A stretch of DNA of 49,233 bases. It comes from Candidatus Pacearchaeota archaeon (lineage in GTDB: Archaea > Nanobdellota > Nanobdellia > Pacearchaeales > GW2011-AR1). Numbering within the stretch: position 1 is the stretch's first letter; the number at the start of each line of letters is the position of its first letter. The position numbers and the translations under genes are program-made. Shown here piece after piece: positions 1 through 49,233 of this stretch. The notes below the pieces were generated by a model. It ran no database searches. It was not told where the DNA came from and saw nothing but the letters and a program-made list of their open reading frames with translations. The stretch lies in NCBI GenBank assembly GCA_018304165.1, contig JAGVWS010000011.1, positions 1-49,233 of the forward strand, read 5' to 3'.

Positions 1-26
1 AACAATAATTGTCTTATGGAAAGTTG

Positions 27-144
27 CCAAAAGAAGCATTGTTGTATGATTAATATTATTATACAATGTATTGATATAAGTTATGGTTGCTCATACAATC
101 TATTGCATGCTGTAGCTGCTCATGCAACACAGCACCAAAAGAAG
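27..144. repeat. Interleaved inverted repeats between 10-bp direct repeats
   Basis: CCAAAAGAAG occurs at 27-36 and again at 135-144. Between the copies are inverted repeats in crossed order: CATTGT 37-42 with ACAATG 63-68 crosses TTGTATGA 42-49 with TCATACAA 91-98; then TTGCAT 103-108 with ATGCAA 122-127 crosses GCTGT 109-113 with ACAGC 129-133. The second set has the layout of an H-type pseudoknot. Pairings are read directly from the sequence; whether the region is transcribed is unknown. Confidence 0.5.
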
Positions 145-177
145 ATAATTTAAATAGTAGATTTTGTTATTAGTGAA

Positions 178-540
178 ATGAAAAAGTGGGTTATTGCAGC
201 CGTTATAGTTTTGGCAATGGTAATATTATTAGGTTTCTTTAAACTTAGCGGTTACGCATCATGGTCTCATCAATCGCAGTCAATTAATAACAAATTAAAC
301 AATTGCGAAGATACGGACTCTGGAAAAGACTACACTACTCCTGGAACAGCAACATGGACATGGGCTCTTAACAACAAAAAATATACTTACAAAGATTTCT
401 GTTCTCTTGGATTAGCAGTTAAAACAAGAATAACAGAATATTACTGCACCGCACAAAATACTGCATCTCCAATCTCTTACAATTGCGCAGCGATAGGAAA
501 AACATGCAAGAGCGGACCTGATGGAGCTTATTGCGGGTGA
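178..540 (+). CDS. Small secreted or membrane-anchored cysteine-containing protein
   Basis: Unrecognised 120-residue protein. Residues 1-22 form a positively charged start and a strongly hydrophobic stretch (VIAAVIVLAMVILLGFF), so the chain is exported or anchored by its N-terminus. The rest is polar, Ser/Thr/Asn-rich, with several cysteines (for example around residues 43, 76, 90, 103, 109 and 119), suggesting disulfides outside the membrane. A TATA box (TTTAAATA, 149-156) lies about 26 nt before the ATG, so the mRNA is probably leaderless, which supports this start. It stands alone, facing the convergent membrane gene at 559-858. No function can be assigned. Confidence 0.65.
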   Translation: MKKWVIAAVIVLAMVILLGFFKLSGYASWSHQSQSINNKLNNCEDTDSGKDYTTPGTATWTWALNNKKYTYKDFCSLGLAVKTRITEYYCTAQNTASPISYNCAAIGKTCKSGPDGAYCG

Positions 541-558
541 GATAAAAACTAGTTAGTT

Positions 559-858
559 TCAAAGAATTTTTAATAATCCAAAAACAAAAATCGCCGCCGA
601 AATAATCATTAGTACTGCTCCGTTAAGCTTCATCTTCTTAATCGCACTTTCTCTTCCGTATCTTTTCTCATAACTCTTGTTTAATGACTTATCGCTAAAG
701 TTCCAGCCACCAACGCCCCTAACAAATGGAATGCCAATAAACCTTTCAGGATTCCTATAAATAAATAATCCAAAAAAGAACAAAACCGCGCCGACGATTA
801 GGAACGATAATGAAACAGCTAGGGGATTTTCAAGCCTAATGCCAGTGCGAACAACCAT
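559..858 (-). CDS. Two-helix membrane protein of unknown function
   Basis: A 99-residue protein with a hydrophobic helix near residues 13-33 and another near residues 80-97, separated by a basic, charged loop (about residues 36-75). The topology is a two-pass membrane protein with a large cytoplasmic or external loop. It resembles no family I can name with confidence. It is convergent with 178-540 and is followed on its 5' side by a non-coding stretch. Confidence 0.6.
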   Translation of the reverse strand: MVVRTGIRLENPLAVSLSFLIVGAVLFFFGLFIYRNPERFIGIPFVRGVGGWNFSDKSLNKSYEKRYGRESAIKKMKLNGAVLMIISAAIFVFGLLKIL

Positions 859-1206
859 GATAAATTATTGATTATAACGTTAATAAAACTATACCTTAAG
901 CAAAATTATCTGAACATACATTAGACTTGCTCAACAACTTATATTAACTTGCATTTAACATAGCGTGTCAATATTAGTAGATAATTCCTGTTTTATTCAT
1001 TGAGCGAATTTTAGATAATAATTAACTTTGTTCCCATCCAAACTAAATTTATCAGCATAAATGGTTCATTATCTAAACATTAACTTGACATTAACCTCGA
1101 TAGGTAATCTTAAACACGGCTTGTCTCATTAATACATAACCTTGCATAGCCCATCGTATTTAGATGATTATCAATTTATTTGTTCGAGATAATTATAGAT
1201 AATTGA
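859..1206. other. Non-coding AT-rich spacer with nested inverted repeats
   Basis: No convincing gene is seen. It contains nested inverted repeats: TGTCAA (966-971) pairs with TTGACA (1085-1090), enclosing TTTAGATAAT (1010-1019) and its exact inverse ATTATCTAAA (1068-1077). It also shares short words (TAGATAATTCC, CTGTTTTA) with the pseudoknot-like region at 47381-47468. A structured RNA or repeat remnant is possible but unproven. Confidence 0.4.
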
Positions 1207-3783
1207 CTACTCCTTCTTCCCTTCTCCGTTTCCGTCGCCATTCCCATTCATTTCTATCTCCTCAACGAGCTTCACTAAATCACTTACTTTATCGCCTTCC
1301 TGAAGCTTAACAATACGAACGCCTTGAGTAGCACGGGACATGACACGGATTTCTTTGACATTAGTCTTGATGACCATTCCCTTCTCGCTCGTAACAATTA
1401 TTTTATCCTTATTATTGATGCTGACGCTTGTAACGACATTGCCGGTCTTATCATGACTGACTTTTAGATTAATGACTCCCTTGCCGGCCCTGCCAGTAAG
1501 CCTGTAATCTTCAACGAGCGAGCGCTTGCCGTATCCTCTTTCAGTAATTGTAAGAATTGAAACATCTTTGTTATTCTCTGGAGATGGCAGGACTTCCAGG
1601 CTCATGACTCTGTCATTCTTGTCAAGTTTTATTCCAGTAACGCCATAAGCAGCCCTGCCCATGCTTCTAACCTCGCTACTGGCAAACCTTATAGCCTGGC
1701 CCTTCTTAGTTATGAGAAGAATCTGCTCCTTTTCCTTGATGAGCTTGACGTCAATTAATTCATCATTGCTATCAACTGGGAAATTCATAACTCTAACACC
1801 TGAAGAACGGGGCTTGGAGAACATCTTGAGAGGCATCTTCTTAATGATTCCGTTAGCAGTAACTAATAATAATTCACCCTCAAATTCCTTGACAGCCATG
1901 ACACTTGAGAGCTTTTCATCTTTTAGGTTGAGTAGGTTAATAATTGCCTTTCCCTTGCTGTATCTTTCTGCTGCAGGGACATCATGAGCCTTGAGCCAAT
2001 AAACACGTCCTTTTGAAGTGAAGAATAACAAGAAATCATGAGTTGAGCAGGTCATCAGCTGCTTAACAAAATCGCCTGTTGATAAGTCACTGCCAATAAT
2101 TCCCTTTCCTCCGCGCTTCTGCTCCTTGTAAGTCGCGATGTCCATCCTCTTGCAATAACCCTTGTCAGTAATCGTAATGACAACATCCTTCTTCTGAACG
2201 AGGTCTTTTTCTTCAAGTTCTTTAATAGCGCCAGCCATGACTCTAGTCCTTCGCTCATCACCATACTTCCTCTTAATCTCCATGACTTCCTTTCTAATCA
2301 CAGATAATATTTCTTCCTTGGAAGACAAGATTTTCTTCAGTTCTTTTATTTTTTCTTCAAGATCTTTCTCTTCTTTCTTTAATTTATCCTGCTCTAGATG
2401 AGTGAGTGCTGAAAGCTTTATTTCAAGGATTGCCTCAGCCTGCCTAATGGATAATTTGTATTTATGAACGAGCTTTTCCTTAGCATCAGTAGAGTTATCA
2501 GCCTTCTTGATGAGAGTTATAACATCATCAATATCCTTCAACGCAATTATTAAGCCTTTGACAATTTCTAAGCGGTCTTCAGCCTTTCTCAGGTCAAACT
2601 TTGTACGCTTCTCAACAACTTCAACACGATGCCTGACATATTCCTGAAGAATCCTCTTCAAGTCAAGAGTTAGAGGCTTGCCCCTGACAAGGGCAAGAAG
2701 GTTAACATCAAAATAATCCTGAAGCCTTGTGAATTTGTACAATTTATTAATAACAAATTTGCTGTCAACGCCTCGGCGAAGGTCAATAACAACACGAATC
2801 TTGCCCTTGGCAGATTCGTCACGGATATCACTAATCTCTGTGAGTTTCTTTTCCTGAGCAAGCTGGGCTATTTGTGTGACGAGATCGGCTTTATTAACCA
2901 TGTAAGGAATTTCAGTAATAATTATTCTCTCCTTGCCCTTCTTAGTCTCAGTGCCAATCCTTCCACGAACAGTTATTCTTCCCCTGCCAGTGCTATAAAC
3001 TTCTTTCATATCACCAGAAGCAGAACCCCCAGTAGGGAAATCAGGACCCTGAACTATTTCTAAGAGTTTATCAATTGTGATATCATGATTATCAATGTAC
3101 TTAATCGTTGCATCACAAACCTCTGTTAAGTTATGGGGGGGGATGTTTGTTGCCATTCCGACAGCGATTCCGCTTGCTCCATTGATTAAGAGGTTTGGGA
3201 GTTTTGCCGGAAGAAGTTCAGGCTCATCAAGAGTATTGTCAAAATTAGGAATCATCTTGACGGTTTCTTTATCAAGATCTTCTAAAATGTCCATTGCTGG
3301 AGCAGAAAGCTTGGCCTCGGTATATCTTTCTGCAGCTGGAGGATCTCCATCTCTGCTACCAAAATTTCCTTGGCCAATGACTAAAGGATACCTTAGTGAA
3401 AAATCCTGCGCCATCCTGACAAGCGCATCGTAGATCGCGAGATTTCCATGCGGATGCAATTTGCCCATAATGTCCCCAACAATTCTTGCACTCTTCTTTG
3501 TTTGAGCTGTTGGTTTTAAGCCAAGAAGGTCCATAGCGTAGAGAATACGGCGATGAACTGGCTTCAAGCCATCCTCAACAGCAGGGAGTGCTCTTGAAAC
3601 AATGACTGACATGGCATAATTAATATATGCCTTCTCCATTTCTTCAGTTATTTCAGCGTTAACAACACCCTTTTCATTAATAGCAGCCGCTGCGTGCTCT
3701 TTCCTGCTCTCTTCAGACTCTTCATCTTCTTCGAAAGCGTCGTCGTTTTCTCCGTTTTTGTTATTTTCTTTGTCGGTTGCCAT
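1207..3783 (-). CDS. gyrA: DNA gyrase subunit A
   Basis: GyrA is the DNA-cleaving subunit of type IIA topoisomerase; with GyrB it introduces negative supercoils. The 858-residue length fits the bacterial family. After an acidic, low-complexity N-terminal extension (about residues 1-38) come the winged-helix cleavage core with the catalytic tyrosine in RYTE (Tyr154), the coiled-coil tower, and the six-bladed C-terminal DNA-wrapping domain. The GyrA box QKRGGKG (about 555-561) indicates a true gyrase rather than topoisomerase IV. The quinolone-pocket segment reads [10 protein letters not shown] (residues 110-119), so the positions equivalent to E. coli Asp82 and Ser83 are Asn and Leu. A TATA-like TTATTTAAC about 26 nt upstream suggests a leaderless start. 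gyrB lies upstream on the same strand with a 162-nt gap. Confidence 0.97.
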
Positions 3784-3945
3784 GATTAATTATTGAATTT
3801 TATTAGTTAAATAAACCCCCTTATCAATTAATGTTAATCTATTATGCTTAACAATTAAGGCTACATCAGCTGATAGCGTCGTTTTAACTATATCATCTGC
3901 CGCTTCAGTATTTTTATTGTCGACTAATTTATTCATTTTATCATC

Positions 3946-5838
3946 CTAAGTATCTATAAACGCCTCGTGAGCTCTTTCAACTATGAACGCTTTTCTTGGT
4001 TCAACATCATCACCCATTAGTGTTGAGAAAACCCTGTCAGCTTCAACGGTGTCTTCAACAGTTACTTTCTTAAGCGTGCGGGTAGCAGGATTCATCGTAG
4101 TTTCCCATAACTGCTCTGAATTCATTTCGCCCAGACCCTTGAAACGGTTTACCGTAGCATTGCTGCCAACTTTATCAAGGACTTTCTTCAATTCCTCGTC
4201 AGAATAAACCCAGATATCCTCTTTTTTCCTTACTTTATACAGGGGGGAAACAGCGATAAAGATATTGCCGTTCTCAATTAGCTGAGACATGAAGCGGAAG
4301 AAGAAAGTTAACAGCAAAGTACGGATGTGCTCGCCGTCAACATCTGCGTCGGTATTAATAATAATCTTATTGTACCTTAATTTAGAGATATCAAACTGCT
4401 CTCCAACACCCGTGCCTATTGCTGTAATCATGTTGGCGATTTCCTCGCTTGACAAAACTTTAACAGGGTTTGCTTTTTCAACATTTAAAATTTTACCCTT
4501 CAGGGGAAGAATAGCCTGGTACTCTTTGTTTCTGCCTTCCTTTGCAGTGCCTCCGGCGCTCTGACCCTCGACAAGGAACAGTTCTGTCTTATCATGCTTC
4601 TTGGAAGAGCAATCGGCGAGTTTTCCTGGAAGCCCTCCAGAACCAAAAGCAGATTTCCTGCGGATCATGTCACGAGCCTTAGCAGCAGCAAGCCTTGCTT
4701 TAGCAGAATCATAAGCCTTTTGGGCAATCTTCTTAGCTATTTGCGGATTCTCCTCAAAAAATTCTGCGAGAGCAGAAGTACTAATAGAATCCATAATTCC
4801 TTTGATTTCGGAGTTGCCAAGCTTAGTCTTAGTCTGGCCTTCAAATTGGGGCTCGGGAATCTTGATAGAGACGACAGCAGTCAGGCCTTCGCGGACATCA
4901 TCGCCGGTAAGGTTTTCCTTGGCCTTCAGAATATTTTGCTTTTGGGCGTAGTCATTAATAACCCTCGTTAAAGCAGTTTTAAATCCGGCAATGTGAGTGC
5001 CTCCCTCAACAGTGTTAATTGTATTTACGAAACCAAAAATATTCTCCTGATAAGTATTATTGTACTGGACAGAAACTTCAGCAATCACAGAGTCTGTCTG
5101 CTTCTTGAAATAAATAGGCTTATGAAGCGTTTCCTTGCTTCTATTGAGCCATTTTACAAACTCAACAAGCCCTCCCTCAAAATGGAATTCTTCCTTCTTA
5201 TCCTTTCTCTCATCACTAAGAATTATTTTAAGGCCAGCATTGAGAAATGCAATCTCCCTAAAACGCGTAGCGAGGACATTGTAATCAAAATCGGTTGTTG
5301 AAAAAATCTTCCCGTCAGGAAAGAAAATTACTTTGGTTCCGGTTTCTTTTCCTTCGTACTTGCCAATTATCTTGACATTATAAAGCGGAGTGCCACCTTC
5401 GTATTCCTGCTTGTGGATTTTTCCATCTCTTCTGACCTCGACTGCCATATGTTTGGAAAGAGCAGCAACAACGCTTATCCCAACGCCATGCAAACCCCCG
5501 GAAACAGCGTATGATTTCTTATCAAATTTGCCGCCAGCGTGAAGTTTTGTAACTACAATTTCAAGGGCAGATTTTTTGTAAACAGGATGAACATCTACCG
5601 GAATACCTCTGCCATTATCTTCAACAGTAACTGAGCCATTCTTGTTAATAATAACCCTGATTAAGGTGCAGATGTCAGCCATGGCTTCGTCTACGGCGTT
5701 GTCAACAACCTCCCAGACAAGATGATGCAGGCCTTCCTTCCCTGTAGAGCCGACATACATGGCAGGCCTCAACTTAACTCCCTCAAGGCCTTCCAATACC
5801 CGTATTTCTTTTGCGTCGTACTCTTTTTTGTCTGCCAT
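3946..5838 (-). CDS. gyrB: DNA gyrase subunit B
   Basis: ATPase and TOPRIM subunit of gyrase. From the start MADKKEY the protein is 630 residues: an N-terminal GHKL ATPase (EVVDNAVDEA, DNGRGIPV, GGLHGVGISV), a transducer domain, and a TOPRIM domain with EGQSAGG (catalytic Glu424) and the metal-binding DADVDGEHIRT. A longer reading from 5871 would add 11 residues, but it would place the ATG inside the promoter: TTTAAA at 5874-5879 predicts transcription near 5851, so I prefer 5838. The usual EGDSAGG is EGQSAGG here, which keeps the catalytic Glu. The gene precedes gyrA and probably forms a unit with it. Confidence 0.96.
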   Translation of the reverse strand: MADKKEYDAKEIRVLEGLEGVKLRPAMYVGSTGKEGLHHLVWEVVDNAVDEAMADICTLIRVIINKNGSVTVEDNGRGIPVDVHPVYKKSALEIVVTKLHAGGKFDKKSYAVSGGLHGVGISVVAALSKHMAVEVRRDGKIHKQEYEGGTPLYNVKIIGKYEGKETGTKVIFFPDGKIFSTTDFDYNVLATRFREIAFLNAGLKIILSDERKDKKEEFHFEGGLVEFVKWLNRSKETLHKPIYFKKQTDSVIAEVSVQYNNTYQENIFGFVNTINTVEGGTHIAGFKTALTRVINDYAQKQNILKAKENLTGDDVREGLTAVVSIKIPEPQFEGQTKTKLGNSEIKGIMDSISTSALAEFFEENPQIAKKIAQKAYDSAKARLAAAKARDMIRRKSAFGSGGLPGKLADCSSKKHDKTELFLVEGQSAGGTAKEGRNKEYQAILPLKGKILNVEKANPVKVLSSEEIANMITAIGTGVGEQFDISKLRYNKIIINTDADVDGEHIRTLLLTFFFRFMSQLIENGNIFIAVSPLYKVRKKEDIWVYSDEELKKVLDKVGSNATVNRFKGLGEMNSEQLWETTMNPATRTLKKVTVEDTVEADRVFSTLMGDDVEPRKAFIVERAHEAFIDT

Positions 5839-5873
5839 TTTTCTGTGTTTATAATATGAAAAATCAAACATAG

Positions 5874-5881
5874 TTTAAAAA
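5874..5881 (-). promoter_or_regulatory. gyrB TATA box
   Basis: On the minus strand this reads TTTTTAAA, about 26 nt before the expected transcript start near 5851, giving a 13-nt leader to the ATG at 5838. It decides between the two candidate gyrB starts. Confidence 0.5.
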
Positions 5882-5919
5882 CCTTTCGTGAAAGGTTTTA
5901 CGTTTTATCGTCGATAAAA
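5878..5919. repeat. Twin hairpins upstream of gyrB
   Basis: AAAACCTTTC/GAAAGGTTTT (5878-5899, 10-bp arms) is followed directly by TTTTATCG/CGATAAAA (5903-5919, 8-bp arms). The first overlaps the gyrB TATA box, so it could influence gyrB expression, or the pair could terminate transcription coming from the L24e side. Function is inferred only from position. Confidence 0.45.
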
Positions 5920-6107
5920 AGCTTTTTGGCACCAATTATATACTTTAAGATATATATTGGAGAATATATTTAACTCCGGACAATTTATGTAAGAATATCG
6001 CTCAAAATCAGCTGTGATCCGTTAATCTGATGTCTCTCTAAGCTGAAGTTTAACTGGTTTTATTTCAGCTAATAGTATAATTTTATGGGCTAAACTTGGA
6101 TTAACAA

Positions 6108-6317
6108 TCACTTCTTCACGTGCTCTTTAGGGTGTTTTTCAGCTTTTTTCTTTTCGTGATAAATAGAAGTCCACTTAACTTTGTCACTCTCTCTTCTCAT
6201 TTTGAAATTTTTCCTGCATTTTGAAGAGCAATAATGCCTTGTGTGGCCTGTTGTGTCAAACTCTGTCAATCCATATGGGGCTTCATATTCCCTGCCGCAG
6301 AATGTGCATTTAGCCAT
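6108..6317 (-). CDS. rpl24e: 50S ribosomal protein L24e
   Basis: A 69-residue archaeal/eukaryotic-type large-subunit protein with a zinc finger: CTFC near the start (Cys4, Cys7) and CSSKC (about residues 30-34). The sequence YGLTEFD...GHTRHYC and the basic C-terminus are typical. It lies downstream of S28e and L7Ae on the same strand, the classic archaeal rpl7ae-rps28e-rpl24e order, but is separated from S28e by an unusually long 222-nt spacer. That spacer includes a bulged inverted repeat around TTAGC/CTATA and TATAG/CTAA (about 6470-6505), so L24e may have its own promoter or an element may have entered the operon. Confidence 0.93.
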   Translation of the reverse strand: MAKCTFCGREYEAPYGLTEFDTTGHTRHYCSSKCRKNFKMRRESDKVKWTSIYHEKKKAEKHPKEHVKK

Positions 6318-6539
6318 TTTTATTATTTATATTCCTAAATTAAATTTAATTTACAGTTTAGACTGCAATAACCCTTAATTAATTGTAAATCGCTGATAGC
6401 CTTATTAACATTGCGAGTTCTGTTAAATGATTTAAAACAACCGCTTATTAAATGCAAACAGTTAAGCTTAGCGGCTATATTTATTTGATTTATAGCTAAT
6501 TCGTTATTGCCTGTCTTATTATCGGCTAACATCTTTTCC

Positions 6540-6935
6540 TTATGTAAACGCCCCCTTTGTTACAGATGTCCTGATTCTGCGGGCTTCAATCTCTGTTTCC
6601 CTTAACATTAATATGTCTTTGAGCCTTACAGGACCCTTTACATTTCTTCTCATTGAACGCCCCTTGTTTCTTCCCTGTAATACTCTGCACTTGACCTGAG
6701 TTATTTCCCCCCTCACTCCCGTCCTGCCAATTATCTGCTCAACTATTGCAGGGACTGCTTCACCAACTGCAAGAGTTCTTCCCGCTCTTTCTGCTCTTTC
6801 CGTTTTTTCAGTTTTCCCGGAAGATTTATTATCTTTACCCTCAGAAGATTCAGACTGCTTCCCCTGCTCTTGAGGATCTTCCTCCTGCTTTCCCTGTCTT
6901 TGAGAGTATTCTTCTTGTTTTTGTTCTTCTGCCAT
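6540..6935 (-). CDS. rps28e: 30S ribosomal protein S28e with long N-terminal extension
   Basis: Residues 56-131 match archaeal S28e, an OB-fold protein of the small subunit: [33 protein letters not shown] and a C-terminal ARRIR. The usual protein is about 70 residues. Here about 55 extra residues precede it, nearly all Gln, Glu, Lys, Ser and Gly and probably disordered. The gene follows L7Ae by 45 nt on the same strand. An internal start is possible, but no Met lies at the canonical S28e boundary, so the extension is probably translated. Confidence 0.9.
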
Positions 6936-6980
6936 TTTAGTATACCTGCAGTATTAATTTATCCTAAAATTAATTCGATA

Positions 6981-7340
6981 TTACCTGCTCTTTTTCTTTT
7001 CGGGCTTTTCTGTCTTTTCAGCTTTTTTCTCTGCTCTTGCTCTTTCTGCCTTAGGTTTTTCTGCTCTTGTTTCGCTGGCTTCTACTATAGCTATGGCGGA
7101 GCATGGAACATTTATTCCTGCAGCAGCCCCGAGCTTTGCTTTGCTGTCAGCTTCATTGCATTCTATGCCCCTTTCCTTGCATAATGCCGGCAGATGAGCA
7201 ACGATCTCCTTGGGCTCAACATCTTTAGCATAGAAGACGGCCTTTGCTGTGCCTCTTTCAATAGCTTTAGTAACTTCGTTGATACCTTTCTCAATTTTTC
7301 CCGATTTTCTGGCTTGCTCTATTGTGGAGTAGAAATCCAT
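6981..7340 (-). CDS. rpl7ae: 50S ribosomal protein L7Ae / kink-turn binding protein
   Basis: L7Ae binds kink-turns in 23S rRNA and is also a core component of box C/D and H/ACA RNPs and of archaeal RNase P. The 119-residue protein shows the RNA-binding segment KGINEVTKAIERGTAK, the VEPKEIVAHLPALC helix and the KLGAAAGINVPCSA loop. The C-terminus is a Lys/Glu/Ala-rich charged tail (about residues 90-119), longer than usual. A GGAGG Shine-Dalgarno (7345-7349) precedes the ATG and a TATA box lies at 7394-7401, giving a leader of about 30 nt. First gene of the L7Ae-S28e-L24e operon. Confidence 0.95.
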   Translation of the reverse strand: MDFYSTIEQARKSGKIEKGINEVTKAIERGTAKAVFYAKDVEPKEIVAHLPALCKERGIECNEADSKAKLGAAAGINVPCSAIAIVEASETRAEKPKAERARAEKKAEKTEKPEKKKSR

Positions 7341-7376
7341 TTTTCCTCCTATTGTATTTAGTCATTGGAATAAAGA

Positions 7377-7444
7377 GTAATGCGGAAAAATGGTTTATAA
7401 ATGTGTCGGTAGTTTTTTGAAAAGTATAAACCATTTTTCATTAC
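7377..7444. repeat. Long bulged inverted repeat containing the L7Ae promoter
   Basis: GTAATG-cgg-AAAAATGGTTTATA (7377-7399) is mirrored by TATAAACCATTTTT-CATTAC (7425-7444): 20 paired positions per arm with a 3-nt bulge on one side. The TTTATAAA TATA box for rpl7ae (7394-7401) lies in the left arm. The architecture resembles a small inverted-repeat element or an imperfect transcript hairpin. Confidence 0.6.
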
Positions 7445-7462
7445 AATAATGAATCTAAAGCG

Positions 7463-7506
7463 GCTACAATACTCTATTATGAATATAAAACTGCTACAAT
7501 ACTCTA
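7463..7506. repeat. 14-bp direct repeat, 30-bp period
   Basis: GCTACAATACTCTA occurs at 7463-7476 and again at 7493-7506, with further partial matches on either side. It lies in the spacer between the L7Ae promoter and the 3' end of the ATPase gene. It could be a paired protein-binding site or a decayed duplication; nothing decides between them. Confidence 0.5.
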
Positions 7507-7591
7507 CTTCATGGATCATTTATGGAAAACCAACAAGATAAACTCACTTCCAGAAAACTTCTACCTGATGAGCCTAAAAACTCAAGGATTT

Positions 7592-8839
7592 TTATTTTAA
7601 AAGCCACTTCCATGCAGGAATCATTTTTATTATTCCTTCATCAACCTTTAATTTTCCTTCATCTTTCTTAGTTATTAAGTATGCTTCTTTTCTGCCGAAT
7701 TTCCTCATGAATTCTTTTAGTGTCTTAAAGTCTTCATTGTTAATTTTTTCTTGATACTTGATTTCAATTGGAGTGTCATTATGTATTATGTCTAATTCGT
7801 TGCCATTCTTCCAGAAGCTTTTAGCATCCATAGAATTAATTATTGCCGTTTCAACCATTCTGCCGAAGAAGTCACTATTAATTGGCGTTTTGTAAAGCTT
7901 TATTATCCCATTGTCTGTTGGATAAGCTCTTTTTTTCTTTCTTAGAGTAGTACTTCCTCTCCTGTAATTTCCAAGCATTCTAATAAGGAAACTTTCCTGC
8001 AAGTAGCTAATATAACTCTTTATTACCCTTCTGTCTTTTTCAAATTGTTTGCTCAATGATTGGTAATCAATATACATTCCTGGATTATAAGTTATTAATT
8101 GAAGTAGCGTCCTCAACAATTCTGGCTCTTCAATCTTAAATCTTTGGGGGATATCTTTGTAAATTATCCTGTCAATCACTAATGCTTGTATATATTCTTT
8201 AAAATCTTTTTCGCTTTCTAATCTGAAAGTTTCTGGAAAACCTCCATTTTCAACATACTTTATGAATAATGGGTTGATTTTTGTTTCATATTTGTATTCT
8301 GTTTCTAAAACATTGTTGAATTTCAGGTACTCAGTAAATCTGAACGGAGTTATCATGAATTCTGCTATTCTACCAGCTAGTGTTTCTTTAGTCTTCTTTC
8401 TTATGAATAGTGATTCTGAACCAGTTATAACAAATTTTATTTTTGGATAAATATCATAATATTTTTTCATCTCATTTTCCCAATTATTGCATTTTTGAAT
8501 CTCATCTAAGAATATATAGACTTTTTCTTCACGAAAATCTTTTTTCTCTGCTTCTTTGTAAGATTCTAAAACTTCTCCAAACGTTGCTTTAATTTCATCA
8601 AAAGAATAGAATAGAATATTCTCTTTCTTGATACCTTCTTCAAGTAATTTTTCAATAAGCTGGTAAGCAATAGTAGTCTTGCCAACTCTTCTAAGACCGA
8701 TTAATGCGATAATAAATCTTTCCTTCATTCTCCTGTTTACATCTAAAAAAACCTCGCGTTTGAAAGGCAGAGCTAATTCAGGATCAACCTTGTTACTAAT
8801 CCACCAATGATTAACCTGCTCTAACGATAATTTTTCCAT
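7592..8839 (-). CDS. Archaeal AAA_14/DUF4143 ATPase
   Basis: A 415-residue member of the large archaeal/bacterial ATPase family with an N-terminal P-loop domain and a C-terminal DUF4143 domain. Visible motifs are Walker A GLRRVGKTT (about residue 50), Walker B VYIFLDEIQ (about 108), the TGSES sensor, the LAGR-type arginine segment, and a C-terminal nuclease-like patch NELDI...PIEIKYQ that recalls the D-ExK core. Cellular role is not established; members are common in accessory regions and often proposed to act in DNA or mobile-element processes. A second family member lies at 41843-43096. The promoter carries a palindromic operator. The start at 8839 fits a leaderless mRNA. Confidence 0.85.
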   Translation of the reverse strand: MEKLSLEQVNHWWISNKVDPELALPFKREVFLDVNRRMKERFIIALIGLRRVGKTTIAYQLIEKLLEEGIKKENILFYSFDEIKATFGEVLESYKEAEKKDFREEKVYIFLDEIQKCNNWENEMKKYYDIYPKIKFVITGSESLFIRKKTKETLAGRIAEFMITPFRFTEYLKFNNVLETEYKYETKINPLFIKYVENGGFPETFRLESEKDFKEYIQALVIDRIIYKDIPQRFKIEEPELLRTLLQLITYNPGMYIDYQSLSKQFEKDRRVIKSYISYLQESFLIRMLGNYRRGSTTLRKKKRAYPTDNGIIKLYKTPINSDFFGRMVETAIINSMDAKSFWKNGNELDIIHNDTPIEIKYQEKINNEDFKTLKEFMRKFGRKEAYLITKKDEGKLKVDEGIIKMIPAWKWLLK

Positions 8840-8841
8840 AT

Positions 8842-8868
8842 GTACATTATATTGTACTTATTTATAAA
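8842..8868 (-). promoter_or_regulatory. TATA box and palindromic operator of the ATPase gene
   Basis: TTTATAAA (8861-8868) is about 26 nt from the ATG, predicting a leaderless transcript. Between them is the palindrome GTACATTATATTGTAC-like site (8842-8857, GTAC arms in inverted array), placed where a bound repressor would block initiation. Another GTACAT lies at 8887-8892. Confidence 0.5.
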
Positions 8869-8895
8869 CCTTATGGTCATTGCAATGTACATATT

Positions 8896-9908
8896 TTACT
8901 TCCAAAAAACTTCTACTTGATCAGTCCTCTGTCTCGGATTAATATCAATATTCTCAATCTTCTGAAAAGGAATTTTCTTTTTTTTCATTGCCTTGTACAT
9001 TATCTCTCCGGTAAAAGCAATCATCGCTGCGTTATCAACAAGGAATTGATTTTCAGGGACGAAGAATTTGGCTTCGCGCTCTTCGCACATAATCCTACAC
9101 ATCTCCTGAAGCCTTTTGTTGCAGGCAACTCCTCCTCCGAGAAGAAGCTCGCTTTTTCCGACATGGGCCAATGCTCTCTCACTGGCTTCAACGAGCATCG
9201 CGAAAGCTGTTTCCTGCAAACTATAAGCTAAATTCTTAAGGTCATACTTTTTACTATCAAGTTTTTGCTTGAGATTAGTAAGCATTCCGGAGAAAGCAAC
9301 ATCCATGCCCTTAATAGTGTAAGGAAGCTCAATGTATTCTCTTGATGATTCCTGCGAGAGTTTGTCAATAATTGGTCCTCCGGGAAAGCCGATTCCTGCG
9401 TGGCGTGCGAAGGTATCAATGAAGTTGCCGATGCCGACATCCAAAGTTTCTCCGAAAACTCTGTATTTTCCTTCGGCGTAAGCGATAATTTGAGTATTAG
9501 CGCCACTAGCGTAGAGAAGAACAGGATTCTTAGCACCAGTCAACGCACCAATCTCCAAGTGAGCAATGCAGTGATTTACTGGAATTATTGGAATATTGAG
9601 TTTCTTTGCCAGGTTTTTAGCGAAGCGCATTCCTTCAACGAGGCAGGGAGCTAGGCCGGGAGCGTTGGATACAGCTACTGTCAGTATCTCTGATTCGCTG
9701 ATTCTGGCTTTTTCAAGGGCTTCCCTGTAGACTCTCTCTACAACTTCTTTGTGATGTTTAGCAGCATGAATTGGAATAATTCCTCCGGATTCTGTTGTGT
9801 AGCTGTCTTTAATGTTAGCAAGAATCTTCCTGCTGCCAAATTCAACGATGCCAACACCGAAAGTGTGGGCTGTTGTTTCAATGCCGAGGATGTATTTCTT
9901 AGAAGCAT
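8896..9908 (-). CDS. kae1: tRNA threonylcarbamoyladenosine synthase Kae1, no in-frame start
   Basis: Kae1 (TsaD/OSGEP family) is the catalytic subunit of KEOPS, which transfers the threonylcarbamoyl group to A37 of ANN-decoding tRNAs. Reading the minus strand from 9900 gives an intact frame starting KKYILGIETTAHTFGVGIVE, with the metal/nucleotide motif HAAKHH, then SNAPGLAPCL, and later GGGVACN and DNAAMIAF. About 335 residues, full length, not fused to Bud32. No ATG, GTG or TTG exists in this frame between the upstream stop and KKY. An ATG sits at 9906-9908, about 26 nt from a TATA box, but it is out of frame: five bases, not three or six, separate it from AAG. Either a 1-nt indel or sequencing error is present, or initiation is non-canonical. 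Confidence 0.92.
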
Positions 9909-9928
9909 AGTAGTTAAGTGAATAAATG

Positions 9929-9936
9929 CTTATAAA
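9929..9936 (-). promoter_or_regulatory. kae1 TATA box
   Basis: TTTATAAG on the minus strand places the transcript start at about 9907, exactly on the out-of-frame ATG at 9906-9908. This makes that ATG the expected leaderless start and points to an indel within the first codons of kae1. Confidence 0.55.
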
Positions 9937-10019
9937 ATGCTTTTGGTTTAAGGTGTATTGCTTGTCTATATAGAGGCATTTTGAAAAGGGTTAAAAAGTA
10001 TTCTTTTCTTTAAATTAAT

Positions 10020-10571
10020 ATGATTAAAAAGATTAAATCCGTTAACGCTTATATCAAAGAATATTTTGAAGCCCATCCAAATCAAGATATAGAACATGGC
10101 AAAGTTGTAGATTATGTTTTTAAGTTCATACCAAAAGCAAGAGACCCATGGAGGGCTGTGAGAATGTTATATCAAAGGGGATGGCTTATTCAAGTAAGAA
10201 AAGGAGTCTATAGAAGAGACCCAAATTATAAAGGACAAGATGTTACAGCCCTTTTTCCAAATGAGATTAGAGAAGAAATCTTTAGGAGAGATAGCTATCG
10301 CTGTGTTGTTTGTGGAAATGGTAAACATAATGGTTATGAAATCCATGCAGACCATATTAAACCACAAGCCAAAGGCGGAACCTCTACTTTAGAAAACGGG
10401 CAGACATTATGCAGTGAACACAATTTGATAAAAAAAAGATATGGTGTAATTGAATTTCTAGGAAAATATTGTAGAAGTATGATTGAGAGAGCAATACAAT
10501 ATAAAGATGCGATTACTGAAAAAATGTTTAGAGAAATTCTTGCAGTATTAAAAAGGTATAAAGCGGATTAG
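10020..10571 (+). CDS. HNH endonuclease, probable type II restriction enzyme
   Basis: A 183-residue protein. The N-terminal half (residues 1-70) looks like a winged helix for DNA recognition (VVDYVFKFIP, YQRGWLIQVRKGVYRR). The C-terminal half is an HNH nuclease: CVVCG zinc knuckle, IHADHIKP with the catalytic His-Asp/His pair, the Asn-containing STLENGQTLC and the closing CSEHN. The gene converges on, and overlaps by 4 nt, a DNA methyltransferase on the other strand, a typical restriction-modification arrangement. A TATA-like GTTAAAAAG about 26 nt upstream fits a leaderless ATG at 10020. The cleavage site cannot be read from sequence. Confidence 0.85.
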   Translation: MIKKIKSVNAYIKEYFEAHPNQDIEHGKVVDYVFKFIPKARDPWRAVRMLYQRGWLIQVRKGVYRRDPNYKGQDVTALFPNEIREEIFRRDSYRCVVCGNGKHNGYEIHADHIKPQAKGGTSTLENGQTLCSEHNLIKKRYGVIEFLGKYCRSMIERAIQYKDAITEKMFREILAVLKRYKAD

Positions 10572-11332
10572 ATTATCTTATTTTGCGACATTTCTCCCTT
10601 AACTTTTTCTAATCTCTTTTTTGCAGTTTCACAATACTCCTTTGAAATATCAATATGTGTAAATTTTCTACCAGTCTTATGAGAAACAACTGCCACCGTT
10701 CCAGTCCCACCAAACATATCTAGAATATTATTGCCTTTATATGAATAAAATTTTATTAATCTATAAATTAATTCCTCTGGAAAAGGTGCAGGATGCCCAT
10801 TTCTTTGTCTTTCTGGTTGAATCTCCCAAAAACCGTCTGAAAACTTTTTAAATTCTTCTGCAGTAATATCTGCGTCTTTTAAATTGCCTTGTAATCTATC
10901 GCCATCTTTAGAAAAGATTAATACATATTCCCATGATGGAACTATATGGGGATTTGCTGGGCTTTTCCAACTTCCCCAAGCAGTCCTTTTAAGCATTGTT
11001 TGTTTATACCAGATTATCTCAGTTCTGAATTTCATTCGTAATTTTCTTAACTGATTTGTAAAATCATGATGTATTGGGATAAAGTCTTTTATGCCTGTTG
11101 GAGCGATATTGAGTGCAAATCTTCCGCCCGGGACTAACACTCTTTGAGTTTCTTTCCAAACATCATTCAACCAATTAAGATACTCTTGATACTCCATTTT
11201 ATCATCATGATTATCATAATTTTTACCAACATTATATGGCGGTGAAGTTATAGCCAGATGAATGCTCTCGCTTGGTATTTTCTTCATTATCTCTAGTACG
11301 TCGCCATTGATTATCTGATTTTCAAATTCCAT
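10568..11332 (-). CDS. DNA methyltransferase (beta-class, m4C or m6A)
   Basis: Modification enzyme of the adjacent restriction system. The catalytic motif IV TSPPYNVGKNYD is near the N-terminus and the AdoMet-binding motif I FGGTGTVAVV near the C-terminus, the order of beta-class amino-methyltransferases; the SPPY form is most often seen in N4-cytosine enzymes, but m6A cannot be excluded. About 254 residues from the start MEFENQIINGD. A longer start at 11353 would overlap the upstream zinc-ribbon gene by 17 nt; the shorter one leaves a 4-nt gap. It follows the zinc-ribbon gene in one transcript and ends convergently on the HNH nuclease. Confidence 0.9.
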   Translation of the reverse strand: MEFENQIINGDVLEIMKKIPSESIHLAITSPPYNVGKNYDNHDDKMEYQEYLNWLNDVWKETQRVLVPGGRFALNIAPTGIKDFIPIHHDFTNQLRKLRMKFRTEIIWYKQTMLKRTAWGSWKSPANPHIVPSWEYVLIFSKDGDRLQGNLKDADITAEEFKKFSDGFWEIQPERQRNGHPAPFPEELIYRLIKFYSYKGNNILDMFGGTGTVAVVSHKTGRKFTHIDISKEYCETAKKRLEKVKGEMSQNKII

Positions 11333-11336
11333 ATTC

Positions 11337-11483
11337 TCACTTTTTTTTATCATTATTTAGAGGTTTATTCCAATAAGGTGACTTGCATTTAGGGCAGACT
11401 ACCGGAACTTCTTCACTTCGTGTTATCCATTCGTGCTCGCATCTTTCACATTTACATTTATATAATTTAATATCCTTTTTCAT
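11337..11483 (-). CDS. Small zinc-ribbon protein of the restriction-modification locus
   Basis: A 48-residue frame with Cys10, Cys12, Cys15 and a CPKC knuckle (Cys30, Cys33), giving a rubredoxin/zinc-ribbon-like fold: KCKCERC and VVCPKCKSPYW. The ATG at 11483 lies about 26 nt from a TATA box (GTATTTAAAG near 11507), so it is probably the leaderless first gene of the operon with the methyltransferase, which begins 4 nt after its stop. It may be an accessory or regulatory DNA-binding factor of the system; that role is inference from position. Confidence 0.75.
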   Translation of the reverse strand: MKKDIKLYKCKCERCEHEWITRSEEVPVVCPKCKSPYWNKPLNNDKKK

Positions 11484-11673
11484 GAAAGACTTAAGCAATT
11501 TTTACTTTAAATACTTTACTATAGTCTATTACTACACAGAAAGCTTGATGATGCTTTTGGTCAAGCAAAAACCTACAAAAAATAAAAAACGAATACGAAA
11601 AATAAAGTTAAAAAAATAAAAAATAAAACCCCTATCTCTTATCGCGAAACTACTGGAGAATATTGAAAGGAAA

Positions 11674-11799
11674 TTATCTTTTCTTCTTCTTTCTTCCGCC
11701 GCGCGCCATTCTAGCCTCGCAGACGTTACCTTTACCATCAACATAGTAGAGGTATCCCTTCTTTCTCTTGACAGCGCCTCTAAGAATTATTTGTCCCAT
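11674..11799 (-). CDS. Conserved 41-residue basic protein
   Basis: Reads MGQIILRGAVKRKKGYLYY, then VDGKGNVCEARMARGGRKKKKR, preceded by a strong GGAGGT Shine-Dalgarno 7 nt before the ATG and a TATA box (GTTTAAATATAC, about 11842-11853). The sequence is half basic with a single Cys and a Lys-rich tail, which suggests RNA or ribosome binding. I have an impression of similar short proteins in other DPANN genomes but cannot name a family. It is too short for many gene callers. Confidence 0.7.
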   Translation of the reverse strand: MGQIILRGAVKRKKGYLYYVDGKGNVCEARMARGGRKKKKR

Positions 11800-11849
11800 T
11801 TCGAACCTCCTTTTATGATTATTTCTTTTTATTATAACGACGTGTATAT

Positions 11850-12224
11850 TTAAACCTTTCCTCTCTCGAGGAGAAATTCAACGACGGGAGAGTATTTACT
11901 ATTAAGAGGCACTTCAATTAATTTTCTGAATAGCTTCTCCGGCCTGACTGAAAATCTATTCGAAGAAATTATTTTGTATTCAACAATTTTATTGTTTTCG
12001 TTCAGCCATATTGCCATGAACGGCGGACAGAATAAGGAATGAATAGATCTTTTTGTATCTTCTGAAAACTCAAAGAGAAGGGCATTTGCCTTTTCTTTTC
12101 TGGAAAACATCAATCCTTTTATTTTGGAGAAGCCGGAGCACTTGTTTATATCCTTGATGTGGATTATATGCCCGCTTATTTTGAGATTTGCATTGAAAAG
12201 CTTGGGCATAATTTTTGCTGCCAT
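11850..12224 (-). CDS. DUF192 family protein
   Basis: A 124-residue protein that matches the DUF192 (COG1430) pattern: GLMFSRKEKANALLFEF, the segment FCPPFMAIWLNENNKIVEYK, and a C-terminal valine/leucine strand. DUF192 proteins are small beta-barrel domains of unknown biochemical role. The N-terminus here lacks an obvious signal peptide. It lies 11 nt behind the metallopeptidase gene in the same orientation and is probably co-transcribed with it. Confidence 0.8.
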   Translation of the reverse strand: MAAKIMPKLFNANLKISGHIIHIKDINKCSGFSKIKGLMFSRKEKANALLFEFSEDTKRSIHSLFCPPFMAIWLNENNKIVEYKIISSNRFSVRPEKLFRKLIEVPLNSKYSPVVEFLLERGKV

Positions 12225-12235
12225 GAAGATTGCAA

Positions 12236-12625
12236 CTATTTTTGAGTTTTTAACCTTTTATATTCTTGAAAGAACTGGTTTATATTTCTGTGATTTACAA
12301 AATCATGGTGCTTGAATCCTCCGCCGAACGACTTTGGGATGTGCAGAAGCTCATGGATTATTGTTTTTGTTTTATCATCTTCGGCAAGTTTGTCAAAGCG
12401 TTCAGAAATAAACTCTAGGACATAAAATCCTCTTCTTTCGCGCCCCAGAGCCTTCTGCATAATTTTTCCAAGGGCATGGCAGCGGGCTACTGTGCCTCTG
12501 GAAGAACTGCCATGGCTTCTCATAACTGAAATATTATCCATCTGTATGTGAAACATTCCCATAGTGTCCCTTAAATCTCTGACTATCTCAAGAATGTCCG
12601 GAGCGTCTTCGTACTTAATGCCCAT
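12236..12625 (-). CDS. Putative zinc metallopeptidase
   Basis: A 129-residue protein with a gluzincin-type HELLH motif (about residues 91-95) in IIHELLHIPKSFGGGFKHHD; the following His-His-Asp could supply the third ligand. The compact size and the motif fit a family of predicted archaeal metallopeptidases. No signal peptide is visible, so it is expected in the cytoplasm. Upstream the TATA-like CTAAATTTTC lies about 26 nt from the ATG. It leads a two-gene unit with DUF192. Confidence 0.75.
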   Translation of the reverse strand: MGIKYEDAPDILEIVRDLRDTMGMFHIQMDNISVMRSHGSSSRGTVARCHALGKIMQKALGRERRGFYVLEFISERFDKLAEDDKTKTIIHELLHIPKSFGGGFKHHDFVNHRNINQFFQEYKRLKTQK

Positions 12626-12797
12626 TATTTAAGGTTTAAAGGGAGAAAATTTAGTTGAGCAAAAGCCGTCAATTAGCTTAAATTCGCTAACACTAATTGC
12701 AGCAAGTGTAGCTAAGCTTAAGTTTAACGTATTGTGTCGGCAGTAATTATCTATAATTAATTCTGTTCCAGATTTTCCATTAATTAATCTGTTCATA

Positions 12798-13016
12798 TCA
12801 AAAATCAACCTCCACTAATTTATAGTTTGAGCTGGCTCCGGATTTGATGTGAATTCTGCGATGATCAACGCCGTACTTTCTGCATAATAATCTTATAAGC
12901 TCTATATTTGCTTTATTGTTTTCAGCCGGTGCTTTAATATTAGCAATAAAATAATCACCTGTTTTCTTCAATTCACTATTATCTGAAGAAGGCTTCACCT
13001 TAACTTTTATTATCAT
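12798..13016 (-). CDS. DUF167 (YggU) family protein
   Basis: A 72-residue protein with the family pattern: KVKVKPSSDNSE, then IKAPAENNKANIELIRLL, and a final IHIKSGASSNYKLVEV. DUF167 proteins are small alpha/beta proteins of unknown role. The TATA box TTTATAAAC (about 13038-13046) places transcription at the ATG, so the mRNA is leaderless. Confidence 0.88.
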   Translation of the reverse strand: MIIKVKVKPSSDNSELKKTGDYFIANIKAPAENNKANIELIRLLCRKYGVDHRRIHIKSGASSNYKLVEVDF

Positions 13017-13100
13017 AATAAAAAATTTCTAAGTAAGTTTATAAATTCTTTTGTTGATAAAATACAATCATATTCATCACACAGAAAGACCACCAGCGGG

Positions 13101-13158
13101 TCATCAAAAACGTAAGTTTTTGAATGTGCTCAAGATGTAAAATTCAAACATCTTGACA
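13101..13158 (-). repeat. Tandem variable-stem hairpin element, copy a
   Basis: Read on the minus strand: TGTCAAGATGT, loop, ACATCTTGAGCACATTCAA, then stem AAAAC, loop TTAC, GTTTTTGA. The linker TTGAGCACATTCAA and the flanking TGTCAA are shared with the arrays at 18595-18652, 38507-38663 and 41415-41576, while the stem bases differ and remain complementary. Confidence 0.65.
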
Positions 13159-13177
13159 TTTTCTAATCCTGCAACCA

Positions 13178-13207
13178 GTGTGATGAAGAATATCATATTC
13201 ATCACAC
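13178..13207. repeat. Perfect 10-bp inverted repeat
   Basis: GTGTGATGAA and TTCATCACAC enclose a 10-nt loop. TTCATCACAC-like sequence also occurs at 13075-13084, so the right arm is directly repeated about 120 nt upstream. Confidence 0.55.
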
Positions 13208-13332
13208 AAGCTGTGGTGAAGGGCCGGCTGTCTCGCGGCGATGGCCGGCTCACTCATAATCGCCACCAATCGCCACCATGATTATCTTTTATAACAATAA
13301 TATTTAATAATAGCAGAATTATTTGGTATTTA

Positions 13333-13968
13333 ATGACTAAAACTGATTTTCTATCAAGGCTAGTTAATAGTACTAAATTATCGATAACCTCCGGCGAGTT
13401 GCTCATTGCAGACCCTCTTTTCCTGAATGGTTTTAATGACCGCGAATTAAAAGAGCTATCGTTCTGGCAGGAAGAGAGAGAGGTTATAAAGTCATTTACC
13501 GGGGGGCTTGACAAACTTATTAGAAATGCCAGAGCATCTCTTGAAGAATCAAGTTTTTCTGAAGAAGACAAGAAAAAATTAAGAGCTAATTATGATGGAT
13601 TAGAACGGAAGCATGAGCAGATGAAATCTAGACTTTCAAAGACGGAAGATGTTAATTATAGACCGCCTCATTTTTTTCTATGAGGTAATTACATATCATT
13701 ACGAGTACATCACTGCGGGGTTGGGCCAGTAGTCAGATGGCCAAACGGCGGAATAGCTATACTAAACGGCGTTAAAAACCCAAGAGAAGAAATATTATCT
13801 GATATTGATACTGAAGCGTGTAATTTAGTTATAGCTAATGGGAACAGCTATCAGCCTAAAGCAGATGCTCCAGAAAGATCTTATTTCAGAACAAGGCTGA
13901 ATAATAGAATCTATGAATGCAGTTATCAGGGAGAAGCATTTGTTGTTCAGAGTATCTCCGATGGATGA
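13333..13968 (+). pseudogene. Unrecognised gene interrupted by one in-frame TGA
   Basis: The first part encodes 116 residues (from MTKTDFLSRLVNSTK) and stops at TGA 13681-13683. The same frame then stays open for 94 more codons (GNYISLRVHHCGVGPVVRWP and onward) to TGA at 13966-13968, with protein-like composition and no ATG, GTG or TTG that could restart it. The whole would be about 211 residues. A TATA-like ATATTTAATA lies about 26 nt before the ATG. A recent nonsense mutation is the simplest reading; stop readthrough or a sequence error are alternatives. TGA ends many other genes here, so general recoding is excluded. The SGELLIADP segment near residue 20 hints at a conserved fold, but no function is assigned. 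Confidence 0.65.
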
Positions 13969-14153
13969 GATTATAGCTAATGAGAGATGATTGCCAGATA
14001 TCAGACTCCATTAATTAACTTTGATATGATGAAGTGGCGGCGTTATTGGCGATGATAATATTATCCTTTACTTGATAATGCTTGTTAAATCGTATTAGCA
14101 TTAACAGTATATTCTTAGATTTATTGCTAACTTATGGCTGTATCGGAGATACT
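13951..14153. repeat. 200-bp segment bounded by a 12-bp inverted repeat
   Basis: AGTATCTCCGAT (13951-13962) is repeated in inverse at 14142-14153. The left end, continuing GGATGA and ATTAT, recurs at 31774, where it also forms the end of a reading frame (both frames finish Ser-Ile-Ser-Asp-Gly-stop). The right end resembles the sequence near 31965-31978. This suggests a small repeated element at two gene 3' ends. Confidence 0.5.
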
Positions 14154-14167
14154 GGTTCAGCCATAAG
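14131..14167. terminator. Strong hairpin between convergent genes
   Basis: CTTATGGCTG and CAGCCATAAG (10-bp arms) enclose a loop that itself holds GTATC/GATAC. It lies between the plus-strand broken gene and the minus-strand beta-helix gene and is not followed by a clear T-run, so a terminator role is only plausible. Confidence 0.4.
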
Positions 14168-14204
14168 GCCTATAAATGTTATTGTTTGTAACTGATTATC
14201 TGAA

Positions 14205-16025
14205 TTAACACCATCTGCATCTAAATGGAACATCTGCACAAAGTGCTTCTCCTTCTACTGGTTCTTCATTGCTCCCAATAAGCTCATTTACATCTGGTGG
14301 AACAATCTCTTTTCTGGCAACATCCATACGATTATTAAAGATATAAACTTCATCATCAACACAATCCTCATTAAATTCCCCTATATTCGCACTAGAGACA
14401 ATATTTAATCCGATATTATTCTTAGTTATATTTACAATACTCATCTTAATTAATCCATCTGATAAAGCCAGCGCAGACAATTCGGCTCCCTCTATTCTTG
14501 CTTTATGAAACTCAAGTTCTGGAACACCCTCTGCAATATTTTCAGAAGTTTGCCTAACAACAATATTATTTCCTCCGCCATATTCCTGACCATCCACTTC
14601 ATAAGGATTTAAAATTTTACCAGTGTCAAAAACATTAGTATTTCTAAAATGAGCTCTGCCTGATTCAACAACAGAAATTCCCGCATATCTATTATTTTGA
14701 ATAACGCTGTTTTCTAAAAGCAGCAAAGCTCGATTTCTTGATTCAACAGCTCCAATTCCGATCTCAGGACGCGGATCCTCCCTGAATCTCTCATCATCTG
14801 CCTCATTATTATAAACATATAAATTATCAGAATAAACTCTTGTTCCTCTACCATCCACTCTTAAAGCTCCATTATCATTTGCAACCAAACTGATATTCCT
14901 AAGAACAGCCTCCACCCCGCCTCCAAGAAAGATTCCTGCCCCACTATCAACACTATACTTTACAGAATAAACTTCTCCCCCGCCATAAAAACCCAAAAGC
15001 ATCATTCTGGGATTAGTTCCGGTTATAGAAACATCATCAATCTCTATCCTCCCTCCAAGTTGTTTTATTCCAAAATCTAAAGCATTTTCTATAATTACAT
15101 TCTCAATTTCAGTCTCAGCATTTTCATTATTAACACTAACTCCTGCTTCTGTTATTTTTTCTTCATTCCCGGAAATAACAAGATTCTTCAGTTCAAATTT
15201 ATAAGCTCCGGAATTAACAAAATATGCATCATAAAGAACGATTTCAGAAGCCACAACATCATTGCTTCTTGTGACCATGTCATATCCAGAAACTTTTGTA
15301 TTAGTAGCAATATCAAGTCTGTCCTCGAGATATTCCCCCTTATCTACATAAATATTAATTTCATCACAGCCTAAATCATTGCCATAATCCAAAGCGTCTT
15401 TAACTTTATTAAACGGCCCCGCAATAGTCCCATCTGCCTCATCATTAATAGAATCAGAGTCCACATACAAATCAATCTCTTCGCATAAATCATCAAAAAA
15501 CCAGTTAGCAAAAAAGAAAACAAATCCAAATTTGATTTTCTTCCGGAATCCAACAGCACTATAGTCAATCCTCTTATCAAGAAGTGCCTGCTGAAAAGCT
15601 CCAACAGGATTCTCTGAATTAAGAACAATATTTATTGTATTTTCATCTGTATACATATCAAAAGTATTATAATCTAACCCACCATCCTGAAAGGACTTTA
15701 TCTCATTATCCTCTGTAACAACCCCAAAAACTAACTCCCTTCCCCCATTAGTATTTACATACAAGTTGATCTTCTCATTAACAAATAAATTCCCGGCCAA
15801 TCCATCAAATCTCTGGCCTTCTATTCTACTTCCAGACAAAACAAGATTCCCAGAAAGTTCAATAATTGGATCAACCATAGAATCATCAATTCCCTGTTTT
15901 AAAACCCCGTTATTATCATAAAACTCCCCATAATTTATAATTTCTCTTGCTTGAGCATAATTCATCAAACTCATTAAAACTATAAAAATCCAAATAAAAA
16001 TTCCTATTGTCACCTTCTTTTTCAT
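14205..16025 (-). CDS. Secreted right-handed beta-helix surface protein
   Basis: A 606-residue protein with a signal peptide (MKKKVTIGIFIWIFIVLMSL...YAQA, cleaved near residue 26). From about residue 190 it shows the repeating short-strand pattern of right-handed parallel beta-helix proteins: FNKVKDALDYGNDLGCDEINIYVDKG, then many turns such as FELKNLVISGN, EIENVIIENA and IEIDDVSITG. Such domains bind or cleave polysaccharides or act as adhesins; no catalytic residues can be identified. The C-terminus is Cys-rich (CADVPFRCRWC), perhaps disulfide-bonded. Expected on the cell surface. It stands alone in the minus orientation. Confidence 0.75.
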   Translation of the reverse strand: MKKKVTIGIFIWIFIVLMSLMNYAQAREIINYGEFYDNNGVLKQGIDDSMVDPIIELSGNLVLSGSRIEGQRFDGLAGNLFVNEKINLYVNTNGGRELVFGVVTEDNEIKSFQDGGLDYNTFDMYTDENTINIVLNSENPVGAFQQALLDKRIDYSAVGFRKKIKFGFVFFFANWFFDDLCEEIDLYVDSDSINDEADGTIAGPFNKVKDALDYGNDLGCDEINIYVDKGEYLEDRLDIATNTKVSGYDMVTRSNDVVASEIVLYDAYFVNSGAYKFELKNLVISGNEEKITEAGVSVNNENAETEIENVIIENALDFGIKQLGGRIEIDDVSITGTNPRMMLLGFYGGGEVYSVKYSVDSGAGIFLGGGVEAVLRNISLVANDNGALRVDGRGTRVYSDNLYVYNNEADDERFREDPRPEIGIGAVESRNRALLLLENSVIQNNRYAGISVVESGRAHFRNTNVFDTGKILNPYEVDGQEYGGGNNIVVRQTSENIAEGVPELEFHKARIEGAELSALALSDGLIKMSIVNITKNNIGLNIVSSANIGEFNEDCVDDEVYIFNNRMDVARKEIVPPDVNELIGSNEEPVEGEALCADVPFRCRWC

Positions 16026-16086
16026 TTTCTATTAAGTATTTTAGACATTAGTTTATCTAATTTAAAGATATAAAAATGTTTCTAAT

Positions 16087-16902
16087 TTAATACCTATAGT
16101 GATAGACAAGCAGCCCTTTATCATCTCTCAAGAACAAATTATCTCCGTCGTCATTCCATATGCTGGCGCATGAGTCTTTATTATTCCAGAATAGGTAACT
16201 GGATGAGTCATTTCCCCTCCCGCCGTAGAGGGTTATTGAAGACTGCGGGTTTATTGAAATATTTATAAATTTATAGATATGGGTTGCGGAGTCTTTTATA
16301 AGCCATCTGTTGATATCGCATTTTATACTGCAGATGTTTTTTAGCCTGACAAACTCTACTCCTGCTTTGCAGTCGTTTTCATTCGCCCCGTTATACAATT
16401 CGTCAAGAGCAATGCATTGAGAGCAGGGATTATTGCTTTTTTGCCATATGCCGAGGTTATTATTACGGGCGCTAAGCTCTGCTTTTAAAATATCTTTCTT
16501 ATGGCTGTCATCTCCGTAGTAATAGCTGCTTGCTAGTCCGCGCAAAACCAGTTCTTTGTTAATTATTAAACTGCCAAAGTGCAGATATCCCAGAGTACGG
16601 CCGTATTTGTCCAGCCCATAAGCTTCAAATAGGGAAGAATTGCCTTCAAATCCTTTAAAGAAGTTTTTTGCCTCGTTATAAAGATATTCGTTCTTTTCAG
16701 GCGTATTTATTCCAAGCAGGCGAAATCTTGAGCCATTAGACTCAAAAGTATCTCCGTCAATTACCCTGTCAATTGTTAACTCTCTGAGTTCAACAGGAGT
16801 TTTATTAGCTTCTTCATTATCTTTGATTAAGTACCCTGTCAATATCAATGTAAAAATGATGAGAGGAAGCAGGTTACCTCTTAGGAACTTGATAAAATTC
16901 AT
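16087..16902 (-). CDS. Membrane-anchored thermonuclease (SNase) with lamin-tail domain
   Basis: After a single hydrophobic anchor (about residues 10-27, LLPLIIFTLILTGYLI) comes a staphylococcal-nuclease-like domain with VIDGDTF (metal-binding Asp), RFRLLGINTPE (catalytic Arg and Glu) and KYGRTLGYL (second catalytic Arg), ending in NNNLGIWQ. The final third (about residues 165-271) matches the lamin-tail domain: NEV-like start GVEFVRLKNIC, a WxIKD segment, and RGNDSSSYLFWN...IWNDDGDNLFLRDDKGLLV. The active site should lie outside the membrane, so it probably degrades external DNA or RNA for nutrient salvage or defence. The promoter shares a TATA box with rps10. Confidence 0.88.
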   Translation of the reverse strand: MNFIKFLRGNLLPLIIFTLILTGYLIKDNEEANKTPVELRELTIDRVIDGDTFESNGSRFRLLGINTPEKNEYLYNEAKNFFKGFEGNSSLFEAYGLDKYGRTLGYLHFGSLIINKELVLRGLASSYYYGDDSHKKDILKAELSARNNNLGIWQKSNNPCSQCIALDELYNGANENDCKAGVEFVRLKNICSIKCDINRWLIKDSATHIYKFINISINPQSSITLYGGRGNDSSSYLFWNNKDSCASIWNDDGDNLFLRDDKGLLVYHYRY

Positions 16903-16919
16903 GAAAAGTCTAAGAAAGG

Positions 16920-16927
16920 TTTATAAA
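16920..16927. promoter_or_regulatory. Shared divergent TATA box of rps10 and the SNase gene
   Basis: The palindromic TTTATAAA lies 26-27 nt from the rps10 ATG at 16951 and 21-25 nt from the SNase ATG at 16902. With only 48 nt between the divergent starts, one box could serve both leaderless transcripts. Confidence 0.5.
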
Positions 16928-16950
16928 TAAACTTTTTCAATCCATTAATT

Positions 16951-17256
16951 ATGAGCAAGGTAAGAATAAAACTAAACAGCATTGATATTGACCAGCTTAA
17001 TCATATTTGCAATTCTATAAAGGAAATTGCTTCTCAGTCCGGCATCACTATTTCAGGACCCATACCTCTGCCGACGAAGAGGCTCAAAGTAACAACAAGA
17101 AAGTCACCTTGTGGAAGCGGAACAGCGACGTTTGACCGGTTTGAGATGAGAATCCATAAAAGGATAATTGACATGCCTTCCAACGACAGAGTTCTTCATG
17201 CAATTATGCGCACGAGCATACCCCCGACGGTTCATATAAAGATACAGATAATTTGA
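16951..17256 (+). CDS. rps10: 30S ribosomal protein S10
   Basis: A 101-residue archaeal S10 with the diagnostic SGPIPLPTKRLKVTTRKSPCG loop and EMRIHKRIIDM. S10 sits in the 30S head. In many archaea it follows elongation factor 1-alpha; here it stands alone between a nuclease gene and an unrecognised gene. The TATA box 26-27 nt upstream supports a leaderless start at this ATG. Confidence 0.95.
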   Translation: MSKVRIKLNSIDIDQLNHICNSIKEIASQSGITISGPIPLPTKRLKVTTRKSPCGSGTATFDRFEMRIHKRIIDMPSNDRVLHAIMRTSIPPTVHIKIQII

Positions 17257-17373
17257 TTGAGATTGATATTGTATCTTAGAGAAGGTTATAATTTATTGTA
17301 GAGCTTTTTTATTGATAATATCTTTATCCTGCATTATAATAATGTTTAAAAATTGCCGCTGCTTCTGGGCATA

Positions 17374-17922
17374 ATGGAAGGAGCAGCTGAAGGGAGGCTT
17401 AGTGCTGGGAGGAGTGCCCGTGAGGTCCCTTATGAATTTTTTCTCAGGGAGATAATGGAGCTGGAAAGAGAAGGCAGATATCGGGGAGTTGACTTGGTAC
17501 ATTCGGATAATTTGGCTCTTCAGGGAGAGCGCAGGAAGAAGTTTAATGCTCCAATAAATTTTAGAAATCTTGGCAGGATTACTCTATCTACTGATTCAAA
17601 GGGCATTCTTGATGATATAGAGAAAAGGGAAAAAGACATGAAGAGGTTGGCAGGTGTGGTTACTCATTTTAAGTCTCTGGGTTATGAGCCAGATAGCATT
17701 AATTTGGAGTACCTTCTTGATGAATATGGCAAACTCCTTCCAAAATTTCCTGTTGCTTCTACTGACCCCTCCATGTTATATGTGAGGTTTGACGTTCCAG
17801 CCGGAAGATGGCAGCTCGTTCATACGGGCGGGGGAGGAAGAGATGAAGATTTTTCTGAAGAAGGCGCCTCTCTCGACAGAATATTAATAGGATATTTTCT
17901 TGAGGACAGAAATTTCTTTTGA
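17374..17922 (+). CDS. Unrecognised cytoplasmic protein
   Basis: About 182 residues from MEGAAEGRLSAGR. The TATA box TTTAAAAA at 17345-17352 puts transcription exactly at this ATG, so the frame's earlier Met (17353) is not used. The protein is hydrophilic, with a helical middle (DDIEKREKDMKRLAGVVTHF) and a C-terminal strand-rich part containing GGGGRDED. No signal peptide, membrane helix or known motif is visible. Confidence 0.65.
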   Translation: MEGAAEGRLSAGRSAREVPYEFFLREIMELEREGRYRGVDLVHSDNLALQGERRKKFNAPINFRNLGRITLSTDSKGILDDIEKREKDMKRLAGVVTHFKSLGYEPDSINLEYLLDEYGKLLPKFPVASTDPSMLYVRFDVPAGRWQLVHTGGGGRDEDFSEEGASLDRILIGYFLEDRNFF

Positions 17923-18084
17923 TGATAGAAGCGTAACCACTAATAATAAGTTAAGCAGCTATGAGCGTAGTTGTATTATACTTAATTAATAGAATTTATC
18001 CAGGGTGGCTTTTCCTACTACATCTTTTTAGTTTTATAGTTGTTTATGATTAGAATTTATCAGAGTTATTCCATTATGCGATAG

Positions 18085-18092
18085 TTTAAAAA
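18085..18092 (+). promoter_or_regulatory. tRNA-Ser TATA box
   Basis: TTTAAAAA about 30 nt before the mature 5' end of the tRNA gene, consistent with transcription a few bases upstream of it. Confidence 0.5.
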
Positions 18093-18119
18093 ATCACCAT
18101 TCTTGTGGATACAAGTTAA

Positions 18120-18202
18120 GCCCGCATCGCATAGTGGTATTGCACGGCCCTGGAAAGGCCGGCCCTTTACTGGGCATCCAGGTTCAATTCCTGGTGCGGG
18201 CG
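18120..18202 (+). tRNA. tRNA-Ser(GGA)
   Basis: Acceptor arm GCCCGCA pairs with TGCGGGC, followed by discriminator G. The anticodon arm CGGCC-CTGGAAA-GGCCG carries anticodon GGA (decodes UCC/UCU, Ser). The long variable arm GCCC-TTTACT-GGGC is typical of class II tRNA-Ser, and the T arm is CCAGG-TTCAATT-CCTGG. No CCA is encoded and no intron is seen. The 3' end is duplicated 93 bp downstream. Confidence 0.95.
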
Positions 18203-18297
18203 TTCAGTTCTAGGAATTGAACTTCAATTACTTTAATCTCGTGAGAGTTAAAGTTACCAAAATTTCAAAGAAATTTTTAGTACCTAGTGCGGGCGTT
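18190..18297. repeat. Duplicated tRNA 3' end enclosing a hairpin insert
   Basis: CCTGGTGCGGGCGTT at 18190-18204 recurs as CCTAGTGCGGGCGTT at 18283-18297 (14 of 15 identical). Between them are an inverse copy of the T arm (CTAGGAATTGAAC) and two hairpins, CTTTAATCTC/GAGTTAAAG and AAATTTC/GAAATTT. This resembles a small element inserted at the tRNA 3' end with duplication of the target, similar in size to the 90-bp hairpin inserts elsewhere. Confidence 0.6.
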
Positions 18298-18634
18298 TTA
18301 TATTTTGATATAATACCTTATACCGCAATTAATATTGAAAAGGGTTATTTTTCTTAAGAATAATGCGCAATGGTATTAATAGAAGAGTAATACGGGCAAC
18401 TAATAGATCTATTGCTAGAGTGACTCCAGTTTACCTAATTACTTTAATAAATAATATGTCAACAAGGTTTATGAGATAAGCCAGGTTGCATTTACATATT
18501 CAACGTTAATTTACAAGAGCTAATTTATTGTAGCTATCAAACTCTGTTAATAGAGCGATGTTGAGGGATTTGCTGATAAGCAATCACACTCTCTCGACAT
18601 GTCGAAGTTGTTAAACTTCGGGCACGCTCGAGAG
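18298..18634. other. Spacer between tRNA-Ser and guaB
   Basis: No gene is seen. It holds short inverted repeats (for example TTGCT-GATA-AGCAA near 18570) and, at its right end, a tandem-hairpin element that overlaps the guaB 3' end. Confidence 0.5.
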
Positions 18635-18652
18635 CTAAGACAAGCTCTCGAC
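18595..18652 (-). repeat. Tandem variable-stem hairpin element, copy b, at the guaB 3' end
   Basis: Two hairpins, CGAAGTT/AACTTCG and TCGAGAGC/GCTCTCGA, joined by the linker GGGCACGC, flanked by ATGTCGA. The plan matches the other copies (TGTCAA-stem-TTGAGCAC-linker-TCAA), with A to G changes conserved on both sides of the stems. The guaB stop codon lies in the loop of the second hairpin, so the last five or so residues of GuaB are encoded by the element. Confidence 0.6.
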
Positions 18653-20086
18653 GTCATGTGCATGGCTTTCCTTTAATCCTGCTGATGTAATCTGCACGAA
18701 TTCTGCATTGCCCCTGATTTCTTCTATGTTTTTGGCTCCGGCATAACTCATTCCGGACTTTAATCCTCCAATTAACTGGTAAATTATTTCTGAAACGCTT
18801 CCTGCATACGGGACCATTGCCTCAACTCCTTCAGGAATGAAGTCAAAAATATTGTCATAGCTTTTATTTCCATTTCCTTTCTCTCCACCATCTCTTTCTT
18901 CTCTTCCCAATTTTGCCCCAAATGAAGCCATGCCTCTTATTACTTTGTACTTTTTATTGTCCTTGACTATTGGGATTCCTGGAGATTGGTCGGTTCCTGA
19001 AAAGAGCCTTCCAATCATTGCTGTTGATGCTCCTGCAGCTATAGCTTTAGTTATGTCACCGGAGCTCCTGATGCCTCCATCAGCAATTATCGGGATTCCG
19101 TATTTGCCGGCTTCTCTTGCACAGTTTGTGATAGCGGAAAGTTGAGGGAATCCTGCGCCGGTAATAATGCGGGTAGTGCAAACAGAACCTCCTCCAACTC
19201 CTACCTTAACTGCGTCTGCACCTACTTCAATTAATTCTTTTGTGCCTTCAGCTGTGCAGACATTTCCTGCAATTACAGGAATGTTAGGAAATTGAGACTT
19301 GAGCTTCTTTAAAGTGTTAATTGCCAAATCTGAATGGCCGTGGGCAATATCTATTACGAGGATATCCGCTCCTGCTTCTATTAAAGCCCTTGCTCTTTGC
19401 AGTGCGTCTTCTTTAACGCCTATTGCTGCTCCGACCAGCAGCCTGCCTTTAGAATCAAGGGATGAATTTGGATGGCTTATTTGCTTTTCAATATCTTTCT
19501 TTGTTATTAATCCGGCGATAGTCCAGTCAGGATTTATCAATGGGAGCTTCTCCACCCTGTTAATTACCATTAAGGAATCGGCTTCACCAATGCTGATGTC
19601 AGGAGAGGAGACAACGAGCCTCTCTCTTGGAGCCATTATTTCTGATATTGGTATCTCATAATTGTTCTTTATGAGCTTCAGGTCCCTGCTTGTTAAAATT
19701 CCGGTGAGCTTATCATCATCTGAGACAACAAGAAGGCTCTTGACGCCTTTGTCCTTCATGAATTTTAATGCATCGCTTAATTTAGAGTTGTATTTTATTG
19801 TATATGGGTTCTTTATGACGGCATTCCTGTACCTTTTGACTTTCAGGACTTCGTGAGCTTGATCATAAATTGAGAGAAACCTGTGTATTATGCCAATTCC
19901 CCCCAATTCTGCAATAGCGATGGCCATATTAGCTTCAGTGATTGTGTCCATGTTTGCGCTGAGCAGGGGAATTTTGAGCTTAATCTTCTTGGTAAGAAAA
20001 GTTTCAGTTGAGACCTCTTTTCTTGAAGTGACTCCGGATTTCTTTGGGACAAGAAGCACGTCATCATAGCTTAAGCCGAGTTCCAT
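18635..20086 (-). CDS. guaB: Inosine-5'-monophosphate dehydrogenase
   Basis: Oxidises IMP to XMP with NAD, the committed step to guanine nucleotides. The 483-residue chain has the TIM barrel start [14 protein letters not shown], two CBS domains (about residues 95-205, e.g. [20 protein letters not shown]), the cofactor loop DIAHGHS, and the active-site loop [16 protein letters not shown] with the catalytic Cys. The usual GPGS is GGGS here. Then come the IMP phosphate-binding [10 protein letters not shown] and the flap segment after [11 protein letters not shown]. The C-terminus [10 protein letters not shown] is normal, but the final VESLS comes from a repeat element that supplies the stop codon. 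Confidence 0.96.
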
Positions 20087-20179
20087 ATCATCTCATTCAT
20101 GGAACTTGGTATAAATAGATATTCGTGATGAAAAATATGTTAGATTTTTTATAACATCCGTTATGGTTAAAGTTTAATA

Positions 20180-21454
20180 TCAGACTTCATGGAATTTTTT
20201 TCCATGGCTGTTGCTGAAGAATACTACAAAGAGAGCCCATGCCAGGAAAGTTGCAGCAGCTGCTATTAACGTGGGAAGCTCTGCATGAACTGCTACTACA
20301 AAGCCTGCTATTACAGGAGGAATAGCTTGTGCGAGAGACTGCATTGACTGGTTAATTCCGAGAATCTCCCCCTGCGAGTCTTCCCTGCCAAGGTTTGATA
20401 TGATCGCGTTGTAGCTTGGCATTGTCAATCCGGTGAAGATAGCTGTCAGTGGAGCTATGAAGTAAAGAGTTATTGATTTCTTTGGCATGGTGATGAGGAA
20501 GAGTGAAATTGCCAGCGCTATTAAAGATGTGCGGAGAATTTTTTCTGCAGAATATCTCCTGGAAACAGGGCGTATTATAAAAATCTGAGTCAGAACAATC
20601 CACATCCCAAGGTAAGCCAGAAGGTAGCCTATAAGAGATTCATTGTAATTGAATTTCTCTATAAGGAACACCGGAAGGAAGTAAATAAAGAAAGCGAACC
20701 CCAGCATTATAAGGAAAACGACTGAAAACATTGTTCTTAAGTTTGGCATTCTAAACGCTTTTCTTATATTCCTGAATCCTGCAAAGAAGCTTAATGGAGT
20801 TTCAATTCTTTTTTTGAGGGTTTCCGGGAAGAATTTGATAAGGAGAAGCATGTTTGCGAATGTGAGGATGGCAGCGAATAGGAATGGAGTTGAATGACTG
20901 AACCAGCTTACTAAATTGCTGTTGGAGAGAACGCCGCCTATAACCGGCCCAAGTATCAGCCCTGCTCCGTAAGCAGCTCCTACCAGGCCAAAATTCTTTG
21001 TCTTTGAATTCTTGTTGCTTACATCCGCAATTGCCGAGAGAGCTACAGATATATTCCCTCCGGTAAATCCATCAATTAACCTGCTTGCAAAGAGAATAGC
21101 AAGGCTTCCAAATATTAATCCGGTGCTGAACATCACATATCCTATCAGGCTTCCCGCCATTGACAGGAATAATATTTTTTTTCTTCCATATTTGTCAGAT
21201 AATGCCCCGAAAATTGGAGCTCCAAAGAACTGCGCTAGGGGATAACTGCTTAAAAGAAATCCCAGGAGAATTGTTCTTGTGCTGCTGGAGACATCTGCTG
21301 CGAGAATAGTAGTTGATTTGTCAAGGAAAATTGGAGCGAGCACAGGAATCATTATAGTCATTCCAAGAATGTCAAGGAACACAATAAGGATTATCGGAAC
21401 TAAAGCGGATTTTAACCTGCCTTGCGGGATGTTTCTGCCTGTTTCTCTAAGCAT
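20180..21454 (-). CDS. MFS transporter, drug:H+ antiporter type
   Basis: A 424-residue, 12-helix major facilitator protein. The loop 2-3 signature GALSDKYGRKKIL and the antiporter motif C-like GLILGPVIGGVL in helix 5 place it with the DHA1 (TetA-like) drug exporters. Expected in the cytoplasmic membrane; substrate unknown. The TATA box TTTTTAAACC centred near 21480 gives a leaderless ATG at 21454. It is not linked to the neighbouring guaB, though both read leftwards. Confidence 0.88.
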   Translation of the reverse strand: MLRETGRNIPQGRLKSALVPIILIVFLDILGMTIMIPVLAPIFLDKSTTILAADVSSSTRTILLGFLLSSYPLAQFFGAPIFGALSDKYGRKKILFLSMAGSLIGYVMFSTGLIFGSLAILFASRLIDGFTGGNISVALSAIADVSNKNSKTKNFGLVGAAYGAGLILGPVIGGVLSNSNLVSWFSHSTPFLFAAILTFANMLLLIKFFPETLKKRIETPLSFFAGFRNIRKAFRMPNLRTMFSVVFLIMLGFAFFIYFLPVFLIEKFNYNESLIGYLLAYLGMWIVLTQIFIIRPVSRRYSAEKILRTSLIALAISLFLITMPKKSITLYFIAPLTAIFTGLTMPSYNAIISNLGREDSQGEILGINQSMQSLAQAIPPVIAGFVVAVHAELPTLIAAAATFLAWALFVVFFSNSHGKKFHEV

Positions 21455-21488
21455 TATGATAATAATTTGTCGGGGTTTAAAAATATAG

Positions 21489-21523
21489 CATATGACTTAA
21501 CAAATTGAGCAGATTTGTCATAT
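21489..21523. repeat. Bulged inverted repeat upstream of the MFS gene
   Basis: CATATGAC-tta-ACAAAT and ATTTGT-CATATG pair around a 7-nt loop, with a small bulge in the left arm; the same bulged design is seen at 7377-7444. Confidence 0.4.
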
Positions 21524-21609
21524 GATATATTCAGAAAACCTAAATTACTTTGCTCAGCTATTAAGGTTTTACGTTATATATGAGTTTATGTGGCCAGGCT
21601 GGAAAGAGC

Positions 21610-21641
21610 AAAGCTTCCTTTGAGGAAGGAAGCTTTATAAA
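21610..21641 (+). promoter_or_regulatory. 11-bp hairpin abutting the TATA box of the rRNA methyltransferase gene
   Basis: AAAGCTTCCTT/AAGGAAGCTTT (21610-21636, 5-nt loop) runs directly into TTTATAAA (21634-21641), about 45 nt before the ATG at 21683. A protein bound to this perfect palindrome would occlude the promoter, so an operator is plausible. Confidence 0.45.
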
Positions 21642-21682
21642 GGGCCTCTCATAAGGAAAGTTTGAGATGATTTTGCCGTAAA

Positions 21683-22519
21683 ATGAATGGAATAAATGTT
21701 AATGAACTCACTGTAAAGATAAAGCAGAAGAGAACTTTAAGATCTCTTCCGGATTTCTTTGTAAGAAAAGAAATAGCGGAATATTTAGGGAAGCATCCTG
21801 ATGCAGGGTGGAGGGAAGTGTTCAAATTTGTAAGAAGGAAGCTTCACGAGTCCTATGGCGCTTTTCAGACCCGAAGGAAGAAAAAGAGATATCTCTATTT
21901 AGAAGAGCTTGAGATTGTTAAAGAAGAGAATGGAGATAAGATAACAAGAGACGGGGTGGTAGAGGAGATAAGGGAGAGAATTCTTAGGACGAGCGTTTCT
22001 TCAAGAGAGAGGCTTGAAGCAGATTACAAAAATCTCTATTCGCAGATAAGAAGTGTTGTTGGGAAATTTCATTCAATAATGGATCTTGGGAGCGGAATAA
22101 ATCCTGTTTCCTTTGAGCCTGTAGAATTCAGGGACGTGAAGATATACTCTTATGACATTGACAAGAATGACACGGCTTTTCTGAATGATTACTTTAAGGT
22201 TATGGATTTGGACGGAGAGGCAAGGGTATTGGATATTCATGACCTTGATAGAGTCGGAAAGCTTCCGCAGGTTGATGTCTGCCTTCTGTTTAAAGTAATT
22301 GATCCTCTGGAGAGAAGGGGGCATGAATTCTCGGAGATGCTTATAGAAAGAATCCGCGCGAAGTATATCATAGTGAGCTTTGCAACCAAGACCATAACAA
22401 GAAGAGCAATGAACCATCCCCAAAGAGGATGGTTTGAAAGGATGGTAACAAGGCTTGGAATGAAATTCAAGACAATAAGAACGAAGAATGAGATTTATTA
22501 TTTGGTGAAGAAAACTTAA
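21683..22519 (+). CDS. FmrO/Arm-like 16S rRNA methyltransferase
   Basis: A 278-residue AdoMet-dependent methyltransferase. Residues 1-130 form the helical N-terminal domain seen in the FmrO/Arm family; then MDLGSGINPVSF (AdoMet motif I), SYDIDKND (motif II) and CLLFKVIDPLERRG, which corresponds to the family's LLLK-x4-LER segment. Known relatives in actinomycetes methylate G1405 of 16S rRNA and give aminoglycoside resistance; archaeal members may act as housekeeping rRNA modifiers. Which base is modified here cannot be read. Highly basic in the N-terminal half, as expected for rRNA binding. Confidence 0.75.
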   Translation: MNGINVNELTVKIKQKRTLRSLPDFFVRKEIAEYLGKHPDAGWREVFKFVRRKLHESYGAFQTRRKKKRYLYLEELEIVKEENGDKITRDGVVEEIRERILRTSVSSRERLEADYKNLYSQIRSVVGKFHSIMDLGSGINPVSFEPVEFRDVKIYSYDIDKNDTAFLNDYFKVMDLDGEARVLDIHDLDRVGKLPQVDVCLLFKVIDPLERRGHEFSEMLIERIRAKYIIVSFATKTITRRAMNHPQRGWFERMVTRLGMKFKTIRTKNEIYYLVKKT

Positions 22520-22570
22520 AAGATTAATGCAGGAACAGAATTTAAAAACATCTGTGTACTTCTTTAAATT

Positions 22571-23155
22571 ATGGATTACAACTCTGAAAAAAGAGAGATA
22601 AAGCTTGACAAGGAATTAAGCAGGCTTGACAAATTGGTGTTAAGGTTTCTCGATGTAATAAAGAAGCATGTCGATTATGTTATCATTTCAGGATATATCT
22701 CCATACTCTTCGGCAGAAGCAGAGCAACAGAGGATGTCGACATATTCATAAAGCCATTAACTTATGACGAGTTTGCTGGATTATATAAAAACCTAAAAAT
22801 GCATGGATTTTGGTGCCTCAACGCCGAAAATCCAGAAGAGATATATAATTACCTTAAAAATTACGAAGCGGCTCGGTTTGCTGAAGAGGGAATGTCAATA
22901 CCTAATTTTGAGATGAAATTCCCAAAAAGAGAAATTGACAAAGAAACTTTCACTGATGATTCAATAAATGTAATCATGCCTGAAGGCACAATAAAGATTT
23001 CTTCATTAGAAAGGCAGGTAGCCTTTAAAAAGTATTATCTTAAGTCAGACAAGGATTTGGAAGATGCCAGACACATTGAAGAAGTCTTTAAGGGAAAGAT
23101 TGATTACGATAAAATTAATAAACTTAAAGTAATTATTGATAATATATGGCCGTAA
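22571..23155 (+). CDS. Nucleotidyltransferase-fold protein, AbiEii/DUF6036-like
   Basis: A 194-residue protein with the nucleotidyltransferase core VIISGYISILFGRSRATEDVDIFI, i.e. the SG-x-G-R-x-T-x-DVD pattern where the two Asp bind metal. This form is typical of AbiEii-like and DUF6036 toxins or tRNA-modifying enzymes. The helical C-terminus (FKKYYLKSDKDLEDARHIEEVF) fits. TATA ATTTAAAAAC lies about 26 nt upstream. It overlaps the next small gene by 10 nt, so the pair is probably a translationally coupled module; a toxin-antitoxin role is an inference. Confidence 0.75.
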   Translation: MDYNSEKREIKLDKELSRLDKLVLRFLDVIKKHVDYVIISGYISILFGRSRATEDVDIFIKPLTYDEFAGLYKNLKMHGFWCLNAENPEEIYNYLKNYEAARFAEEGMSIPNFEMKFPKREIDKETFTDDSINVIMPEGTIKISSLERQVAFKKYYLKSDKDLEDARHIEEVFKGKIDYDKINKLKVIIDNIWP

Positions 23156-23343
23156 TTAAAGAAGAGGGCGCTAAGGAAGAGAAAGAAAGAAGAGTATTTA
23201 TGAAGCCCGGAAAAGACAACCGCGAAGATCGCATGAACTTTGTTAAGTACTGGGCTGAATATGTTAGAACTCATAGCGATAAGGAATGGAGCAGACAGCA
23301 GAATATCGTTATTGACTCGCAATACCCAAAACTGAAAGACTGA
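23146..23343 (+). CDS. Small partner protein of the nucleotidyltransferase
   Basis: A 65-residue hydrophilic protein: a Lys/Glu-rich N-terminus then NFVKYWAEYVRTHSDKEWSRQQ. The amphipathic helix and overlap with the upstream gene suggest a co-translated binding partner. Similar short proteins next to nucleotidyltransferases are my recollection, not a checked match. Confidence 0.6.
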   Translation: MAVIKEEGAKEEKERRVFMKPGKDNREDRMNFVKYWAEYVRTHSDKEWSRQQNIVIDSQYPKLKD

Positions 23344-23519
23344 AAACTCTCTCAGTAATAAATAATGAATAGAGTTATCTTCTAAGAATAATAAATAAAA
23401 CCATGAATGAAGAATTAACTGCTGTAATTAAAGAGTCAATGATAGCATAGAATGAGTTTTTAAAAATAAGTTCCGACCAAAGAATGATGAAGAGGAAAAG
23501 AAAGAACAGGAAGAGTTAC

Positions 23520-23996
23520 TCACCTCCCATAATTAGCCATGCGCCAATTAACATACTTGTTCTGCGATCTATTAAGGAATCTTAGCACGTATTCATTTTC
23601 TGAAAATACTCCAAAATCATGCGCCTTTTTAGGGTCTGTTCCATCGGTAATCATCAATGCTTCCGCAACCTCATGAGCCACTATTGGTCCTCTAAATAAT
23701 ACAGGGACAACGTCACCCATGAATATAACTACTTCTGCAAGAAAGTATCTCTCAAGCTTTTCAGAATATTCTTCATTTGCAGGAAATATCCTGAAGAAAG
23801 TGTCTCTTGATTTAGGACAAATATTTGTCCGCAAATAAAGTCCTCTATGTGCGAGTATTAAAGAATCACCAACATCATCAATTTTATCAATAACTCTAAC
23901 TCTGTCCAATTCTCTAAAGAAGTAATCATCAATGCAATCTTTGAATAAGGGCTTTCCCGAATGCTCGCGAAAACCCGCTGATAGAATAGGTTTCAT
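23520..23996 (-). CDS. GHKL operon gene 8: unrecognised protein with HExxE-like motif
   Basis: About 158 residues from MKPILSAGFREH. The start at 23996 has an AGGAG about 10 nt before it; a longer TTG start at 24026 would overlap the preceding gene. The middle is hydrophobic and strand-rich (FLAEVVIFMGDVVPVLF), followed by GPIVAHEVAEALMITDGTDP and an aromatic C-terminus. The HE-x-x-E segment resembles the YPILHEQLEL segment of operon gene 5 (25688-26188), so the two may be distant paralogs. Last gene of the eight-gene operon. No function is assigned. Confidence 0.65.
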   Translation of the reverse strand: MKPILSAGFREHSGKPLFKDCIDDYFFRELDRVRVIDKIDDVGDSLILAHRGLYLRTNICPKSRDTFFRIFPANEEYSEKLERYFLAEVVIFMGDVVPVLFRGPIVAHEVAEALMITDGTDPKKAHDFGVFSENEYVLRFLNRSQNKYVNWRMANYGR

Positions 23997-24009
23997 GTAG
24001 CTGAAACTC

Positions 24010-24660
24010 CTATTTCTTCTTCTCAACAGCCTTTCTGACTTTGGACGGCGCTTGAGCCATCATCATCCATGAATCAATGCTCTTGCCGTTGTAAATTGCG
24101 TTAAGCATTTGAGTAACATAGCCAAAACTTGAAGGGTCTGCCTGAAGCCCGGAAACAAGGGCTTGCCTTTCTTCAGCCGTCGCTGTTCTGTAATAATCTA
24201 CTTCTTCGGCGAGAATATCGATAAGCTGCATCACGCCATCGGCTCTTTCTTCAGGCGTTGGAGAATAAACTCTTGCCTTAATAACTAAATGACCTTTCTC
24301 TTCAAGAGTTGCTTCTATAATCCTTGCAGCCCTTCTCAAATCTCTAACGGCTTCTTCTAATCCTGTTAAAGATTCGCCCATTACAGCCCTTCTCAAATCC
24401 TCATTGCGCTGATTGTCGGGATGATTCTCAATATTGAAGCATTCTAATCCGGTAAGCTCATAAAGAATTTTTTTGTTACGCCAGGAAACTTTGCTCAAAT
24501 CTTTAATTCTTCCGGTACGATAATCATAAAAAGTTCCGCTATGCAGTCCGATTTTTTCAATATCGGAAACTTTCTTCCCGCTCTTAGAGAACCACTCGTT
24601 TAATTTTTGGTTCCAGGATTTAGAATACTCCGGAGTGCAATGAACTAAAGAGTCAGTCAT
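24010..24660 (-). CDS. GHKL operon gene 7: unrecognised helical protein
   Basis: A 216-residue protein. The N-terminal 70 residues contain IEKIGLHSGTFYDYRTGRIK, shaped like a helix-turn-helix recognition segment, as in phage-type regulators. The centre (about residues 95-135) is a strongly charged helix (GLEEAVRDLRRAARIIEATL). It starts in an ATGA overlap with gene 6 and its stop abuts gene 8. A regulatory or DNA-binding role is only a suggestion. Confidence 0.65.
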   Translation of the reverse strand: MTDSLVHCTPEYSKSWNQKLNEWFSKSGKKVSDIEKIGLHSGTFYDYRTGRIKDLSKVSWRNKKILYELTGLECFNIENHPDNQRNEDLRRAVMGESLTGLEEAVRDLRRAARIIEATLEEKGHLVIKARVYSPTPEERADGVMQLIDILAEEVDYYRTATAEERQALVSGLQADPSSFGYVTQMLNAIYNGKSIDSWMMMAQAPSKVRKAVEKKK

Positions 24661-25691
24661 AATATTCTCCCTTCAGAATGTTTATCCTTATCTGGATTGT
24701 CAGATTTCTTATCGGCTTGCAGCGTTCCTGTTATTTCATCAAGAGCTCTGCGAAGCTGGTTCTGGTAATGCTTCTCAAAATCAGAAATTTTAGATTCATC
24801 AACATCACGGAATCTTGCCTTAATTGTTTCTAAATTCCATCCTCTATACCTGGCCTGGCAATATTGGTATTGAGTAAGCCTTGGAAGAGGCCTCTTTCTT
24901 TCCTTATCTTCTGATTGTTTTTCTGATGTTTCATCAGCTCCGACGCTTCTCAGTTTCAATACATATTTTTCATAATTCAGGCGGAATCCTAAGAATCTGT
25001 GATTCTTGTAATCAATAGAAAACTTCTGCTTTATTTCTTCATCAGACTTTCCGCTCTCTCTAAGCGAGCAATAAAGGCTATAATTCAAACCAGGAGTGAC
25101 GAATTTTTTTCTTGGTTTTGATTCTTCTTGGCTTGGTTGAGAAATTTGTGCTGGTTTTGAACTTGATATTGACTTTACTGATTCAATTGATTCACGTGCC
25201 TTTCTTCTAGAATAAGCCCTGGAATAAGGACCTATCTGCCTGGGCTTCAAGGGTTTGAACATAGCTTTTGCCTCTTCATGAGTCTTGCCGGAATTCCTAG
25301 CCCCACAATAAGCCTCATAAGTAAGAACTGGACGATTATCTGGCAAGTGAACAATGGCTTTCTCGTGTTCCGGCGTTTCACTTATTGAAGGAGTTGCAAC
25401 AGCCGCCTCAACGCCTGACGAACCTGACGAACTTGATGACGGCGCGGGAATTTCCTCAACAACTTCCTCCAAATCACCAAACTTAATTCCAATGGTTATC
25501 CTGCTATTGATTGTCTTTTCAAAAGCATCAATATCTGCAAGTTTTCCAGAATCATAAGCTTCATTAGCAACGAAGGATAAATAATTTTCAAGTTTTGCTA
25601 AGCCAACGACTCTGGCTCTCGCTAGCAACATTCCAACATAGTACTTCTTTCTCTCATCAAGAATCTCACGCAAAGATTTATCGGAGGTCAT
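24657..25691 (-). CDS. GHKL operon gene 6: protein with three internal repeats
   Basis: About 344 residues from MTSDKSLREIL, chosen because the ATG overlaps the previous stop (ATGA). After a helical N-terminus and a Ser-rich linker come three copies of a module of about 45 residues: LTYEAYCGARNSGKTHEEAK, LNYSLYCSLRESGKSDEEIK and LTQYQYCQARYRGWNLETIK, each followed by a basic, aromatic helix. The consensus Y-x-x-YC-x-x-R-x-x-G-x-x-x-E-x-x-K-x-x-F resembles small DNA-binding modules. Linkers are low-complexity. It probably binds DNA or RNA repeatedly; that is an inference from modularity and basic charge. Confidence 0.65.
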   Translation of the reverse strand: MTSDKSLREILDERKKYYVGMLLARARVVGLAKLENYLSFVANEAYDSGKLADIDAFEKTINSRITIGIKFGDLEEVVEEIPAPSSSSSGSSGVEAAVATPSISETPEHEKAIVHLPDNRPVLTYEAYCGARNSGKTHEEAKAMFKPLKPRQIGPYSRAYSRRKARESIESVKSISSSKPAQISQPSQEESKPRKKFVTPGLNYSLYCSLRESGKSDEEIKQKFSIDYKNHRFLGFRLNYEKYVLKLRSVGADETSEKQSEDKERKRPLPRLTQYQYCQARYRGWNLETIKARFRDVDESKISDFEKHYQNQLRRALDEITGTLQADKKSDNPDKDKHSEGRIL

Positions 25692-26188
25692 TCTAAGCCC
25701 CCCAGAGAGCATAATTCATCCAGATGCTTAAAACTCTCACGAAAACCAGCTATATCTATAGGTTTGTAGTTATGCTCCTCGGCGTATTTTACTAAGTCCC
25801 TGAAGAAATCACGACGGAAAGGAAGATATCTGCGTTTTAATTCTTCCGGAACGGCTCTTAATTCATAATCAAGAGCTCCTAAGCAAGGGCATATTCTTCC
25901 TTGTAAAGATAATTCTAATTGTTCATGAAGAATGGGGTAGGGCCTGAATTCTTCCGGAGTTTCTTCTGATACACCATAAACGCCATTGATTATATCCTTG
26001 GAATCATCTTCAACGGCGCACTGCCAAACAAAATTAGGAAGTTCCGGACAAATGCTCTTAGGCATAACAAAGTAAGCCAGCCTTATCTCTACAGAATCAG
26101 ACTTTACAAATTTTTCTTCTTTAGGAAATCCCTGACTCTCAGCCCATTCACGAGCCAATTCAAAATCTCTCTCGCTGAATGTTTTCAT
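25688..26188 (-). CDS. GHKL operon gene 5: unrecognised protein
   Basis: A 166-residue protein with several Cys (for example CPELPNFVWQC and GRICPC) and a central YPILHEQLEL followed by LDYELRAVPEELKRRYLPFR. Overlaps the ATPase gene by 4 nt at its start and gene 6 at its end. The His-Glu pair and Cys residues could bind metal. It shares a loosely similar P-I-x-x-HE segment with gene 8. No family is recognised. Confidence 0.65.
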   Translation of the reverse strand: MKTFSERDFELAREWAESQGFPKEEKFVKSDSVEIRLAYFVMPKSICPELPNFVWQCAVEDDSKDIINGVYGVSEETPEEFRPYPILHEQLELSLQGRICPCLGALDYELRAVPEELKRRYLPFRRDFFRDLVKYAEEHNYKPIDIAGFRESFKHLDELCSLGGLE

Positions 26189-27804
26189 TTTATCCCCAGC
26201 CTGTTTAATGTGTGAAAGCGGAGAAATTCTGCTTTCTCTAAAGCTTCCCTGACGGAGTCAGAAGTAGTGCCAACTAATTTTCCCTGCCTTTCATTATTGC
26301 GAATCTCATAACTGGCAGCTTCTTTAGCAACTAACTCTACAATGTATCTCAGGAAAGAAGTCTTGTCAGAAGCATTCTGCCTGTTCTTATAATCAGAGTG
26401 AGCAGAATTGAGATAAATAATGGGAGTGCCTAACTGGTCTTCTAATTTGCTTCTAAGATGAGCGTCGCTAATTTGGAAATCAATTGGCTGGGGCTGGCCG
26501 AAAGGAACTGGGCCTCTTGGAACAACTCTCTCCTCAAAACCAGACTCGTCCTCAACAAAAGTTCCGGGGCCAGGATGCTTTCCGGATGGAGTTTTTGGAC
26601 CTCTTCTTCCCCCACCGCCTCCTGATTCAACGGGCTGAGCGCCAATGACTCTGACTAATTCTCCTTCGCCAGACCTTGTTAGGGAGCCTCCCAAACCAAG
26701 CTTCCTTAATTCTTTGAAAGCGTCCTGCATCGCTTCATAAGCCTTTTTAATCTCAATAGTGCTGCTTCTTTGACTGCCTTTCTTTGATAGTTCCGCAACT
26801 ATAGGCCTTAATTTATCCTCAATCTCCTTGATAGTTTCAAACCAGGCTCTATAAGTGCGGCTGTTCTTATCAATGGCATCTCTTCCAAGAACAAGCCTGT
26901 TGAAACGGTCATTGATAAAACCGCTTACTTTACCGGAATTCCAGACAAGATTGCTTTCTAATTCTGACAATTGAGTTAAGGAATCATAAACCAAAACATC
27001 TTTAGAATAAACAGCGACGGCATCGCCAATCGAGTCAGGATTCAGGAATAATACAACTTCCAAACCTCCGGGAGTTTCTTCGTTCTTAATTGGGACTCTC
27101 AAAACTTCGTCCATGAAAGGAGCAGAAGAACCAATTAAGTAGTTAGCTGCCTCAACAGGAGAAACTAATCTTCTCCTGCCATCATCCCTTCCAACGCTCA
27201 TATTAACAATGCCGCTGCGAAGAGCGGGAGCGTATAATTTTTGAAGCCACTTCTTCAAAGCAGGAGTAGTCAAAACTTTCTCCATGACGTGGTCGCCAAT
27301 CTGGTCAACGATTACTCTTGTTCCGTGCTTGAAAACGCCGCCAAAGCATTGCTCAACATCAGAAGCACTAAGCCTGTCAGTCCTGAACTTAACGCCATTC
27401 TTGCCTAATTCCCATCTAACATAAGAATAACCGGCATTGATAGGACCATCATAAGCTCTGGAGATAACATGCATCACTTCTCCAAGAGAGCCAAAGCCGA
27501 GAATTCCCATGCCCTTCTCCCCGCGCTGGTCAGTTCTTTCCCTCTTATCAGAATAACCAACACTAAGGGGAAGACTGAAGAGTTTGTTCTCAGTCATTCC
27601 TCTCCCATTATCAGAAATAATTAATCTTCTCTGAGGGGGAGCAGAAATAACAGAGATATCCTCTATCTGTCCGGAAACTCTGGCATCAAGGCTGTTAGTA
27701 ACGAATTCCCTGATAGAATTCTTCTCATTATAAGCCCTTGAAAGTTCAACAATGGCATAACCCTGCCCCTGACCATGAAACTGAACCATGCCTTCGGAAG
27801 TCAT
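26185..27804 (-). CDS. GHKL operon gene 4: GHKL-type ATPase
   Basis: A 539-residue ATPase of the GHKL (Hsp90/MutL/histidine-kinase) fold. The three ATP-lid motifs are clear: N box IREFVTNSLDA (about residues 30-40), G1 box ISDNGRGM (about 72), and G2 box GEKGMGILGFGSLGE (about 95). A transducer-like middle (RVIVDQIGDHV...LQKLYAPAL) follows, then a Gly/Pro-rich linker and a C-terminal domain beginning IIYLNSAHSDYKNR. Such stand-alone ATPases occur in MORC- and MutL-like systems, including defence loci. It overlaps both neighbours by 4 nt and is the only recognisable enzyme of the operon. Role in this operon unknown. Confidence 0.85.
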   Translation of the reverse strand: MTSEGMVQFHGQGQGYAIVELSRAYNEKNSIREFVTNSLDARVSGQIEDISVISAPPQRRLIISDNGRGMTENKLFSLPLSVGYSDKRERTDQRGEKGMGILGFGSLGEVMHVISRAYDGPINAGYSYVRWELGKNGVKFRTDRLSASDVEQCFGGVFKHGTRVIVDQIGDHVMEKVLTTPALKKWLQKLYAPALRSGIVNMSVGRDDGRRRLVSPVEAANYLIGSSAPFMDEVLRVPIKNEETPGGLEVVLFLNPDSIGDAVAVYSKDVLVYDSLTQLSELESNLVWNSGKVSGFINDRFNRLVLGRDAIDKNSRTYRAWFETIKEIEDKLRPIVAELSKKGSQRSSTIEIKKAYEAMQDAFKELRKLGLGGSLTRSGEGELVRVIGAQPVESGGGGGRRGPKTPSGKHPGPGTFVEDESGFEERVVPRGPVPFGQPQPIDFQISDAHLRSKLEDQLGTPIIYLNSAHSDYKNRQNASDKTSFLRYIVELVAKEAASYEIRNNERQGKLVGTTSDSVREALEKAEFLRFHTLNRLGIK

Positions 27805-28400
27805 AACAAAACCCTCCCTGATTTAGGCAATGATAGAGCAACTTCTAGGTGAGGAGTTGCAAGAATTGGATTTGGGAAGTCTTTGTTTAATTCATCCAAA
27901 GAACTTCTAATTGCTAAAGGATTCCTTGCAGCAATAGCTTCTAAGCAATCGTCATCAGTTAAAAGTCTTCTAACAGTATCAACAGATTTAGGAATATCAA
28001 AGGCATAACCTGCTTCTTCAGCAGTTCTGCCAGTATAATCACTAGGACCTCTGTAAAAAATGCTGAATCGTGCAACTAACAAACCATCATTCATAGCGTC
28101 CATAACAATGTCCTCCATTTCAGAAACAGCGCCAGCAATGTACAAGTCAGGAATGAAATTACGATCGCCGGAGAGTTCAGAGTTCATACCTCTAGCAGTA
28201 AGAGCGACAACTCTTCCATTAGGAGAAACAAGCCTTCTAGTACTACTCAAAGTTACTTGTTCCTGACCAAAAGCCAGTGACTGAATAATGGCTTTTGTTG
28301 GACCACATGCCATAACTACATCTTCAAAAGAGTAAGTCAAATAAGGAGTCTTGAGATCAACGACCAAGAATGGTGCTTGATGAACAGATTGAGAAGTCAT
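27801..28400 (-). CDS. GHKL operon gene 3: unrecognised protein
   Basis: A 199-residue, strand-rich soluble protein (PFLVVDLKTPYLTYSFEDVV, SSTRRLVSPNGRVVALTARG, DLYIAGAVSEMEDIVMDAM). Neither signal peptide nor membrane helix is present. The SPNGRVVALT region suggests a compact beta fold such as a proteasome-like or Ntn-like sheet, but no catalytic set can be shown. It overlaps genes 2 and 4 by 4 nt each, so the products are probably made in fixed ratio and may assemble with the ATPase. Confidence 0.65.
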   Translation of the reverse strand: MTSQSVHQAPFLVVDLKTPYLTYSFEDVVMACGPTKAIIQSLAFGQEQVTLSSTRRLVSPNGRVVALTARGMNSELSGDRNFIPDLYIAGAVSEMEDIVMDAMNDGLLVARFSIFYRGPSDYTGRTAEEAGYAFDIPKSVDTVRRLLTDDDCLEAIAARNPLAIRSSLDELNKDFPNPILATPHLEVALSLPKSGRVLL

Positions 28401-28732
28401 CTTCTTTCAGCCTCCTTTCTTATCCTTTCTATCTTCTCTCTTATTGGCCTAATTCTCTCATAAAAATCCTCAACTTTATCAAAATCTTCTTTGTTTCTTA
28501 TTTCATCATAATGTTTTTCGCACTCTTCAAGTGTTAAGTCAACATCAACACCATCGCTATAACTTGGTCCAGCTTGAGACAAAGTAATATCTTTCTGAGA
28601 GTATAACAAAAGATATTTTGTCTTTCCAAGATCTAAGATATCACTCACCCAGCTATGTATCTCTAATCTCTCTTCTAATTGTCCTTTGTTAAACTCGCTT
28701 GGCTCAAGGATTTTTGATTTTAAGATTTTCAT
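28397..28732 (-). CDS. GHKL operon gene 2: small TLEE-domain protein
   Basis: A 111-residue protein made of one domain that also occurs in operon gene 1 (28729-29532) and in the gene at 43638-43925. The shared pattern is LEE-L-I-x-x-W near the start, a hydrophobic YLLLYS strand, then LTLEECEKHYDEIRNKEDF and a Tyr-rich charged helix. The last 35 residues are a basic/acidic coiled coil. Starts in an ATGA overlap with gene 1. Function unknown; because the domain is reused, it may be an adaptor for the system. Confidence 0.65.
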   Translation of the reverse strand: MKILKSKILEPSEFNKGQLEERLEIHSWVSDILDLGKTKYLLLYSQKDITLSQAGPSYSDGVDVDLTLEECEKHYDEIRNKEDFDKVEDFYERIRPIREKIERIRKEAERR

Positions 28733-29532
28733 TCTAACTTTCCTCCCAATTCTTTCACTAATTTTTCCAGTCTCTCGGCAACTCTTGAGCGATGAGCAAA
28801 GTTATCCTTTGACATGGCGGCGATTCTTCTGAGAAATTCTTTCTCGCTAAGCCCTGCATACTTTCCTGTAGATGGAGAATCATCGCTCGTTCTCTGGCGC
28901 TGCTCATAAAATCTTCCCATGTTATCCATTAAGAAGTAACTTCCGGCATCAACACTCATTTCAATAACGTCAGGAAAAGTGTTCCATCTAAGAACAATGC
29001 ATTTATCATGATTGTCATGCCTTGCAGCTCTGTGAATCCTTGATTCTGTAGTGTTGGGAAAAATACCTCCGACTAATTCAATAATCTTTGGAATGGCAGA
29101 CCATATTCTTCTAAGACTGGCGTCATCTCCAACAACGGCCTTGATTTCGGCCTCTGCTCTCTTTCTTTCAATGCCCCGCTCATATTCAGTTCTGATGTTA
29201 TAAAAAGAATCAGAGTTAGTTATGCGAGCGAATAATGCCTGCGCCTCTTCAAGAGTCAGACCCTCTCTAAGTCCTAAGTAAGACTTAATGCTTTCAATAG
29301 TATCTGACGGGGCGAAGATTCTCTCTCCCTCATCATTCCTTCTGGTCAGGTATTCTCTTGCAGTATACACTAAATGGCAGCTGTTTTCTCTTGGCTTGTC
29401 TTCAGCATCTTTCCATGCCCTTATTTCAAGGCTTTCAAGAAGCCCAAGCTGCCTTGAAGCGACGAGCGCTGTCCTCTCATCGTCTTTCTCCTGCTGGTAT
29501 GTCTTAGTTGTTTCGGCGTTTGTTTCAGCCAT
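28729..29532 (-). CDS. GHKL operon gene 1: TLEE-domain protein with extra C-terminal domain
   Basis: A 267-residue protein. Residues 28-125 carry the TLEE domain (LLESLEIRAWKDAED, LVYTAREYL, GLTLEEAQALFARITNSDSF, then a charged helix). The rest (about 135-267) is a second, strand-containing domain with CIVLRWNTFPDVIEMSVDAG and a helical tail. First gene of the eight-gene operon; the 158-nt gap to the divergent AbrB-PhoU gene holds a TATA-like TTATATG near 29565 for this operon. Function unknown. Confidence 0.7.
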   Translation of the reverse strand: MAETNAETTKTYQQEKDDERTALVASRQLGLLESLEIRAWKDAEDKPRENSCHLVYTAREYLTRRNDEGERIFAPSDTIESIKSYLGLREGLTLEEAQALFARITNSDSFYNIRTEYERGIERKRAEAEIKAVVGDDASLRRIWSAIPKIIELVGGIFPNTTESRIHRAARHDNHDKCIVLRWNTFPDVIEMSVDAGSYFLMDNMGRFYEQRQRTSDDSPSTGKYAGLSEKEFLRRIAAMSKDNFAHRSRVAERLEKLVKELGGKLE

Positions 29533-29690
29533 AGTGCATTGTTTTGTATTTCTTTAATAGTAACATATAATAACATATTTGATTTTAATATCTAACTGAT
29601 ATTATTGATATGAGTGATATTAAAAAGCGAAAGAGTTAAAAACCGTAAAGGATTACCCTTAACAGGTCAACCCAGACTAAATAAAGAAAA

Positions 29691-30608
29691 ATGGAAGAAC
29701 GAAAACTGATAAAGCAAGGCGGAGGCGGACTTACAATCTACCTTCCTAAGAAGTGGCTTGACAGGAAAGGGCTGAAGGAAGGAGATAAGGTAAGCGTCAT
29801 TGAAGACGAAGGTTCATTGATTATTGAAGGGAAAGTTAACAAAAAGAACGAAATCATAATTGGCATTAATGAGTCTAATATTAATGACTTAAGACACCTG
29901 CTCACTCACGCTTACAGGAGAGGTTTTAGTAGAATAATCATCAATCATGAAAGAACTGAAAGAATCATCAAAGAAGTAAAGAAAGTTGTAAGTAACGTTC
30001 TGCTAGGTTTTGAATTAACAAAAATTGAAGGAAATGAACTACTGATAGAAAACATCTCCGAGCCAAGCGAAGAAAAATATGAAGTGATGATGCAGAAAGT
30101 TTTTCTGGTAATAAGTGAAACAATGCAATTAATGTCTAACGATTTTTCCAAGGGAAAGTTTGATGATGCTAATGAGATGAAAGAACTTCGAGACCAGTCT
30201 GACAAATTCATAATCTTCTGCAAGAGGCTGTTAAGCAAGAACAAGCATGAAAGAAACCTGCTCTTTGAATGGGAATTTTTGACATTCATGATGGATATCC
30301 AGCACACATGCTACTACCTATACCACTATTGCTATGATAACAAAATAAAAGGCACTAAAGAAATGATAGCATTTAGCAAAGAATTAGAATCATACTTTTC
30401 TCACCTAAAAACAGCCTATAACAAAAAAGACGCAGCAACAGTCCACAAGATCAATGAATTAAAGAAGAAATACCACTTTGGTGACATCACTAAAATGATT
30501 GAGAAATCAAGAGGCAAAGAAAGCAGTGTTTACGCTTATTTTAGAGAAGTATTCAGAAGCATTCAATTATCAACAAGCCCGATAATGTCCATGAGTTTTA
30601 AGTACTAA
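29691..30608 (+). CDS. AbrB-PhoU regulator, copy 1
   Basis: A 305-residue archaeal PhoU-type regulator. Residues 1-50 are an AbrB/SpoVT swapped-hairpin DNA-binding domain (KLIKQGGGGLTIYLPKKW...GDKVSVIEDEGSLIIEG); the rest is the two-bundle PhoU domain (LDDANEMKELRDQSDKFI-type helices). These proteins usually sense phosphate status or regulate neighbouring genes. It diverges from the GHKL operon and could regulate it. A paralog with the same neighbours lies at 45372-46259. The last 31 nt of the coding sequence are repeated after the MNT/HEPN pair. Confidence 0.88.
   Translation: MEERKLIKQGGGGLTIYLPKKWLDRKGLKEGDKVSVIEDEGSLIIEGKVNKKNEIIIGINESNINDLRHLLTHAYRRGFSRIIINHERTERIIKEVKKVVSNVLLGFELTKIEGNELLIENISEPSEEKYEVMMQKVFLVISETMQLMSNDFSKGKFDDANEMKELRDQSDKFIIFCKRLLSKNKHERNLLFEWEFLTFMMDIQHTCYYLYHYCYDNKIKGTKEMIAFSKELESYFSHLKTAYNKKDAATVHKINELKKKYHFGDITKMIEKSRGKESSVYAYFREVFRSIQLSTSPIMSMSFKY
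30569..30599 (+). repeat. 31-bp direct repeat, left copy
   Basis: Starts ATCAACAAGCCCGATAATG and ends GAGTTTT, within the end of the AbrB-PhoU gene (encoding STSPIMSMSF). One mismatch (G/A) from the right copy at 31734-31764. The two copies enclose exactly the MNT/HEPN pair. Confidence 0.75.
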
Positions 30609-30700
30609 AAAACACTTTATATAGCGTGCTTCAGAATTAAAAGATTTACAAACCGCATCAAATAGAAAGCTTTAAATATACTCTTACTCATATGAATAAT

Positions 30701-31264
30701 ATGTTACTCAATAATAAAAAGGTATTAATCTTGGAACAGTTTGTACTAGATTATGATACTAAGAAGTATGGAAGAGATATTGCGAAGAGACTGAAACTAA
30801 ACCAGAAGACTGTTGCTAATATGCTGAACGAACTGGAAAGAGAAGATATCCTGAAATATTCACGGGAAGGAAAGAACAAATATTATTTTCTGAACAAGCT
30901 TAATCCGCACATCAGAGAAATTATTAAATTGGTTGAAGTTGGCAGAAAAATCAGGTTTTTAGAAAAGAATTCTAAATTAAAGGACCTTTTTAATAAACTA
31001 GAAGAAAGAGCCAGCGGGATGGTTCTTATTTTTGGCAGTTATGCAAGCGGGAAGAGCAATGATAAGTCAGACCTTGATGTTTTTGTCATTGGAAGCATAA
31101 AGGATATTAAAGATTTAGAAGATCTCTACAATATTAAAATAAATATTGTAAAAAGCATCAAGAACAAATTTGACAAGAATGAAATTTTTATTAATGAAAT
31201 AATTAAAAATCATATTATTCTCAAAGGAATAGAGGAGTATATCGGTTTAGCATGGCAAGCATAA
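30701..31264 (+). CDS. MNT-type nucleotidyltransferase with N-terminal HTH, copy 1
   Basis: About 187 residues from MLLNNKKVLILEQ. A winged-helix domain (KYGRDIAKRLKLNQKTVANML) is followed by a minimal nucleotidyltransferase: LIFGSYASGKSNDKSDLDVFV with the GS and D-x-D catalytic pattern. MNT enzymes of the MNT/HEPN modules AMPylate or otherwise block the HEPN toxin. TTTAAATA at 30671-30678 puts transcription at 30701, so the upstream Met (30692) is not used. Overlaps the HEPN gene by 13 nt. Confidence 0.85.
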   Translation: MLLNNKKVLILEQFVLDYDTKKYGRDIAKRLKLNQKTVANMLNELEREDILKYSREGKNKYYFLNKLNPHIREIIKLVEVGRKIRFLEKNSKLKDLFNKLEERASGMVLIFGSYASGKSNDKSDLDVFVIGSIKDIKDLEDLYNIKINIVKSIKNKFDKNEIFINEIIKNHIILKGIEEYIGLAWQA

Positions 31265-31734
31265 AATGGTGCTGCGCACAAAAAGAAGGGATTAGGTTAA
31301 TTGAGCCCAGCGATAACCTGGCGTCAGGTTATATGAAGATGGCTGAGGATGCAATAGGCACAATGAACAGAGAGAGAAATTACAATCCTGCCTTCGCAGT
31401 ATCTGCATGTTATTACTCAATGTATTATTCACTTTATTCAATAATGATGAAAATAGGAATCAAATGTGAAATTCATTCATGCAGCCTGGAATTTATGAGG
31501 AGATTTTTGAACAAATTTTATTCTTCAGAATATATTAAAATTATAGAGAGGGCATTTGGATGCAGAGGGATAGCGCAGTATTATGTTGATAAAGTTGTCA
31601 GAAGAGAAGATTCCGATTTTATAATGCTTAAAGCCCCATTTTTCTTATCAAAGTCCAAAGAGATTCTTTCCAAAATAAACCAGAAAGATATTCAGGAAGT
31701 AAGAAAAGGATTATCTTTATTTCTGCCGGAATAA
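31252..31734 (+). CDS. HEPN domain protein, copy 1
   Basis: A 160-residue all-helical HEPN protein: LIEPSDNLASGYMKMAEDA, AVSACYYSMYYSLYSIM and a conserved R-x-x-AQYY (RGIAQYYVDKVV). It has no evident R-x4-6-H ribonuclease motif, so if it is a toxin the active site differs from canonical HEPN RNases; it may bind nucleotides. Partner of the upstream MNT gene; together they form a probable toxin-antitoxin pair. Confidence 0.78.
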   Translation: MASIKWCCAQKEGIRLIEPSDNLASGYMKMAEDAIGTMNRERNYNPAFAVSACYYSMYYSLYSIMMKIGIKCEIHSCSLEFMRRFLNKFYSSEYIKIIERAFGCRGIAQYYVDKVVRREDSDFIMLKAPFFLSKSKEILSKINQKDIQEVRKGLSLFLPE

Positions 31735-31764
31735 TCAACAAGCCCAATAATGTCCATGAGTTTT
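31734..31764 (+). repeat. 31-bp direct repeat, right copy
   Basis: Same sequence as 30569-30599 with one mismatch. Here the frame reads STSPIMSMSFGYYSISDG-stop, which looks like an original 3' end of the AbrB-PhoU gene, suggesting the MNT/HEPN pair entered at this point. Confidence 0.75.
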
Positions 31765-31773
31765 GGATATTAT

Positions 31774-31981
31774 AGTATCTCCGATGGATGATATTATGGC
31801 TTACAGAAATATAGCTATGAGAGATACTTCTATTATCCTTAATATGATTAGCAAGTTTAATGAGCAGGTTAGCAACGACAAATGGTTAGGTGCTTATCAA
31901 AAGTTAATTTAAGAGGGTTAGAGCTAATGGTGGTTGATTCTGAAGTTATTGCTAAATTGTGGCTGGAGCGAAGATATTCTA
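31774..31981 (+). repeat. Second copy of the AGTATCTCCGAT element
   Basis: Begins AGTATCTCCGATGGATGA as at 13951 and has an internal inverse GAGATACT at 31821-31828. The sequence near 31961-31978 (TGGCTG...GAAGATATT) resembles the right end at 14136-14152. A 43-codon frame from 31784 (MDDIMAYRNIAMRDTS) lies inside; whether it is a gene is unclear. Confidence 0.4.
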
Positions 31982-33628
31982 TTAACGATTCTTCATCCTC
32001 TCTTCTCTGCGTTCTTTTAAAATTCTGTCAGCAGTGCCTTCGCCCTGCTCTTCATCAAGCTTCTTCTTGGCTTCATAAAGAAGCTTTAGTGTTTCCCATC
32101 TTTCGCGAGCATGGTCATAAGGGTCGTGAAAGGCAGAATTTTGAGGGAACCTTTGCCAATTATCAATAGCAGGATTGGCGTATTTACCTACTGCCTCCCA
32201 TGCCCTTGAATTCTCCATGTCTACAAGTATTGGAGCAATATCGTCATATTTTGTGCTTCCATTAGCCATCATAATTGCTTCATAAGTAGCCCTTGAATCA
32301 AAAAAGGCGGCTGTTGCTGTTCTTGGATCCTCTAACAAATCAAGCCAGCCCTGAAATTCTCTGGTCTGATAGTAATTAATATCGTTAAGATTCAAAGTGT
32401 TAATATTTCTATCTTTTCCACCAGTAAGAAATATACTAACTACTCCGCCTTTCTTTTCAAACTCTACATCATTCTTACTGGATTCTAATTTTTCTTCTAA
32501 AGCTACTTTTGTAGAGTTCAAGTCAACAAATTTGTTCATTATGGGAATTGCACCTAGGGTTAAAGCCGCTCCAATGCCTGCAACAACACACAATCTCTTA
32601 ATCCTGGATATGGGTTTTGAGCGCTCATATTTCTTAAGAGCTTTATTGAACTCATTCTGCAATACTTCGCCGTTTTCAGGCCTGTTTTTTGGATTATAAG
32701 AAAGGCAAGAACGAAGAAATGGTTTGAGAGCTTTAGGGATATCAGCCAAAGAATCTTCAACTAGTCCCTCATATTCATGTTGTCCCATATTCTGAATTGC
32801 TAAAACCGGATCAATAGTTTCCTCTAACTTTTTTTGCGTTGGATATTTGCCTGTTAATAACCTTACTCCGAGAGCGCCTACTGACCAGACATCTGATTGA
32901 GTAGTTGGATGAGAATCAGTTCTAAATTGTTCAGGAGCTCTGATTGCAATAAAACCAATGTTATCCCTCGGGCTCCTGCTCCATTCTTCTGGACTGACAG
33001 TTGTGGCAGTGCCTGTATCTGCAATAACGATTCTTCTGTTAACAAGACCGGCAGGCTGATAATCCATCAGATTAGCAGGATTCAAATCACCATGAACCCT
33101 GTCAAAATCTGCGTGCAATTCTTTAACGCCATGAACAATATCGCCGAGATACTCCATTTGTAAATCTCTAAATAATTTGGGATTAGAATCCGAGCCCCAG
33201 TTCATCATTTCTTCTAGAGTAGCTCTACACTGGGGCATCCAGATAAATGGCTTTTTATCATCATCCTCAAAAACAACTGATGGGAGAACATAACTAGCTG
33301 GCTGAAAACGAACTTCTCTGGTAATAACTGCGTCATCATTAATCACTCTATGTTCTCTCTGCTTCTGGGAAATTTTTGAATGAGAAAGAAGCTTGATAGC
33401 ACCATATTGCCCTGTTCTTTGATCGCGAGCAGCATAAACAACGCCATTACTCCCCTGGCCTAACTTCCTGCCGACAATGAATCGCTGTGAATTAATAACT
33501 CTCGGAGTTATCTCGCCAAAATCTCTGATTGAGCCGGCCCTGATTAATTCTTCATGAGTCATACCTTGATAAGCAGTATCATCAATAAGCTGAAAATTTT
33601 CACCGCCTGCCGATTCGTCCTTAGTCAT
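31982..33628 (-). CDS. Membrane-bound eukaryote-like Ser/Thr protein kinase
   Basis: A 548-residue kinase. The glycine loop KLGQGSNGVVYAA, the Lys in GAIKLL, the catalytic loop HGDLNPANLM (HGD instead of HRD), ADTG in place of DFG and the APE segment IRAPEQFR are present, so the protein is likely active. A single hydrophobic helix (about 345-362, LCVVAGIGAALTLGAIPIM) separates the cytoplasmic kinase from a C-terminal charged extracytoplasmic domain of about 185 residues, the layout of PknB-type receptors. Third gene of a 34283-31982 operon, starting in an ATGA overlap with a small AbrB gene. It faces the MNT/HEPN module convergently; a paralog occupies the same position at 47617. Confidence 0.88.
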   Translation of the reverse strand: MTKDESAGGENFQLIDDTAYQGMTHEELIRAGSIRDFGEITPRVINSQRFIVGRKLGQGSNGVVYAARDQRTGQYGAIKLLSHSKISQKQREHRVINDDAVITREVRFQPASYVLPSVVFEDDDKKPFIWMPQCRATLEEMMNWGSDSNPKLFRDLQMEYLGDIVHGVKELHADFDRVHGDLNPANLMDYQPAGLVNRRIVIADTGTATTVSPEEWSRSPRDNIGFIAIRAPEQFRTDSHPTTQSDVWSVGALGVRLLTGKYPTQKKLEETIDPVLAIQNMGQHEYEGLVEDSLADIPKALKPFLRSCLSYNPKNRPENGEVLQNEFNKALKKYERSKPISRIKRLCVVAGIGAALTLGAIPIMNKFVDLNSTKVALEEKLESSKNDVEFEKKGGVVSIFLTGGKDRNINTLNLNDINYYQTREFQGWLDLLEDPRTATAAFFDSRATYEAIMMANGSTKYDDIAPILVDMENSRAWEAVGKYANPAIDNWQRFPQNSAFHDPYDHARERWETLKLLYEAKKKLDEEQGEGTADRILKERREERMKNR

Positions 33629-33798
33629 TTTATCCCCTCCACTACTTCTTTCTCTTCCGGGCTATCAATAACATCAATCGCCAGCTTCACGATAGTGCCG
33701 GGCTTTAATTTATTTTCAAGAAATCTCGGAATAACAATTATCGCCTGCGAGCCATGCTTGGCGATGCGCTTGGTGAGGGAGAATTTTTTGGAGGTCAT
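33625..33798 (-). CDS. Small AbrB/SpoVT-domain protein
   Basis: A 57-residue frame: RIAKHGSQAIIVIPRFLENK then LKPGTIVKLAIDVID, a one-domain AbrB swapped-hairpin pattern. ATG overlaps the stop of the upstream membrane gene and its stop overlaps the kinase ATG (ATGA at both ends). A GAGGAAAGGAAA purine run lies just before the ATG. Probably a DNA-binding regulator of its own operon. Confidence 0.75.
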   Translation of the reverse strand: MTSKKFSLTKRIAKHGSQAIIVIPRFLENKLKPGTIVKLAIDVIDSPEEKEVVEGIK

Positions 33799-34283
33799 TT
33801 TCCTTTCCTCCTCAATATTTTATCCAATCCTACGGCTGCTGCAGCTCCAGCAGCATAAGCGATGAAATCACCAGGCATATTCCAATCAGCGTATTGAGAG
33901 TCGAATATTTTGGCGTACAAACCAAGATGCTCAGAAACTTCCAGAGCATAAGTAAGTACAGTTACTGCAAGAGCGGGTTTTAAAAGAGATTTTGAAACTT
34001 TTGGATTTCTAAAAGCAAGAGTTCCTCCAAACGCAGAAATAGCATTCCACCCGTACTCACGAACGAAGCCTTCAGGAATCTTAGCTAATTTTCCAATAAC
34101 ATAAGTAGCAACAAGTAGAGGAAAAGGGGTTAATAAACCACCAAGAAGTATAGAAGAGGCTGAACTTTCACCAATTTTAATAATGGGAGTATCAAATACT
34201 CTCGTCATCACTCTACTTCTGATGTTGCTATGGCTAAATGAATCACTATCTTTTTCAACTCCTATTTCTAAAGTGGATTCCAT
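33795..34283 (-). CDS. Multi-pass membrane protein, VanZ/DUF2809-like
   Basis: About 162 residues from MESTLEIGVEKD. The first 40 residues are polar; then three or four hydrophobic helices (SILLGGLLTPFPLLVATYVI, LLKPALAVTVLTYALEV, FIAYAAGAAAAVGLDKIL). The loop WNMPGDFIAYAAG resembles the NxxDxxAN-type segment of VanZ-like and DUF2809 proteins, weakly. The TATA box TATTTAA (about 34314-34320) predicts transcription near 34291, so I prefer the ATG at 34283 over 34301. First gene of the kinase operon. Confidence 0.65.
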   Translation of the reverse strand: MESTLEIGVEKDSDSFSHSNIRSRVMTRVFDTPIIKIGESSASSILLGGLLTPFPLLVATYVIGKLAKIPEGFVREYGWNAISAFGGTLAFRNPKVSKSLLKPALAVTVLTYALEVSEHLGLYAKIFDSQYADWNMPGDFIAYAAGAAAAVGLDKILRRKGK

Positions 34284-34407
34284 TTTATGTATAAAATACA
34301 TAAGCCTAAAGGGTATTTAAACCTTATGGAATGTGATTACTTAAAAGTTACATTAAAAGTACGCATCAGTAAAGATTTATATATCCAAGAATGGCTATTA
34401 ATCACCC

Positions 34408-34905
34408 ATGGCAATTGTAAGAATTCAGCGTTATGTTGACAGAAATAAAGGATATCAGGCTCTTGATGAAGGCACTGTATCAGTCTGGGCTCCCTCTTTC
34501 AGGTGGCATCTTAATCACGGAACGCAGGTCGGGGTTGAGGCGGCAATGCCAAACCTTTCGCAGAGATTTATAGGAGGGCTTCTTGTTGCAGAAGGCGACG
34601 AACTGCTTGTTACAGCGTCAGTTGATGGCTCCGGAGAAGCTGGAATGCAGAGAAGAAGATTTCTAGATATGGATTACGGATACTTCCGCGACGGACAGGT
34701 GAAAGATTTAGGAGAGTTATTATCATCCGGAAGAGAAATACACCTGTTTGCCGGAAGCAACAGAACCACTTATGATTCGTATGGGAGAGTGCTGGTATTT
34801 TCATTAAAAGCTCCTCCGGAAGAGTATTACGAGAGAGTGCAGGAATTAAGAGCGATAGTCATGGGGTTTGATGCTGGGGGGAAGAGAAGAGTCAAAAAGG
34901 CTTAA
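34408..34905 (+). CDS. Unrecognised protein with possible NTPase-independent fold
   Basis: A 165-residue soluble protein (MAIVRIQRYVDRNKGY; VSVWAPSFRWHLN; FDAGGKRRVKKA) with mixed strand and helix predictions and a basic C-terminal tail. No known motif is visible. TTTATATAT (34375-34383) lies about 26 nt before the ATG, giving a leaderless start. Two hairpins follow its stop. Confidence 0.65.
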   Translation: MAIVRIQRYVDRNKGYQALDEGTVSVWAPSFRWHLNHGTQVGVEAAMPNLSQRFIGGLLVAEGDELLVTASVDGSGEAGMQRRRFLDMDYGYFRDGQVKDLGELLSSGREIHLFAGSNRTTYDSYGRVLVFSLKAPPEEYYERVQELRAIVMGFDAGGKRRVKKA

Positions 34906-34911
34906 ATATTA

Positions 34912-34953
34912 GTAATCCCTAAGGATTACATCAAAATTTGTAACTAAATTTTG
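34912..34953. repeat. Two hairpins after the 34408 gene
   Basis: GTAATCC/GGATTAC (34912-34929) and CAAAATTT/AAATTTTG (34932-34953). The second resembles the AAATTTC/GAAATTT hairpin beside tRNA-Ser. They may belong to the tandem-hairpin family or terminate the upstream gene. Confidence 0.45.
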
Positions 34954-34989
34954 TGGCTTAAAAAATTAAAACCCCCAAATTTTTAAACT

Positions 34990-35223
34990 ATGAAGACTAT
35001 TACTGTTAAATTGCCTGAGCGAGAAGCTGAAGAGTTAGACTTATTTGTCAGGGGAAGTGGTTTATCAAAATCTGAATTTATAAGACATTTGCTTATTCAA
35101 AAAATTGGTTTAGACAGAAAAGAAAAACTTGGCTGGATGATGATAGCTGAGAAAGCATTAGCTAAAAGATGGGATAATCCTAAAGACAATAAAGTTTGGA
35201 GCAAATATCTAGAAAATGATTGA
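34990..35223 (+). CDS. Ribbon-helix-helix antitoxin of a MazF system
   Basis: A 77-residue RHH protein (MKTITVKLPEREAEELDLFV, SGLSKSEFIRHLL) whose C-terminal part should bind the toxin. It overlaps the mazF-like gene by 8 nt. The TATA-like CTTAAAAAAT near 34955 is about 26 nt upstream. With MazF interrupted, the antitoxin may persist as an orphan regulator. Confidence 0.82.
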   Translation: MKTITVKLPEREAEELDLFVRGSGLSKSEFIRHLLIQKIGLDRKEKLGWMMIAEKALAKRWDNPKDNKVWSKYLEND

Positions 35224-35647
35224 ACAAGGTAATTTATTATTAGCACCATTCCCCTTTTCAGACCAATCTGGAAGAAAGGTAAGACCAATAATTGTGATAA
35301 GCAATAATCGTTACAATCAGTATCATGATGATTTGGTAGTTGTTGGAGTTACTTCAAACTTGTTTAAAGACCCCTACTACATTGATTTTACTAATTCTGA
35401 CCTTGATTTTGGCAATTTAACGGCTATTTGTCAAATAATGACTGATGCTCTAACATTAATGGACAAAGAACTATAACGAGAGACCAAAATATTTCACCAT
35501 GTTTTTTGTTCTCTCGAATATATCATAAGACATTATGAGGAAATATTAAAGTCTTATGCTATAATAAGAAAGAGAATAGGTAGAGTTAATAGAAACAAGA
35601 TGAAAGCGATTAATGACAAAATCTTAGAGTTAATAAAGATAAAATGA
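35216..35647 (+). pseudogene. MazF/PemK-like toxin gene interrupted by a 90-bp hairpin insert
   Basis: The first 86 codons (MIEQGNLLLAPFPFSDQSGR, then KVRPIIVISNNRYNQ) are a typical MazF/PemK endoribonuclease start. The frame stops at TAA 35474-35476, the first codon of the insert 35474-35563. After the insert the frame resumes (IRKRIGRVNRNKMKAINDK) to TGA at 35645-35647. Removing exactly 90 nt restores a full 114-residue protein, DKEL joined to IRKR. The flanking TA (35472-35473, 35562-35563) is duplicated. The toxin is therefore truncated in this genome unless the insert is bypassed. Confidence 0.85.
35474..35563 (+). repeat. 90-bp tandem-hairpin element inserted in mazF
   Basis: Module 1, CGAGAGA-CCAAAA...TTTTTTGT-TCTCTCG, is nearly identical at 38510-38550 and 39560-39599. 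Module 2 is CATAAGAC/GTCTTATG and is specific to this copy. Ends read TAACGAG... and ...GCTATA, with a TA target duplication; the 39556 copy is also 90 bp. Confidence 0.75.
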
Positions 35648-35778
35648 CGATTCTCACTACTAAAGTCGTAAAAGTTGATGGAGAGTATGGAGTGTATTTT
35701 CCAAAATGGTTTGTTAAGAAAGAAAATTTAAAAGAAAGACAAAAACTTACAATTAATATTATTGCTGTTGAACATTAA
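35644..35778 (+). CDS. Small AbrB-like protein of the toxin operon
   Basis: A 44-residue frame (MTILTTKVVKVDGEYGVYFP, KWFVKKENLKERQKLTINII) with an AbrB-like strand pattern. Its ATG overlaps the stop of the restored mazF frame (ATGA), so it belonged to the toxin operon before the insertion. The 3' end overlaps the convergent gene at 35775 by 4 nt. Confidence 0.6.
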   Translation: MTILTTKVVKVDGEYGVYFPKWFVKKENLKERQKLTINIIAVEH

Positions 35779-36161
35779 TTAGCAGGCTCACTCAAATAAC
35801 CCTTTATCTCTTCAATCATTTTCTTAACCTCGTCAGTCATCGGCGCCCTTCCTTCCTCAGCAAGAACTTTGCGGGCTTTTCTTATTATCTTTGCAAATGG
35901 GATGAGAGGAATGGATCTTTGCTCTGCACCCATACATAAAGCAGATTTGTAAAGTATATCTGTGTAAAGCCCTGCTTTGAGATTTAGTATCTGCCCTCTT
36001 GGAGAGAATGTTTCTTCTTTAAGAATTTTGTATATGGGGCAGAGAGATTTTGAAAACCCCGTTTCTATAACATCAGAATTTCCGGCTGCATCCATTATTA
36101 ATTCATGAACCTCTTCCTTTGCGTTGTGAGACTCAATGGTTTCCTTAGCCTGTTTTTTCAT
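35775..36161 (-). CDS. Degenerate Fe-S subunit of a glycolate/lactate oxidase-like complex
   Basis: About 128 residues from MKKQAKETIESHN; this start overlaps the FAD gene by 17 nt, and a longer frame to 36212 is not needed. The segment CPIYKILKEETFSPRGQILN aligns with the bacterial GlcF/LutB-type sequence CP-x-Y-x(n)-SPRG, and KSALCMGAEQRSIPLIPFAK with the second cluster region. A normal two-cluster ferredoxin domain has eight Cys; only two remain here. It therefore probably no longer carries [4Fe-4S] clusters. Last gene of the three-gene operon. Confidence 0.75.
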   Translation of the reverse strand: MKKQAKETIESHNAKEEVHELIMDAAGNSDVIETGFSKSLCPIYKILKEETFSPRGQILNLKAGLYTDILYKSALCMGAEQRSIPLIPFAKIIRKARKVLAEEGRAPMTDEVKKMIEEIKGYLSEPAN

Positions 36162-37641
36162 TTTGAATATTATCCTCTTTAATTTTCCCAAGCTCCTTAT
36201 CAAGCTCTTCAACTTCTCTCAACAGCTTCTCAAATTTTTCTGTTATGATATCATCACTGATATTATTAATCTCTTTTGTTGTATTATTAACTTCGCTTAT
36301 TTTATTAGCAGCACCTTTAATAGTACCAGCTGCTTCATCAAGAGCATCAGCTTTTTTGAGCGTATCATTGATGTTATCAGTTTTATTAGCAGCCTCTTTG
36401 GTAGTTTCTTCAGCAATCTCCTTGGATATTTCCCTCTTTATTTCATTGTCAATTCTTTCACCACCTTCACCGGCATCAATTATAACTCCTCTGTTTAGCT
36501 TGTTTTTTGGATCATAGCGCTTCTTTATCCTCTCAACGAGCTTCTTGTCGTTTATGTCAAGAAATTCTTTTTTTAACCTTCCAACTCCATAGGTTCCTGC
36601 TACCTGCCCCCTTATCTTTCTTACAAACATTCTTAAGTTGTTTATTTTGTCGTCCTCGTTCTCCTTGAAAACAGGATGTATTATTCCAGGTCCGAGATTT
36701 GCATAGTAAGGAATATCATTAAGAGAAAGGTATTCTGATAAGTCGGGAAGCTTGTCAAGGAATATTTTTGGATCATCACTCTTTACATAGCCGGACTGCG
36801 CTATAAGCCATGGCAGTTCCTCTACTGCCTTTATCCTGCTCTTGTAGTCTTCGCCTTTAAACTCCCCGTCATTAGATTCAAATTCAACAAAGAGGTGATA
36901 ATTATTAGAAAGCCCAAGTATCAGAGAGAGGCGGCCGTCAAATAATTGTATTATGCTTACGCCCGGAAGAAGCCTGAGTTTCCTGACTAATTCAATTACT
37001 TTAAATAGCTCGTCAGAGCGGTAAATTGTCAGGCTTCTTTTAGGCCTGCTTATGAGCTTTAGCTTTGCTCTGTAAATGACTCCTGTTATTCCTTCCATTC
37101 CGACAAAGTTGGATGCGTCAATCCTGCTTATTCTTTGCAGCCTGCCCTGCCCGTCCACAATATCCATCTCCAATACCAAGTCAGCCATTCTCTTGTACTT
37201 TGTGCTTCTCGGTCCGCTGGCGTTCACAGCGAGCATCCCTCCTATAGTGCAGATGGACTTTGAGAGGGGAGATATTGGAAACTCCAATTCGTATTTTTCA
37301 AGCCTGTCGTTAAGCTCCTGCAAAATAACTCCTGCTTCAACTACTGCGGTTTTTCTTGCAGGATCAATATCAATAATTTTATCCATCTTGCTCAGGTCAA
37401 TTACTACAGAATTTTCTGATGCAGGCACACAGCCGCCCATCAATCCGCTTCCGCCTCCTCTTATTGTTATATTTTTGTTCATAACAATTATGCTCTGGAG
37501 TTCTTTTTCATCAAGAGGAGCAATTACTTTAAGAGCTTCTCCAGACAGGCCGCTTGCGTCTGTTGAATAAGCGTTGAGCTTTAATTCTTTAGAAAGCTCT
37601 TCATCAGCTTTTTCGCTTCTTAATTTATTTATACCATTCAT
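36145..37641 (-). CDS. FAD-linked oxidase, GlcD/D-lactate dehydrogenase type
   Basis: A 498-residue flavoprotein. FAD_binding_4 domain with the PP-loop NKNITIRGGGSGLMGGCVPA, then SICTIGGMLAVNASGPRSTKY and GMEGITGVIYRAKLKL, followed by a shortened FAD-oxidase C-terminal domain. It oxidises an alpha-hydroxy acid (glycolate or D-lactate) in known relatives. After about residue 405 a long Glu/Lys/Asn-rich coiled coil (TLKKADALDEAAGTIK) replaces the usual end, which is unusual. Overlaps the CCG gene by 4 nt and the Fe-S gene by 17 nt, so the three are one operon. Confidence 0.88.
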   Translation of the reverse strand: MNGINKLRSEKADEELSKELKLNAYSTDASGLSGEALKVIAPLDEKELQSIIVMNKNITIRGGGSGLMGGCVPASENSVVIDLSKMDKIIDIDPARKTAVVEAGVILQELNDRLEKYELEFPISPLSKSICTIGGMLAVNASGPRSTKYKRMADLVLEMDIVDGQGRLQRISRIDASNFVGMEGITGVIYRAKLKLISRPKRSLTIYRSDELFKVIELVRKLRLLPGVSIIQLFDGRLSLILGLSNNYHLFVEFESNDGEFKGEDYKSRIKAVEELPWLIAQSGYVKSDDPKIFLDKLPDLSEYLSLNDIPYYANLGPGIIHPVFKENEDDKINNLRMFVRKIRGQVAGTYGVGRLKKEFLDINDKKLVERIKKRYDPKNKLNRGVIIDAGEGGERIDNEIKREISKEIAEETTKEAANKTDNINDTLKKADALDEAAGTIKGAANKISEVNNTTKEINNISDDIITEKFEKLLREVEELDKELGKIKEDNIQNEKTG

Positions 37642-38414
37642 GCTCTTGCTCCTATTTGTTTAATTCCAAGAGCGTGGCATATTAATTCAGAAATTTCAAA
37701 GACTCTTATTTCTGGGAATCCTGAAGAGTTTCTCTTTAAGTGTTCTGAAGTTCTTATTCCGGAAGTTACTAAAATATTAACCTTTGAGTCTCTGGCCTGC
37801 CTTAGCCTTTCCTTTGCTATTTCATCTGCGAGTTCAGGGTTTGTCTCAGGCAAACCCCCGCAAGAGCCGCTTGAAAATGAGTCTTCTCTTGAATATTTTA
37901 ATTCTGTTAAACTGTGGCCGAGGACATGCAAAATATTCCGCGGAGTGTCATAAATTCCGCAGTATCTGCCAAGATAGGAAGGGTCGTGGTAAGTTAGGCT
38001 TAAGGCATTGTCCTCCTTAAGCTTCTTCTTCCTGAGCCTTTTAAGTATTACTTCCAGGGCGAATTCTATTTCAATATTCCAATCCATTATGAACTCTTTG
38101 TAATCCTGGCTTAGTGCCTTAAAACACTCGGGGCACACAGCAATTATTCTCTTAATCCCGAGAGTTTTAAGCATCTTTAGGTTTCTGCGCGCTATCTTTA
38201 TGAAGTCTTTTTCATAGCCTAAATCCAAGGCCAGCGAGCCGCAGATGAGAGGCTTGCCTAGCTTCTCCGGGCTGATAAAATCAATCCCTAATTTGTCCAA
38301 TATTTCTTCATAATTCTCTCTTAACTCTTTATTGTCATACTTTCCAAGAAGGCATCCTGTATGAAGGATAGCCTTTCCTTTTTTCCCGCCCTTTACAAGC
38401 CCAAATAATGCCAT
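37638..38414 (-). CDS. CCG-domain oxidoreductase subunit with missing ligands
   Basis: A 258-residue protein of the LutA/GlcF-C type with two CCG (DUF224) domains. The first keeps HTGCLLGKYD, PLICGS and VCPECFKAL. The second is damaged: the usual DPCHLGR is DPSYLGR, CCGG is SCGGL, and the CP-x-C motif is replaced by SGIRTSEHL. Canonical CCG domains hold an unusual Fe-S cluster or a Zn, so the second site here is probably empty. First gene of the operon with the flavoprotein and the degenerate Fe-S subunit. Confidence 0.85.
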   Translation of the reverse strand: MALFGLVKGGKKGKAILHTGCLLGKYDNKELRENYEEILDKLGIDFISPEKLGKPLICGSLALDLGYEKDFIKIARRNLKMLKTLGIKRIIAVCPECFKALSQDYKEFIMDWNIEIEFALEVILKRLRKKKLKEDNALSLTYHDPSYLGRYCGIYDTPRNILHVLGHSLTELKYSREDSFSSGSCGGLPETNPELADEIAKERLRQARDSKVNILVTSGIRTSEHLKRNSSGFPEIRVFEISELICHALGIKQIGARA

Positions 38415-38804
38415 GAAATAAAGAAACTTTGTAGAGTTAAAAGGATTTATTTGGTGCAGGATAATATAGCGTTATGTTGATATCAAACTTTAATGCTATA
38501 TTAATATAACGAGAGACCAAAATATTTTACCATGTTTTTTGTTCTCTCGAATATGTCAAGATGCTGGAGCTTGCATCTTGAGCACACTCAAGATGTCAAA
38601 ATGTTGAAGTATTACATTTTGAGCAACAGACAAAATGGTCAAATACCTAAGTCTGTTGCTGTAGATTTAATTGGAAATAAACTCATTAACTTTACTTGGT
38701 AGGCAAATTATATCCACAATAACCTAATTAACTAAATATCAGCGTCATTCGCTCAACTAAACTTATGCATCATCTTAAACTTCCACCGTAGTTTATGCCT
38801 TAGA
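38415..38804. other. Spacer carrying hairpin element copy d
   Basis: Contains AATATAGC/GCTATATT (38463-38502) followed by the element at 38507-38663 and an AT-rich remainder with no gene. Confidence 0.6.
38507..38663 (+). repeat. Tandem-hairpin element, composite copy d
   Basis: Module 1 (GAGAGACC...TTCTCTCG) is followed by TCAAGATGC/GCATCTTGA, linker GCACAC, then CAAAATGT/ACATTTTG, and GCAACAGAC/GTCTGTTGC, ending GCTGTA. It joins the GAGAGACC module of the mazF insert to the TGTCAA/TTGAGCAC array type, showing both are one modular family. Confidence 0.7.
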
Positions 38805-39335
38805 TTAATTGGGCATACTCTGCGTAGCATTTTTTACATAACTATCAATCTCAACGCCGATGCTGTTTGAGAAATCCTTGAAATAAATATCATTAGTAAA
38901 AATCATTGGAATGATTATTGGCTCTTCCACAGAATAGTTTTCAATGAACTCCTTAAAGAGCTTTTTGTTGTCAGGGTCAAAGGACATCTCGTGCATCTTT
39001 AAATTTATTGAGGAGTACTTCTTTTTGAGGCCTTCCATGAAAGCTCTTCCTTCAATGCATCGCGAGCAGTCCTTGGAGTTTTCATAGAAGTAGTGTATCT
39101 CAATGAGCTTTGGCTTGGCCGTCTCAAGAGACTTGACGGCCTCAGCGCTGATTGTCGGCTCTGGAGAAGGAATGGTGAAGAAGTAAATCATAATCAGAAT
39201 TACTGACACAGCAAAGATAGCATTTGGGATGTTTACAAATTTTTTCCATACGTGTTGACCGGCCTCTTTTTTGTACGGCTGGAGCTTTCCCACGGCGCTT
39301 AAATCTTTCAAGTCAGCTAAGTGCTCTTCTGGCAT
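38805..39335 (-). CDS. Membrane-anchored thioredoxin-like protein
   Basis: About 176 residues from MPEEHLADLKD. A cytoplasmic N-terminus precedes one helix (about 37-56, AIFAVSVILIMIYFF) and a thioredoxin-like domain with the redox motif CSRC in NSKDCSRCIEGRAFME, plus a cis-Pro-like VEEPIIIPMIF. It probably works outside the membrane in disulfide chemistry. TTTATAAA at 39357-39364 puts transcription at this ATG, so the longer frame to 39389 is not used. Confidence 0.8.
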   Translation of the reverse strand: MPEEHLADLKDLSAVGKLQPYKKEAGQHVWKKFVNIPNAIFAVSVILIMIYFFTIPSPEPTISAEAVKSLETAKPKLIEIHYFYENSKDCSRCIEGRAFMEGLKKKYSSINLKMHEMSFDPDNKKLFKEFIENYSVEEPIIIPMIFTNDIYFKDFSNSIGVEIDSYVKNATQSMPN

Positions 39336-39543
39336 AAAGAACAAGGGCAGGAGGAATTTATAAACATTGATGTTGCAGGAAGCGGTCAAAATGAATTGGG
39401 ATGAGAATTATCATAAGGGCTATAAGATCAACAAATAAGTACCTCTGAATGTACATAAGATAGTGTTACAAAAATTGTATCACTTAGAAAAATCAACCAA
39501 GCAAAGATTTGTAAAATATGATGTTTGTAGATAACATAAAATA

Positions 39544-39665
39544 TAAAGTATGTTATAATGAGAGACCAAAATATTTTACCATGTTTTTTGTTCTCTCGAA
39601 TATAGCAACAGACAAAATGGTCAAATACTTAAGTCTGTTGCTATAGTTTAAAATAACATACTTTA
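39544..39665 (+). repeat. Tandem-hairpin element copy e nested in an outer inverted repeat
   Basis: The 90-bp element 39556-39645 has module 1 followed by GCAACAGAC/GTCTGTTGC, the same last hairpin as copy d with one loop change. It sits between TAAAGTATGTTA (39544-39555) and its exact inverse TAACATACTTTA (39654-39665), as if inserted at a TA in the loop of another palindrome. Confidence 0.7.
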
Positions 39666-39688
39666 GATACAGGCTTTCTCAGCTATTC

Positions 39689-39793
39689 TCATAACCCATA
39701 CTCTTCTAATCTCTTAGCTATAACTCTTGATGTTAAACGCCTTTTATCTAGAATTATTGGATAAATATCCTGCATTATGTGTTGATTGGTTCT
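39689..39793 (-). pseudogene. C-terminal fragment of a receiver-like protein, copy 1
   Basis: The minus strand reads NQHIMQDIYPIILDKRRL, then TSRVIAKRLEEYGL-stop. The same sequence, diverged, occurs at 40396-40503 and as the end of the decayed receiver gene at 41290. It follows the RelE gene directly. A 28-codon frame from ATG 39775 could still be translated. Confidence 0.6.
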
Positions 39794-39798
39794 GATTT

Positions 39799-40092
39799 TT
39801 ATCTTCTCCAAAAGATCTTATCATGATGGTCAAAGTCAACAAATAAGATAAACATTTGAGCAATATCGACCGTGAAAGTCAGAACAAAACTCTTATCGAT
39901 ATGAACCTCTTTTAAATTACTCATATCATACTTCAAGTTTTTATAACGCTTAATAGTCTCATAATCATTATTAATTATCTCCCTGATCTTCTTATTAATT
40001 ATCTCCGCTTTCTTCCTGTCTTTCTTAACAAGCTTTTTTATCTTTAGCTTTAATTTATCAGTCAAATCAAAAGAAAACATCAAACCTCGCAA
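39799..40092 (-). CDS. RelE/ParE-type toxin
   Basis: A 97-residue basic protein with the RelE-superfamily plan: KLKLKIKKLVKKDRKKAEII, then KRYKNLKYDMSNLKEVHIDKSFVL and a C-terminal FVDFDHHDKIFWRR, close to the R-x-Y/D-H-H-x-x-x-W ends of mRNA-cleaving or gyrase-poisoning members. It overlaps its antitoxin gene by 13 nt. Met5 is an alternative start. Confidence 0.8.
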   Translation of the reverse strand: MRGLMFSFDLTDKLKLKIKKLVKKDRKKAEIINKKIREIINNDYETIKRYKNLKYDMSNLKEVHIDKSFVLTFTVDIAQMFILFVDFDHHDKIFWRR

Positions 40093-40346
40093 AGAGAATC
40101 AAGCTGCTCAAGAGTCATTTTGCGACTCTTATGACTCTTCATATGCTTATTAATAACCTCTAAGACCTCTTTAACATAATCTTCTCTAGCTTCTTCATTA
40201 ATCAAGTCGTGGCCATGAATTTCTAAAAACTTATTAATGGCTTCAGACTTATCCTTAAAATTATATTTAGCCTTCACAACATTTATTATTCTGTTAGCTT
40301 GAGGAGTCAATTCAATTCTGGCAGATATGCTTTCTTGTGATTCCAT
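40080..40346 (-). CDS. Antitoxin, DUF2683-like
   Basis: About 88 residues from MESQESISARIEL. The N-terminal SISARIELTPQANRIINVVKAK and KSEAINKFLEIHG match the DUF2683/RHH-like antitoxins found beside RelE toxins in archaea. TATTTAA near 40370-40376 sets the transcript start at about 40347, selecting this ATG over 40352. The palindromic operator at 40345-40365 overlaps the start, suggesting autoregulation. Confidence 0.8.
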   Translation of the reverse strand: MESQESISARIELTPQANRIINVVKAKYNFKDKSEAINKFLEIHGHDLINEEAREDYVKEVLEVINKHMKSHKSRKMTLEQLDSLCEV

Positions 40347-40365
40347 ATGCATATGATATGCATAT
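40345..40365. promoter_or_regulatory. Operator of the RelE-antitoxin locus
   Basis: Two palindromic ATATGCATAT half-sites separated by one base lie over the predicted transcription start, as expected for RHH-type autorepression. Confidence 0.55.
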
Positions 40366-40395
40366 TGAGTATTTAAGGCTTTCGCTCCAGACGCG

Positions 40396-40503
40396 TTACA
40401 ATCCGTACTTTTTCAGTCTTTTAACTATGAGTCTTGGTGACAGACGACTTTTATCGGGTATAATGGGATAAATGTCATTCATTATTCTATCATTTTGGGT
40501 AAA
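40396..40503 (-). pseudogene. C-terminal fragment of a receiver-like protein, copy 2, with own TATA box
   Basis: Reads TQNDRIMNDIYPIIPDKSRL, then SPRLIVKRLKKYGL-stop. Differences from the other copies are mainly conservative. The TATA box TTTATATA (40504-40511) is 26 nt from the ATG at 40482, so a 28-residue leaderless product is possible. Confidence 0.55.
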
Positions 40504-40511
40504 TATATAAA
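40504..40511 (-). promoter_or_regulatory. TATA box of the 28-codon ORF
   Basis: TTTATATA on the minus strand, 26 nt from ATG 40482; its spacing matches the leaderless promoters of real genes in this window. Confidence 0.4.
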
Positions 40512-40580
40512 AACTCATTCTAATAAAAAATAGAGCAGAATCTTAGGGATTAAGAATATCCTTTAGGTTAAACTGGTTTA

Positions 40581-40892
40581 TTAAACAGCGGTGTTAATCT
40601 CTTTTTCAGAACCTTTAATCAAATTCCAATCCATTTTTATTAATTGCCTTACAGCAGGGTTTTGTGTATTTAACTTGTAAAGGTCTGATTTTCCGATTCT
40701 TCTTGTTTTTATAACTATCTTGTTCATTTCTAATCTACTCCAAAATGTTTGAAGAGTGGAGTAACTAACTTCAGACTTTCTAGCTATTTCAGTCAAGGGA
40801 TAATCAAACAACTGGAAGCTTATAAGAAAATCTAGAACTTTCATTACGGGATTTGATCCGAATACCTGAATCAAGGGAGTTTCATTTTCCAT
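40581..40892 (-). CDS. Winged-helix transcription factor
   Basis: A 103-residue archaeal wHTH: VMKVLDFLISFQLFDYPLTE, then KSEVSYSTLQTFWSRLEMNK and a wing RIGKSDLYKLN. TTTATATA centred near 40917 gives a leaderless ATG. It is unlinked to the adjacent toxin locus. Confidence 0.82.
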   Translation of the reverse strand: MENETPLIQVFGSNPVMKVLDFLISFQLFDYPLTEIARKSEVSYSTLQTFWSRLEMNKIVIKTRRIGKSDLYKLNTQNPAVRQLIKMDWNLIKGSEKEINTAV

Positions 40893-40988
40893 ATTGTTTA
40901 ATGGAGATAGGGATATATAAATGTTTTGGTTAATGTTTTTATATTACAATATTAGAAACATTTAAATATATGCTGTATTTCTAAATTT

Positions 40989-41264
40989 ATGGAATTTAAT
41001 AGTGAAGATAAAATCAAAGCAACTATTCTTTATCATTTGAGAAGAAAGAAGGTTATTGGCGGGGTTCATACTCCTATGGATACTTTAAGAAGAGGTTTTC
41101 CTTCTCATGCTGGGAAAGAAGTTGATAGGGCTGCTAAAGAATTAATCAAGCAGGGATTTTTGTTAACTAAGCCCACCAATCAAGGACTTCATGTGATGTT
41201 AAACAAAGACAGACTGATAAAGATTGAAGAGTTTATCAAGAAAGTTTTGGGCCATGAGTTTTGA
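40989..41264 (+). CDS. Small winged-helix-like archaeal protein
   Basis: A 91-residue protein (KATILYHLRRKKVIGGVHTP, then EVDRAAKELIKQGFLLTKP, NQGLHVMLNK) with a wHTH-like pattern of a helix pair followed by a beta wing. It probably binds nucleic acid. ATTTAAATATA (about 40959-40969) is about 26 nt upstream. Similar short proteins occur in archaeal accessory regions. Confidence 0.72.
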   Translation: MEFNSEDKIKATILYHLRRKKVIGGVHTPMDTLRRGFPSHAGKEVDRAAKELIKQGFLLTKPTNQGLHVMLNKDRLIKIEEFIKKVLGHEF

Positions 41265-41289
41265 ATAGTTATTGCGTTGCTAAAAGAAT

Positions 41290-41846
41290 TCATAATCCAT
41301 ACTCCTCAAGCCTCTTAGCTATAACCTTTGATGTTAATCGCTTTTTATCAAGTATTATTGGATAAATGTCTTTCATAATCCTATCATTTTGAGCAAAATC
41401 TGCAACTATTGACATGTCAAGAATCTTGGACTCCGATTCTTGAGCATGCTCAAAATGTCAAGAACATTAGTTCTTGAGCACATTCAAAATGTCAAGAATT
41501 TACAATTCTTGAGCACAGTCAAGGATTAACATCCTTGATGATTAACATTTTTGATGACTAAGACAAGTTTTTGACACTCCAACTCTCAAGCAATCAGGAT
41601 TGGCTTGAGCAATCCATCTCGCAGAGATTATAGCATCAGCCTTCCATGAATCACTATTCAAATCAAAATCAACTACGGCTAATTGCTAAACATTGCTCAC
41701 GAGCTTCGCTCTCAACTCTTTTTCAGACGAAACAAGGTCTGCTCTCAATGAATAATCCTTTAAAGCTTCTCTAAAAACTTTAGATAATTCCTGCTGATGC
41801 CGAGGCTCGTCTTCAACAATAATAACAGAAAGAGAGAGCGGGTCAT
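41290..41846 (-). pseudogene. Decayed receiver-like gene interrupted by a 162-bp hairpin array
   Basis: From ATG 41846 the sequence would encode MTRSLSVIIVEDEPRHQQEL, the start of a response-regulator receiver, but an extra CT shifts the frame. An in-frame TAG follows after LRAKLVSNV (41686-41688), then LAVVDFDLNSDSWKADAI. The 162-bp array (41415-41576) splits GVS from IVADF; TTGACA is duplicated at both ends and deleting the array restores LRVGVSIVADFAQND, then RIMKDIYPIILDKKRL and TSKVIAKRLEEYGL-stop. The intact gene would be about 130 residues. It is dead through at least three lesions. Confidence 0.8.
41415..41576 (-). repeat. Tandem variable-stem hairpin array, copy f
   Basis: At least four hairpins in series: TCAAGAATC/GATTCTTGA, TCAAGAAC/GTTCTTGA, TCAAGAATT/AATTCTTGA and TCAAGGAT/ATCCTTGA, joined by GCATGC, GCACAT and GCACAG plus TCAAAATG. 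Stem bases vary with matching changes on both sides, and the linkers stay nearly constant. TTGACA target duplication at 41409-41414 and 41571-41576. Confidence 0.75.
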
Positions 41847-43096
41847 TTTGATTTTAAAAGCCACTTCCAAACAGGTATTATCTTTATTTTTTTTCCATCT
41901 ATTTTTATTTCTTCTTCCTGATCTAATGTTAAGATGAGGCCTTCAGAAAGGCCATATTTCTGCATGGAATCCAACAATCCTTCAATTTCTCTATTTTTAG
42001 TGGCAGGATTGTTAAGGTTTGTCGATACTTGTATAGCTTGAGTTATTTTCAAGCCCCTTTTTATTACAAAATCGCATTCTCTTTTTTCAAGATGATAATA
42101 GACATCTAAACCATGCTTAACTAACTCTATAAAAACTAAATTTTCCAGCCTTTTTCCTTCATTTTCAGTAAAATTAAAAGCCACCGTTCTTAAGAAACTA
42201 TTATCCATGACATAAAATTTTGATGATGATACCTTCTGTTTCTTTATTGAGTAATCGAACTTAGTTATTGTTGATGCAATAAACACGTTTTTTAAGTATT
42301 CAATATATTTCTTTATCATGCTTAAACTCTTTATACTTGATACTTGTTTCAAAGTAGCATAAGAATATGTTCTGCTGACATTAGAGAAAAGATAAAGGAT
42401 TAAATCATTCAGCTCTTTTACTTTTCTTATGTTATATCTCTTTATTATATCTTTGTTTATTATATCTTCAAAGTATTGTTTGGACAGGCTTAGATCGTCA
42501 TTTTTAATAATTAAAGGAAATCCGCCGGTCTTAAAGTATTCATTAAATGCCTTAAAGACTTCTACTCTCTCGCTCGTGGTCTTGTATTCCGGATTTATTT
42601 TTTTTAGTTTTAAAAATTCTCTGAAAGAGAAGGGCAACAGCTTTATTATTTTATTTCTGCCAGTCAAAAAAGTTGATATCTCAGAACTCAACAGATTTGA
42701 ATTTGAACCAGTAACGAACACCTTGATTTTTTTTGCATAAAGATTATTTACCCATCTTTCCCACGATTTAGCATCCTGTATTTCATCAAGAAAATAAACG
42801 ACTTCCTCTTTCCCATATTTTTCCGCTACTATCTCCTCAATATGAGAAAAATTTTCAATATTAAAATCTGAGAATTTTATATCATCAAAACTCAAGTAAA
42901 ATAACTTCTGTTTAATATTTTTAGATATTATTTTTAGGAGTGAGCTTTTCCCGCATCTTCTTATACCCGTTATAATAACAATCTCATTGCCTTTTAGAAA
43001 TTCATCTATAGAAATTTCCCGATCAATAAGATTGTCCATCTTTCTAAAAAGTTCTTGTTGGTCATTAATTACTTCTCTTAGCTTGTCTTTTTCCAT
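41843..43096 (-). CDS. AAA_14/DUF4143 ATPase, copy 2
   Basis: A 417-residue relative of 7592-8839. Walker A GIRRCGKSSLL, Walker B EVVYFLDEIQ, sensor FVTGSNSNLLSSE and the arginine segment TFLTGRN are intact. The DUF4143 part ends with an ERRECDFV-like patch (EKRECDFVIKRG, then TQAIQVS), the nuclease-like fold. GTTTATAAAG centred at about 43125 gives a leaderless ATG. It is flanked on both sides by copies of the start of the receiver gene, so it may have arrived by recombination at that sequence. Confidence 0.85.
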   Translation of the reverse strand: MEKDKLREVINDQQELFRKMDNLIDREISIDEFLKGNEIVIITGIRRCGKSSLLKIISKNIKQKLFYLSFDDIKFSDFNIENFSHIEEIVAEKYGKEEVVYFLDEIQDAKSWERWVNNLYAKKIKVFVTGSNSNLLSSEISTFLTGRNKIIKLLPFSFREFLKLKKINPEYKTTSERVEVFKAFNEYFKTGGFPLIIKNDDLSLSKQYFEDIINKDIIKRYNIRKVKELNDLILYLFSNVSRTYSYATLKQVSSIKSLSMIKKYIEYLKNVFIASTITKFDYSIKKQKVSSSKFYVMDNSFLRTVAFNFTENEGKRLENLVFIELVKHGLDVYYHLEKRECDFVIKRGLKITQAIQVSTNLNNPATKNREIEGLLDSMQKYGLSEGLILTLDQEEEIKIDGKKIKIIPVWKWLLKSK

Positions 43097-43228
43097 AGCT
43101 TTTGCAAGATTTTCTTCTTTATAAACCTTTCTTTTCTATTTAATAAGGCTTTATAAATATATGTTAAACAGTAAAGAAAGGTATTCTGTTTAAATTAGTA
43201 GAAGCTTTTATTGAATCAGCAATTCACG

Positions 43229-43279
43229 TTAATGCTTTAGGTCATCTTCAACAATAATGATGGAGAGGGAGCGGGTCAT
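43229..43279 (-). pseudogene. Truncated N-terminal copy of the receiver-like gene
   Basis: Encodes MTRSLSIIIVEDDLKH-stop, beginning in an ATGA overlap with the gene at 43276. The first 40 nt closely match the start of the decayed receiver gene at 41846, on the other side of the ATPase gene. Confidence 0.65.
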
Positions 43280-43641
43280 CTTCTTTTCCTTTTTGATAAA
43301 ATTGGTGTATAACATGTGTCTTCTCTCAAGGTCCTTGGATTTCCGCTATCTATATATTTCCTAAAGGTCATACTAAAATATCTATCCTCCGCCTCACCAT
43401 GACCAGCATAAGTTACTCTAGTTACTCTTCCTGGACCGTATGGATGACGGCCCATGAAGCATCTTACTTCAAACCTTGGGAACCTTCCGTTACTATCACA
43501 CCTAGACAAAATTTTAACGAGACAATTATTAGCTGAATCTTCATATTCTTCACTCTCTAATCTTCCGGACTTATAGGTTATTGATTGTCTATGAAAAACG
43601 GTTGAAGGACATTTAACTTGGAGGAGTGTTTTTGAAGTCAT
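43276..43641 (-). CDS. Second-unit operon gene 3: unrecognised protein
   Basis: A 121-residue basic protein with several Cys (about positions 11, 40, 48, 61 and 110) and a strand-rich middle (RFPRFEVRCFMGRHPYGPGR, then VTRVTYAGHGEAED). ATGA overlap with the preceding gene. No family recognised. It occupies a similar place to the small proteins of the GHKL operon. Confidence 0.65.
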   Translation of the reverse strand: MTSKTLLQVKCPSTVFHRQSITYKSGRLESEEYEDSANNCLVKILSRCDSNGRFPRFEVRCFMGRHPYGPGRVTRVTYAGHGEAEDRYFSMTFRKYIDSGNPRTLREDTCYTPILSKRKRR

Positions 43642-43925
43642 CTTCTCTTTCCTTCAAATTTTTTTCTATACTCTTCTCTCAACCCGGAAAAATCTTCTCC
43701 GCTGTTTATCCTATCAAAATAATCATAGCATTCTTCCAAAGTCGTCCGTCTTCTGCAGCCTTTATCAAGAGCTACCCCAAATGCTACACCCTCGGCAGCT
43801 ATATAGTGCCATAATCCATAATTGGCTCTTCCGCGAAGTATATTCCAGCCAATGGTTCTCGTTATAAATAACTCTTCTAAATAACCAATATTTTTATGCC
43901 TAAGAACACCATGTATAGAAGTCAT
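43638..43925 (-). CDS. Second-unit operon gene 2: TLEE-domain protein
   Basis: A 95-residue protein whose C-terminal two thirds match operon genes 1 and 2 of the GHKL locus: WHYIAAEGVAFGVALD, then TTLEECYDYFDRINSGEDFS, GLREEYRKKFEGKRR. This homology ties the second locus to the first. Function unknown. Confidence 0.68.
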   Translation of the reverse strand: MTSIHGVLRHKNIGYLEELFITRTIGWNILRGRANYGLWHYIAAEGVAFGVALDKGCRRRTTLEECYDYFDRINSGEDFSGLREEYRKKFEGKRR

Positions 43926-43937
43926 TTTCTTTCCCCC

Positions 43938-45209
43938 TTAAAAATTATAACTTACCGCTAGAGCACCAGAAATTGTGCCCCTAGCATCTTCAGGTTTAGT
44001 ATAGCGAATGCCAAGATGAACAGCCCAGGACTCATTACCATTCTTATCCTTGCCACCGCTAAGCAGAGTGGTATGATATTCTAGGTTACTGACGTCGCTG
44101 TTAGAACTCTGGTTATCAAGATAAGAAGTCCTTCCAATCTGGAATTTGTTATGGGTGAGGAAGTTATGACTAATATCTCCAAGGCCGACAGCTATGTCAG
44201 TCTTTAATGTTCTGTCGCTTATCCCTGGATTAGAATACTTAATATCAAAGCTGAACTTTCCGGCTTCTCCGCTATTTGAAGCTGCAGCTCCGAAGAAATC
44301 AAACTTGAATGGATCACTGCCAATGCCAAAAGGGAATGTAGCATCACCGTCGCCAGCAAGGAAGCCAGTAATGGAATTGAATAATGTGTCCTGGACACCA
44401 TTAACAAAAGCACCACCGGGAGTTTTATCACCAAATCTAATCCTAGCTTCAAGTCCATTATTTAAACCCTCACCATTCTCAAAAATTTTAGCATGAGCCC
44501 AAACCTTATAACCCTCGAGAGCACCACTACCCCACTTATTATGAGCAGAGATATTGAAAGTATCTAAATCATTAATTCTATGACCACCAACAGCAATGCC
44601 TGAATTCTCGCTTGTGTTCCAGATAAGAGCATAACCAAAATTGCCCTCACTATCAAGAGTGAATTGGGGCCTGACATTATCCTTGTCCTTTAAAACATCA
44701 GAAAATTTCAGTCCAATAGCGCCAGCAATACGATCATCAAGAGGCTTGGCTAAGTCCTGAACTTCAAGATTCCAGAAGTCAAGCCACTTGCTATCTTTAT
44801 AAGATTTTTCAATGAGAGCGCGGCTGTTTGTATCACCAGAACTCTTAATCTCTTCAGTACCAGCATTAAATCTGAAGCCTGCTAAATCATTGTAAATTTC
44901 ACCAAGAGCCAAATCAGCACCAGTTATTCTGGAGTCGCCTTCGTCCCTGAAAGCAAGCTTTCCAAAGCCATTGCTGACAATAACATGAGATTGAAGATTA
45001 CCATGACCATCAGAATAGCCCCTGGTAAGAATATTAATTGGGCCGCCAGCTCTTTCAACGGCAGGAGCCTGCTCAATAGCAGCCTCTAAATCAGACTGCT
45101 CCTTGATAATTTCGTCGTCATCAGCGAGAGCAAGAGCACCAACGGCGTAAGGCATGACAGCAGCACTAAGAGCGGCAGCGTTAGCGATTTTTTTGAATTT
45201 GTTTGTCAT
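43938..45209 (-). CDS. Exported beta-barrel-like protein
   Basis: About 423 residues from MTNKFKKIANAAALSAAVMP, a signal peptide ending near YAVGALALA. Upstream Mets are unlikely because the TATA box (45282-45289) covers the frame's first Met. The mature chain is full of alternating polar/hydrophobic strands (FSFDIKYSNPGI, WAVHLGIRYTK) and ends GALAVSYNF-stop with a terminal Phe, as in outer-membrane barrels and some porin-like surface proteins. An outer barrel is surprising for an archaeon; a strand-rich surface or extracellular protein is the safer reading. First gene of the second-unit operon. Confidence 0.7.
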   Translation of the reverse strand: MTNKFKKIANAAALSAAVMPYAVGALALADDDEIIKEQSDLEAAIEQAPAVERAGGPINILTRGYSDGHGNLQSHVIVSNGFGKLAFRDEGDSRITGADLALGEIYNDLAGFRFNAGTEEIKSSGDTNSRALIEKSYKDSKWLDFWNLEVQDLAKPLDDRIAGAIGLKFSDVLKDKDNVRPQFTLDSEGNFGYALIWNTSENSGIAVGGHRINDLDTFNISAHNKWGSGALEGYKVWAHAKIFENGEGLNNGLEARIRFGDKTPGGAFVNGVQDTLFNSITGFLAGDGDATFPFGIGSDPFKFDFFGAAASNSGEAGKFSFDIKYSNPGISDRTLKTDIAVGLGDISHNFLTHNKFQIGRTSYLDNQSSNSDVSNLEYHTTLLSGGKDKNGNESWAVHLGIRYTKPEDARGTISGALAVSYNF

Positions 45210-45371
45210 TTTGTTTGTCTTCCTCATCATCTCATGGCTTGTTGTAACCACTTCATGATAACAGGATATCAGAAAAATCACAATATAAACATTTCCATTA
45301 AACTATATAAATTAGTATAAATCTATATATATTTTAGAAAAGTTTAAATAGTACCTCTTTTTTAACGCTCT

Positions 45372-46259
45372 ATGAAGAGAAAATTAGTTCAGCAGGGCGC
45401 CAGCACTTTAATGATTAGCCTGCCTTCAAAATGGGCCAAGCAGTTTAATTTAAAGAAGGGCGATGAAGTTGACATTAATGAAAAGGATAAACTGCTTATT
45501 ATAGCAAAAGAGAGCACCAGCGGAGATAAAAAAACAGCTAAAATTGATGTTTCATCATGGCATCCGCTTATTAATCGCTTGTTATTATCTTATTTCCTCA
45601 AAGGATATGATGAAGTTGAGATTCATTATTCCAATCATGAGCAGGTGAAAAGGTTCCAAAAGGATATCCTAACAACCGAATTATTGGGGTGGGAAGTTAT
45701 CAAGCAGAGTCCCGGAGTATTGGTTGTCAAGGACTTGACCGCTGGAGAAATGGGAAATACTGATGACGTTTTAAAGAGGCTGTTCTTCATGCTTGATAAT
45801 ATGTGCGGAGAACTTATTGAAAGCCTTGAGAAGAAACATGATGCAGGGGTTATTGAAAGCGACAAAGTAATTAATAGATTTGTTTACTACTGCTTAAGGC
45901 TTTTGAACAAAAAAGGATATAAAGAATATGATAAAACTTCGCAGGTTTACAGCATAATAACACTTGTTGAAGAAACCGGCGACTTATTCAAGGACATTGC
46001 AAAGAAGAAGTTCAAAGCAATGAAGGATGACCTTGCTGCGCTTAAAGATATAAAAAACTCGTTCGCATTATTCAAAGAGGCATTCTTTAATTTCACCCGC
46101 GAGGTTGAGATAAAGCTCGCTCACAATTACGAAAAAATAAAAAAAGAAATTCATCCTAAGAGCGAGATTGACTCATACCTTCACGCTATAAATGGCAACA
46201 TAATAAGGATGAATAATGAGCTAATGATGATGAATGTTGGCTCTATTTCTGTTCATTAA
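45372..46259 (+). CDS. AbrB-PhoU regulator, copy 2
   Basis: A 295-residue paralog of 29691-30608: AbrB domain (LVQQGASTLMISLPSKWAKQ, GDEVDINEKDKLLIIA) plus PhoU helices. GTTTAAATAG (about 45343-45350) gives a leaderless ATG. It diverges from the beta-barrel/TLEE operon and precedes MNT/HEPN copy 2, the same context as copy 1. Confidence 0.88.
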   Translation: MKRKLVQQGASTLMISLPSKWAKQFNLKKGDEVDINEKDKLLIIAKESTSGDKKTAKIDVSSWHPLINRLLLSYFLKGYDEVEIHYSNHEQVKRFQKDILTTELLGWEVIKQSPGVLVVKDLTAGEMGNTDDVLKRLFFMLDNMCGELIESLEKKHDAGVIESDKVINRFVYYCLRLLNKKGYKEYDKTSQVYSIITLVEETGDLFKDIAKKKFKAMKDDLAALKDIKNSFALFKEAFFNFTREVEIKLAHNYEKIKKEIHPKSEIDSYLHAINGNIIRMNNELMMMNVGSISVH

Positions 46260-46351
46260 TATAGACAATGGTCTCGTAAAAGTTCGCTTGAGCTTATTTA
46301 GAACGCTATAGTCTTAGAAAAGTTTATATAGGGCTTATAATATTCATAATA

Positions 46352-46930
46352 ATGAAGAAATCAATTAAAGGCGTAAAAGTAGAAGAATTTGAGAGGGCTT
46401 ATAGGAAAACTTTGGCATGGTTCTTCGCCTTTCCAGAAAGAAAAACAGGACTTACAGAGCTTTCTAAACTAATCAAATCCTCAAAAACAGCTACTAAAGA
46501 AGCTGTAGAAACTCTGATTAACAATGAATTTATTAACAGAGAAATTGCAGGCAAGGCATGGATTCTATCAGCTAACGAAAGAAATAAGCACTTCCAAATC
46601 AAAAAAATTCCTTATCACTTGGATAAAATTTATGAATCGGGAGTCATAGAGGTTATTTATCAAATTATACCCCAGCCGAGAGCAATAGTTTTATTTGGAA
46701 GCTATAGGCATGGAGTTGATACTGAGGAAAGTGACTTGGACATCGCTGTGGAAGTCTTGGGAAATGAAGAGTTCCGGATAAGGAAGATTGTGGCTATTGA
46801 ACAATTGGGTTACAGAAAGAACATCCCTGTTAATATTCATATCTTTTCCAGGAATAAAATCGATATAAATTTATTTTCAAACATTGCCAACGGGATAGTG
46901 CTTGATGGATTCTTGGAGGTCAGGCCATGA
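46352..46930 (+). CDS. MNT-type nucleotidyltransferase with N-terminal HTH, copy 2
   Basis: A 192-residue protein: winged helix (GLTELSKLIKSSKTATKEAV) then the MNT core IVLFGSYRHGVDTEESDLDI with GS and D-x-D. TATA GTTTATATA (46321-46329) is about 26 nt upstream. Overlaps the HEPN gene by 4 nt. Confidence 0.85.
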   Translation: MKKSIKGVKVEEFERAYRKTLAWFFAFPERKTGLTELSKLIKSSKTATKEAVETLINNEFINREIAGKAWILSANERNKHFQIKKIPYHLDKIYESGVIEVIYQIIPQPRAIVLFGSYRHGVDTEESDLDIAVEVLGNEEFRIRKIVAIEQLGYRKNIPVNIHIFSRNKIDINLFSNIANGIVLDGFLEVRP

Positions 46931-47349
46931 GAACTAAATTTCCTGATAAGAAAAGGGCGTTGAGTGTTATCGCTGCTTCAGAAAAAGAAATGAAATACAC
47001 ACTTAATCTGCCAGTCAGTGAAGAGTCTGCATTTAATATCATAAGAAATATTTATGAATGCTTCAGAATGCTCGGAGACGCTCTATTAATATCCAGAGGC
47101 TTTGCTTCTGAAGACCACGCAGAGCAGGTAACAGAACTTCAATCAATACCTGTTAAAACTGATAGGCCTGTTAAGCTGATTGATTCGCTTAGAAAAATAC
47201 GCCATAACATAAATTATTATGGCTACATTCCATCAATAGCTGAAGCTGAAGATGCAATCTCAATAACTAAAGCATGCTATTACCAGTTATTAGAATCTAT
47301 TAAGAAAGAAATAAAAATGAAGGTGATTAGGAAATTTTCGCACCAATAA
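46927..47349 (+). CDS. HEPN domain protein, copy 2
   Basis: A 140-residue HEPN protein with the R-x4-6-H-type motif in LRKIRHNINYYG (Arg-His-Asn), usual for HEPN ribonucleases. ATGA overlap with the MNT gene, the standard toxin-antitoxin arrangement. It differs from copy 1, whose motif is absent. Confidence 0.82.
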   Translation: MRTKFPDKKRALSVIAASEKEMKYTLNLPVSEESAFNIIRNIYECFRMLGDALLISRGFASEDHAEQVTELQSIPVKTDRPVKLIDSLRKIRHNINYYGYIPSIAEAEDAISITKACYYQLLESIKKEIKMKVIRKFSHQ

Positions 47350-47380
47350 GTTACCTCAAAACCAGGAATAATCAACTAAT

Positions 47381-47468
47381 ATAGATAATTCCCTTGATTG
47401 TAGCACCTGTTTTAGAATTATCTATCACGGAAATTCTGGACAAATCTGTGCTACAATTACCAGAATTT
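47381..47468. ncRNA. Candidate structured RNA: chained pseudoknot
   Basis: Three perfect inverted repeats are interleaved: A ATAGATAATTC 47381-47391 with GAATTATCTAT 47415-47425; B ATTGTAGCAC 47397-47406 with GTGCTACAAT 47448-47457; C AAATTCTGG 47431-47439 with CCAGAATTT 47460-47468. Order A-B-A'-C-B'-C' means A crosses B and B crosses C. This is visible in sequence; a structured RNA or a recombination site is inferred. Confidence 0.55.
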
Positions 47469-47616
47469 ACGATAGCTTGTAAAACGCTGCTCTAAGCTGC
47501 ATGCGGGTGTCTGATATATTAATTAATATCAAGAGGGTTGTTTATAATAATTATAAAGGCTATTGATAATAGTTATATTGAAACTTAGTGTGGATTTCCG
47601 CTGCTCACCAAATGAA

Positions 47617-49233
47617 TTATTTCTCTTCAGCCTTATCCTTTAACGGCTCAATCCTTTTAGGTATCTTCCGCCAGCCGAGCCTTAAACCTTTCTCGTAATT
47701 TTCATCTGGATGATTATTTATCTCCCATTTGTAATTTGGAGGGTCATTCTTATGGTCTGGATTCTCCCTATAAATAATGTCCTTACTTCGTATTGGAATA
47801 CCAGTATAATTAATCAAGTCACCATTAGAATTGTAGAGGCCAACGGCTAACGTCCTGTTCGTTATCTTATTGGCTGCTGGAATGTCAAAATTCCCTACGT
47901 CATGAACATTAACCGCTGATCTGAAAGAATTATACTCTGGAATTACCCTTGAGTCATCTTCTGGAAATACGACTATGCTTCTGAGATCATGAGAAACCCT
48001 TCCCATCTCGTCATCAACCCTTCTGAAATTCAATTTTTCAGCCCCAAACCACCCGATAGTTGCTCTTCCAAGCTTTAATTGCTCTGAAGTATTATCCTTA
48101 TCAGGAATCTTGCCAACTACTACTGGAACTAATAGCCTGGCAATGACTGTATTTGGATTGTCATAAACAATGTCCTTTCTTCTATCTTCTTCTCTGACAT
48201 CATGATTGTCTGGGGCATAGACTTCAATCGCTATATTCCTTACATTGCCAAATTCTTCTCTTGGAGGCAATTCAATTGTCGGCCAGCAAAATCCAATCAT
48301 TGAGGTTTGAGCTCCATATTCACTAGACCTGTTATAACCTGAAGGGTAGATGCTGAAGTCCTTGCCTTCAAATCCCTCAAAATAAATCCTTCCCTTCAAA
48401 GTGCCAATAGAGCTGGAATTAATGCTATCTCTTTTCTTTCTGGGAATTTCTCTGGCATTAATAGTAGCAAATAATCCTCTAGGGCTTCTGCTCCTGTATT
48501 CTTCTTCAGGAATTAGAATAAAATCACCAGCGTCATGATATTCTGAAACATAGGGCTTTTCATTAGCAGAACTTTCACCAACAAACATGACATTGGCTCC
48601 TAACTCTAATAAATTATTACCAATGGCTATGTTCTTGCTGTCCCAATCAGAGGTAACAACAACTGAAGTTTCTGAAGCTCTTGCTTCCAAACTTTTCTCC
48701 TTATTGTTAGCCATGATTCCAGCTCCTACTGCGAGTATCCCTCCAATAACCGTCATGCCTACCATTGGATGCCAATAATTCCAGTAAGAGCGATCCGCCT
48801 TAGCTTTATCATTAAAGTCTCTGGACAAATCCTTAACAGTCCTATATCTTTCATCAAGGTCGGGACTCAAACAATTTCTAATTATTTTGCGCCATTTTCT
48901 TGGAACTTTTTTTATGGCTTTCTTCAAATCATTAATATCAGGTATTTCTCCAGTAAGAGCATAATACATATCAGCACCAAGAAAGTGAATTTCTGACTGC
49001 TCATCATGAATACCTGAAGATGAACGAGGATCAGAAATAGACTTGTTCAAATAAGTTGTAACTACTTCACATCTTGAATTATCACCAATCCTCTTAGCCA
49101 GAGCAAGGTCAGTAAGCCTTCCTTTTCCCTCAGAAGTCACGAGAATATTCCTGGGAGTAGGATCACGATGATAAATACCATTCTCAACTAAGTAACGCTC
49201 GCCCTCAATAACATCAGTAAAAACACCAATGAA
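47617..49233 (-). CDS. Membrane-bound Ser/Thr protein kinase, truncated by the window edge
   Basis: The frame is open from 49233 and continues beyond the window. The visible part starts near the catalytic loop YHRDPTPRNILV and LTDLALAK (DLA in place of DFG), then the C-lobe (LSPDLDERYRTVKDLSRDF), one transmembrane helix (MVGMTVIGGILAVGAGIMA) and a long extracytoplasmic domain of about 360 residues with two CW-type strand clusters. The annotated GTG at 49140 is an internal Val. It is the counterpart of the kinase at 31982-33628 and faces MNT/HEPN copy 2. Confidence 0.85.
   Translation of the reverse strand, partial: FIGVFTDVIEGERYLVENGIYHRDPTPRNILVTSEGKGRLTDLALAKRIGDNSRCEVVTTYLNKSISDPRSSSGIHDEQSEIHFLGADMYYALTGEIPDINDLKKAIKKVPRKWRKIIRNCLSPDLDERYRTVKDLSRDFNDKAKADRSYWNYWHPMVGMTVIGGILAVGAGIMANNKEKSLEARASETSVVVTSDWDSKNIAIGNNLLELGANVMFVGESSANEKPYVSEYHDAGDFILIPEEEYRSRSPRGLFATINAREIPRKKRDSINSSSIGTLKGRIYFEGFEGKDFSIYPSGYNRSSEYGAQTSMIGFCWPTIELPPREEFGNVRNIAIEVYAPDNHDVREEDRRKDIVYDNPNTVIARLLVPVVVGKIPDKDNTSEQLKLGRATIGWFGAEKLNFRRVDDEMGRVSHDLRSIVVFPEDDSRVIPEYNSFRSAVNVHDVGNFDIPAANKITNRTLAVGLYNSNGDLINYTGIPIRSKDIIYRENPDHKNDPPNYKWEINNHPDENYEKGLRLGWRKIPKRIEPLKDKAEEK

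Follow-up and report, generated by a model that had tools for sequence, protein, structure and literature searches.

Do eight genes that overlap head to tail around a single recognisable ATPase form one functional unit, and if so, what would it do? Silencing, repair and topology all depend on GHKL ATPases that act on DNA (MORC, MutL, topoisomerases), and the archaea concerned have a defence and chromatin biology that is almost unknown. The locus lies on the minus strand at positions 29532–23520 of the window, by which we mean the whole 49,233-nucleotide stretch that was analysed (contig C18 of an 867-kb archaeal MAG, 79% complete). The ORF list of the window places eight ORFs there head to tail, with listed lengths for g1–g8 of 267, 111, 199, 539, 166, 351, 216 and 168 aa. 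The letters A, B and E below denote protein families that recur at other loci.

g1, 28729..29532, minus strand: 267 aa, opens the operon, no family; a free-standing paralog of the C-terminal half lies elsewhere in this genome
g2, 28397..28732, minus strand: 111 aa, charged, no family; ATGA overlap with g1
g3, 27801..28400, minus strand: 199 aa, no family; homologs in two other B genomes, unlinked to B
g4 (B), 26185..27804, minus strand: 539 aa, GHKL ATPase
g5, 25688..26188, minus strand: 166 aa, no family; contains HExxE
g6 (E-like), 24657..25691, minus strand: 344 aa from ATG 25691 (351 aa from 25712); N-terminal helical region and three HTH-like repeats
g7 (A), 24010..24660, minus strand: 216 aa; XRE-like HTH at 16–70, helical linker, conserved C-terminal helical domain
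g8, 23520..23996, minus strand: 158 aa from ATG 23996 (168 aa from TTG 24026); HExxE...AHxxxVxxE

Coding evidence and family searches

All eight genes had positive codon scores in the proposed frame (0.20–0.39 bits per codon), while the five alternative frames scored below zero. With the listed starts, the 4-nt ATGA overlap was found at five of the seven junctions, the other two being 25 and 17 nt. Refined starts (ATG 25691 for g6, giving 344 aa, and ATG 23996 for g8, giving 158 aa), each preceded by a purine-rich Shine-Dalgarno-like stretch, brought the count to six of seven and left a 13-nt gap at the remaining junction. Such a stretch stood just 5' of each of g2–g8; none was found upstream of g1. 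In the rest of the window 4-nt overlaps were rarer (2 of 27 same-strand junctions), and the difference was significant with the listed starts (Fisher p = 0.001) and the refined ones (p = 0.0001). We concluded that the eight-gene overlapping operon is real and not due to chance, which confirmed both the operon described in an earlier note on this DNA and its statement that most of the genes overlap by 4 nt. An Rfam search of 20–34 kb of the window gave no match. The operon is flanked by nucleotidyltransferase-like and MNT-HEPN genes, and gyrase genes lie about 18 kb from it within the window.

Only g4 reached a Pfam family (HATPase_c_3, 4e-11). For the other seven products nothing convincing was found in Pfam, PHROGs, PADLOC or, for those tested, NCBIfam. 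PADLOC 2.0.0 had no convincing model for the operon proteins (best match 0.0018, to the GHKL core only), and no nuclease motif or helicase was recognised among them. The view that seven genes have no recognisable family therefore stood as far as family searches go, but the comparisons below assign g7 to XRE-like HTH proteins and three HTH-like repeats to g6.

Conserved partners of the ATPase

By BLAST and profile search, B has full-length relatives in G066, G070, G045 and G138, at two loci (L022, L024) in Candidatus Pacearchaeota MAGs, and in G330, G317, G184, G239, G277, G343, G320, G275 and G508. Two loci first counted as relatives (L014 and L015, in G016 and G118) were set aside because they had the GHKL core alone in common with B, as were many matches to the B profile at about E 1e-13, which covered only the GHKL core with the size and span of topo VI-B. 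At least 14 further DPANN archaea share the partnership of B; there, the gene adjoining B, upstream and often overlapping it, is a 190–310 aa homolog of g7. Strong matches to A (E 1e-10 or better) were found in exactly the 11 of 378 class genomes that have full-length B, and A and B are neighbours in those 11 genomes. Because the A4 profile behind this count had been built from the A genes of the same 11 genomes, a second profile, A2, was restricted to the A sequences of the first five loci. Of 256 ORFs around all loci, A2 matched only A genes, namely those of nine later loci (E 1e-40 to 5e-4). The contig of L024 starts at B, so that the position of A lies off the contig, and the A gene of L083, broken where bases are masked or missing, gives only fragmentary matches.

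The third member of the set consists of HTH-repeat proteins. Genes of family E stand beside B at L010, L012, L078, L080, L081, L083 and L104; the next-best relatives are g6 and the 372-aa gene of L022, both sub-threshold (E ~0.005). A strong match to g6 was found in the 125-aa gene directly 3' of B in L077. E-like HTH-repeat genes were found at about 11 of 16 loci. The order in the window (B, g5, E, A) differs from that elsewhere (A-B-(E)), so the set has been kept while its order changed.

Two more families recur. D, a larger gene with methyltransferase-like motifs (GLEGxNFxSY and FDIVFLDYxG) and a match to Methyltransf_35 at 0.004, below the family cut-off, is present at nine loci; of the genomes with B, 9 of 14 have it, against 0 of 35 that lack B (p = 1e-6). 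It was not found in the window's genome as assembled (79% complete MAG). Family C is common to five loci.

The earlier proposal of a GHKL ATPase with partners was thus borne out for a core of three: homologs of g4, g7 and g6 remain linked in several families of the class, and the core products did not match housekeeping families. The idea that coupled translation yields products in fixed proportion, as is typical of complexes, was likewise supported for these three. It failed to extend to g1, g2, g3, g5 and g8 as kept neighbours, which were not found beside the core elsewhere. The A-B(-E) partnership is absent from every family library searched here. In the open-licence literature, our search for GHKL ATPases in DPANN returned only a survey of topoisomerase VI.

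Predicted structures of B, A and E

The ATP-binding motifs of B comprise an N-box (E33/N37/D40), G1 (D65xG67xG69), G2 (G95-E-K97) and G161-T162. These motifs were kept in all 16 B proteins, which align at 23–48% identity (15 to 16 members), and the transducer lysine K268 was near-invariant across the 16. As B keeps both the ATP motifs and K268, we predict it to have ATPase activity. The protein is laid out as GHKL, an S5-like domain, a long helix (316–368) and a conserved C-terminal domain (~432–537) in which N466 and H469 are invariant. As the earlier note had suggested, we ran AlphaFold and Foldseek on g4. The model (pLDDT 78) predicted a GHKL and S5-like fold with a new C-terminal domain, the domain names being read from its secondary structure, and its fold matches in the PDB were to Hsp90 (E down to 3e-16). 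Among viral proteins the matches were to Hsp90, topoisomerase II and RIIA. Whole-chain TM to Hsp90 was about 0.45. The dominance of Hsp90 among the fold matches partly reflects its abundance in the PDB.

In the AlphaFold model of A, the N-terminal HTH-like bundle had a pLDDT of about 90 and the C-terminal helical parts were lower. The weak PDB fold neighbours of A were mostly XRE/cro-type HTH regulators (for SinR, 1.9 Å over 58 columns), with non-significant Foldseek values (E 0.9 or worse), and profile matches to HTH proteins were modest (E 0.003–0.06); A had no Pfam match. The model and the weak matches agree on the N-terminal four-to-five-helix HTH of an XRE-type protein, none of these matches being Foldseek-significant. 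In g6, each pair of the three ~45-aa HTH-like repeats scored above 500 of 500 shuffles.

Comparison with known GHKL systems

MORC and paraMORC1-5 GHKL ATPases were described by Iyer, Abhiman and Aravind 2008 (PMC2292703), and the occurrence of GHKL ATPases beside methylases and helicases has its precedent in MORC (PMC2292703). Like these proteins, B has an N-terminal GHKL domain with all ATP motifs, an S5-like domain with a conserved lysine and a C-terminal extension of its own. The combination of GHKL motifs with an S5 domain bearing a basic catalytic residue was present (motifs in 16 of 16 members, K268, S5-like strands). Also as in MORC/paraMORC, B is sporadic, its tree suggests horizontal transfer, and some loci lie near methylase, restriction or SNF2 genes. 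However, the strict MORC S5 motif GhXhhpXXRhl, as defined by Iyer et al. 2008 (PMC2292703), was found in 0 of 16 B members, and B therefore fails MORC membership. MORC/paraMORC operons hold an SF2 helicase, endonuclease and/or DNA methylase, a helicase being present in ~70% of MORC neighbourhoods; the window operon has none of the three, and among its relatives they occur only at L011 (restriction-modification) and L084 (SNF2). The constant partners of B are XRE-like HTH and HTH-repeat proteins rather than an SF2 helicase or nuclease, and its neighbourhoods are mostly non-defence. The claim that the only visible enzyme is a MORC/MutL-like GHKL ATPase was upheld for the GHKL and S5 architecture but not for the MORC S5 motif, and the closest solved folds are those of Hsp90.

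The other GHKL systems match B in part. Hsp90/HtpG shares the GHKL and middle-domain-like fold and gives the top sequence-profile and fold matches, but the C-terminal domain of B is different, its operon holds predicted DNA-binding proteins, and the best score falls well short of the Hsp90 full-length family cut-off (28 vs 455 bits, for the L080 member). T4 RIIA-RIIB likewise pairs a GHKL ATPase with an HTH protein; its lengths and C-terminal domains differ, and the likeness is confined to 101 columns of the GHKL core of T4 RIIA, with an A-RIIB alignment probability of 1.4%, so homology to RIIA/RIIB was rejected. B resembles topo VI-B in having GHKL and an S5 transducer, but it scored 20.4 bits against a cut-off of 274, and Pfam scans of operon and neighbouring proteins showed no cleavage-subunit gene. 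The same B profile gives matches of topo VI-B size and span (~positions 29–180) in many class genomes, and the window itself carries gyrase. The best NCBIfam match of B was to BbrUII/HgiDII-type restriction enzymes, with which its GHKL domain aligns (2e-8), but only over residues 31–176 and with 33 bits against a cut-off of 550. By the tests run, B is a GHKL and S5 ATPase whose conserved partners, predicted to bind DNA, form a new set.

Evolution and genomic context

In a tree of 16 B sequences, the B of the window pairs with that of G330, which belongs to another family (support 100/99), and monophyly was rejected for families f1 and f35 (p = 3e-25 and 3e-44). Because the tree rejects family monophyly, horizontal transfer, or ancient duplication with loss, is needed. 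Vertical inheritance had been suggested by the nucleotidyltransferase/L35Ae/L10e neighbours common to L010, L012 and L079, of which L084 keeps the nucleotidyltransferase alone; strict vertical inheritance at one locus was contradicted by the tree.

Most loci lie among housekeeping genes, which were named by eye unless they had been searched with Pfam. Gyrase genes are near the core in L078 and L082, ribosomal protein or nucleotidyltransferase genes in L010, L012, L079, L081, L083 and L084, and a lysyl-tRNA-synthetase-like gene in L013. Restriction or helicase genes were found beside the core at 2 of 14 other loci: L011, where it adjoins a complete MamI-type type II restriction-modification pair, and L084, where it stands beside an SNF2 helicase fused to a methyltransferase domain. 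At the other 12 of 14, no restriction nuclease or SF2 helicase was recognised. The label of defence operon accordingly finds a footing in these two loci and in the transfer-like tree, but PADLOC has no model for it beyond generic GHKL, no nuclease was recognised, and its neighbours are mostly housekeeping genes. Such mixed neighbourhoods do not make the core a defence-island gene, yet a role in defence is possible.

Neither phage records (searched with g3, g8 and B) nor plasmid records (searched with B) gave a match. Viral-contig scans with single proteins found no relatives, and the profile scan found only the GHKL cores of mostly RIIA-size proteins that lacked A and D. A viral or plasmid origin was rejected on these grounds.

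Proposed function

We propose that A, B and E form an uncharacterised machine of DPANN archaea of the Pacearchaeota type, an ATP-gated DNA clamp or bridge for DNA compaction or silencing, and we give this reading a probability of roughly 45%. The genes and their junctions, the A-B-E linkage, the intact ATP motifs, and the predicted GHKL and S5 fold and HTH domains are its observed or computed basis, from which we infer complex formation, DNA binding, clamp action and a silencing or defence role. Coupled translation would set the proportion of B, A and E. A and E would bind DNA and keep B there, an addressing that we read from the nature of the partners. ATP binding would dimerise the GHKL heads, by analogy with GHKL biology, and K268 would reach the nucleotide as in other GHKL and S5 enzymes. 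The closed clamp could then trap or bridge DNA until hydrolysis reopened it, with local compaction or silencing as the likely outcome, most plausibly of foreign or mobile DNA. MORC2 is reported to be a GHKL clamp that compacts DNA (PMC12216690); the proposed machine would resemble it, with DNA recognition moved into separate subunits. A more specific version is that the jobs of MORC are split among the subunits of a previously undescribed DPANN DNA machine (clamp B, site-recognising XRE protein A, HTH-repeat grip E and, in most lineages, methyltransferase-like D) that serves silencing or genome-guarding in ~1-Mb genomes; this we regard as somewhat unlikely. Several results argue against the clamp reading as a whole. 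The best fold and profile matches of B are to Hsp90, which acts on proteins; the HTH call for A is based on non-significant Foldseek and modest profile values; g6 joins the wider E family at a sub-threshold E of 0.005, only the link to L077 being strong; D, whose presence would hint at an epigenetic role, was not found in the window's genome; and most loci lie among housekeeping genes. If the clamp reading is true, a separable three-protein MORC-like clamp would be open to reconstitution, and it would help to test for an origin of MORC-type silencing in prokaryotic systems that guard DNA. The GHKL-HTH partnership is in any case one without a family record.

The same core might instead serve MORC/paraMORC-type restriction or abortive defence, A and E recognising foreign DNA and B linking this to its destruction by a nuclease that is encoded elsewhere or hidden in the operon's unknown genes. 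A patchy distribution, the rejected monophyly of f1 and f35 (as expected of mobile defence genes), the genes next to L011 and L084, the nucleotidyltransferase-like and MNT-HEPN flanks and the BbrUII/HgiDII match of g4 all speak for it. We nevertheless consider it doubtful, since neither a restriction nuclease nor an SF2 helicase was recognised next to the core at 12 of the 14 other loci inspected, many loci lie beside gyrase, ribosomal protein or tRNA-synthetase genes, the PADLOC matches are to generic GHKL, and no nuclease motif was found. B could also work like Hsp90, as a chaperone or remodeller whose clients are its HTH partners or other DNA-bound proteins, and switch transcription factors on and off with no clamping of DNA. 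This would fit the regulator-like HTH of A and the top profile and fold matches of B, one member of which reaches 7.5e-7 to the HSP90-family model, but the scores lie far below the HSP90 cut-offs (28 vs 455 bits), whole-chain TM is only ~0.45, the C-terminal domain of B has no separate Hsp90 match, and the abundance of Hsp90 in the PDB is partly behind its lead; it appears rather improbable.

That the dense packing of the genome has strung eight unrelated genes together, with only A-B (and E) meaningful and the rest co-transcribed by accident, agrees with the lack of homologs of g1, g2, g3, g5 and g8 beside other A-B pairs and with the unlinked relatives of g3 and g1. Against this stand the continuous ATGA coupling, rare elsewhere in the window, the conservation of E as well, and the restriction of g3 homologs to B genomes (3 of 14 vs 0 of 54, which are small numbers), and we think it improbable. 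We strongly disfavour descent from a phage or provirus pair of the RIIA/RIIB kind kept by the host. RIIA is among the best viral fold and PHROG matches of B, and T4 too pairs a GHKL protein with an HTH protein, but T4 RIIA aligns over the GHKL core alone, A and RIIB hardly align, phage and plasmid records gave no match, the viral relatives lack A and D, and the loci are chromosomal.

Genes outside the conserved core

The five remaining genes are, on present evidence, local additions outside the conserved machine. No linked homologs of g1, g3, g5 or g8 were found near other B genes, and no g2 homologs beside other A-B pairs in the loci in hand. Searches of 68 genomes found g3 homologs in only two others (L131 4144-4713- and L132 2982-3629+), both of which carry B unlinked to g3. 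For g5, no homologs were found; its weak resemblance to g8 was not significant (50 of 500 shuffles scored as high), and a pairing of the two as paralogs was rejected. One clear homolog of g8 (L108 1309-1722+), in a genome where B was not found, keeps both HExxE and AHxxxVxxE, and g8 is possibly a metal-binding protein. The C-terminal half of g1 has its one paralog at L133 7264-7656+, and a 49-aa charged segment is common to g1 and g2.

Relatives of the operon genes elsewhere

Homologs of g3, an operon gene without a recognised family, were found as stand-alone genes in stretches of two other genomes, L131 (4144–4713) and L132 (2982–3629). Such homologs occurred in 3 of the 14 genomes carrying B (g4, the GHKL ATPase), the window being included in the 3, versus 0 of the 54 others. 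In the L131 and L132 genomes the g3 homolog was unlinked to B, although both carry B. For g1, likewise without a recognised family, the C-terminal half has a paralog in the window's own genome (L133, 7264–7656), where it adjoins pilus/secretion-like genes.

Methylases and the surroundings of B

The window has a DNA N6/N4 methylase gene (10568–11353), whose product is homologous to the methylase of a MamI-type restriction-modification pair in L011, a stretch of another genome; there, that pair adjoins B and A (g7, an XRE-type HTH protein). Beside the window methylase, no restriction gene was recognised.

In another such stretch, L084, a gene one position downstream of B encodes an 857-aa protein that combines an SNF2 helicase part with a methyltransferase part (5415–7988). 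A shorter, more distant B-like protein is encoded in L105 (8142–9512; E 3e-24). Neither A nor D, the methyltransferase-like partner gene, was found in the L105 locus around the B-like gene; a cytosine DNA methylase-like gene lies ~5 kb from it.

Neighboring genes in the window

Just past the 3′ end of the operon, on the opposite strand, are a 194-aa nucleotidyltransferase-like gene and an overlapping 65-aa ORF (22571–23343). By eye, the 194-aa product is AbiEii-like, and the two look like another toxin-antitoxin-type pair. An archaeal FmrO-type rRNA methyltransferase (Pfam 4e-21) is encoded at 21683–22519; this family is known from aminoglycoside-resistance methylases.

Where a MazE-domain gene has its 3′ end, there is an MNT nucleotidyltransferase-HEPN gene pair (30692–31734), bracketed by the two copies of a 35-nt direct repeat (30565–30599 and 31730–31764; 94% alike). 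It looks as if this toxin-antitoxin pair had inserted at that point.

This DPANN genome also encodes a eukaryote-like Ser/Thr protein kinase (31982–33628), one segment of which is hydrophobic and probably spans the membrane. At 16087–16902 a lamin-tail domain is fused to an SNase nuclease domain, and a beta-helix protein adjoins.
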